NCBI GenBank assembly: GCA_021786845.1
Contig: JAJYMO010000093.1
Coordinates: 32,061-67,471 of the forward strand
Direction: 5' to 3'
Source of the DNA: Pseudomonadota bacterium
GTDB lineage: Bacteria > Pseudomonadota > Gammaproteobacteria > Burkholderiales > Sulfuriferulaceae
DNA: 35,411 nt
In this document: piece by piece, positions 1 to 35,411 of the stretch
How the letters are laid out: each line of letters opens with the position of its first letter
Position numbering within the stretch: the first letter of the stretch is position 1
The notes under the pieces: generated by a model
Told to the model about the DNA's origin: nothing
The model's database searches: none
Seen by the model: only the letters and a program-made list of their open reading frames with translations
Position numbers and translations under genes: made by a program

Positions 1-998
1 GCAAAAAAATCTTCTACTGTGACAGGCATCCGCCCGATTAACACATCACGCAAACAGCTTTCCAAATCCATCAGTGTGCGGCGCGGACTGATAAACACAT
101 CGCCACTGAACCACACTTGCCGCAATCGTTGTTGCGGCATGTCATAAGCCACATTCACCCGCAGCGTTCCACCGGCAAATTTACGCTGCGCGGTCACCGT
201 GGGACGGTCTGTCGCTGGCTTGCTCACCCCGTACACCCAATCCGGGTGGTCAATTTCCTTCAGAGCCACCTCATACAGGCTCATTTCCGCAGCATTCAAT
301 TCTCCTGCTTGCAAGGAAACACCAAAGGCATCCGCCAAAGCCTTGCTCAGCGTGGTGATGATCACTGCCCGTTCGGGCACCACAGCCAGCAGCGCGGCCA
401 AACTGGTCACACGATCACGCGCTGAAGCAATCGCCTTATCCGCCAGTTTTTCCGCTGGGATACGCAACACACGCAGCATTTTTTCCACATCAAAACGCAT
501 GAGTAATGTGCCTTGATACATCAGCGCTTCGCCATCGAACGCACCGCCAGTACCCGACAATTTACGCCCTTCCACTTCAATGTCGTTACGCGGGCGAAAT
601 TGGGCATTGACGCCCAGTTGTTGCAAGCCTGCAGCGGCGGCGGTACAAATCTTCCCAGCAATCTGACTCATTTCAGCCAGACCCAACGCGCGCCTGTCCA
701 CATACAATTCCCACCCCAACTGGTCGGAATCCATATAAATGGCACCGCCACCCGTAATGCGGCGCTGCACCGTTACGCCGTTCGTCGCACAATAGTCCAG
801 ATCCAGTTCTTGCTCTGCGCTTTGATGAAAACCCAGCAGTGCCGATGGCTCAAAGCCCAAAAAACGAATGGTATTCGGCGCCACATCACTTTGTCTGGCT
901 TCTAGCAGAGCGCGATTCAAAGCCATATTTTCAGCTGCGCGACGCACACCGGTATCAAGCAAACGCCAAACAGGAGGTAAATGGGCGGTCACAGTCAA
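1..998 (-). CDS. Lipoate-protein ligase of the sHdr-associated type (sLpl(AB)-like), partial at left edge
   Basis: About 332 codons are visible and the 3' end lies outside the window. The protein has the LplA/LplB cofactor-ligase fold signature: RRITGGG (about residues 79-85) and PRNDIEVEGRKLSGTGGAF, whose lysine (about residue 146) is the expected catalytic one. Family role: it activates lipoate or octanoate with ATP and transfers it to a lysine of an acceptor protein. The neighbouring lbpA genes point to LbpA as the substrate, as known for sHdr-linked ligases. No ATG is suitable because the first one falls inside the conserved ENMALNRALLE helix. The start is TTG at 998 or GTG at 992, both directly after the upstream radical-SAM stop, so translational coupling is likely. 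Which of the known sulfur-oxidiser ligase subtypes it is cannot be settled here. Confidence 0.88.
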   Translation of the reverse strand, partial: MTVTAHLPPVWRLLDTGVRRAAENMALNRALLEARQSDVAPNTIRFLGFEPSALLGFHQSAEQELDLDYCATNGVTVQRRITGGGAIYMDSDQLGWELYVDRRALGLAEMSQIAGKICTAAAAGLQQLGVNAQFRPRNDIEVEGRKLSGTGGAFDGEALMYQGTLLMRFDVEKMLRVLRIPAEKLADKAIASARDRVTSLAALLAVVPERAVIITTLSKALADAFGVSLQAGELNAAEMSLYEVALKEIDHPDWVYGVSKPATDRPTVTAQRKFAGGTLRVNVAYDMPQQRLRQVWFSGDVFISPRRTLMDLESCLRDVLIGRMPVTVEDFF

Positions 999-999
999 T

Positions 1000-2169
1000 T
1001 CAGCCGCAACAACCGCCAGCTGTTTCAGCGGACTCTGTCACCACCCGGATGCCGGCCAGACCAGTCGTGGCATGGTGATGCTGAGTACGCTCATGCGCAA
1101 TCACGCGCTCAATGTCCACGGCTAACCCGGCATCTTCCGTTTCAATGGCCATCACTTCATCGCCGATGGCGATTGAACAGCACGCTGGCGTCACACGTAC
1201 TTCACGATTCAGTTTGACAGCAAGTTCCACCATGCCGTCTGTGGGGTGCGCCAAACCATTCAAGCCAGCCATTACTGCATAGCTGTCAATCTCAGCTTTC
1301 ACCCGACCAGGTGGGCGAGCACACCCCAACAACAAGGGAATATCTGGCAATGCTTTGCGTGCGTCCATAAAAAAACGCCCCACTTCAACAGAGTTAGGCG
1401 TCACAAAAGGACGGTTTTCTGAGGCATAAAAAGGCATGACCACGACCAGCACCACCGCTTGTGGCATATGACGCTGGATCATTTCCAGCGCATTCCATTC
1501 GCCCAGCAACTGACCATAATGCAAACCAATCACGATGTGGGGAACCACCTTAAGCTGTGTCGAAACCAGGTATTCAAGCGTCTTCTCAAAATCATCCACA
1601 GTACGGCGCAGGTGATAGACTTGGGTGATCGTGTCTTGCGAGCCGATCACATCCATCATCGCGCTGTCGATGCCGCAATCTTCCATGCGGCGCGCAATGT
1701 CCATGTCCACCAAAGCGGTGTGCATGGCAATTTTGAATTGGGGAAAGGTGTCTTTAATGCGGCGTATCACCGGATAAAAGGCATCATATTCCACTTCATT
1801 ACGGTAATTTGATCCACCAGTCAGCAACATGCCCTGCGCACCCACGCCGATATGTTCATTCACTGCCGCCCACAGTGCTTCAGGCGTTCTCACAGCGTGC
1901 ATGGGTTCAAGAATTTTGGCCTTGCAATGATCACACTGGAGCTTGCAATCCCCACCTGTGATAGACATTGCAGGCCATGCACTCTTGCCGCAACCGCTAA
2001 TTTCCGACGTGGTGTAAGCTTTGAACGTGGGCGTGTAGAAGTTAACTTTTCCGATTCGCTCACCTTGCAAGCCGGCATAGTGATGCTGCATTTCACTCAT
2101 TAAAGCAGCATCCAGCTGAATACCATCCAGCGGTTCAACACCGTCAACAATTTCTTGCCAATTATTCAT
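1000..2169 (-). CDS. Radical SAM lipoyl synthase component (LipS1/LipS2 type)
   Basis: This 389-residue radical SAM protein carries C75-x3-C79-x2-C82 (CKLQCDHC), the ligand set for the SAM-binding [4Fe-4S] cluster, followed by KAKILEPM. It is rich in other cysteines: SGCGK (C60), LLLGCARPPG, TPACCSIA and a C-terminal GGCCG. These could hold an auxiliary cluster used as sulfur donor, which is inference. In sHdr organisms a LipS1/LipS2 pair inserts sulfur into octanoyl-LbpA. I cannot tell from sequence alone which of the two this is. The other member is not in the window and may lie left of the edge. The start is ATG 2169, because AGGT sits 5 nt upstream in GAGGTTAGGTGAGC; GTG 2175 is an alternative. 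It lies downstream of lbpA and touches the ligase gene. Confidence 0.82.
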   Translation of the reverse strand: MNNWQEIVDGVEPLDGIQLDAALMSEMQHHYAGLQGERIGKVNFYTPTFKAYTTSEISGCGKSAWPAMSITGGDCKLQCDHCKAKILEPMHAVRTPEALWAAVNEHIGVGAQGMLLTGGSNYRNEVEYDAFYPVIRRIKDTFPQFKIAMHTALVDMDIARRMEDCGIDSAMMDVIGSQDTITQVYHLRRTVDDFEKTLEYLVSTQLKVVPHIVIGLHYGQLLGEWNALEMIQRHMPQAVVLVVVMPFYASENRPFVTPNSVEVGRFFMDARKALPDIPLLLGCARPPGRVKAEIDSYAVMAGLNGLAHPTDGMVELAVKLNREVRVTPACCSIAIGDEVMAIETEDAGLAVDIERVIAHERTQHHHATTGLAGIRVVTESAETAGGCCG

Positions 2170-2215
2170 GCTCACCTAACCTCATTTGAAACAGGGTTAC
2201 TGAAAACCATAAAAC

Positions 2216-2242
2216 AATAGGGGCGATAACATCACCCCTATT
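2216..2242 (-). terminator. Hairpin between lbpA and the radical SAM gene
   Basis: AATAGGGG (2216-2223) and CCCCTATT (2235-2242) form a perfect 8-bp stem with an 11-nt loop. On the transcribed minus strand the stem is followed by GTTTTATGGTTTTC, a broken U-rich tract. It could be a partial terminator or an mRNA-processing or stabilising hairpin that sets lbpA expression above that of the lipoylation enzymes. The symmetry is seen in the sequence; the role is inference. Confidence 0.5.
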
Positions 2243-2326
2243 TTGCGCTCGTTCATATGTTGCTGTGCCGTCAGGTTAAACCACGATAACCCAACGCACA
2301 CGCCATTGAAACTAAAAAATCAGTCA

Positions 2327-2764
2327 TTAGCAACCCGCAAAGCCATCTGCGGTCATTTTTGCATCAAAGCCTGTCGCCACTGCAGCGCCTGTGATCAAGC
2401 TACCGGATTGACCGTCCCAATCGGTAGGTTTCATTTTCACCAGCCAACCGCTGCCATAAGGGTCTGCATTAATCGTACCTGGTTTTGCTGCCACATCAGG
2501 GTTAATGGCAATCACTTCACCAGTCACCGGCGCTTTAACGGGGCCGACCCACTTACCTGACTCCACTGTACTCACCGATTTGTTTTGCTCAATTTCCTTA
2601 CCGGCTTTTTTGGGGGTATAAGACACAATTTCACCTGCCAGAGAGCAAGCGTAAGCCGTCATACCTACCGTCAGCGTGCCATCGGCCTCGCGGCGTGCCC
2701 ACACATTGTTGTCAATGTTATAAAAAAGATCATCAGGTAGGTTGCAGCCACGTACTGTTGCCAT
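2327..2764 (-). CDS. lbpA: Lipoate-binding protein LbpA (GcvH-like), copy nearest the lipoylation genes
   Basis: This 145-residue protein has a GcvH/lipoyl-domain fold. The lipoyl-lysine hairpin is TVESGKWVGPV with K71, and the following KAPVTGEVIAINPD resembles glycine-cleavage H proteins. No other glycine-cleavage gene is nearby and the gene sits in an sHdr cluster, so it is called LbpA, the lipoylated partner of sHdr, rather than GcvH. Cysteines at C7, C40 and the very C-terminal C145 are unusual for GcvH and might take part in sulfur chemistry (inference). Start ATG 2764 has a strong ribosome site, GGAGAA, 4 nt upstream. A 106-nt gap separates it from the upstream DsrE-like gene, and a hairpin follows its stop. 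Confidence 0.9.
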   Translation of the reverse strand: MATVRGCNLPDDLFYNIDNNVWARREADGTLTVGMTAYACSLAGEIVSYTPKKAGKEIEQNKSVSTVESGKWVGPVKAPVTGEVIAINPDVAAKPGTINADPYGSGWLVKMKPTDWDGQSGSLITGAAVATGFDAKMTADGFAGC

Positions 2765-2870
2765 ATTCTTCTCCTCAAATAAATAATTACTTCAACCAAT
2801 GGTATACGACGTATATGTGTGGAAAATGTTCGCGATAGACACAGTCACTTTCCAATACTCACACAGCTTA

Positions 2871-3266
2871 TCAAAAATACATCGACTTGTCACAAGCCAA
2901 AACCAAATCAGCCATTTTGCTGGCATTTGCAATTTCGTCCACTTCGTCTATCACGTCGCTTACATCCAGGTCATAACCCGGCATCGCCGGTTTGCATAAA
3001 TACAATTTTGCGCCAGCCTGTTTTGCATCACGAATAAACTCAATAATGGTTTTCCCACCCTGCATCGCAGCCAAGCCTTCCGCAACACCTGTTTGTGCAA
3101 GCTTCACACCTTCCATCGTTAAGAAAATGCTCACATCGGCATCCATGGATGCCAATACCGCACTGATATAAAATGGGGTTGCACAACGGTGTGGGGAAGA
3201 CGGACCGCTGGTCATCACAACCACCACACTTTTTTCTTCATTATCCAGATAATGCGAATCAGACAT
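2871..3266 (-). CDS. Small DsrE/DsrF-family protein between the two lbpA genes
   Basis: This 131-residue protein has the DsrE/DsrF-like alpha/beta pattern: a first strand VVVVMTSGPSSPHRCATPFYISAVLAS, then DADVSIFLTMEGVKLAQTG and a C-terminal MADLVLACDKSMYF. The three cysteines are C28, C91 (in YLCKPAMPGYDL) and C125. DsrE-family proteins move sulfane sulfur on conserved cysteines in the cytoplasm. Here that role is inferred from the family and the neighbours. It differs clearly from the larger DsrE protein at 9745-10254. Its ATG overlaps the stop of the upstream lbpA gene (ATGA), so the two are probably made together. Confidence 0.75.
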   Translation of the reverse strand: MSDSHYLDNEEKSVVVVMTSGPSSPHRCATPFYISAVLASMDADVSIFLTMEGVKLAQTGVAEGLAAMQGGKTIIEFIRDAKQAGAKLYLCKPAMPGYDLDVSDVIDEVDEIANASKMADLVLACDKSMYF

Positions 3267-3712
3267 CAGCGCGCTCCCCGTTCACAATGGATGTCTTCCC
3301 GGCGTGTGCGCTCACAATACCCTTGCTTCGCAACATCACCCGTTACCAGCACGGACAAAGCCTGCGCCACCGATTCAGTTGGTCTAACCCGTGCAATCCA
3401 TGCTTCATAGGGTTCAATGTTGAGGAGATTTGGATCATCCAGCACATCCAGGTTGGCCTCTTCAATCACGCAGTCAAAAATATTGGGGACAGGACCTGCC
3501 CACTTCCCACTTTCTATCGTGGCAACAGGCTTACCAACGGGACGGATCGTACCAGGTCTGCGTACACGCACATGAAGAATCTTGCCTGCCACGGTTTGGG
3601 ATATGTCTGTCATCCCGACCGTTAAGCTGCCATCTTCTTCCTGACGCACCCATATCTGGTACTGATCATCATAATAAAGTTCAGCGCGGAACTCACAGCC
3701 ATTGCATTCCAT
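3266..3712 (-). CDS. lbpA: Lipoate-binding protein LbpA (GcvH-like), copy next to hdrB2
   Basis: This 148-residue second lipoyl-domain protein has the lipoylation site TIESGKWAGPV at K70. It is clearly divergent from the copy at 2327-2764, although both keep LTVGMT and ESGKW. It has its own N-terminal CNGC pair (C3, C6), a further Cys in the FDCVIEE stretch, and C-terminal cysteines (GYC, IHC). It directly follows hdrB2 (18-nt gap) and its stop overlaps the start of the DsrE-like gene. sHdr gene clusters commonly carry lbpA next to hdrB2, so this may be the main partner. The division of labour between the two copies is unknown. No strong ribosome site is visible before ATG 3712. Confidence 0.88.
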   Translation of the reverse strand: MECNGCEFRAELYYDDQYQIWVRQEEDGSLTVGMTDISQTVAGKILHVRVRRPGTIRPVGKPVATIESGKWAGPVPNIFDCVIEEANLDVLDDPNLLNIEPYEAWIARVRPTESVAQALSVLVTGDVAKQGYCERTRREDIHCERGAR

Positions 3713-3730
3713 CTTCGGTCAGGCGAACTG

Positions 3731-4642
3731 TTAAACCACGCCTTTGTCGTGCAGAAAATCAAGCGAATCGCTCACATTTTCATGCACACCCAACTTACGT
3801 GCTGACAAACCCATCGCCAAGCCCAACAATTGGGTAAAATACAAAATCTTCACCTTGGTCTTGATGCCAAATTCAGTTTCGGCACGCACCTGGTGCATTT
3901 CCAAACCGGAATGACACGTGGGGCACTCTGTGGCGATCACTTCCGCACCGGCATCTTCCGCCGCCTGAATAATATTCAAGACAAGTTGTGTAGAAGTGTC
4001 CGCATCCGATAACGTGTGCGCGCCACCACAGCAGGCTGTCTTCAAGGGGAAATCTACATTGACCGCGCCTGCAGCACCCAGCAAATCATCCATAAAATGG
4101 GGTTTATAGCTGGACTCGCTGCCGGGTCCCTGGTCTTTTTCCGGGAAAATTTGACGTGGACGGGTGTACATGCAACCATAATAATTAGCTATTTTAATGC
4201 CATTCAAGCTCTTACTTATTTTTTGCTTAATGCCTTCGACACCCAGGTCTTCCATCAACCACTCAAGCAGATGCACTGTGCGCACATCGCCTTTGTAGAC
4301 AGGGTCGTCGGATTTTTTGGCCAAGCCCTGCAAGGTCACCAAAGATTCTTTGGATGTTGCCAACTCATATTCTGCTTTTTTAAGGTTATGATAACAACCG
4401 TTACATGGTGCCATCACTGTGTCGTAGCCCATTTGCTCGCTGGCAATCGCCATCACGCGCGCAGACATATAGGTTTGCAACATGGGATGAATATTCTTCA
4501 CTTCCATCGCACCACAACAGTTCCAGTCATGCACAGTTTCCATTTCCAGACCAAGGCTGGTCACCAGCGCACGGGTGGAACGATCATACGGACCGCCTGA
4601 ACCTTCCAGGGCACATCCGGGATAATAGGCAACTTTAGCCAT
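3731..4642 (-). CDS. hdrB2: sHdr complex subunit HdrB2 (two CCG domains)
   Basis: This 303-residue HdrB-type protein has two full cysteine-rich CCG domains: C10...C42-C43...C80-x2-C83 (YPGCALEG, NCCGAM, APCNGC) and C157...C204-C205...C240-x2-C243 (YYGCMYT, TACCGGAH, TECPTC). In methanogen HdrB these hold non-cubane [4Fe-4S] clusters that handle disulfide chemistry. In sulfur oxidisers HdrB2 is a core part of the cytoplasmic sHdr complex. Start ATG 4642 overlaps the end of hdrC2 by 8 nt, so translational coupling is likely. Confidence 0.93.
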   Translation of the reverse strand: MAKVAYYPGCALEGSGGPYDRSTRALVTSLGLEMETVHDWNCCGAMEVKNIHPMLQTYMSARVMAIASEQMGYDTVMAPCNGCYHNLKKAEYELATSKESLVTLQGLAKKSDDPVYKGDVRTVHLLEWLMEDLGVEGIKQKISKSLNGIKIANYYGCMYTRPRQIFPEKDQGPGSESSYKPHFMDDLLGAAGAVNVDFPLKTACCGGAHTLSDADTSTQLVLNIIQAAEDAGAEVIATECPTCHSGLEMHQVRAETEFGIKTKVKILYFTQLLGLAMGLSARKLGVHENVSDSLDFLHDKGVV

Positions 4643-5405
4643 GAGCCAACTCCTTTTGTTCTTTAATATACTGGCTCAGGACTTCACCTGTTCGGCCCCA
4701 AGATTTTGTTTTTGGTTTAAAAACCATTGACCACCCCATGTGCAAGGAATGCATGATGGGTGTACGTGCCAGGAATCTGAACACATGACCATGACGCAAT
4801 TCATTCCACTTATTCATGCGGGCGACAAATATACCCAACCAGCCATGCAAAGCCATTTCCTTGATATTCTGCTGACTGAGCTTATAAAAATTGCTCATGA
4901 CTTCAGAATCTTCAATTCGTCCCCTGACCAGACATTGACGAGCAAACTCTTCGTCAAACACAGTGGAATTCGATTTTGCTCCATGACCTTCCGCTTCTAT
5001 CCAATGTGCCAGTGCTTTCATCACACCTTCCGGACGAACATCTTTTGGACAAATATTGGTGCATTTGTTGCATGACACGCACTGCCAAATGATTTCCTTG
5101 TCCTTCAGAATTTCCTCTGTCAAACCCAAACGAGCCAGATAGATCCAGTAACGTGGATTAAAATCGGTATTTTGCGCGTACATTGTGCACGAGTTGGTGC
5201 ATGAACCGCATTGCCAGCAGCGATGGACATTCTCCGCACCACTGTACTGCTTGAGATGGCTTTCGAATCCGTCATCATAATCGCGCAAGGTACGCGGCAG
5301 GATCATGGTGTTCCAGTGACCTGAAACGTCTACCCCATCAACCACCAGGGAGTCACTGGTAATTAACCTGTCTGGATCGATCAGTGTTTTTTCATGAATC
5401 GCCAT
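4635..5405 (-). CDS. hdrC2: sHdr complex subunit HdrC2 (two [4Fe-4S] ferredoxin-type subunit)
   Basis: This 256-residue iron-sulfur protein has two CxxCxxCxxxC motifs: C63/C66/C69/C73 (CWQCGSCTNSC) and C109/C112/C115/C119 (CVSCNKCTNIC). The expected role is electron transfer between HdrB2 and the flavin subunit in the soluble sHdr complex. The C-terminal half is helical, with no cluster motif. Start ATG 5405 has AGGAGAA upstream. It overlaps hdrB2 by 8 nt and follows the 'hyp' gene after a 96-nt gap. Confidence 0.93.
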   Translation of the reverse strand: MAIHEKTLIDPDRLITSDSLVVDGVDVSGHWNTMILPRTLRDYDDGFESHLKQYSGAENVHRCWQCGSCTNSCTMYAQNTDFNPRYWIYLARLGLTEEILKDKEIIWQCVSCNKCTNICPKDVRPEGVMKALAHWIEAEGHGAKSNSTVFDEEFARQCLVRGRIEDSEVMSNFYKLSQQNIKEMALHGWLGIFVARMNKWNELRHGHVFRFLARTPIMHSLHMGWSMVFKPKTKSWGRTGEVLSQYIKEQKELAHG

Positions 5406-5501
5406 TACTTTCTTCTCCTAAATCACTTGTATTTCAACAGGAAATCACTAACCCTGTTATGCCTGAATGTTTACATCACGTATTAATTTTGCACCACCAG
5501 T

Positions 5502-6374
5502 TTAAATCGATGCATCCCGTTTAATTCTGGAAATACCTTCCCTGATGGGGGCATCAATACCCAGAAACTTGCGGATGTGGCTTGATGGATTGGTTCCTCG
5601 CCCAAAATCTGAACCCAGCATGCCTTCAGCCAAAGAACGAAAATACTCGGTGTACGCCTGAGCAAGTATTAAGTCCACCCAAAAATGGATGTCCTTGTAT
5701 ACCCCGTTCGCCGACACCTGCTCAGCCATCCAAACGCGAGCGCCTTCGTAAATGCCTGGACTGGTGCCTAACTTCACATCCGGCATGTGATCGTTACCAC
5801 GTATGAATTCACGCAAAGCGCCACTCACCGTGTTTTGATCCCACACCCACCGGCACATCAACGGATACCGTTCCGGCGCATTAAAATGCAACAACTCAGC
5901 TGCAAAATCAAGCGCCGCGCGCCTCGTTTTTTCAGCTTGTTTTCTCACTTCACGGTGTGCCGATTCATCTACGCTCACCAGCATTGAAAATGCATGCATC
6001 CGCTCTTCCAGAGGCGCCAAACCATAGATCAGTTCCCTCATTGCCAGGGCAACAGTCTCCATTCCATTCGAAATTAAATCCGAATATACGCGGCGACGGG
6101 CTGAAAAAACAGTTTCAAGCAATTCCTCCAAATCGGCCTGGTTGAGCGAATCAATTTTTTCTTTTGACAACGCCCGCACAAACAAGTCCTGTTTGGCTCG
6201 CAAAGCTGATAGATAAACCTCAACCCCACCATCGTCTTCAATGCTGTGTTGCAATGCAGACAATTTATGCTGGAATTGGGTCACATCCAGCGATACCGCC
6301 AGAGGTACCGGGATGATCAGCTCTGACTCGCCACCCCTGGCGGGCTGCTCAGGCTGCTTTTTGAACCAAAGCAT
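5502..6374 (-). CDS. Conserved sHdr-cluster protein of unknown function ('hyp')
   Basis: This 290-residue soluble, largely alpha-helical protein sits between hdrA and hdrC2, the position of the conserved 'hyp' gene in sHdr operons of other sulfur oxidisers. Visible features are an N-terminal short region (MLWFKKQPEQP), charged helical stretches and an aromatic C-terminal part (HFWVDLILAQAYTEYFRSL). It has one cysteine (PLMCRWVW), no iron-sulfur motif, no membrane segment and no nucleotide-binding signature. The ATG lies inside the hdrA 3' end and the two genes overlap by 26 nt in different frames, so production tied to HdrA is likely. The genomic position suggests an accessory or structural subunit; no biochemical role can be read from the sequence. 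Confidence 0.8.
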   Translation of the reverse strand: MLWFKKQPEQPARGGESELIIPVPLAVSLDVTQFQHKLSALQHSIEDDGGVEVYLSALRAKQDLFVRALSKEKIDSLNQADLEELLETVFSARRRVYSDLISNGMETVALAMRELIYGLAPLEERMHAFSMLVSVDESAHREVRKQAEKTRRAALDFAAELLHFNAPERYPLMCRWVWDQNTVSGALREFIRGNDHMPDVKLGTSPGIYEGARVWMAEQVSANGVYKDIHFWVDLILAQAYTEYFRSLAEGMLGSDFGRGTNPSSHIRKFLGIDAPIREGISRIKRDASI

Positions 6375-7398
6375 TCATTTCACCCACCGCACGCATCGCC
6401 ATCGCCAAACCATGTGAAATGCTGGTATCAATATCTTCCGGGCCCAATGCTGAACCGCCGACATAAATACCACGCCGGGTGCTGGAGAACGTGCTGGTAT
6501 ACTGCTCGCCACGGTCGATGAAGCCATGCTTCTCCAAACCGATACCAAATACTTTAGCTATATCCGGGTTCTCTTCATTGGGATCCATCCCCACGGCATG
6601 GACAACGATGTCCATAGGAATAACGATCGGGCGTTTGACCAGCGTATCCTCACCCTTGACTAACAGGCGGCCATCAGCCGATTTCGTAACTTCCGCGATA
6701 CGGGCTTTCACAAATTTGGTCTTGAATTCCTCTTGTGATTTCCAGTAAAACTTGTCTTCATACAAGCCGAAAGTACGAATATCCATGTAATAAATGAACA
6801 CTTCAGTCGTCGGTGACAGCTCTTTAATTTCCATTGCCAGATTTGTGGAAACGGTACAGCAAATTTTTGAACACCATTCACGACCAATCTGGCGATCACG
6901 CGAACCCACGCACAACAGGATTGCAACCCGTTCAGGTACGCGCCCATTTGATGGGCAGGCGATTTTCCCGGCACTGACCATTTGTTCCATCTGCGTGGTG
7001 GTCAGCACATCTTCATACGTACCAAAACCCCATTCAGGTTTATTGATCGAATCGAAATGCGTAAATCCAGTGCCCAGGATAATGCTGCCCACTTGTGCTG
7101 TTTGCCCATTCGACAGGGTGACTGTAAAATTACCCGACTCACCTTCCACTTTGGTCACACGTGTCGATTTGTGGATCGTGATATTCGGGTTATCTTCAAC
7201 ACGTTTCACCATGCGGCCAATCGCATCTTTTGCCCATTCACCAGACGGCACTAATTTCGCATAGCCGGAGATAATCGGCGCACCGCCCAGCACGGCTTCC
7301 TTTTCCACCAAAATAACTTTCTTTCCGATGGAGGCCACGCCGGCAGCAGCCGACAAACCTGTTGGTCCTGCGCCTACTACTAATACTGTATCAGTCAT
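6349..7398 (-). CDS. hdrA: sHdr complex subunit HdrA (FAD and [4Fe-4S] flavoprotein)
   Basis: This 349-residue FAD-dependent subunit has the dinucleotide motif GAGPTG at residues 9-14 and an acidic end-of-strand residue in VEKEAVLGG. A cysteine set C163...C176-x3-C180-C181 (LLCVGS, REWCSKICC) fits the single unusual [4Fe-4S] cluster described for sHdrA. It is much shorter than methanogen HdrA and lacks the extra ferredoxin domains, as expected for the sulfur-oxidising type. The role is the flavin electron hub between HdrC1/HdrB1 and HdrC2/HdrB2. ATG 7398 lies one base after the hdrB1 stop, and the 3' end overlaps the 'hyp' gene by 26 nt. Confidence 0.94.
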   Translation of the reverse strand: MTDTVLVVGAGPTGLSAAAGVASIGKKVILVEKEAVLGGAPIISGYAKLVPSGEWAKDAIGRMVKRVEDNPNITIHKSTRVTKVEGESGNFTVTLSNGQTAQVGSIILGTGFTHFDSINKPEWGFGTYEDVLTTTQMEQMVSAGKIACPSNGRVPERVAILLCVGSRDRQIGREWCSKICCTVSTNLAMEIKELSPTTEVFIYYMDIRTFGLYEDKFYWKSQEEFKTKFVKARIAEVTKSADGRLLVKGEDTLVKRPIVIPMDIVVHAVGMDPNEENPDIAKVFGIGLEKHGFIDRGEQYTSTFSSTRRGIYVGGSALGPEDIDTSISHGLAMAMRAVGEMNALVQKAA

Positions 7399-7399
7399 T

Positions 7400-8746
7400 T
7401 TACTTATGGCCTCCTAATGCCAGCTCGGGGTTATACAAATACTCAATATTTCCTGCTTCTACTTCTTTCAGATAGGATTCAAAGTTTTTCTTTGCGTCCG
7501 TCCAGGAAATACCCATTTTCTCGACCAGATCTTCGCAAGGGGAAGCATGCCACTGCAGTTGCACAATTTTGAACGGGTCGGCACCGCAAGCCAGCGCAGC
7601 ATACTGTACGTCCGCCACGATAGGCACAGAGAAGTTGTTTTCGTGCGCTTTGCCAATCCACTGGTTTTTGTCCATGGTCGTGATACAACCGGTGTCAATG
7701 CCCAGCAGCACGTCCGCATTGGCTTCTTCACGGACCACACGGATTTTACGATCCATGGTGAAAGAACGGGTGAATTCACGTTCGGAAATAATGTGACGGA
7801 AACCGAAACCGCAACAATCGTACCACGTCGAATAATCGATCACTTGTGAACCCAAAGCCAGGGCAATCGAAGTACCCACAGCAGTCCGATTGCCGCCTAA
7901 CACGTCAGGATCGTAAATCGCATCTTCATGCACCATCTTGTAATAGTGGCATGCTGCGTGGGCGGTCACACGAATATTTGATACATCAATAGTTTGCAAT
8001 TCTGAAGCGATGCGTTGACGCATCACATGCACCCATTCGGAATAATGAATAATTTCTTCAGGGATCACCAGCTTGCCATCGACCAACCGGCCTAACTTAC
8101 CCAGAATTTTGGTCACACGCTCGCGCAGCTCGGCTGACTCAACCAGATATTTGCGAATTTCCTTGTAGTTACCAAAAGATGTCCCGCAATGCACAAGAGG
8201 GAAAAAATGCCCTGCTTCAAAACCATGTTGCTTGCCTGAAATATACGCCTGATGGAAGTTGCGCATAAACACTGCGGCCAACGATTCCACATTGCCAATG
8301 CCTGATCCATGGTAGTTCCACGCCGTACAGGAAGTCTGGTCTGTTTCATCCAGATAGTCGGTCCCCGGCACAAAACCAAATTTATTCATGAACCACATGA
8401 TTGATGTTGGATAACCTGGGATGTTTCCGCACTGACCGCACGATTTGTGATGCCACAACTTGATCGACGGAATTTTTTTAGTCCAGCCAAACAAGGTCTG
8501 CACTTCGATTGGCTGATGCAAATCGGTAATGCGGTGCACAATAATCTGGCCGTCTTTTTCCAGCTCCCACATGTGATCACGGATGTCATCCATGCGCTCA
8601 CCCAAATCAATAGTGCGCTTGTCTACGTGCTTACGGACCCACTCTGTAGCGCGCGTGGCCTCATCACCTGACAAACTCGTTTGCTGGAAAAACGAGCCGT
8701 GACCGGCGATACCCGAATTTTCACTGCCTTGTACGATTTCGTTCAT
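7400..8746 (-). CDS. hdrB1: sHdr complex subunit HdrB1 (CCG-domain protein, atypical cysteine set)
   Basis: This 448-residue HdrB-like protein has an N-terminal half with HHKSCGQCGN (C103, C106) and SCTAW (C140), plus C187. The C-terminal half has a CCG-like pattern: C266 (AACHYYK), C311-C312 (DCCGFGFRH) and C354 (DTGCITTMDK). The last element lacks the second cysteine of the normal CxxC, so only one recognisable and incomplete CCG domain is present, against two in HdrB2. This asymmetry between B1 and B2 is typical of sHdr. Start ATG 8746 has GGAGAA upstream. It is one base from hdrA and 45 nt after hdrC1. Confidence 0.92.
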   Translation of the reverse strand: MNEIVQGSENSGIAGHGSFFQQTSLSGDEATRATEWVRKHVDKRTIDLGERMDDIRDHMWELEKDGQIIVHRITDLHQPIEVQTLFGWTKKIPSIKLWHHKSCGQCGNIPGYPTSIMWFMNKFGFVPGTDYLDETDQTSCTAWNYHGSGIGNVESLAAVFMRNFHQAYISGKQHGFEAGHFFPLVHCGTSFGNYKEIRKYLVESAELRERVTKILGKLGRLVDGKLVIPEEIIHYSEWVHVMRQRIASELQTIDVSNIRVTAHAACHYYKMVHEDAIYDPDVLGGNRTAVGTSIALALGSQVIDYSTWYDCCGFGFRHIISEREFTRSFTMDRKIRVVREEANADVLLGIDTGCITTMDKNQWIGKAHENNFSVPIVADVQYAALACGADPFKIVQLQWHASPCEDLVEKMGISWTDAKKNFESYLKEVEAGNIEYLYNPELALGGHK

Positions 8747-8791
8747 GATATTTCTCCTGAAATATACTGCTCAACACCATGGTTAATGGTG

Positions 8792-9475
8792 TCAGTCTTT
8801 TTCCTGCTCTTCTAACCATTCATCGTATTCTTCACGCTTTTCGTCGATGAAATCTTCGATCACATCAAACAAATTTTCATCCATGGCTTCAAGGGAGGAC
8901 AGCACGCCTGTCATTTCCCAAATGGTGTACATCTCTACCGACGTTTTCAATGAAACTTCCCAGGCGGTGTCGGTGGTTTGCAATGTCCGCACAGGAATTG
9001 CTTTACGCAAAGTCTTGAGATCGCCTTCAACCTTCTGAATATTAGGGCCCCAGTCGGGAAAGTGGTCCGGCTGAATCATGTCTGGCGACAACTGGTTACC
9101 TGTGGTAATCAATTTCAGCATCACACGACCAAATGGCCGCAACACATCCTTTGCCGATTGCATGCCATGCTTGATTGATACTTCGCGCATGATCATCACC
9201 AACCCGCCAGGTGAGTTTTTAAATGGGCAACGCGCCGCACAGGTCATGCACTGCGCACAGGCCCAAATTTTCTCTTGCATCGCGTCATAAATTTGCTCAA
9301 TGTTTTCTGTCCAAAGCAATTGAACAATTTCTCTCGGACTGTAATCATAAAATTGCGCGGATGGACAAGTTGCGGTACAGACGCCGCAATTTAAACAACC
9401 ATTCAATTCGTGATCGTAGCGAAAGTCGCCGCGAATATCATCGTATATCTCGCGCATCTCAGCGTACGTTGCCAT
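8792..9475 (-). CDS. hdrC1: sHdr complex subunit HdrC1 (two [4Fe-4S] ferredoxin-type subunit)
   Basis: This 227-residue subunit has two cluster motifs: C27/C30/C33/C37 (CLNCGVCTATC) and C73/C76/C79/C83 (CAQCMTCAARC). The C-terminus is strongly acidic (EDFIDEKREEYDEWLEEQEKD). It is an electron-carrying subunit of the sHdr complex. ATG 9475 is preceded by AGAGGTGG. It is the first hdr gene, separated from dsrE by a 269-nt gap with its own promoter-like sequence, a dyad and two hairpins. Confidence 0.93.
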   Translation of the reverse strand: MATYAEMREIYDDIRGDFRYDHELNGCLNCGVCTATCPSAQFYDYSPREIVQLLWTENIEQIYDAMQEKIWACAQCMTCAARCPFKNSPGGLVMIMREVSIKHGMQSAKDVLRPFGRVMLKLITTGNQLSPDMIQPDHFPDWGPNIQKVEGDLKTLRKAIPVRTLQTTDTAWEVSLKTSVEMYTIWEMTGVLSSLEAMDENLFDVIEDFIDEKREEYDEWLEEQEKD

Positions 9476-9556
9476 TATCCACCTCTTGGTTAACTAAGCT
9501 TAAAACCTAAGTCAGCTTGCCCGGTCAATTCAGCTCAAGCAACACCAGGTTTGTGT

Positions 9557-9585
9557 TATATACATACCCTGCCGGCCTTGGTCGA
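9557..9585 (-). promoter_or_regulatory. Candidate promoter for hdrC1
   Basis: On the minus strand TCGACC (9580-9585) and TATATA (9557-9562) are spaced by 17 nt, matching 4 of 6 bases of each sigma-70 box. The site lies about 80 nt before hdrC1. It would allow the hdr genes to be transcribed apart from rhd-tusA-dsrE. Inferred from consensus only. Confidence 0.35.
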
Positions 9586-9588
9586 CAG

Positions 9589-9606
9589 AATTTGCAATTG
9601 CGAATT
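9589..9606. promoter_or_regulatory. 18-bp dyad upstream of the hdrC1 promoter, candidate operator
   Basis: AATTTGCAATTGCGAATT is palindromic except for one base pair, with a perfect GCAATTGC core. It abuts the candidate -35 box of hdrC1. ArsR-type repressors (sHdrR, SoxR) control sHdr genes in other bacteria, so an operator is plausible. No regulator gene is in the window to support this. Confidence 0.4.
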
Positions 9607-9674
9607 TGAAACCGATTGCACGCGCAACCGGATATTTTGGCAGTTAGGTCGATAGACTAAACTGTTGAGGCATT

Positions 9675-9699
9675 GTTCCCGAAATTTTGTTTCGGGAAC
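9675..9699. repeat. Perfect 10-bp hairpin in the dsrE-hdrC1 gap
   Basis: GTTCCCGAAA (9675-9684) and TTTCGGGAAC (9690-9699) form a perfect 10-bp stem with a 5-nt loop. No T-run follows on either strand, so it is not a classic terminator. With the next hairpin it may block 3' exonuclease decay of rhd-tusA-dsrE mRNA or pause polymerase. Confidence 0.55.
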
Positions 9700-9710
9700 C
9701 TTTCGCCCAC

Positions 9711-9730
9711 AAGGTGCGAAAACGCACCTT
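9711..9730. repeat. Perfect 8-bp hairpin just after dsrE
   Basis: AAGGTGCG (9711-9718), loop AAAA, CGCACCTT (9723-9730). On the minus strand it is the first structure after the dsrE stop (14 nt) and has a TTTT loop. No U-tract follows. It stands in tandem with the 9675-9699 hairpin, 11 nt away. Confidence 0.55.
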
Positions 9731-9744
9731 TACACTTACAAAAA

Positions 9745-10254
9745 TTACATGTACAAGCAAATATCAGCGTCGCCAGCAAATTCAAACATTTTGGCTGCGC
9801 CGGCATACTCTAAACCATCAATAAAATCATCATGCGAAAAACCAAACAATTCGACGGTCATCTGGCAAGCGATAAACTTGACATCCGCTTCCTGGCAAAA
9901 CATGCGCATATTCTCAACCGATTCCACCCCATTGTTTGCAATGGTTTTTTTCATCAAAGCTGTTGCCAGAGATTCGTATCCCGGCACAATCGACTGAATT
10001 GCATTAGGAATATTCCAGTTAATACCGCGAAACCATTTTGGTCCGAATGGCATTTTCATCGGCATTCCAGGATTACCCAACGGGCTCACTTTTAATCCGG
10101 ACACATCTTTACGCAGTAACTGAAGACCATAAAAAGTGAAAAAAATCTGCACCTCATAGTCCAACGCGGCTGCAGTGGATGCGAGAATAAAGGGTGGATA
10201 CGCCCAGTCTAAAGTGCCTTTTGTCGCAATGATTGCCAGTTTCTTTTGACTCAA
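9745..10254 (-). CDS. dsrE2: DsrE2/DsrE3-type sulfur-trafficking protein
   Basis: This 169-residue protein is of the larger DsrE kind (COG2210-like). It has an N-terminal strand KLAIIATKG, a hydrophobic stretch FILASTAAALDYEVQIFFTFYGLQLL, then C120, C130 in the typical ACQMTVELFGF motif, EYAGAAKM and C166 near the end. Family role: sulfurtransferase relaying sulfane sulfur with TusA and rhodanese in the cytoplasm. The gene order rhd-tusA-dsrE2 is the well-known arrangement in sulfur oxidisers and guided the symbol. A DsrE3-type assignment is possible. The start is TTG 10254, with AAGGAG about 7 nt upstream. Two hairpins follow the stop. Confidence 0.85.
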   Translation of the reverse strand: MSQKKLAIIATKGTLDWAYPPFILASTAAALDYEVQIFFTFYGLQLLRKDVSGLKVSPLGNPGMPMKMPFGPKWFRGINWNIPNAIQSIVPGYESLATALMKKTIANNGVESVENMRMFCQEADVKFIACQMTVELFGFSHDDFIDGLEYAGAAKMFEFAGDADICLYM

Positions 10255-10334
10255 TGTTATCTCCTTTAGTTCCTTAATTATTTCTTCTGTTTGAGTTCCA
10301 GCGTTTTTCTACAAGAAATTTGGATGATGCCTGA

Positions 10335-10562
10335 TTATTTGCTCTTGATAAAGAAGGTAAATTCCGTACCAGCTTGTGCTGAAGACAGCAACTCATTGCC
10401 GGTCTGCTTTGCAAAAGCCTCGAAATCTTTAATTGCACCAGGATCAGTCGCCACAATTTTAAGCACTTGACCTGTTGTGAGCTCATTCAACGCTTTTTTG
10501 GCGCGCAAAATAGGTAAAGGGCAATTCAAACCACGCGCATCCAATTCTTTATCAAAATTCAT
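10335..10562 (-). CDS. tusA: Sulfur carrier protein TusA
   Basis: This 75-residue TusA-family protein has the CPxP motif LDARGLNCPLPILRAKKAL (active Cys14), the residue that carries sulfur as a persulfide. It ends in the typical beta-rich ...TEFTFFIKSK. In sulfur oxidisers it delivers sulfur to the oxidation machinery. ATG 10562 has GGAG upstream. It lies between rhodanese and dsrE2. Confidence 0.95.
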   Translation of the reverse strand: MNFDKELDARGLNCPLPILRAKKALNELTTGQVLKIVATDPGAIKDFEAFAKQTGNELLSSAQAGTEFTFFIKSK

Positions 10563-10639
10563 TATCTCACTCCATTAAAATTAAATTGTCAAACTGTTAA
10601 TAAAAAATCCGTTAGTCAGGCTGGGCTTTGCGACAAACT

Positions 10640-10960
10640 TTATATACTCACAAGCGGCTTCCCCGCTCTCATCCAGCCCATTATTCCGCCCTGAAGATTA
10701 TACACATCATTCAAGCCTTTGGAAGCAACAAAGGCGCAGGCCTGCGCAGAACGCCCGCCTGACTGACAATAAAAAACAATAGTCCTGTCTTTAGGCAGTT
10801 CATCCACCTTCAACGGCAGTAAATGCAGAGGGATATGCACTCCACCACTAATCCCTCCCCTTGCTACTTCGGCCTCAGTACGAACATCGATCAAAAGGCA
10901 ACCCGGACCTTCTTGCAACTGTTCCAAACCCAGCACATCCACTTCCTTGAATCCGAACAT
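10640..10960 (-). CDS. Single-domain rhodanese
   Basis: A rhodanese domain of about 106 residues. DVRTEAEVARGGISGGVHIP is followed by the active-site loop FYCQSGGRSAQA, where the Cys forms the persulfide, and the protein ends in YNLQGGIMGWMRAGKPL. It probably mobilises sulfane sulfur for TusA. The chosen start, ATG 10960 (MFGFKEVDV), fits the family. An in-frame TTG at 10975 is possible but has AAGG directly abutting it. It is the first gene of the cluster and is preceded by a promoter and dyad. Confidence 0.9.
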   Translation of the reverse strand: MFGFKEVDVLGLEQLQEGPGCLLIDVRTEAEVARGGISGGVHIPLHLLPLKVDELPKDRTIVFYCQSGGRSAQACAFVASKGLNDVYNLQGGIMGWMRAGKPLVSI

Positions 10961-10990
10961 ATCGCGCTCAAACAACCTTTAAAGAATGCT

Positions 10991-11018
10991 AATATACCAA
11001 AATATAAACGTACTGCAA
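10991..11018 (-). promoter_or_regulatory. Candidate promoter of the rhd-tusA-dsrE-hdr cluster
   Basis: On the minus strand TTGCAG (11013-11018) and TATATT (10991-10996) are spaced by 16 nt. The -10 matches 5 of 6 and the -35 only 3 of 6 bases of the consensus. It sits in a very AT-rich stretch about 15-30 nt before the rhodanese start, implying a short leader. The weak -35 suggests activation or a regulated promoter. Confidence 0.45.
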
Positions 11019-11029
11019 ATATTTTTGCA
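11014..11029. promoter_or_regulatory. Dyad overlapping the rhd -35 box, candidate repressor operator
   Basis: TGCAAA (11014-11019), a 4-nt spacer and TTTGCA (11024-11029) form a perfect inverted repeat on top of the candidate -35 box, where a repressor would block polymerase. It shares TTTGCA with the dyad before hdrC1. Binding by an ArsR-type sHdrR-like repressor is a guess from other sHdr systems. Confidence 0.4.
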
Positions 11030-11437
11030 ATATTTATTTAAAAATACTTGCTTCGAGCGCCGAGACCTTGCGCACAGCGACCCAAACCAGCCCAGCATCC
11101 ACCTGCATTGAAACTTAATCTAAAAATCTGTTTAAACCCTGCTGGCAACCCATATCTCAACAAGAGGCCACAGACTTAATTCAAATGCGCGACGATTGAT
11201 ATATTCCATAATAAAGTTTAGACTTACGGCGTGGTGGTGTGTTGTGTGGATTTGTCCCATAATCAATCCCCGTCTGCATCTGGGGCATGAGCTGCATGTA
11301 GCGTACAAAACGGAAACGTATTATCCGTGTATTGTTAAGACATGGTTACATGTTTTGACGCGTTTGCGTTGCACATGCCGGGTTTTACCATAAACTTTGT
11401 ATTCAATTCAAAGCACTATCTATGAGGGCGCGTCATT
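11030..11437. other. Intergenic region between divergent rhd and the 11438 gene
   Basis: About 400 nt with no convincing gene, tRNA or known RNA. The first part is AT-rich and belongs to the rhd control region. Short inverted repeats such as CCCC-N10-GGGG near 11266 and ACATG-GTTA-CATGT near 11340 are too weak to interpret. The plus-strand gene at 11438 must have its promoter here, but no good -35/-10 pair stands out. Confidence 0.5.
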
Positions 11438-11743
11438 ATGCAACAAGACAATTTCAAAGAGAATACCCGTTACACCATTACATGGCGGAATGCCAGCGGT
11501 AAGTTGCAACCCGCAAACATTTATATTTATAAATTATTTGCTTCAACCATGATTGCCAGAATGACGGACAAAGGTGGCCTTTTGTATAAAATCAGTTACG
11601 ATGATGTCACAAAAATTGTGAAAGAAGTTGCCGTCACGGCTGAAAACCAATACCGCATTCCGGCTGCCATCCTTGACGAAAAAATGTGGAAAGACCGTAC
11701 GGTGATGGAGCGTTATTCCAGCTCACCTCAAATGGGTAAGTAA
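11438..11743 (+). CDS. Small soluble protein of unknown function
   Basis: A 101-residue protein I do not recognise. It is soluble, with mixed charge and many aromatic residues: RYTITWRNASGKLQPANIYIYKLFASTMIARMTDKGGLLYKISYDDVTKIV. There is no cysteine, signal peptide or membrane segment. The pattern of short strands and a helix suggests a compact alpha/beta fold. The ribosome site GAGGGCG before ATG 11438 and its stand-alone position support a real gene. It lies 37 nt before the CorC-type gene and could share its transcript. Confidence 0.7.
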   Translation: MQQDNFKENTRYTITWRNASGKLQPANIYIYKLFASTMIARMTDKGGLLYKISYDDVTKIVKEVAVTAENQYRIPAAILDEKMWKDRTVMERYSSSPQMGK

Positions 11744-11779
11744 GTGCCGTTATTAACCAGCACACGTTTTTGACGTGCC

Positions 11780-13123
11780 ATGAGCAAATTGATTCATCCT
11801 GCTTTAGTACACTTGCCGACACCCTTGGCACACCATTCAAATTTAAACGACATTCCGATTAGCGCATTGCTGGTCGGTCTGTTTATCCTTCTGCTACTTT
11901 CAGCCTTTTTTTCTGTTTCTGAAACCAGCATGATGGCTATCAACCGTTATCGCTTGCGCCATCTTGCGAAACAAGGCCACCCGGGTGCGCAACGCACGAC
12001 CAGATTACTGGCTCACACAGACAAATTGCTGGGCGTCATTTTGCTGGGCAATAACCTCATCAATGCAGCCTCCGCCACACTGGTCACACTGATCGCTATC
12101 CGCCTGTTCGGCAACAGTGAATGGGTTCTGGGTATTGCCACACTGTCGGTCACTTTTGCCATCCTGGTATTCAGCGAAATCACGCCAAAAGTCATTGGCG
12201 CAGCCTATCCCAATGAAATCGCTTATCCAGCCAGCCTGATTCTGCAACCGTTGCTGACCCTGGCTTATCCTATCGTTTGGTTTGTCAATCTTTTTGTACA
12301 AGGCATATTGCGCCTTATGCGTCTCAACCTCAAATCGAATGAGGATGAAAGTATATTGGGAATTGAAGAATTACGTATTTTAGTTCTCGAATCCGGAAAA
12401 ATGTTACCGGGCTCTCACAAACGCCTGCTGGTAAATCTGCTGGACCTTGAGAACAGCACTGTGGATGATATTATGACACCTCGGCATCAAATTGAAGCAA
12501 TTGACATTCAACAATCCGCCGAACTCATCACACGACAAATCATCAGTGGTCACCATACTCGCCTACCGCTTTATAATGGTCAACTGAATGACATCACGGG
12601 TATCGTTCATTTACGCGCATTAACCCGGGAACTGCATAATGCTTTCATCCAGCCAGAATTTTTGACTGCTCACGCCCAGTCAGCCTATTTCATTCCTTCA
12701 GGCACCCCTTTATTTACACAATTACGTCAATTTCAGGAAAGCCGGCAAAATTTGGGCCTGGTAGTGGATGAATACGGGGAATTGCTTGGCTTGATCACCA
12801 TGACCGACATTCTGGACGAAGTCATTGGTGAAATTGCGGCGGGCCCCCGTTCACTCACACCAGGTTACCTCCCACAAGAGGATGGCAGCTGGCTTATCGA
12901 AGGCAGCAACAGCATTCGCCATATTAACCGCCTCCTGGGTCTCGATTTGCCTGTATCCGGACCAAAAACACTCAATGGATTGATACTGGAACACCTGGAA
13001 GACATTCCCGAGATCGGTACCACCATTAAAATTGACGAATACCCCATTGAAATTATTCAAGTTCAGGAACGTTTGGTCAAAACCGCCCGGATTTTTCCGC
13101 GCCGTATGATATTGAAAAACTAA
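11780..13123 (+). CDS. HlyC/CorC-family transporter (CNNM/DUF21 plus CBS domains)
   Basis: A 447-residue membrane protein. About residues 25-200 are a DUF21/CNNM membrane domain: LLVGLFILLLLSAFFSVSETSMMAINRYRLRHLAKQG, further hydrophobic helices and the conserved FSEITPKVIGAAYPNEIAYP. About residues 220-345 are a CBS pair (TVDDIMTPRHQIEAID; LGLVVDEYGELLGLITMTDILDEVIGEI), followed by a C-terminal CorC/HlyC domain (DGSWLIEGSNSIRHINRLLGLDLP). The family is linked to magnesium or cobalt homeostasis. The first about 23 residues before NDIPISALL are unusual and no clear ribosome site precedes ATG 11780, so the true start may be further in. Confidence 0.9.
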   Translation: MSKLIHPALVHLPTPLAHHSNLNDIPISALLVGLFILLLLSAFFSVSETSMMAINRYRLRHLAKQGHPGAQRTTRLLAHTDKLLGVILLGNNLINAASATLVTLIAIRLFGNSEWVLGIATLSVTFAILVFSEITPKVIGAAYPNEIAYPASLILQPLLTLAYPIVWFVNLFVQGILRLMRLNLKSNEDESILGIEELRILVLESGKMLPGSHKRLLVNLLDLENSTVDDIMTPRHQIEAIDIQQSAELITRQIISGHHTRLPLYNGQLNDITGIVHLRALTRELHNAFIQPEFLTAHAQSAYFIPSGTPLFTQLRQFQESRQNLGLVVDEYGELLGLITMTDILDEVIGEIAAGPRSLTPGYLPQEDGSWLIEGSNSIRHINRLLGLDLPVSGPKTLNGLILEHLEDIPEIGTTIKIDEYPIEIIQVQERLVKTARIFPRRMILKN

Positions 13124-13331
13124 CCAGCCATTGGTGTGCACTGATTGACATCCCCTGTGTGCGGGGGAAAATTTGTGACCATTACCGATGAGTAGCTTCT
13201 TAAAGCGGGTCATTTGCAAATTGATGCGGCCCACACCCGATGCAGATTATCCCGGAAACCATTGTGAAATACTCCTGGCGCAGTTAATATAGCCCAATAC
13301 AATTGAATCCTAACCGGTTAAAACTTGGCTC

Positions 13332-15017
13332 ATGTCCTCACACCCACCCACACCTGTTACCGGCCTTGCCCGTGCCCTGGTTAACCACCAGTGGTTAACC
13401 AGGGATGAAGCCGAATTACTGGTTCAGCAAGCAATTGACGAAGAAGAAAGACTGATCGCCCGAATCATTAAATCCAAAAAAATAGACTCCGCCAAATTGG
13501 CGCAATTTGCTGCCAGTGAATTTGGATATCCTTGCCTCGATTTAAACGCAATTGATCCCTCAATTTTTCCAAAAGGGATATTGGACACCAAGCTGATGCG
13601 AGCACGTCATGTGCTGCCAATTCGCAAAAACAACAATCGGTTACTGGTTGCAGTCTCAGACCCCAGCAATCTGAAAACCATTGACGAACTCAAATTTCAA
13701 ACCAATTTGGCTGTCGACATTGTCGTCGTAGAAGACGACAAACTTGACAAGTCAATTCAACTGGTTACTGGTGGGCTCATCAATACGGCCGGCCAGGATA
13801 CCACCCCTGATGACGACACGGATTCCGGAGATGATGAAGGGCTAGAAGCTGACGACGCGCCCATCATCCCCTACTTGCAAAAAATACTCATGAATGCCAT
13901 CAAAGACAAAGTGTCCGACATCCATTTTGAACCTTATGAAAAATTCTACCGCATTCGTTACCGGCAAGATGGCCAATTGCATATCATTGATCAACCCCCC
14001 CTATCTATCCGGGAAAAACTGACTTCGCGCATTAAAGTACTTTCTAATCTTGATATTTCCGAAAAACGCGTTCCTCAAGATGGTCGAATGAAATTAAACA
14101 TCGACAAAAACCGTGCAATTGATTTCCGTGTCAGCACCTTACCTACCTTGTATGGCGAAAAAGTGGTCATGCGGATACTTGACTCGACTTCCGCCCAACT
14201 TGGCATTGATGCACTCGGTTATGAAGATCACCAGAAACAACTGCTGATGGATGCCATTCATCGACCCCACGGAATGATTTTAGTCACCGGCCCCACGGGT
14301 AGCGGCAAAACGGTATCGCTATACACCTGTCTGAATATACTGAACCAGCCTGGCACAAACATTTCTACGGTTGAAGACCCTGCAGAAATTAATTTGCCGG
14401 GCATCAATCAAGTCACCGTCAATGACAAAGCCGGGCTGAATTTTGCCTCCGCCTTAAAATCTTTTTTGCGTCAGGACCCCGATGTCATCATGGTCGGCGA
14501 AATTCGCGACATGGAAACAGCTGAAATCAGCATCAAGGCTGCCCAAACTGGTCACCTGGTCTTCTCCACACTGCACACCAATGACGCCCCAGCGACCGTA
14601 ACGCGTTTAATTAACATGGGTATCGCACCATTTAACATCGCATCCAGCGTGATACTTATTATTGCCCAACGACTTACCCGTCGACTTTGTAGTTGCAAAC
14701 GGCCTCAGGATGTACCCAAAGAAGTCTTGTTGCAAGCGGGCTTTAAGGAGGAAGAACTCGATGGCAGTTGGCAACCCTTTGAAGCTGTGGGCTGCGACGT
14801 ATGCAAAAACAGCGGATATAAAGGTCGGCTCGGCATCTACCAAGTGATGCCAATTACTGAAGCCTTGACACGCATCATCATGAACAATGGGACATCCATC
14901 GATATCTCTGATCAAGCCCGACGGGAAGGGGTCGATGATTTACGCAGATCAGGTCTCAACAAAGTAAAACGCGGCCTGACCTCCCTGAGCGAAATTGAAT
15001 CTCTCACCAACGAATAA
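13332..15017 (+). CDS. pilB: Type IV pilus extension ATPase PilB
   Basis: A 561-residue GspE/PilB-family ATPase. The N-terminal GspE/MshEN domain (about 1-140) is followed by an acidic linker (DTTPDDDTDSGDDEGLEADD). The ATPase core has Walker A GPTGSGKT, the Asp box and Walker B DVIMVGEIRD, and the His box TGHLVFSTLHTNDAP. The four-cysteine zinc site is CSCKRP...CDVC. It powers pilus polymerisation at the inner membrane with PilC. The gene is 84 nt before pilC, in the usual pilB-pilC-pilD order. Confidence 0.96.
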   Translation: MSSHPPTPVTGLARALVNHQWLTRDEAELLVQQAIDEEERLIARIIKSKKIDSAKLAQFAASEFGYPCLDLNAIDPSIFPKGILDTKLMRARHVLPIRKNNNRLLVAVSDPSNLKTIDELKFQTNLAVDIVVVEDDKLDKSIQLVTGGLINTAGQDTTPDDDTDSGDDEGLEADDAPIIPYLQKILMNAIKDKVSDIHFEPYEKFYRIRYRQDGQLHIIDQPPLSIREKLTSRIKVLSNLDISEKRVPQDGRMKLNIDKNRAIDFRVSTLPTLYGEKVVMRILDSTSAQLGIDALGYEDHQKQLLMDAIHRPHGMILVTGPTGSGKTVSLYTCLNILNQPGTNISTVEDPAEINLPGINQVTVNDKAGLNFASALKSFLRQDPDVIMVGEIRDMETAEISIKAAQTGHLVFSTLHTNDAPATVTRLINMGIAPFNIASSVILIIAQRLTRRLCSCKRPQDVPKEVLLQAGFKEEELDGSWQPFEAVGCDVCKNSGYKGRLGIYQVMPITEALTRIIMNNGTSIDISDQARREGVDDLRRSGLNKVKRGLTSLSEIESLTNE

Positions 15018-15101
15018 ACGGATCGTCTGCATGACTATGCCCACACACAGCAAACAAAAATGCTCATTATCTGATCCCAACCGAATATCGGGAGCAGGAT
15101 A

Positions 15102-16343
15102 ATGGTCGCAGCAAACCGCACCATTAAAAAAATTGCCGAGCCCAAAACCCTTACTTTTGCCTGGGAAGGCGCAAACAAAAAAGGCAAATTCATGAGTGGC
15201 GAACAACTCGCCGTCAGTGAAGTTGTGGCGAGGTCACTTTTGCGCCAGCAAGGCATTATCGTTCGAAAAATAACAAAGAAAAACAACATACTAAATCGCG
15301 GGAAAAAAATCACCGGCAAGGACGTTGCCTTGATTACACGCCAACTGGCCACTATGATGAAAGCCGGTGTACCGCTATTGCAATCGTTTGATATTATCGC
15401 TCAGGGTCACACCAACCCCAGCATTCAAAAACTTTTATATGACATCAAAACCGACATCGAAAGTGGCAGCAGCTTAACCCAGGCTTTTGGCAAGTATCCT
15501 TTATATTTTGATGCGCTGTATCTCAATCTTGTTGAGGCTGGCGAGCAGGCAGGTATTCTTGATGAAATCATGGACCGCATTGCAGTCTATCAAGAAAAAA
15601 CCATTGCGATCATAGGGAAAATAAAGTCTGCCTTGTTTTATCCCATCTCCATCATTGTCGTCGCTTTTGTCATTACCGCCATTATCATGTTATTTGTGGT
15701 CCCCGCATTCAAGCAGCTGTTCTCCAGTTTCGGTGCCACCCTACCCACCCCAACCCTGATTTTGATGGGGATCTCAGATTTTTTCGTGGCTTACTGGTGG
15801 TTAATATTTTCTGCCATAGGCGGCGGCTTATGGTTCTTTTTCTACACGTGGAAGCGCTCCAGACCCATGCAACACGCGATGGATAGAATCATGCTTAAAG
15901 CGCCAATTTTCGGCCCGATACTAAAAAAGGCGGCTGTAGCGCGCTGGTCGCGAACACTGTCAACCATGTTTGCTGCTGGAGTTCCCCTGGTAGAAGCATT
16001 ACCTTCTGTAGCGGGCGCGTCAGGCAACATTATTTTTTATGACGCCACGCTAAAAATTCGTGATGATGTCAGTTCTGGCGTCAGCCTGGCCAATGCAATG
16101 CGAGTCGCCAATATCTTCCCAAGCATGGTGCTCCAAATGGTAGCTATTGGCGAGGAATCTGGTGCTCTGGATGCCATGCTATCAAAAGTTGCTGATTTCT
16201 ATGAAGCGGAGGTTGATGATGCCGTGGCCGCCTTATCCAGCCTCATGGAACCTGTCATCATGGTGGTGCTGGGTGTTTTAATTGGCGGCATGGTCGTGGC
16301 CATGTACTTGCCTATTTTCAAAATGGGGAGCGTGGTTGGATAA
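15102..16343 (+). CDS. pilC: Type IV pilus inner-membrane platform protein PilC
   Basis: A 413-residue protein with two GspF/PilC domains: ALITRQLATMMKAGVPLLQSFDII and later VARWSRTLSTMFAAGVPLVEALPSVAGASGN. Each is followed by hydrophobic segments (PISIIVVAFVITAIIMLFVVPAF and the C-terminal MEPVIMVVLGVLIGGMVVAMYLPIF). It couples PilB to pilin assembly. Start ATG 15102 follows GGAG. Its 3' end overlaps the pilD start by 8 nt. Confidence 0.95.
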   Translation: MVAANRTIKKIAEPKTLTFAWEGANKKGKFMSGEQLAVSEVVARSLLRQQGIIVRKITKKNNILNRGKKITGKDVALITRQLATMMKAGVPLLQSFDIIAQGHTNPSIQKLLYDIKTDIESGSSLTQAFGKYPLYFDALYLNLVEAGEQAGILDEIMDRIAVYQEKTIAIIGKIKSALFYPISIIVVAFVITAIIMLFVVPAFKQLFSSFGATLPTPTLILMGISDFFVAYWWLIFSAIGGGLWFFFYTWKRSRPMQHAMDRIMLKAPIFGPILKKAAVARWSRTLSTMFAAGVPLVEALPSVAGASGNIIFYDATLKIRDDVSSGVSLANAMRVANIFPSMVLQMVAIGEESGALDAMLSKVADFYEAEVDDAVAALSSLMEPVIMVVLGVLIGGMVVAMYLPIFKMGSVVG

Positions 16344-17202
16344 TTTTTTGCAAACGCTACAAGACCATCCCGCATTTATCTATGTTTTATTTGGGATAAC
16401 TGGTTTGATCGTCGGCAGTTTCCTCAATGTGGTCATTTTTCGCTTGCCGAAAATGTTACACGCCTCATGGCAAAGGCAATGCGCCGAATTAAATGGGGAA
16501 GAATTACTCATTGAGGCGCCCTTCAATCTCGCCACACCAGCTTCGACATGCCCGCAATGCGCGCGCCCAATTCGCGCACCCGAAAATATTCCCGTGATCA
16601 GTTATATGCTGTTGCGTGGTCGCTGTGCTGGTTGCGCTGGCCGCATCAGTTTACGCTACCCAATCATTGAATTGCTTTCCAGCGCCCTGTCAGTGAGCGC
16701 CGCAATGCTCTTGACTGACCACGCCCAGGCACTGGCCGCGCTTCCATTTATTTGGGCCATGATTGTCTTAACATTTATTGATCTGGATACACAGCTTCTG
16801 CCCGATGCGATCACTTTACCGCTGTTGTGGCTGGGATTACTGCTTAATTTAAATGGTATTTTTGTGCCTTTATCCACAGCGGTAGGGGGCGCTATGGCGG
16901 GTTATCTGAGCCTGTGGAGCGTATATTGGCTGTTCAAACTCATCACCGGAAAAGAAGGAATGGGGTATGGTGATTTCAAACTGCTGGCGGCCATCGGCGC
17001 CTGGCTGGGCTGGAGCATTTTGCCACTGGTCATCTTGTTGTCTTCGGCAGTTGGCGCGATAACAGGGCTATTGCTGATTGCCGCCGGTGGACATCGGCGC
17101 AGCATTCCCATTCCATTCGGTCCTTATTTGGCCGGCGGCGCACTCATTGCACTGATTTGGGGTAAACCCTTGTCCATATGGTTATTTCATCTCACCACAT
17201 GA
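16336..17202 (+). CDS. pilD: Prepilin peptidase / N-methyltransferase PilD
   Basis: A 288-residue polytopic enzyme that cleaves and N-methylates type IV prepilins. GLIVGSFLNVVIFRLPKML lies in the first membrane region. The zinc-binding cytoplasmic loop has two CxxC pairs (CPQCARP, CAGCAGR). The catalytic aspartates lie in FIDLDTQLLPDAITLP and GMGYGDFKLLAAIGAWLG (GxGD). I chose TTG 16336 (MDNFLQTLQ) because it has GGGGAG upstream and matches the family N-terminus. The longer upstream reading frame is pilC sequence. The stop overlaps the coaE ATG (ATGA). Confidence 0.94.
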   Translation: MDNFLQTLQDHPAFIYVLFGITGLIVGSFLNVVIFRLPKMLHASWQRQCAELNGEELLIEAPFNLATPASTCPQCARPIRAPENIPVISYMLLRGRCAGCAGRISLRYPIIELLSSALSVSAAMLLTDHAQALAALPFIWAMIVLTFIDLDTQLLPDAITLPLLWLGLLLNLNGIFVPLSTAVGGAMAGYLSLWSVYWLFKLITGKEGMGYGDFKLLAAIGAWLGWSILPLVILLSSAVGAITGLLLIAAGGHRRSIPIPFGPYLAGGALIALIWGKPLSIWLFHLTT

Positions 17203-17822
17203 GTTGTCCTGTCATTGGTCTGACCGGAGGCCTCGCCAGTGGGAAAAGCTTGGTCAGCGACCTGTTTGCCAAATTGGGTGTACCCATTGTTGACACTGAC
17301 AAAATCGCTCACACTTTAACCCAAACCGGTGGCCTGGCTATTCCGGCCATCAGAGCCGAATTTGGGCCAGATAGTCTGGATGCGCAGGGTGCCCTGGACC
17401 GATCACGCATGCGTGAGCTTGTTTTCAACGATACCACCGCAAAAGCACACCTTGAGGCCATATTACATCCTGCTATTTTTCAGCTAGCTATACGGCAACT
17501 TGCTGCCCCCACACCTGACTGCGCTTACCAAATTCTGGTTGTTCCCTTGCTGCTTGAAACCGGAAACTATTTGTCCCTCCTTGATCGCATTCTGGTCGTC
17601 GATTGCAGTGAAGCACAACAAATCCAGCGGGCAATGTTGCGTGGTCAACTGGATGAAAAGATGGTTAAAAATATTATCGCCCAACAGGCGAGCCGGGCAC
17701 AGCGCCTGGCCATGGCGGATGATGTGATCGACAACCACGATGATGTACATGCACTACGCACCCAAGTGCTTAGCCTGCATCAGCGCTATCAGCGACTACG
17801 CCGAATCCCGGCTTTACAGTAA
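17199..17822 (+). CDS. coaE: Dephospho-CoA kinase
   Basis: A 207-residue kinase for the last step of CoA synthesis. It has the P-loop GLTGGLASGKS at residues 7-17, DTDKIAHTLT, then VPLLLETGNYLSLLDRILVVDCSEAQQIQRAMLRG, and QASRAQRLAMADDVIDN. Start ATG 17199 overlaps the pilD stop (ATGA), giving the usual family length. An in-frame start at 17178 inside pilD is less likely. pilD-coaE linkage is common in Beta- and Gammaproteobacteria. Confidence 0.95.
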   Translation: MSCPVIGLTGGLASGKSLVSDLFAKLGVPIVDTDKIAHTLTQTGGLAIPAIRAEFGPDSLDAQGALDRSRMRELVFNDTTAKAHLEAILHPAIFQLAIRQLAAPTPDCAYQILVVPLLLETGNYLSLLDRILVVDCSEAQQIQRAMLRGQLDEKMVKNIIAQQASRAQRLAMADDVIDNHDDVHALRTQVLSLHQRYQRLRRIPALQ

Positions 17823-17833
17823 TTCGGGTGTCA

Positions 17834-17863
17834 GCCTTCATTGCAGGGTTCGGTGCGCCTATC
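17834..17863 (+). repeat. Copy 1 of a dispersed 30-nt intergenic repeat
   Basis: A 30-nt stretch in the coaE-zapD gap matches 34931-34960 at 24 of 30 positions. The longest shared run, gggttcggYgcgcct, has one mismatch. Copy 2 forms part of a terminator-like hairpin, but copy 1 lacks the right arm. It may belong to a dispersed intergenic repeat family. Confidence 0.45.
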
Positions 17864-17974
17864 GTCCCAATCAGGATTTAGCGTCAATTTATGAAATGTC
17901 CGGGTTAGCAATTTGCTGTTCTTGCGCACTCATGTCACAATGAGGCATTGCACTCCATCCTGGTCGTTGACTCC

Positions 17975-18727
17975 GTGATCGTTTACGAATTTCCACTCAA
18001 TGAACATGTCCGCACCCTGCTCAAGCTGGAACGTTTGTTCCAGCAGACGCTGCAGTTGATGAAACAGGATACGCCGCTGGCACATCACACCGCATTGACC
18101 ACTTTATTTTGTTTAATGGAAATTAATGGGCGCAATGAAGTGAAAACTGATTTGCAAATGGATTTGTCCCGCCTGCGCCAGCGACTCCATTCAAACCGGG
18201 AATCTCAACAACCCTTACCTGATCGTCAGGACGACATTATTCAGCAAATTGATCACACCCTCGTTGCGCTCCAGGCACTTCCGGCACGCATTGATCAAGT
18301 ATTGCGAGAACGGGAATGGCTCGCCGCGATCAAACAACGCGCGAACATCCCGGGTGGAATCAATGAATTTGACGTACCTTATTATCATTACTGGCAGCAC
18401 CTTCCCGCCACGCAACGTCGAGCCGACCTGGTGAGTTGGCTTGCCCCCGCCCTGCCCGTCTACCATGCTTTGGATCTCGTATTACGGCACCTGCGAGAAA
18501 GTGCTCAACCGGTTGCACTCATTGCTCAGCAAGGACTTTATCAACAGTCGCTGAACGGACGCCATGGACATCTATTGCGCATAGGATTGGGAAGTGGTGA
18601 GCCTGTTGTGCCAGAAACCAGTGCCAACCGCCATGCTATTCATATCCGCTTTTTATCATTCGCAAGCCCTACACCCACTTGCTGCGCAGCCAATATTGAA
18701 TTTCAATTATGTTTTTGCTCACCATGA
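17975..18727 (+). CDS. zapD: Cell division protein ZapD (DUF1342)
   Basis: About 250 residues of the ZapD/YacF family, which binds and bundles FtsZ at the division ring. The N-terminus [22 protein letters not shown] and the stretch [43 protein letters not shown] are family hallmarks. No in-frame ATG exists. GTG 17975 gives the family N-terminus exactly, while TTG 17948 would add nine residues and has AGG too close. The stop overlaps the yacG ATG. Confidence 0.9.
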
Positions 18728-18909
18728 CTCAGAAACCCACCGTTAAATGCCCCACCTGCCAGCGCAACGTCATCTGGGAGCCTGCCGAACAATACCGCCC
18801 ATTCTGCTCTGAGCGTTGCCGCATGATAGACCTTGGATTATGGGCAAACGAATCGTACAGCGTACCCCTTGAAACGGATACGAACCCCAACGAATTTAAC
18901 GCGGATTAA
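18724..18909 (+). CDS. yacG: DNA gyrase inhibitor / zinc-binding protein YacG
   Basis: A 61-residue zinc-finger protein with C9-x2-C12...C28-x3-C32 ([19 protein letters not shown]), the YacG/DUF329 signature. It is known to inhibit DNA gyrase in E. coli. ATG 18724 overlaps the zapD stop (ATGA). Its last 4 nt overlap the end of the convergent rpiA gene. Confidence 0.93.
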
Positions 18910-19565
18910 ATTGCTCGCAGCACCTCCACGCCGGACTCCTTGCCCAATAGCAAGATGTCCGCTGGTCGCTGTGCAAACAATCCATTGGTCACCACCCCAA
19001 CAATTTGATTCAGTATCCCTTCCAGCTCAACCGGATTGAGGATACTTAAACCCAATACATCCAGAATAATATTGCCATTATCGGTGACAAAACCTTCACG
19101 CAACTGCGGTTGACCGCCAAGCTTCACCAGTTGACGTGCCACATAACCACGCGCCATAGGAATGACTTCTATCGGCAAAGGGAATTGCCCCAATACATCA
19201 ACTAATTTACTCTGATCAGCAAGACACACGAATTGACGGCTGCACGCAGCGACAATTTTTTCGCGTGTCAACGCACCGCCACCGCCCTTAATCATATGCA
19301 GATGACGGGTAATTTCATCTGCGCCATCAATGTACACATCCATCTGGCCTACCGCATTCAGATCAAGCACCTCGATACCATACCCACGCAAACGTTGTGC
19401 CGAAGCCTCCGAACTGGCTACTGCACCATCAAATCGCCCTTTTATTTTCGCCAATTCATCGATAAAAAAATTAGCCGTTGAGCCTGTTCCTACTCCCACG
19501 ATTCCTTGTGGTACAAATTCGATGGCTGCACGTGCAACAGCTTGTTTCATTTCAACTTGATTCAT
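18906..19565 (-). CDS. rpiA: Ribose-5-phosphate isomerase A
   Basis: A 219-residue enzyme interconverting ribose-5-phosphate and ribulose-5-phosphate, needed for the pentose phosphate route and, in autotrophs, the Calvin cycle. Signatures are [40 protein letters not shown] and [13 protein letters not shown]. It is convergent with yacG (4-nt overlap) and divergent from ilvA, with 135 nt between the starts. Confidence 0.95.
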
Positions 19566-19700
19566 CTTTCACCCCATGTGCCTTATTTTAACCGCCAGCT
19601 CCAGCTGTGGCAGTCTGCAAGCATACCCACAAATCAGAATTTCCACAAATCCAGCCAGGTCTGTTACCCTTAGCGTATTGTTTACGTTTCTGCCCACGCC

Positions 19701-21221
19701 ATGGAATATCCCGATTACGACTATTTGACCGCCATCCTGACTGCCAGAGTATATGATGTCGCGCTGGAATCACCGCTGGAACTCGCAACCAGCTTGTCTG
19801 CCCGATTAGGCAACCAAGTCTGGCTGAAACGGGAAGATTTGCAACCCGTATTCGCTTTTAAATTACGGGGTGCCTACAACAAAATGGCGAGTTTATCCGC
19901 AGACAGTCTGGCCGCGGGCGTCATCACCGCCTCAGCGGGCAATCACGCGCAAGGTGTCGCCTTAGCGGCACAAAAACTGGGCTGTCATGCCACCATCATT
20001 ATGCCTACACCCACCCCCCAAATCAAAGTCAATGCCGTCAAAGCCCGGGGTGCAGAAACTATTTTACATGGTGACACCTATGATGACGCTTACGCCTACG
20101 CCCTAAATTTGGCGCAACGCACAGGCGCAACTTACGTACACCCTTACGATGATCCCGCTGTGATTGCAGGCCAGGGCACCATCGCCATGGAAATTTTGCG
20201 CCAACACAGCGCACCCATTGATGCCATTTTCATTCCCGTAGGCGGCGGCGGCCTGATTGCAGGTATGGCCGTTTATCTCAAACGTCTCAAGCCCGGTATT
20301 AAAATCATTGGTGTTGAACCAGAAGATGCCGACGCCATGGCGCGATCCCTGTCCGCTGGGCATCGTGTACAGCTTTCACAAGTCGGCATTTTTGCCGACG
20401 GCGTTGCAGTCAAGCAAGTGGGTGAAGAAACCTTCCGTCTGGCGAAACTGTATGTAGATGAAATTATTCGTGTCGATAATGATGCCATTTGCGCCGCAAT
20501 CAAAGACGTGTTCGAAGACACGCGCTCCATCCTCGAACCCTCCGGCGCACTCTCGATCGCCGGCGCAAAACTTTGGTGCGCGCGCGAACAGCGCAGCAAC
20601 AGCACCATCATCGCCGTGGCAAGCGGCGCTAATATGAATTTTGACCGCTTGCGTTACGTTGCCGAACGCGCCGAACTCGGTGAACGGCGTGAAGCGGTAC
20701 TGGCGGTGACCATTCCAGAACACCCAGGCAGTTTTAAAGCCTTCTGCGCACTCCTTGGCACACGCAACATCACCGAATTCAATTATCGCTATGCTGACAG
20801 TCGTGCTGCACATGTGTTTGTCGGTTTACAAGTTGCCAACCGGCAGGCTGTTACCGAATTAATTGAATTGCTGACCGCGCATGGCCTCAAAGCCATTGAC
20901 CTGACCGACAACGAAATGGCCAAGTTGCATGTACGCCATCTGGTCGGCGGACATGCGCCGCAAGTTGAACATGAGCTGCTGTATCGCTTCGAATTCCCGG
21001 AACGTCCCGGCGCACTCATGCAATTCCTTAACACCTTGAGTGACGGCTGGAACATCAGCCTGTTCCATTATCGCAACCATGGTGCCGATTATGGACGCGT
21101 ACTGGCAGGCATACAAGTCCCTCCCGACCAGCATCATCACTTTCTTGATTCACTGAACCGACTGGGTTACCCTTGGTGGGATGAAACCCAAAACATTGCC
21201 TATCAAATGTTCCTCAATTAG
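19701..21221 (+). CDS. ilvA: Biosynthetic threonine ammonia-lyase (threonine deaminase)
   Basis: A 506-residue PLP enzyme that converts threonine to 2-oxobutanoate, the first step of isoleucine synthesis. The PLP lysine is K54 in AFKLRGAYNKM. SAGNHAQGVA and the glycine loop PVGGGGLIAGMA bind cofactor and substrate. The C-terminal about 170 residues hold two ACT-like regulatory domains (EHPGSFKAFCALLGTRNITEFNYR; FPERPGALMQFLNTLSDGWNISLFHYR), which marks the feedback-regulated long form. No ribosome site stands out before ATG 19701. Confidence 0.96.
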   Translation: MEYPDYDYLTAILTARVYDVALESPLELATSLSARLGNQVWLKREDLQPVFAFKLRGAYNKMASLSADSLAAGVITASAGNHAQGVALAAQKLGCHATIIMPTPTPQIKVNAVKARGAETILHGDTYDDAYAYALNLAQRTGATYVHPYDDPAVIAGQGTIAMEILRQHSAPIDAIFIPVGGGGLIAGMAVYLKRLKPGIKIIGVEPEDADAMARSLSAGHRVQLSQVGIFADGVAVKQVGEETFRLAKLYVDEIIRVDNDAICAAIKDVFEDTRSILEPSGALSIAGAKLWCAREQRSNSTIIAVASGANMNFDRLRYVAERAELGERREAVLAVTIPEHPGSFKAFCALLGTRNITEFNYRYADSRAAHVFVGLQVANRQAVTELIELLTAHGLKAIDLTDNEMAKLHVRHLVGGHAPQVEHELLYRFEFPERPGALMQFLNTLSDGWNISLFHYRNHGADYGRVLAGIQVPPDQHHHFLDSLNRLGYPWWDETQNIAYQMFLN

Positions 21222-21237
21222 CCGGCAAGTGAATTTG

Positions 21238-23196
21238 ATGGCCCGGATGTCCTTACGCACGTGTGTATTTATTTTCCTTGCGCTGATTTATCATGTTTCA
21301 CAAGCCGATGACAATCAGGTTTTTCTTGCCGCGCGCGAGGCTTTTCGCGCTGGTCAAGCCGAACCTTTGGCACTTGATGCCTACGCACTGCGTCGATCAG
21401 TGTTGGCGCCTTATCTGGATTACTGGCAACTGAGACTGCGCCTCAAATCGGCCAGCAATGCGGAAATTGCCAATTTCATTACCCGTCATGCCGACTCGCC
21501 CTTATCGCAACGTCTGCACACGGATTGGTTACAACAACTCGGCCAACAACAAGACTGGAACACTTACCTGGCAGAATATGCTAACCAGCCCAATCCGGAC
21601 AGCAGCTTACAATGCTATGCATGGCAAGCACGCAATGCAACAACACCCCCTGCCAAACCGGCTGCCGAAGCCATCATGCTATGGCAAGCGGGCAAGCCCT
21701 TACCCCCAAATTGTTACACTTTTTATGGCAGCCTTTTCGCCAATAAATCTTTGTCTGCAGAAGATGCCTGGTTACGTGCGCGCCAGGCCCTTCTCTTCAA
21801 TGATGTCGCCACGGCCAATGCGGCATTCTCATTTTTACCTGACGCGTCGCCATTCAATCCTGCTGAGCTCAAATTGGCCAACAAAGATCCTGTCGAATTC
21901 CTCAATACCCCCCATGACATGGGGGAACGTACCGAACAGGAACTGGTGCGATACGCCGTTGTGAATTTGGCCCAACAAGATGCTCAAGCGGCAGCAGTGC
22001 AATGGACGCGTCTGCAAAACGGATATCCAGAACTTGCGCGCGAAGCAGTGTGGGGGGCTATTGGACTGCACGGCAGTCTGCAACACCTGCCCGGTACGCT
22101 CAAATGGTTTAGTCAAAGCGACGACAGCCTGCTGAGTGACGAGACATTGGCGTGGAAAGCCCGCGCTGCATTGTTGGCAGGCGATTGGCCGACAGTGCAT
22201 TCAAGCATTCTGGCGATGAGTAAAACAGGGCAATCTGACCCCGCCTGGCGATATTGGCTGGCGCGTAGCGATCTCATCCGGGGGGAGAAGCAAAATGCAA
22301 ACCTGCTTTTACTGCCGTTATCCCGCGAATTTAATTTTTATGGCCTGCTGGCTGAAGAAGAACTGGGTCCTGTCGTCAGCAAACCCGCCATCGATTTCTC
22401 TCCATCGATCGATGACATCCATGCCATTCACCAATTACCAGGTATTCGGCGTGCCATTCTGCTCTATCACATGGATTTACGCACTGACGCCCACCAGGAA
22501 TGGCGTTGGGCAACTCGCGCATTGGATGACCGCCAATTACTGGCCGCCGCCGAATTGGCGCGACAGGAGGGCTGGCTGGATTGTGCCATTAACACAGCCG
22601 ACCGTACCCGCGACCTCCATAATTTTGGTCTGCGTTTCCTTGCGCCTTACCGCGATGTTGCGCGCAGTTATGCCGAACAATATGGGTTAAACGAAGCGTG
22701 GGTATATGGTTTAATTCGTCAGGAAAGTCGTTTTATCAGCCGAGCCCATTCTGGTGTGGGGGCATCGGGTTTAATGCAAATTATGCCCAACACTGCACAC
22801 TGGATTGCCAGAAAATTAGGTATTCGACATTTCCATTACAACCAATTGAATGAGCCTGATACCAGCCTGAAATTTGGCATGTATTACCTCAAAACGATAC
22901 AGCAACGATTGGGAAATTCCGATCTGCTGGCGACTGCCGCTTACAACGCTGGGCCCAATCGGGCGTTACGCTGGCGAACCGAACCCACCATAGAAGGGGC
23001 GATTTATGCAGAAACCATCCCATTCACAGAAACCCGTGATTATGTAAAAAAAGTATTTGCCAACACCATTTTTTACGCCAGAAGTTTTAATCAACCCAAC
23101 ACCTCACTCAAAGCCAGGCTGGGCGGTGTGTCGCTGACCAATCCCGCGCCTTGCATCAACAATACCGACACGGGCGCCTGTGCCGACATTCCTTGA
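21238..23196 (+). CDS. slt: Soluble lytic murein transglycosylase
   Basis: About 652 residues in the Slt70 layout: a signal peptide (MARMSLRTCVFIFLALIYHVSQA-DD), a long alpha-superhelical region, and a C-terminal lysozyme-like domain. That domain has GLIRQESRFISRAHSGVGASGLMQIMP (catalytic Glu near residue 496) and LLATAAYNAGPNRALRW. It cleaves peptidoglycan glycan strands in the periplasm. An earlier in-frame ATG lies inside ilvA. ATG 21238 gives a proper signal peptide, and ATG 21247 is also possible. Confidence 0.92.
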   Translation: MARMSLRTCVFIFLALIYHVSQADDNQVFLAAREAFRAGQAEPLALDAYALRRSVLAPYLDYWQLRLRLKSASNAEIANFITRHADSPLSQRLHTDWLQQLGQQQDWNTYLAEYANQPNPDSSLQCYAWQARNATTPPAKPAAEAIMLWQAGKPLPPNCYTFYGSLFANKSLSAEDAWLRARQALLFNDVATANAAFSFLPDASPFNPAELKLANKDPVEFLNTPHDMGERTEQELVRYAVVNLAQQDAQAAAVQWTRLQNGYPELAREAVWGAIGLHGSLQHLPGTLKWFSQSDDSLLSDETLAWKARAALLAGDWPTVHSSILAMSKTGQSDPAWRYWLARSDLIRGEKQNANLLLLPLSREFNFYGLLAEEELGPVVSKPAIDFSPSIDDIHAIHQLPGIRRAILLYHMDLRTDAHQEWRWATRALDDRQLLAAAELARQEGWLDCAINTADRTRDLHNFGLRFLAPYRDVARSYAEQYGLNEAWVYGLIRQESRFISRAHSGVGASGLMQIMPNTAHWIARKLGIRHFHYNQLNEPDTSLKFGMYYLKTIQQRLGNSDLLATAAYNAGPNRALRWRTEPTIEGAIYAETIPFTETRDYVKKVFANTIFYARSFNQPNTSLKARLGGVSLTNPAPCINNTDTGACADIP

Positions 23197-23197
23197 T

Positions 23198-23232
23198 CAT
23201 GAACATGGCGGTTGACCGCTCATTTGTTCATG
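23198..23232 (+). terminator. Hairpin after slt, possible terminator
   Basis: CATGAACA (23198-23205) pairs with TGTTCATG (23225-23232), and inside it GCGGT pairs with ACCGC around a TG loop. It starts two bases after the slt stop, between convergent slt and bioA. No T-run follows, so efficiency as a terminator is doubtful. The remaining about 120 nt up to bioA show nothing recognisable. Confidence 0.45.
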
Positions 23233-23354
23233 TCAGCACATACGGGATAAGCATATTTCCATCATTTCGCCACTCATCCATCGGGCGAGTACGCTACGCG
23301 CTAACGTGCGCACTCCACTACCATTTTCAGCTTGAACAGGTACATGTCACTTCC

Positions 23355-24659
23355 TCAAATCTGGGAAAGGGCTGTCAGCGCTCCGGCAACCAAAATATCT
23401 GTTTCCCCCTCATCAATCACATAAGGCGGCATAAAATACACGGTATGACCGATTGGTCGCAACAACAGATTTTGCGCCAACGCTGCCTGATAAAATCGCT
23501 GTGAAAAATCTGTTGGCGCATCCACCACGTCAAACGCCAGAATCATCCCGGCACGTCGAAAGTGCACCACCCGTGGATGATCACGCAACACTTGCGCCGC
23601 AGCTTCCAAATACGCGCCCTTATGCTGATTTTTTTTCAGTATTTGATCACGCGCAAAAATAGCCAGGCTGGCTAAGGCCGCACGGCATGCCAGAGGATTG
23701 CCCGTATAAGAATGCGAATGCAAAAAACCGCGCGCGGTATCATCGGCATAAAATGCCTGATAGATATCTTCGCTGGCGAGTACTGCGGACAGCGGCAAAT
23801 ACCCCGCAGTAATCCCTTTGGACAAACATACCAGATCAGGCAAGATATGCGCCTGCTCATAGGCAAACATTGTCCCCGTGCGCCCAAAACCCACCGCGAT
23901 TTCGTCAGCAATCAAATGCACATGGTATTGATCACACAAAACACGTACCCTGGCAAGATAAGCCGGGTGGTGCATGGCCATACCCGCAGCACATTGCACC
24001 AGGGGTTCAACAATCACCGCAGCCACCTCGGTATGCCATGTTTTTAAGTGATTTTCCAGCGAGAGTGCTGCGCGCAAAGCATAACTCTCCGCCGTTTCAC
24101 CCGGCTCAGCCAAACGCCAATCAGGACTCATGACTTGCACACTGTCACGCACCAACGGGGCATACACATCTTTGAAAATCGCCACATCCGTCACAGACAA
24201 AGCACCCAGCGTTTCCCCATGGTAACCATTTTTCAGGCTGACAAAACTTATCTTGTTCGGCTTCCCCACATTGCGCCAATAATGGAAACTCATTTTCAGT
24301 GCAATTTCTGTTGCCGAAGCGCCATCCGACGCATAAAAAACATGTGCTAAACCGGACAATTGTACTAATTGTTCGGACAGTGCCACCACGGGTTCATGCG
24401 TGCAACCGGCCAACATAACATGCTCAATGCGATCCAGTTGATCACGTAACGCCGCGCCAATTTCCGGATTGGCATGACCAAACAAGTTGACCCACCATGA
24501 TGAAATCGCATCCAGAAACTTGTCTCCACTGGTATCATAGAGCCAGACACCCTCCCCACGCGCCACGGCCAGTGGTGCAATTCGGGTTTGATCTTTCATT
24601 TGGGTGCATGGATGCCAAACCACTGCTTGGGTCCGCGCCAGTAAATCATTATGCTGCAT
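23355..24659 (-). CDS. bioA: Adenosylmethionine-8-amino-7-oxononanoate aminotransferase
   Basis: A 434-residue class-III aminotransferase that makes 7,8-diaminopelargonate with SAM as amino donor. It has HPCTQMKD and the WWVNLFGHANP motif at the N-terminus, the substrate loop SLKNGYHGETLGALSVTD, IADEIAVGFGRTG, and the PLP lysine K281 in CLSKGITAGYLPLSA. ATG 24659 is preceded by GGAA. It is separated from the other bio genes by trxA-rho and the mobile-element relic, and is transcribed away from trxA. Confidence 0.96.
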   Translation of the reverse strand: MQHNDLLARTQAVVWHPCTQMKDQTRIAPLAVARGEGVWLYDTSGDKFLDAISSWWVNLFGHANPEIGAALRDQLDRIEHVMLAGCTHEPVVALSEQLVQLSGLAHVFYASDGASATEIALKMSFHYWRNVGKPNKISFVSLKNGYHGETLGALSVTDVAIFKDVYAPLVRDSVQVMSPDWRLAEPGETAESYALRAALSLENHLKTWHTEVAAVIVEPLVQCAAGMAMHHPAYLARVRVLCDQYHVHLIADEIAVGFGRTGTMFAYEQAHILPDLVCLSKGITAGYLPLSAVLASEDIYQAFYADDTARGFLHSHSYTGNPLACRAALASLAIFARDQILKKNQHKGAYLEAAAQVLRDHPRVVHFRRAGMILAFDVVDAPTDFSQRFYQAALAQNLLLRPIGHTVYFMPPYVIDEGETDILVAGALTALSQI

Positions 24660-24989
24660 TGATAGTTCCTTTGATTAAAATAACTTGTTGAACGCTTTGC
24701 GCGATAACTTCATTTACCTCATCTTTCGTAAAAGAAACCGGCCAAAATCATCCTGTCGTCTACGGTACACGCCAGATCGCTCACAAACGCCCATCCACAA
24801 AATACCACAAAATGCGATTGCATTCTTTTTCAAGCTCAGGCACAATGCTATCATTCTGTAAAAAATGCTTCATTTTGAATCGCCACCTAATAATTTCTCT
24901 TTCAAACCAGCTTAACAAACAAGATAATTTTAGCTAGCATACTCAAGCATTCAATCCAATCCCTAGCCATTTCCGCGAGGAACATTAAC
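24660..24989. other. Divergent bioA-trxA intergenic region
   Basis: 330 nt with no gene. A short palindrome, AATGC-GATT-GCATT (near 24815), is followed by CTTTTT on the plus strand and could be an operator or a weak terminator. A sigma-70-like promoter for trxA lies near 24912-24940. I see no BirA-like long dyad before bioA. Confidence 0.5.
24912..24940 (+). promoter_or_regulatory. Candidate trxA promoter
   Basis: TTAACA (24912-24917) and TAGCAT (24935-24940) are separated by 17 nt, matching 5 of 6 and 4 of 6 consensus bases. The start codon of trxA is 50 nt downstream. Confidence 0.5.
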
Positions 24990-25316
24990 ATGAGCGAGCA
25001 CATTTACTACGTTAGCGACGACACCTTTGAACAGGAAGTTTTGCAATCCCCCTTGCCCGTACTCGTTGACTACTGGGCAGACTGGTGCGGCCCATGCAAA
25101 ATGATTGCACCGATTCTGGATGAAGTTTCCAAAGAATATGCGGGTCGCATTAAAATCGCAAAACTCAACATCGATGACAATCCGGCCACCCCACCAAAAT
25201 TTGGCATTCGCGGCATCCCCACCTTGATGATTTTCAAGAATGGCAGTGTCGAGGCCACCAAAGTAGGTGCCTTGTCCAAATCACAATTGACCGCATTTGT
25301 TGACAGCAATATCTGA
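24990..25316 (+). CDS. trxA: Thioredoxin 1
   Basis: A 108-residue thioredoxin with the redox motif WCGPC (C33, C36), the cis-proline region [14 protein letters not shown] and a typical C-terminal helix. It is the general cytoplasmic disulfide reductase. GAGGAA precedes ATG 24990. It lies directly before rho, a common proteobacterial arrangement. Confidence 0.97.
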
Positions 25317-25331
25317 TTCCGATACGATACG

Positions 25332-25377
25332 CCTGAGCCTCACCGAACAACTTTGCCCATCGCTTCGGCACTCAGGC
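25332..25377 (+). terminator. Weak stem-loop between trxA and rho
   Basis: GCCTGAG and CTCAGGC form a 7-bp stem around a loop of roughly 30 nt, followed by a pyrimidine-rich ACATTTCCCCTCTTC. It could be a weak trxA terminator or part of the rho leader that takes part in Rho autoregulation. Confidence 0.35.
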
Positions 25378-25404
25378 ACATTTCCCCTCTTCTATTCATT
25401 CCGC

Positions 25405-25423
25405 CCATTTTAAATGGCGAGAT
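25405..25423 (+). promoter_or_regulatory. Near-palindrome at the rho ribosome site
   Basis: CGCCCATTTTAAATGGCG lies just upstream of rho and ends in the only GAG-like ribosome-site candidate (GGCGAG), about 12 nt before ATG 25433. Folded, it would cover that site. Rho controls its own leader in other bacteria; a link here is inference. Confidence 0.3.
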
Positions 25424-25432
25424 TTTGCCTAT

Positions 25433-26692
25433 ATGCATCTATCTGATTTAAAACTACTACACGTCACAGAACTTGTGGATATGGCCACGGCCAATGCCAT
25501 CGAAGGCGCCAACCGCCTGCGCAAACAGGAACTTATCTTCGCTTTGCTTAAAAACCAGGCAAAGAAAGGGGTCAGCATTTTTGGTGAAGGCACGCTGGAA
25601 GTATTACCTGACGGTTTCGGTTTCCTCCGTTCCCCTGATACCTCATACCTTGCCAGCCCGGATGACATTTATATTTCCCCATCGCAAATCAGACGTTTCA
25701 ACCTGCACACAGGTGATTCCATCGATGGCGAGATCCGCATCCCCAAAGAGGGTGAGCGTTATTTTGCGCTGGTCAAGGTAGACAAAGTTAACAGCGAACC
25801 ACCAGAAAACGCCAAAAACAAAATTCTGTTTGAAAACCTCACCCCCCTGCACCCCACTCAACCACTGCTACTTGAACGCGATATTCGTGCCGAAGAAAAT
25901 ATTACCGGCCGCATTATCGACATGATTGCACCGATTGGCAAAGGACAGCGTGGACTGTTGGTCGCCAGCCCGAAATCGGGCAAAACAGTCATGCTGCAAC
26001 ACATCGCTCACGCCATTACCAGCAACCACCCTGATGTCATCATGATTGTGCTGCTGATTGATGAACGCCCAGAAGAAGTGACTGAAATGACCCGCTCGGT
26101 ACGTGGCGAAGTCGTGGCCTCAACCTTTGATGAACCTGCCACCCGTCACGTTCAAGTTGCAGAAATGGTCATCGAAAAAGCCAAACGTCTGGTTGAGCAC
26201 AAAAAAGATGTGGTGATTTTACTCGATTCCATTACACGTTTGGCTCGCGCTTACAACACCGTTATCCCGTCTTCGGGCAAGGTACTCACCGGTGGCGTAG
26301 ACGCCAATGCACTACAACGCCCAAAACGCTTCTTTGGCGCCGCACGCAACATTGAAGAAGGTGGATCGCTCACCATCATTGCCACAGCGCTGGTGGATAC
26401 TGGCAGCCGCATGGATGATGTGATCTTTGAAGAATTTAAAGGCACTGGCAACATGGAAATCCATCTTGACCGTCGTATGGCCGAAAAACGCCTTTACCCC
26501 GCCATCAATGTTAACCGTTCCGGCACCCGACGCGAAGAACTGCTCATCAAAGGCGATATTCTGCAAAAAATATGGGTGTTGCGCAAACTGCTCTATCCCA
26601 TGGACGACCTGGAAGCGATGGAATTCCTGCTCGACAAAGTCAAGGCCACCAAATGCAATGCGGACTTTTTTGATTCGATGCGTGGGCGATAA
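25433..26692 (+). CDS. rho: Transcription termination factor Rho
   Basis: A 419-residue hexameric RNA helicase. The N-terminal RNA-binding cold-shock-like domain contains [39 protein letters not shown]. The ATPase core has the P-loop [25 protein letters not shown], the Q/R-loop region [17 protein letters not shown] and [35 protein letters not shown]. It is full length and ends at 26692 beside the relic region. Confidence 0.97.
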
Positions 26693-26779
26693 ACCGGTAA
26701 ACGGCAATTAAGGCGTCGGGAAATAATCATCTGGACATTTGCCGTGACTGATTTGCGCACAGGCCACAAAGCAACCCGC

Positions 26780-27230
26780 TTGTGCGAAAAATGGCTGATT
26801 GCGTACCGGAATCGGCGCAGCATCCTCCATGCTGTAGGGTAGGAGCAAAAACCAGGAATTCGATGCGGCGTTTTGGCGGAGATCAGATACCAGGCGGCCG
26901 CAAATCAGACAGTCAGAGACGTTCTGGCGTGATGAAAGATCGTGCCTGGAAGAAGATCGATTGCGGCACGCATCGCGCCACCACTTGCCATTCTTCATGC
27001 GCCAGACCTAACCCGGATTTTGCCTGCGCCTTGGCACGGCGCACACAAAATCCGGGCTAAGACCCGTGACACGACGGGCACTCAAAACCGCCCTTCCATC
27101 GAATCCAGTCAAAACAATCGGGAAAGTCGGCATCATCCGAAAACCACGCCGTAAACCCGGCACGGTTGCGCGAGTAATCAACCCCAGCTTTGGGAGTCTT
27201 GCGTTGAAAGGGATGTTTCTTTGATTCCAT
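26780..27230 (-). pseudogene. Broken IS1595-family transposase
   Basis: Reading the minus strand in three frames recovers an IS1595-type transposase N-terminal half. ATG 27230 opens MESKKHPFQRK, then AGVDYSRNRAGFTAWFSDDADFPDCFDWIRWKGGFECPSCHGS (stop at 27057-27059). Another frame then gives MKNGKWWRDACRNRSS, and a third gives GTIFHHARTSLTV-stop-FAAAWYLISAKT and SYPTAWRMLRRFRYAISHF. These match the zinc-ribbon and helix region usual in the family. Damage includes at least two stops, frameshifts, a small internal deletion, an inserted-looking hairpin, and complete loss of the DDE-type catalytic half. The call rests on remembered family motifs, not a search. Confidence 0.75.
27012..27056. repeat. 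REP-like nested hairpin inside the transposase relic
   Basis: CCCGGATTTTG (27012-27022) and CAAAATCCGGG (27046-27056) form a perfect 11-bp stem. Inside it TGCGCC (27025-27030) pairs with GGCGCA (27038-27043). It interrupts the transposase between the two halves of its zinc ribbon and creates the stop. The TAGCCCGGAT...ATCCGGG pattern resembles REP palindromes that spread in proteobacterial genomes. Confidence 0.6.
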
Positions 27231-27245
27231 TGTTTAATCGTGGTA

Positions 27246-27270
27246 TTACTGTAAACGGCCGAATACCCCA
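27246..27270 (-). mobile_element. Inverted-repeat-like end of the IS1595 relic
   Basis: On the minus strand TGGGGTATTCGGCCGTTTAC and the next bases GTAA-like stretch lie 15 nt upstream of the transposase ATG, the expected place for the terminal repeat. It matches 27761-27785 (plus strand) at 21 of 25 positions, which is the main evidence that it is a repeat end. Confidence 0.55.
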
Positions 27271-27360
27271 CATGATTTATTCAATAACGCCGAACCAAGG
27301 CCTGATTTCAGGGTCACAACATTGCGCTTTCCATTCCATATTTGATGAGGTCAGAGAACC

Positions 27361-27681
27361 GTGAAAATAAAGAATGATTCCAACGGCGGAGTTGCCAACC
27401 ACATTTTACCCACCTCGGCCACAATGACTGGGGTATGCGTCACTGTCATCAGCATCGTTCGTCTTACTGCGGCAACCCGCCATGTCGGCACCATTGTCGA
27501 CACTGTGTTTGCCTTGAATGGGCTGGTCTTTCTGGCCAGCTGCTTCCTTTCCTATATATCCATGCGTCCTCATCCCCTGTCAGCCACGTTCGAAAAATAC
27601 GCGGACATTTTTTTCATGATCGGGTTATTCATGATGGTAATCGGCGGCTTCATGCTGTCTTTCGAGGTTGAACACTTCTAA
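27361..27681 (+). CDS. Small membrane protein of unknown function
   Basis: A 106-residue protein starting at GTG 27361. It has three probable membrane helices: about residues 22-45 (MTGVCVTVISIVRLTAA), 48-68 (VDTVFALNGLVFLASCFLSYISM) and 80-102 (YADIFFMIGLFMMVIGGFMLSF). I do not recognise the family. GAGG and AGAG lie upstream of the start. It sits between two inverted-repeat-like ends, so it may be cargo or simply a resident gene beside insertion scars. Confidence 0.65.
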   Translation: MKIKNDSNGGVANHILPTSATMTGVCVTVISIVRLTAATRHVGTIVDTVFALNGLVFLASCFLSYISMRPHPLSATFEKYADIFFMIGLFMMVIGGFMLSFEVEHF

Positions 27682-27760
27682 GGAACCCAACCCGGTTCTG
27701 AAAGGAGATCATCACCTTGCAGGCCTATTACAACCAGAGGGCATAGAAGCATGCTCTACA

Positions 27761-27785
27761 TGGGGTATTCAGCTATTTACGGTAA
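27761..27785 (+). mobile_element. Lone inverted-repeat-like end near mltA
   Basis: TGGGGTATTCAGCTATTTAC followed by GGTAA matches the repeat at 27246-27270 in opposite orientation (21 of 25). Its outer tip faces left, towards the other tip, so the two cannot be the ends of one element in normal form. No transposase remains on its right, where mltA begins. Confidence 0.5.
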
Positions 27786-27813
27786 ATTTGGGTATCCACG
27801 GGCGTAAAATGTT

Positions 27814-29049
27814 TTATGAAGCGGGTATCGCCTTGGGCAGCAACACCCAAATCTGTCCACTCTGTTTCATTTTTCCCGCCAAACGCCCAGCAACATCTCC
27901 CAAACCAAAATACACATCTGCCCGCACATTACCCCGAATTGCGCCGCCTGTATCTTGCGCCATCATCAAACGATCCATAGGCTGACTTGATAAAGGTTCA
28001 GTGGTGGACAACCAGATTGGCGCGCCCAACGGGATGGCTCGCGGATCAATGGCGACACTGCGCCCAGCAGTTAAAGCCACGCCCAACGCGCCCAAAGGGG
28101 CTGTATCCGGCAAAATTCTAAAAAACACATAACTGGGATTTTGTGCCAACAAATCTGGCAACTGATCAGGATGCGCCTGTCCCCAATCACGGATCGCCTG
28201 CATCGAAACCTGATCTGCGCGCAAATCACCGCGTTCAACCAGCACGCGTCCGATGGCCAGATAGGGATATCCATTCTGATCCGCGTATCCCACCATAATT
28301 TCTTTACCATCGGGCAATTTAATGTGCCCAGAACCCTGTATTTGCAGAAAAAAAGCATCAACCGGATTTTCTAGCCACACCAATTCATGCCCTGCCAGCG
28401 GCCGTATATCACCATCAATTTGCGAGCGGCTCCAATAGGGCACAATCTGATTGCCTTGCAACCGACCGCGCAGGCGCAAACTTTTCAACTCGGGATAGAC
28501 TGCGGAGAGATCAATGGACAACAAATCCGGCGGGGGCGCATACAAAGGCACTGCAAAACGGCTGGTGCGCACCAGGCTGCCTTGCAAAACGGGGGCGTAA
28601 TATCCTGTGAACAGGCCCTGCACACCCCCATCGGCCTGCACAGACTGAAACACATTAAAGTTTGTCTCAAAATAAGCACGCACACTGGTGTCATCAACCG
28701 GATTCAAGCCGTTTGCTATGCCACACACCATTTTCCAATCCGGTTTATTTTTCAATGCAGCACAGGAGGCCAGCCAGGCAGGCCAAGCCGCCAGTTGATG
28801 GTCGGCATCCCAACCCGGCAAATCAGCCCACGTTGCCGGGCGTAAATTAGGGACAACCGGCGGCGCACCAATCTGCTTGGGTGGCAGACACTGAACAGGA
28901 GCAGGGCACAACGTTGCACACGGCGCTGAAACTGCTGTGTTGAGTGGATGAGCGGTTCGCGGGACGGTTGCGCACGCAGCCAAACCCAGCATCATAACAA
29001 GGATACCCAGCATCGGTATTTTAGCACCGGCTTTTGGCAAACGAACCAT
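27814..29049 (-). CDS. mltA: Membrane-bound lytic murein transglycosylase A
   Basis: About 411 residues from ATG 29049. The lipoprotein signal MVRLPKAGAKIPMLGILVMMLGLAAC has an LAAC lipobox. It is followed by a cysteine- and proline-rich linker, the MltA barrel domain (VQGLFTGYYAPVLQGS...FFLQIQGSGHIKLPDG), and a 3D domain with catalytic-type aspartates (MMAQDTGGAIRGNVRADVYFG). It cleaves peptidoglycan at the outer membrane. Longer starts (ATG 29091 or 29136, the latter inside bioD) are possible but fit a lipoprotein leader less well. It is the last gene of the bio cluster. Confidence 0.9.
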   Translation of the reverse strand: MVRLPKAGAKIPMLGILVMMLGLAACATVPRTAHPLNTAVSAPCATLCPAPVQCLPPKQIGAPPVVPNLRPATWADLPGWDADHQLAAWPAWLASCAALKNKPDWKMVCGIANGLNPVDDTSVRAYFETNFNVFQSVQADGGVQGLFTGYYAPVLQGSLVRTSRFAVPLYAPPPDLLSIDLSAVYPELKSLRLRGRLQGNQIVPYWSRSQIDGDIRPLAGHELVWLENPVDAFFLQIQGSGHIKLPDGKEIMVGYADQNGYPYLAIGRVLVERGDLRADQVSMQAIRDWGQAHPDQLPDLLAQNPSYVFFRILPDTAPLGALGVALTAGRSVAIDPRAIPLGAPIWLSTTEPLSSQPMDRLMMAQDTGGAIRGNVRADVYFGLGDVAGRLAGKMKQSGQIWVLLPKAIPAS

Positions 29050-29111
29050 CAAACTTTTCAGCCAAGCTATTTTCCAGTCAGTAAGCACCATAACAGACTG
29101 ATTATTTTGAT

Positions 29112-29783
29112 TCAAATCAAATCCCATTCCAAACATGAGCTGGCCTGTTCTACGTCAGACAGCCACGGCATCACGCCCAATAAAGGCACCATCAAAAGCG
29201 ATTGCAATATTGCCATATTTTCTGCGACAGCCTGCATGTCCGGATCAATCATGTTCGCCACCCAGGCGACCAAAGGCAAACCATCTTGACGTATCGCTCT
29301 GGCAGTCAACAAAGCGTGGTTGATACAACCCAGACGCATGCCCACCACTAACACCACAGGAAAATTGAGCGCACGCGCCAAATCAGCCATTGTTTCGGTC
29401 TCGCTGATGGGTGCATACCAACCTCCAGCGCCTTCTACCACCACCCTATCCGCCTGTTCGCGCAACGCAGCACAAGCGTCGGCGATCACTTTCAAATCAA
29501 TACAATGCCCAAGCTGTCGTGCAGCAATGTGGGGCGATAACGCCACCTCAAACCGGTACGGATTGCGCTGGGCCAAGGGTGCCTGCACCGTACTGGCCGC
29601 AGCAAGGACTTCCACATCTTCCCAGCAGGCTACGCCGTCGCGCATCACGGCACCGGACACCACGGGTTTCATGCCCACCACGCTGTGACCGCGTGCACCC
29701 CAACCGTGCAACAAAGCCGCCGCCACATGGGTTTTACCCACCCCGGTATCTGTTCCGGCAATAAAAAAACCATCCTGATTCAT
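29112..29783 (-). CDS. bioD: Dethiobiotin synthetase
   Basis: About 223 residues. The P-loop is GTDTGVGKT near residues 10-18, followed by GMKPVVSGA, VVEGAGGWYAPISETETMADLARAL and VVGMRLGCINHALLTARAI. It forms the ureido ring of dethiobiotin from diaminopelargonate, CO2 and ATP. I chose ATG 29783 because it gives the family N-terminus; a GTG at 29807 would add eight residues. It follows bioC after about 36 nt. Confidence 0.94.
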   Translation of the reverse strand: MNQDGFFIAGTDTGVGKTHVAAALLHGWGARGHSVVGMKPVVSGAVMRDGVACWEDVEVLAAASTVQAPLAQRNPYRFEVALSPHIAARQLGHCIDLKVIADACAALREQADRVVVEGAGGWYAPISETETMADLARALNFPVVLVVGMRLGCINHALLTARAIRQDGLPLVAWVANMIDPDMQAVAENMAILQSLLMVPLLGVMPWLSDVEQASSCLEWDLI

Positions 29784-29819
29784 TCCAGGGTCCCGTTCAT
29801 GAATCACTGTAGTATACAG

Positions 29820-30725
29820 CTATCCATTAACAGGGCCTAAAACTTGCTCACGTCTGTGCCACACCACAGTTTGCACAGTGTTTTTAGGCTGGGGTTGAGG
29901 ATTGACCCATGCATGGCCATAAACCACCTCGTAAGTCAGCGGCAACCTGCCTTGGTCACGAAACGTTTCCATCGCCGCTTCAAAAGCCTGCCAGCGTGCG
30001 CGACCAGTTAAACCAGGATTACGGCTTTCGTTCACATTGTGCGCACCGATGGCTTTCAAGTCTTGCATCATGCTCGTCAAGCCGGTATAGGTCAACGTGA
30101 TGAACTCCATGTCCATGACCGGATCAGAGAAGCCACTGTGCAACAACAAATCCCCGATGTCGTGCATGTCCACAAAGCGGTTAACGTGCGCATAACCATC
30201 CACGGTCGCAAACGCACTGCGTAACTCTTTGAGCGTGTCTGGGCCAAATGTGGAAAACATCAACAAGCCACCGGGCGCCAACACGCGGCGCAACTCGGAA
30301 AAGCTTACCCGTAAATCGTTGCTCCATTGCAACGCGAGGCCAGACCACACCATGTCCACACTGGCGTCTTGCAAGGGCAGGCTATCCATGTCAGCGCACA
30401 CTGCACCGGTACTCGCATTGCGCCACCGGTTCCAGAATGAGGAAGGGGGACAGGCAATTTTAAGCATTTCCAGGGCCAGATCCAGCGCAATCAAGTGTGC
30501 TTTGGGGTACTGCTGACGCAAACCCTGCACACCATATCCGGTGCCTGCACCAACATCCAGCACCCGTGCGGGTTGGTGGCGAATGTAATCCAAACGCGCC
30601 AGCATGCGGTGGGCAATTTCTCGCTGCAACACTGCGTGGGCGTCATACTGTGTCGCCGCCCGATCAAACGCGCGCCGTACCAGCTGTTTATCAACCCCGG
30701 CACCCAGCGGCTTATCCTGCTCCAT
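29820..30725 (-). CDS. bioC: Malonyl-ACP O-methyltransferase BioC
   Basis: A 301-residue class-I methyltransferase. The SAM motif is VLDVGAGTGYG (residues 55-65), followed by LIALDLALEML, DMDSLPLQDASVDMVWSGLALQW and LAPGGLLMFSTFGPDTLKELRSAF, which is typical of BioC. It methylates malonyl-ACP to prime pimelate synthesis. ATG 30725 has GAGGAA upstream. It lies between bioH and bioD. Confidence 0.95.
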   Translation of the reverse strand: MEQDKPLGAGVDKQLVRRAFDRAATQYDAHAVLQREIAHRMLARLDYIRHQPARVLDVGAGTGYGVQGLRQQYPKAHLIALDLALEMLKIACPPSSFWNRWRNASTGAVCADMDSLPLQDASVDMVWSGLALQWSNDLRVSFSELRRVLAPGGLLMFSTFGPDTLKELRSAFATVDGYAHVNRFVDMHDIGDLLLHSGFSDPVMDMEFITLTYTGLTSMMQDLKAIGAHNVNESRNPGLTGRARWQAFEAAMETFRDQGRLPLTYEVVYGHAWVNPQPQPKNTVQTVVWHRREQVLGPVNG

Positions 30726-30783
30726 AGGTTCCTCTCAATTTCGAAATACCCAAAAAAGACCTTTGTACGATGACTCCGCTTGC

Positions 30784-31539
30784 TCATGCAAAGGTCTTTA
30801 AAAATTCATGCAACACGTCCACAAACCCTGTCGTGTGCGATAAAAACGGCGCATGCGCTGCACCCGCGATCACATGTAAATGCGCATCGGGCAATGCTTG
30901 CGCCATCCACTGCGCCGCACCGGGCGGAACAAGCTGGTCATGCTGACCATGTACCAGCAACGTCGTTTGCTTCAAATCGCCCGCTTGTGCACGCAAATCA
31001 GTGTGTAACAATAACTGCAAACCCGCATGCAACACGTCCGCATCAGGTCGCCCCCGGGCAAACAGTTGCTCGCGCAGAACAGCGAGCGTTTCACGGGCAG
31101 CCGTATCGCCACGCACTTGTAAAGCCAAAAACCGTTTCAGCGTCACTTCATAAGATTGTTCCAGTTCAGCGGAAAATTGTGTGAGTGTCGCCACCGGCAT
31201 GGCGCAAGCCCAATCATTACGCAAGGTAAAACATGGTGTATTGCCTACCAGTACCATACGCCGGACACGCTCAGGTGCGATATGTGCCATACGTTGTGCC
31301 ACCAAGCCACCCAACGACCATGCGCACACATCCATTTGTGCCGGACACTGCGCCAACACAGCTTCAACCAAACCATCCAGCGTATAAGACGTAATAGATG
31401 GGCTGTTCCCATAGCCGGGCAAATCCACTGCCATGCTGGCAAACTGCAAGCGGTGCTGCACACTCGACCACACACCGCCGTGCATCCCCCAGCCGTGTAT
31501 CAGCACCAAAGGACGATCTGCCCCTGTCAGGGTATTCAG
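30784..31539 (-). CDS. bioH: Pimeloyl-ACP methyl ester esterase BioH
   Basis: An alpha/beta hydrolase with LVLIHGWGMHGGVWSSV (oxyanion loop), the nucleophile in CAWSLGGLVAQRMA, the acid in VHGQHDQLVPP and the base in AGAAHAPFLSH, all as in BioH. It removes the methyl group after pimelate synthesis. No ATG or GTG is available after the in-frame stop at 31552-31554. CTG 31539 has AGAGG 6 nt upstream and yields MNTLTGADRPLVLIHG, so I favour this rare start. TTG 31509 is the alternative but would clip the first strand. Confidence 0.9.
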   Translation of the reverse strand: MNTLTGADRPLVLIHGWGMHGGVWSSVQHRLQFASMAVDLPGYGNSPSITSYTLDGLVEAVLAQCPAQMDVCAWSLGGLVAQRMAHIAPERVRRMVLVGNTPCFTLRNDWACAMPVATLTQFSAELEQSYEVTLKRFLALQVRGDTAARETLAVLREQLFARGRPDADVLHAGLQLLLHTDLRAQAGDLKQTTLLVHGQHDQLVPPGAAQWMAQALPDAHLHVIAGAAHAPFLSHTTGFVDVLHEFLKTFA

Positions 31540-31572
31540 ACCAAGCCTCTGTTAATCAATGGCATGGCTAAG

Positions 31573-32739
31573 TTATTTGCCATGAAAGCTCCCCAACGCA
31601 TCCAGCAAGCGCGCCACATCTTGCGTTGTATGCTGTGCAGACAATGTAATACGCAAGCGTCCGGTATTTTCCGGCACAGTAGGTGGGCGTATCGCCGGCA
31701 CCCAGATATGTTGTTGCGCCAGGCGTTCACTGACGGCCAAAGTGGTCGCGTTGCTACCCAAAACCACTGGCTGTATCGGCGTACGGCTGTCCATCAACGG
31801 CCAACCTTGCTGCCGCAACCCCGCGCGCAATTGGGCGATGAGCTCACCCAGTCGCGCACGTTGTGGTGCAGCCCTGGCAATCTCTCGCAAACTGGCGCTG
31901 AGCGCCACGCTCAACACCGGTGGTGCGGCGGTGGTATAAATGTACGTGCGCGCTGTTTGTATCAACCATTCAATCACTTCACTTTCGCCCGCCACGACCG
32001 CACCGGCCACACCGGCGGCTTTGCCCAAAGTAGCCAGATAAATAATGCGTGGCGATTGCACGCCATAATGTTCCAGAATACCCCGACCTGATGCGCCCAG
32101 CACGCCGAAGCCATGCGCGTCATCGATCAGCAACCATGCGTCATATTTTTCACACAGGGCAAGCAAACCGGGCACATCGGCCATATCGCCGTCCATGCTG
32201 AACACCCCGTCCGAAATGACCAGTTTGTCCCGCTGCGTGCAGGCTGACATAGACTGTTCCAGTCCGGCCAAGTCCCGATGCGCAAAGCGTGATACCCTGG
32301 CACGCGACAACAACGCAGCATCGTTCAGTGAGGCATGGTTCAATTTATCCGCGAATACCGCGCCCGTGCGGCCAATCAGTGCCGTGACCACGGCCAGATT
32401 GGCCATGTAACCCGTTGAAAATGACAAAGCAGCCGGGGCGCCCACAAATTCAGCAAACGCCCATTCAAATTCCTGATGCGCTACATGATGACCGCACACC
32501 AGATGAGAAGCCCCTGCGCCCACGCCCATTTTTGGTGCGGCATCACACACCGCAGCAATCAGCGCAGGATGGTTGGCGAGACCAAGGTAATCATTACTGC
32601 AGAACGACAACCACATCTGACCGCTCAAATTGACATATGTCCCTTGCGCGCTTTCCAATACCTGACGGTGACGCAAAGCCCGACTGTCACGCCGCTGTGC
32701 CAAACCAGCACGCAAGCGTTCCAGCGCTGCAAAACTCAT
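31573..32739 (-). CDS. bioF: 8-amino-7-oxononanoate synthase
   Basis: A 388-residue PLP enzyme joining pimeloyl-ACP and alanine. It has [32 protein letters not shown], the aspartate/histidine cluster [13 protein letters not shown] and the PLP lysine K240 in [17 protein letters not shown] 32739 overlaps the bioB end by 4 nt. bioH follows it closely. Confidence 0.96.
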
Positions 32740-33707
32740 GCAGCCACACTGGATTCAGCGTAAATGCCAAGTTTATCCAGCAATGCACGATCACGCGTCA
32801 CTTCCGGATTGCCTGTAGTCAGTAACTTCTCGCCGTAAAAAATCGAATTGGCACCCGACAGGAAACACAAAGCCTGCACCGCTTCGCTCATTTCTTGCCG
32901 CCCAGCTGACAACCGCACATGGCTGGCGGGCATTAAAATACGCGCCACGGCAATGGTCCGTACGAATTCCAGCGCATCCAGCGCGGGGGTATCCGCCAGC
33001 GGCGTGCCTTCCACGCGCACCAGCATATTAACCGGCACAGATTCCGGTTGTGGATCCAGATTGGCCAGTTGCGCCAGCAGACCGGCCCGCTGGGTACGGG
33101 ATTCGCCCATGCCCACAATACCGCCACAGCACACATTTAAACCCGCATCACGCACCTGCTCCAAGGTATCCAAACGATCTTGATAGGTGCGTGTGCTAAT
33201 AATTTCGCCATAAAATTCCGGGCTGGTGTCCAGATTGTGGTTGTAATAATCCAAACCGGCGTCTTTCAGTTGATCGGCCTGGCCTGATTTCAACATCCCC
33301 AATGTGGCGCAGGTTTCCAGGCCCAGCGCTTTCACTTCCCGCACCATGTCCAGCACCGGTTCCAAATCACGCTGTTTTGGAGAACGCCAGGCAGCCCCCA
33401 TACAAAAGCGGGTGGCTCCGGCGGCCTTGGCGGCACGCGCCGCATCCAGCACAGCCGCAAGCGGCAACATGGGTTCAGCCTCCACGCTGTCTTCATGCTG
33501 GGCGGATTGGGGGCAATAGCCACAGTCTTCAGAGCAACCGCCCGTCTTAATTGACAGCAAGGTAGACAATTGCACTGTGTTAGGATCAAAATGTGCGCGA
33601 TGTACACCTTGCGCTTGATACAGCAAATCGTTAAAAGGCAGATTAAACAAACTTTCAATTTCAGCGATACGCCACTTGCGCGCACCAATAGGGGTCATTT
33701 CATTCAT
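32736..33707 (-). CDS. bioB: Biotin synthase
   Basis: A 323-residue radical SAM enzyme inserting sulfur into dethiobiotin. The C58-x3-C62-x2-C65 motif ([13 protein letters not shown]) binds the SAM cluster. [14 protein letters not shown] and [15 protein letters not shown] are family signatures, and RLSAGR holds the auxiliary-cluster arginine. Start ATG 33707 has GGAAAG upstream and overlaps the stop of the preceding membrane-protein gene (ATGA). A longer start at 33746 lies inside that gene. Confidence 0.96.
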
Positions 33708-34093
33708 TCGCTTTCCGTTTCCGTTTCCAAAGTAATATCTTGCCAATTTTCACGACCCGCGCGATAAATGTCCCACAGGCCCGCAGGTACCACTACCAAC
33801 ATCATAATTACCCAAATCGCCACTAAACCGTGCCAGTTGCCAAACAGACCATAAATCGGCTGCCCCGCCACCACCATCGCACCTGCTACGCCATAAAACC
33901 TGTAACCGGATATACGGTTGTAGTACACTGTGCGCGGATTGGGGTGGTGCGCAATAGAAGCGTAGGTGAAGATGGATGCCGCAATCCAGAGCATCAACAA
34001 TGGCGCAATGATGGTCGCAATGATACTGGCAATGTTGAACAACCGTGCCGCGAACAGGGCGCTGCGACCCGAAACAGTGCGATCCGTGATCAT
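33704..34093 (-). CDS. Small membrane protein, first gene of the bio cluster
   Basis: A 129-residue protein with about three hydrophobic helices ([71 protein letters not shown]) and an acidic tail (TLETETESE). The family is not recognised. Its stop overlaps the bioB ATG, so biotin genes appear to be translated from the same message. A role in biotin or precursor transport cannot be claimed from the sequence, and the pairing may be only positional. It is divergent from comF, with 96 nt between them. Confidence 0.75.
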
Positions 34094-34189
34094 TATTTAT
34101 CCAGTAGATTTTAACATACCGATTTTGCCTGATTTGGCGACATTGGTCAAGAATGCGCACCAGACCAATTAAACATCTGAGTAAATTTT

Positions 34190-34873
34190 ATGCAAATTCT
34201 GCCTACCCTCTGGCAGCAAAATTGTGTGTTATGCACCGATGATGCCAAGAATGCCGCACTGTGCCCAACATGTCAGTCTGATTTGCCCAACATGCCTGAT
34301 AGCCTGTGCCCCATTTGTGCGTTGCCTGTCAGCGAACCTGGCATTCTGTGCGGCAGTTGTCTCAAACATCCCCCGGCTTATGGACGCACGCTGGCGGCTT
34401 ACGCCTATAGCTTCCCCCTGGACCGACTGGTTCACGCATTCAAATACCATCATCAATTCAGCCTGTTGGATACACTCACAGCACCGCTGGTCGAAGCTTT
34501 GCAATACCACCCCCGACCCGATGCCATCCTGCCCATGCCCTTACATCCAGGGCGACTTCGCGAACGTGGTTATAACCAGGCCCTGTTATTGGCACAACAT
34601 TTAGCGCGCCAGCTCAAGCTCCCCCTGCTCACCCATTCTTGTCAGCGCACGCGCGCCACTGCTGAGCAGGCGCATTTGACACGCGAACAACGCCTGGAAA
34701 ATCTGCGTGGTGCGTTTGCCTGCGATGCTACTGTGCAGGGCCTGCATATCGCCATTGTGGACGATGTGATGACCAGCGGCAGCAGTGTCCAGCATCTTGC
34801 CCAATCCTTAAAACAAGCGGGTGCCAGCGCAGTAGAATGTTGGGTGGTCGCACGAGCACTCCACATACACTGA
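34190..34873 (+). CDS. comF: ComF-family phosphoribosyltransferase-like protein
   Basis: A 227-residue protein. The N-terminal zinc-binding region has repeated cysteine pairs (CVLC, CPTC, CPIC, CGSC). The C-terminal PRTase-type domain has ILPMPLHPGRLRERGYNQALLLAQHLA and the PRPP loop IAIVDDVMTSGSSV. The family is linked to DNA uptake (ComF/GntX), which is consistent with the nearby type IV pilus genes but not linked to them in an operon. A terminator follows. Confidence 0.93.
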   Translation: MQILPTLWQQNCVLCTDDAKNAALCPTCQSDLPNMPDSLCPICALPVSEPGILCGSCLKHPPAYGRTLAAYAYSFPLDRLVHAFKYHHQFSLLDTLTAPLVEALQYHPRPDAILPMPLHPGRLRERGYNQALLLAQHLARQLKLPLLTHSCQRTRATAEQAHLTREQRLENLRGAFACDATVQGLHIAIVDDVMTSGSSVQHLAQSLKQAGASAVECWVVARALHIH

Positions 34874-35200
34874 AAAACGCCATTGCCCTGGATTTGACAA
34901 CAATTCTCCGGCGAAGCCATGAGGCCACCGGCCTTCAGGGCGGGGTTCGGCGCGCCTGCCAGCCTGAAGGCCGTGGTTTTAAACCAGCAAGGAAAAAGGA
35001 TAAAATTATGGACGGTGCGCACATCATCCTGGCAATCCAGCGTCTGATAAGCTTGCCAACCAGGCGGGCAGGACAGTATTGAAAACAGGCTTCCACTGCA
35101 TATCACCCTCTTGACAAACAAGTGTTCAACCAGCATTTTCAGGATAATTGCTTGCTCTCTCCAAATTCGATGTATTATCTGAAACAGGGGACATTCCATC
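34874..35200. other. Intergenic region after comF
   Basis: 327 nt without a convincing gene. It holds the comF terminator (34925-34980) and, near 35111-35148, a TTGACA box and a GATAAT box that are too far apart (26 nt) for a normal promoter. The reading frame from 34837 has no family features and crosses the terminator. Confidence 0.5.
34925..34980 (+). terminator. Intrinsic terminator after comF, containing repeat copy 2
   Basis: CCACCGGCCTTCAGG (34925-34939) pairs with CCTGAAGGCCGTGG (34963-34976) with a single bulged base, followed directly by TTTT. The 23-nt loop is GC-rich with a GGCGCGCC palindrome. Positions 34931-34960 match the repeat at 17834-17863 at 24 of 30 bases. Confidence 0.7.
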
Positions 35201-35410
35201 ATGAAATTAATGCATCTTTTCAGCCTGCAACACAGCAGGTTCGCATACCGTACCGACCTGATCCTGTATGGCATCGTGTCATTGGCAACTTTGCTGATCA
35301 TCGCTGGCTCGTGGAACCAGTGGTCAGGCATGTTGGGCTTTGCGTTGACCGGTCTGGCAAGTTACCCCCTCAGAAAGCTGCCGGTACGCCCGCTAACCGA
35401 AAACCCGTGA
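35201..35410 (+). CDS. Small membrane protein of unknown function
   Basis: A 69-residue protein with two hydrophobic stretches (DLILYGIVSLATLLIIAG and MLGFALTGLASYPL) and a basic N-terminus. GGGGAC lies upstream of ATG 35201. It ends one base before the window edge. The family is not recognised. Confidence 0.55.
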   Translation: MKLMHLFSLQHSRFAYRTDLILYGIVSLATLLIIAGSWNQWSGMLGFALTGLASYPLRKLPVRPLTENP

Positions 35411-35411
35411 A

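Follow-up and report, generated by a model that had tools for sequence, protein, structure and literature searches.

A type I sHdr-LbpA sulfur-oxidation locus of known arrangement in the genus of Sulfuriferula multivorans

Described systems and the present locus

Sulfuriferula and other Sulfuricellaceae possess an hdrCBAhyphdrCB cluster that sits between conserved flanks, and on thiosulfate Sulfuriferula thiophila mst6 has been shown to contain Hdr proteins (PMC6397845, in the sections available to us). In Thioalkalivibrio sp. K90mix, the accessible parts of PMC6067878 and PMC10332631 place lbpA1 (TK90_0638), one further gene, lbpA2 (0640) and the block lipS1-slpl(AB)-lipT-lipS2 (0641-0644) within TK90_0638 to 0644. 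The locus described here lies in a 35,411-nucleotide stretch of DNA (the window) from a genome of the same genus as Sulfuriferula multivorans. It occupies positions 3-10975 of the minus strand, with all listed genes as open frames, in the order rhd-tusA-dsrE2-shdrC1-B1-A-H-C2-B2-lbpA1-dsrE-lbpA2-lipS1-sLpl(AB). Its features are as follows.

10640..10975, minus: rhd, rhodanese-type sulfurtransferase (PF00581, 70.5 bits; Cys70 conserved)
10335..10562, minus: tusA, sulfur carrier (PF01206, 86 bits; Cys14 conserved)
9745..10254, minus: dsrE2, sulfur carrier (NF047629, 251 bits, over the cut-off of 210)
8792..9475, minus: shdrC1, ferredoxin-like subunit carrying two sets of four Cys (HdrC profiles below cut-off; Fer4_8, 41.5 bits; 8 conserved Cys)
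7400..8746, minus: shdrB1, CCG-domain subunit (NF041780, 110.5 bits, below the cut-off of 450; PF02754, 22 bits, over the cut-off of 20.6)
6349..7398, minus: shdrA, flavin/Fe-S subunit (sHdrA tree and solved relatives, see below)
5502..6374, minus: shdrH (hyp), predicted all-helical protein (AF2 model, pLDDT 87.2)
4635..5405, minus: shdrC2, ferredoxin-like subunit (QmoC/HdrC profiles below cut-off; Fer4_8, 43.8 bits; 8 conserved Cys)
3731..4642, minus: shdrB2, two CCG domains (PF02754, 87.1 bits in 2 stretches; 10 conserved Cys)
3266..3712, minus: lbpA1, lipoate-binding protein (GCV_H, 99.2 bits)
2871..3266, minus: dsrE-like gene flanked by lbpA1 and lbpA2 (PF02635, 58 bits; 58 of 80 loci share the order lbpA-dsrE-lbpA)
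2327..2764, minus: lbpA2, lipoate-binding protein (GCV_H, 121.9 bits)
2216..2242, minus: 12-pair hairpin, then GTTTTATGG, between lbpA2 and lipS1 (position across loci)
1000..2175, minus: lipS1, radical SAM lipoyl synthase component (NF053742; C77, C81 and C84 conserved)
3..998, minus: slpl(AB), lipoate/octanoate:protein ligase, truncated at the window edge (PF21948, 151.6 bits; TIGR00545, 149.3 bits, below the cut-off of 280)

The Sulfuriferula cluster comes from the same genus and has the same hdr core, and we found no difference from it in the text and Figure 3 legend of PMC6397845. The K90mix genes have the same order by locus tag, although this organism is a gammaproteobacterial alkaliphile. 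Three Thioalkalivibrio-labelled loci (L075, L076, L079) carry a dsrE at the position matching K90mix gene 0639, and no upstream dsrE2 was found in them. Among Acidithiobacillus loci, the upstream nine genes follow the same order as in the window, but identity is lower (55% for DsrE2 in L041, L049 and L063, the three in which it was found).

The sHdr subunits and the LbpA pair

An earlier note on this DNA had read the region as an sHdr-LbpA locus equipped with dedicated genes for lipoylation, a reading now backed by profiles, by LbpA and sHdrA trees and by gene content. The families it named fit by profile, except that its first DsrE is better called DsrE2. The shdrC1B1AHC2B2 genes form one syntenic cluster, as in the definition of type I sHdr given in the available sections of PMC11582611, and sHdrA is distinct from the HdrA of HdrABC. 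Its best solved relative is 6tjr (458.5 bits), the next being HdrA of HdrABC complexes at no more than 190.2 bits, and in a tree of 35 chosen sequences all 10 HdrABC-type HdrA stand apart (support 100/100). The grouping with other HdrABC types that the earlier note had named as evidence against its reading was thus not seen for sHdrA; the B and C subunits, judged by profiles alone, all fall below the HdrB and HdrC cut-offs.

The published hallmark of LbpA is a conserved lipoylated lysine together with one conserved cysteine near each end (PMC6067878, in the part available to us). Both window proteins carry the ESGKW motif of the lipoylated lysine and a conserved near-terminal cysteine pair (C6 and C143 in LbpA1, C7 and C145 in LbpA2). 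They are of different type, falling in separate clades of 55 (LbpA1; support 99/92) and 61 sequences (LbpA2; 97/95), and 22 GcvH sequences stand apart from both (100/99). On these clades we reject the identity of either protein with GcvH, and the grouping with housekeeping GcvH against which the earlier note had cautioned does not occur. The numbers 1 and 2 denote gene position, the tree having been built without the K90mix reference LbpA.

Could the Hdr genes nevertheless specify an ordinary disulfide reductase of the HdrABC type, with the H-like proteins being GcvH of glycine cleavage? Sequence homology to both families lends this some appeal, and LbpA2 reaches 118.4 bits on the GcvH subfamily model NF002270, just over its cut-off of 117. 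Yet the Hdr equivalog models score far under their cut-offs (HdrA2 235 of 1100 bits, HdrB 160 of 345), the LbpA and sHdrA clades are separate, and a distinct GcvH lies on another contig (C59), by a putative glycine dehydrogenase frame. We regard this alternative as highly improbable, and consider it almost certain that the locus is an sHdr-LbpA operon of type I (group I) belonging to a Sulfuriferula-type sulfur oxidiser.

The earlier note had also described the motifs as intact. Taking cysteines shared by 95% or more of the aligned homologues, we compared 15 proteins (13 from the window, LipS2 and a LipT fragment). All conserved cysteines are present in 14, including every window protein tested; in the LipT fragment, the missing cysteine precedes the readable part. 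sHdrH has no conserved cysteines and lay outside this comparison. It matched no family in Pfam or NCBIfam at E 0.001 and no PDB sequence at E<=1, and the best PDB fold match to its AF2 model has an E of 1.1, i.e. no solved match. The predicted fold of this orphan subunit, with no solved counterpart, may merit work.

Lipoylation genes and cofactor supply

The locus continues beyond the window. The ligase gene is cut by the left edge, directly beyond which lie 699 N; on the far side of these, on the same contig, are a LipT-like fragment and then lipS2, so that the second LipS is indeed found by leftward extension. Where sLpl(AB) ends and lipT starts, the sequence is unread. The locus had been called complete, which fails for the window, since sLpl(AB) runs off its edge and the LipT fragment and lipS2 lie outside it.

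Thus lipS1, slpl(AB), lipT (named by position) and lipS2 occur together. LipS1 (196.3 of 230 bits) and LipS2 (194.6 of 270 bits) miss their NCBIfam equivalog cut-offs, yet these are the best NCBIfam match for each; in our judgement the cut-offs are too strict for this branch. The ligase is below all its NCBIfam cut-offs. Elsewhere the genome encodes GcvH, LipB and a partial LipA, gene content that favours the lipoate supply separate from central metabolism proposed earlier; the ligase specificity on which that proposal also depends was established by others in other organisms (PMC6067878, PMC10332631, in the parts available to us).

Of 55 related loci, 33 have a hairpin at the lbpA2-lipS1 junction with a score comparable to that at 2216..2242. 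The latter is possibly a terminator, attenuator or RNA-stability element, a suggestion based on its position across loci and not on the terminator scan, which was near chance (15 found, mean 13.6). Several lineages have hairpins next to the lbpA module, and these may merit work. A sigma-70 scan of window positions 1-11800 found 16 candidates against a shuffle mean of 16.4, and therefore gives no promoter signal. Across the window there were no tRNA genes and no Rfam matches at gathering thresholds; PADLOC matched none of three proteins. A plasmid search with sHdrB2 at E<=1e-40 returned a single distant record (33% identity).

A third LbpA class, unlinked to sHdr and here labelled "LbpA3", occurs in Sulfuriferula and in some further genomes of the order that carry sHdr. 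Its gene is flanked by two that encode small membrane proteins, one COX1-like and the other thioredoxin-fused. We speculate, with considerable doubt, that this class might connect lipoyl chemistry with the membrane and perhaps provide an electron outlet for sHdr. The genome that holds the window yielded no "LbpA3", which is therefore at most optional; as a side observation in relatives, the class may merit work.

Gene order and the place of the locus in sulfur oxidation

Of 80 related loci, 49 keep an uninterrupted order from sHdrA through lipS2 and 15 preserve the order of all 16 genes, the upstream half being variable among relatives. Novelty had been claimed for the particular arrangement. 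That claim fails because the order is conserved across genera, on which ground we reject a special arrangement, and because the hdr cluster in Sulfuricellaceae (PMC6397845), the paired LbpA proteins and the block lipS1-sLpl(AB)-lipT-lipS2 (PMC6067878, PMC10332631) already appear in the sections of these papers available to us.

Gene content and order, the LbpA and sHdrA clades, conserved cysteines, and the separate GcvH and LipB form our own basis for the proposed function; the chemistry, the requirement for LbpA and the ligase specificity are extrapolated from work on Hyphomicrobium, Thioalkalivibrio and Thiorhodospira (PMC6067878, PMC10332631, as partly available to us). Cytoplasmic persulfide sulfur would pass from Rhd to TusA, on to the DsrE proteins and into the sHdr complex (C1B1A-H-C2B2), which would oxidise it to sulfite. 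Lipoylated LbpA1 and LbpA2 may act as swinging arms carrying sulfur or electrons. Their cofactor would be built in place by the downstream enzymes, with sLpl(AB) putting octanoate or lipoate on the ESGKW lysine, LipS2 and LipS1 inserting two sulfurs, and LipT probably serving as an accessory flavoprotein.

The same genome encodes a putative DsrA (501.8 bits, cut-off 392.85) with a DsrB-like neighbour, and DsrA exceeds the cut-off in 6 of 18 genus genomes; PMC6397845 describes Sulfuriferula thiophila as free of dsr. A rival reading would have the genome depend on Dsr for its sulfane sulfur, leaving the locus as a relic or side route. Its open frames and retained cysteines argue otherwise, as do genus members with sHdrA and no DsrA over the cut-off (e.g. 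G011-G014), and Sulfurirhabdus autotrophica has both sets, both in its proteome (PMC6397845, in the sections available). Counting against our main reading, sHdrA had no match in one of the 18 genomes (G015, 77% complete) and only a fragment in another (G002). We think a relic or side route very unlikely, and retain the reading of a type I sHdr-LbpA operon; since the genome has DsrA, sHdr need not be its sole cytoplasmic route.

The locus is real, ordinary and already known, its genes and their order having been described including in this genus. As a finding it has little weight, adding one more copy, well preserved, from a genome in which DsrA is present as well.

Gene content and lipoylation routes

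The window spans C78:32061-67471 of genome G000. The sulfur-oxidation cluster occupies its left end and continues beyond it, so that its last genes are found only in L007, the same locus extended to the left.

Features of the sHdr-LbpA locus and its left flank
Window 10975 down to 3, minus strand: 14 genes in one direction, in the order rhd, tusA, dsrE2, shdrC1, shdrB1, shdrA, a hypothetical gene (sHdrH), shdrC2, shdrB2, two GcvH-like genes with a DsrE-like gene between them, a radical SAM gene and a ligase gene truncated by the window edge
Adjoining the window on the left: 699 N, followed by the C-terminal portion of a geranylgeranyl reductase/lycopene cyclase-type flavoprotein and, after it, a radical SAM protein of LipS2 type
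L007:15166-15582: PIN-domain gene, after lipS2 and convergent with it

Pfam and NCBIfam profiles concur with the gene names proposed in the earlier note. For the radical SAM protein, NCBIfam ranks LipS1 first, at 196.3 of 230 bits and thus below the cut-off. The earlier note had also proposed looking for the second LipS to the left of position 1, and one is present, since the LipS2-type protein (194.6 of 270 bits) sits beyond that edge. The flavoprotein fragment preceding it, with profile scores of 48.4 bits (below cut-off) and 31.5 bits (over cut-off), is called LipT by position. Of the 15 proteins tested, 14 retain every cysteine that at least 95% of homologues share; the exception is the LipT fragment. 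The PIN-domain gene shares 95% identity with its counterpart in the closest relative, L013.

Housekeeping lipoylation is also encoded in this genome (2.19 Mb, 98.6% complete). Three of its GCV_H proteins exceed the cut-off, namely the two LbpA proteins and one GcvH on contig C59, where the adjoining frame is read as a putative glycine dehydrogenase. Contig C99 carries LipB (202.5 bits) followed by a partial LipA (226.3 bits, below cut-off), a 180-aa frame perhaps cut by a contig end. The housekeeping and the sHdr-linked lipoylation routes thus coexist in the genome, a situation that a passage of PMC6067878 describes as usual. Seven genus members (G001, G006, G007 and G011-G014) have another LipA gene, situated no more than about 2 kb from a GcvH gene. 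Elsewhere in the window, a minus-strand row reads as putative bioB, bioF, bioH, bioC and bioD (29112-33746), and a putative bioA-like gene is read at 23355-24659.

Membership of the LbpA and sHdr proteins

The possibility that the lipoyl proteins group with housekeeping GcvH was examined in a GcvH-family tree of 147 proteins, whose bootstrap was short of fully settled. Both window proteins fall outside the 22 GcvH rows, which include the genome's own and separate at 100/99. The clade that holds the 3266-3712 product has 55 rows (99/92), and the one with the 2327-2764 product has 61 (97/95). We name these clades LbpA1 and LbpA2 because the Thioalkalivibrio-labelled first and second lbpA products fall there, following the K90mix order of PMC6067878, the K90mix proteins themselves being absent from the tree. 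Among the hdr subunits, sHdrA is set apart from ten HdrABC-type rows (100/100) in a tree of 35 chosen rows. Its best solved relative is 6tjr (458.5 bits), which we take to be the Hyphomicrobium denitrificans protein, followed by HdrA of HdrABC complexes at no more than 190.2 bits.

The name sHdrH comes from PMC11582611, a passage of which gives the function of the protein as unknown. Its AlphaFold2 model, built from 44 sequences, is all-helical (pLDDT 87.2, pTM 0.87), and its best match among PDB folds has an E of 1.1. These 44 sequences share no conserved cysteine, while residues invariant in all of them include D156, E160, H163, W176, W178, D179, R188, E189, D234, Y241 and Y244.

A third class, here labelled LbpA3, forms a clade of nine rows from eight genus genomes, sister to LbpA1 (99/91) in the same incompletely settled tree. 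Its members keep the lysine of ESGKW and have cysteines close to both termini. Among 300 genomes of the order, 12 carry LbpA3 at 54% identity or above, at 13 places in total, six of these in the nine genus genomes of that sample; the search did not find it in G000 (the window's own genome), G013 or G017. The places (L177:4054-5708, L176:3896-5614 and L182-L193) are unlinked to sHdr. In all 13, LbpA3 is flanked by a membrane protein of 130 aa (COX1 at 25.8 bits, under the cut-off of 34.8) and by a second protein joining an N-terminal thioredoxin domain (42 bits) to a membrane part similar to that of its neighbour. Only in G008 does a DsrC-like gene follow the trio, the flank covered in the others being about 1.5 kb. 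LbpA1- and LbpA2-like matches are also present in 11 of the 12 genomes, and G115 has a single further match, at 37%. Among the literature matches listed, 10 of 662 and 8 of 22 at the level of their listing entries, nothing on LbpA3 appears.

Hairpins at the lbpA junctions

The gap between lbpA2 and lipS1 holds a hairpin of 12 pairs (2216-2242), and none of 200 shuffles of the 151-base region folds as well as the region itself (z -3.09). Among relatives, a hairpin was counted when base pairs plus G-C pairs scored at least 16 within 120 bases past the stop codon, a span that is mainly coding where genes abut. By this measure, hairpins occur at the lbpA2-lipS1 junction in 33 of 55 loci and at hdrB2-lbpA1 in 25 of 56, counts that are not independent because the loci are kin. 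They are rare at four other core junctions (dsrE-lbpA2 1/58, lbpA1-dsrE 0/57, H-C2 1/62, C1-B1 0/47) and intermediate at two upstream ones (dsrE2-C1 6/28, tusA-dsrE2 5/26). The lbpA2-lipS1 hairpin is found in 5 of 7 Sulfuriferula-like, 16 of 17 Acidithiobacillus-like and 6 of 7 Thioalkalivibrio/Ectothiorhodospira-like loci, and in only 6 of the remaining 24. Similar hairpins at hdrB2-lbpA1 occur in other genera; the gap there in the window is only 18 bases. We infer that these hairpins serve as punctuation setting lbpA expression apart.

Spread and precedent of the arrangement

Within the genus, sHdrA is found in 17 of 18 genomes, G000 included; G015 (77% complete) is the sole case with none. 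It is a 54-residue fragment at a contig end in G002 and lies in two pieces in G004. The window's sHdrA is identical (100%) to that of L013, an unclassified MAG, and 93-94% identical to those of three Sulfuriferula-labelled loci, S. multivorans TTN among them. DsrA exceeds its cut-off in 6 of the 18 genomes, including G000 itself (C67:2129-4456, 501.8 bits, with a DsrB-like neighbour).

Synteny was compared in the best 80 of 231 loci retrieved with sHdrA. The order sHdrA-H-C2-B2-lbpA1-dsrE-lbpA2-lipS1-sLpl-lipT-lipS2 is unbroken in 49 of these 80, the lbpA1-dsrE-lbpA2 module is present in 58, and the entire 16-gene order from rhd in 15. This core order is common to Sulfuriferula, other Betaproteobacteria, Acidithiobacillus, Thioalkalivibrio and Ectothiorhodospira. 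Many other loci begin or finish close to a contig end, and the varying gene sets also reflect real differences. In several betaproteobacterial MAGs (e.g. L027, L032, L033, L052), rhd was not seen and dsrE2 lies downstream of lipS2, whereas dsrE2 was not seen in Thioalkalivibrio-labelled loci; in L047, lbpA1 and the middle dsrE have no match. Eight of the 80 carry sHdrA without the rest of the set (L053, L057, L059, L066, L067, L070, L071 and L088), seven of them labelled Acidithiobacillus. In L071, sHdrA comes after a frame read as a putative MerR-like regulator. L057 is labelled Phycisphaera, yet its sHdrA clusters with Acidithiobacillus in the 35-row tree, perhaps through a binning error.

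Much of this has precedent in the literature. PMC6397845 documents the cluster in Sulfuricellaceae and notes that its flanks are conserved, that it occurs together with dsr in S. multivorans TTN, and that the encoded proteins are present in S. thiophila on thiosulfate. According to PMC12285272, four Sulfuriferula strains have hdrABC. The definitions of group I loci and of the two types of LbpA come from PMC6067878, evidence for the lipS1-slpl(AB)-lipT-lipS2 block is given in PMC10332631, and rhd-tusA-dsrE-hdr is described in A. ferrooxidans (PMC2754497) and likewise in A. caldus (PMC6335251). The earlier note had placed the novelty of the locus in its arrangement; the conserved order in relatives and these descriptions do not support that claim, and the arrangement is not new. 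Overall, this type I sHdr-LbpA locus is real, intact, ordinary and already known.
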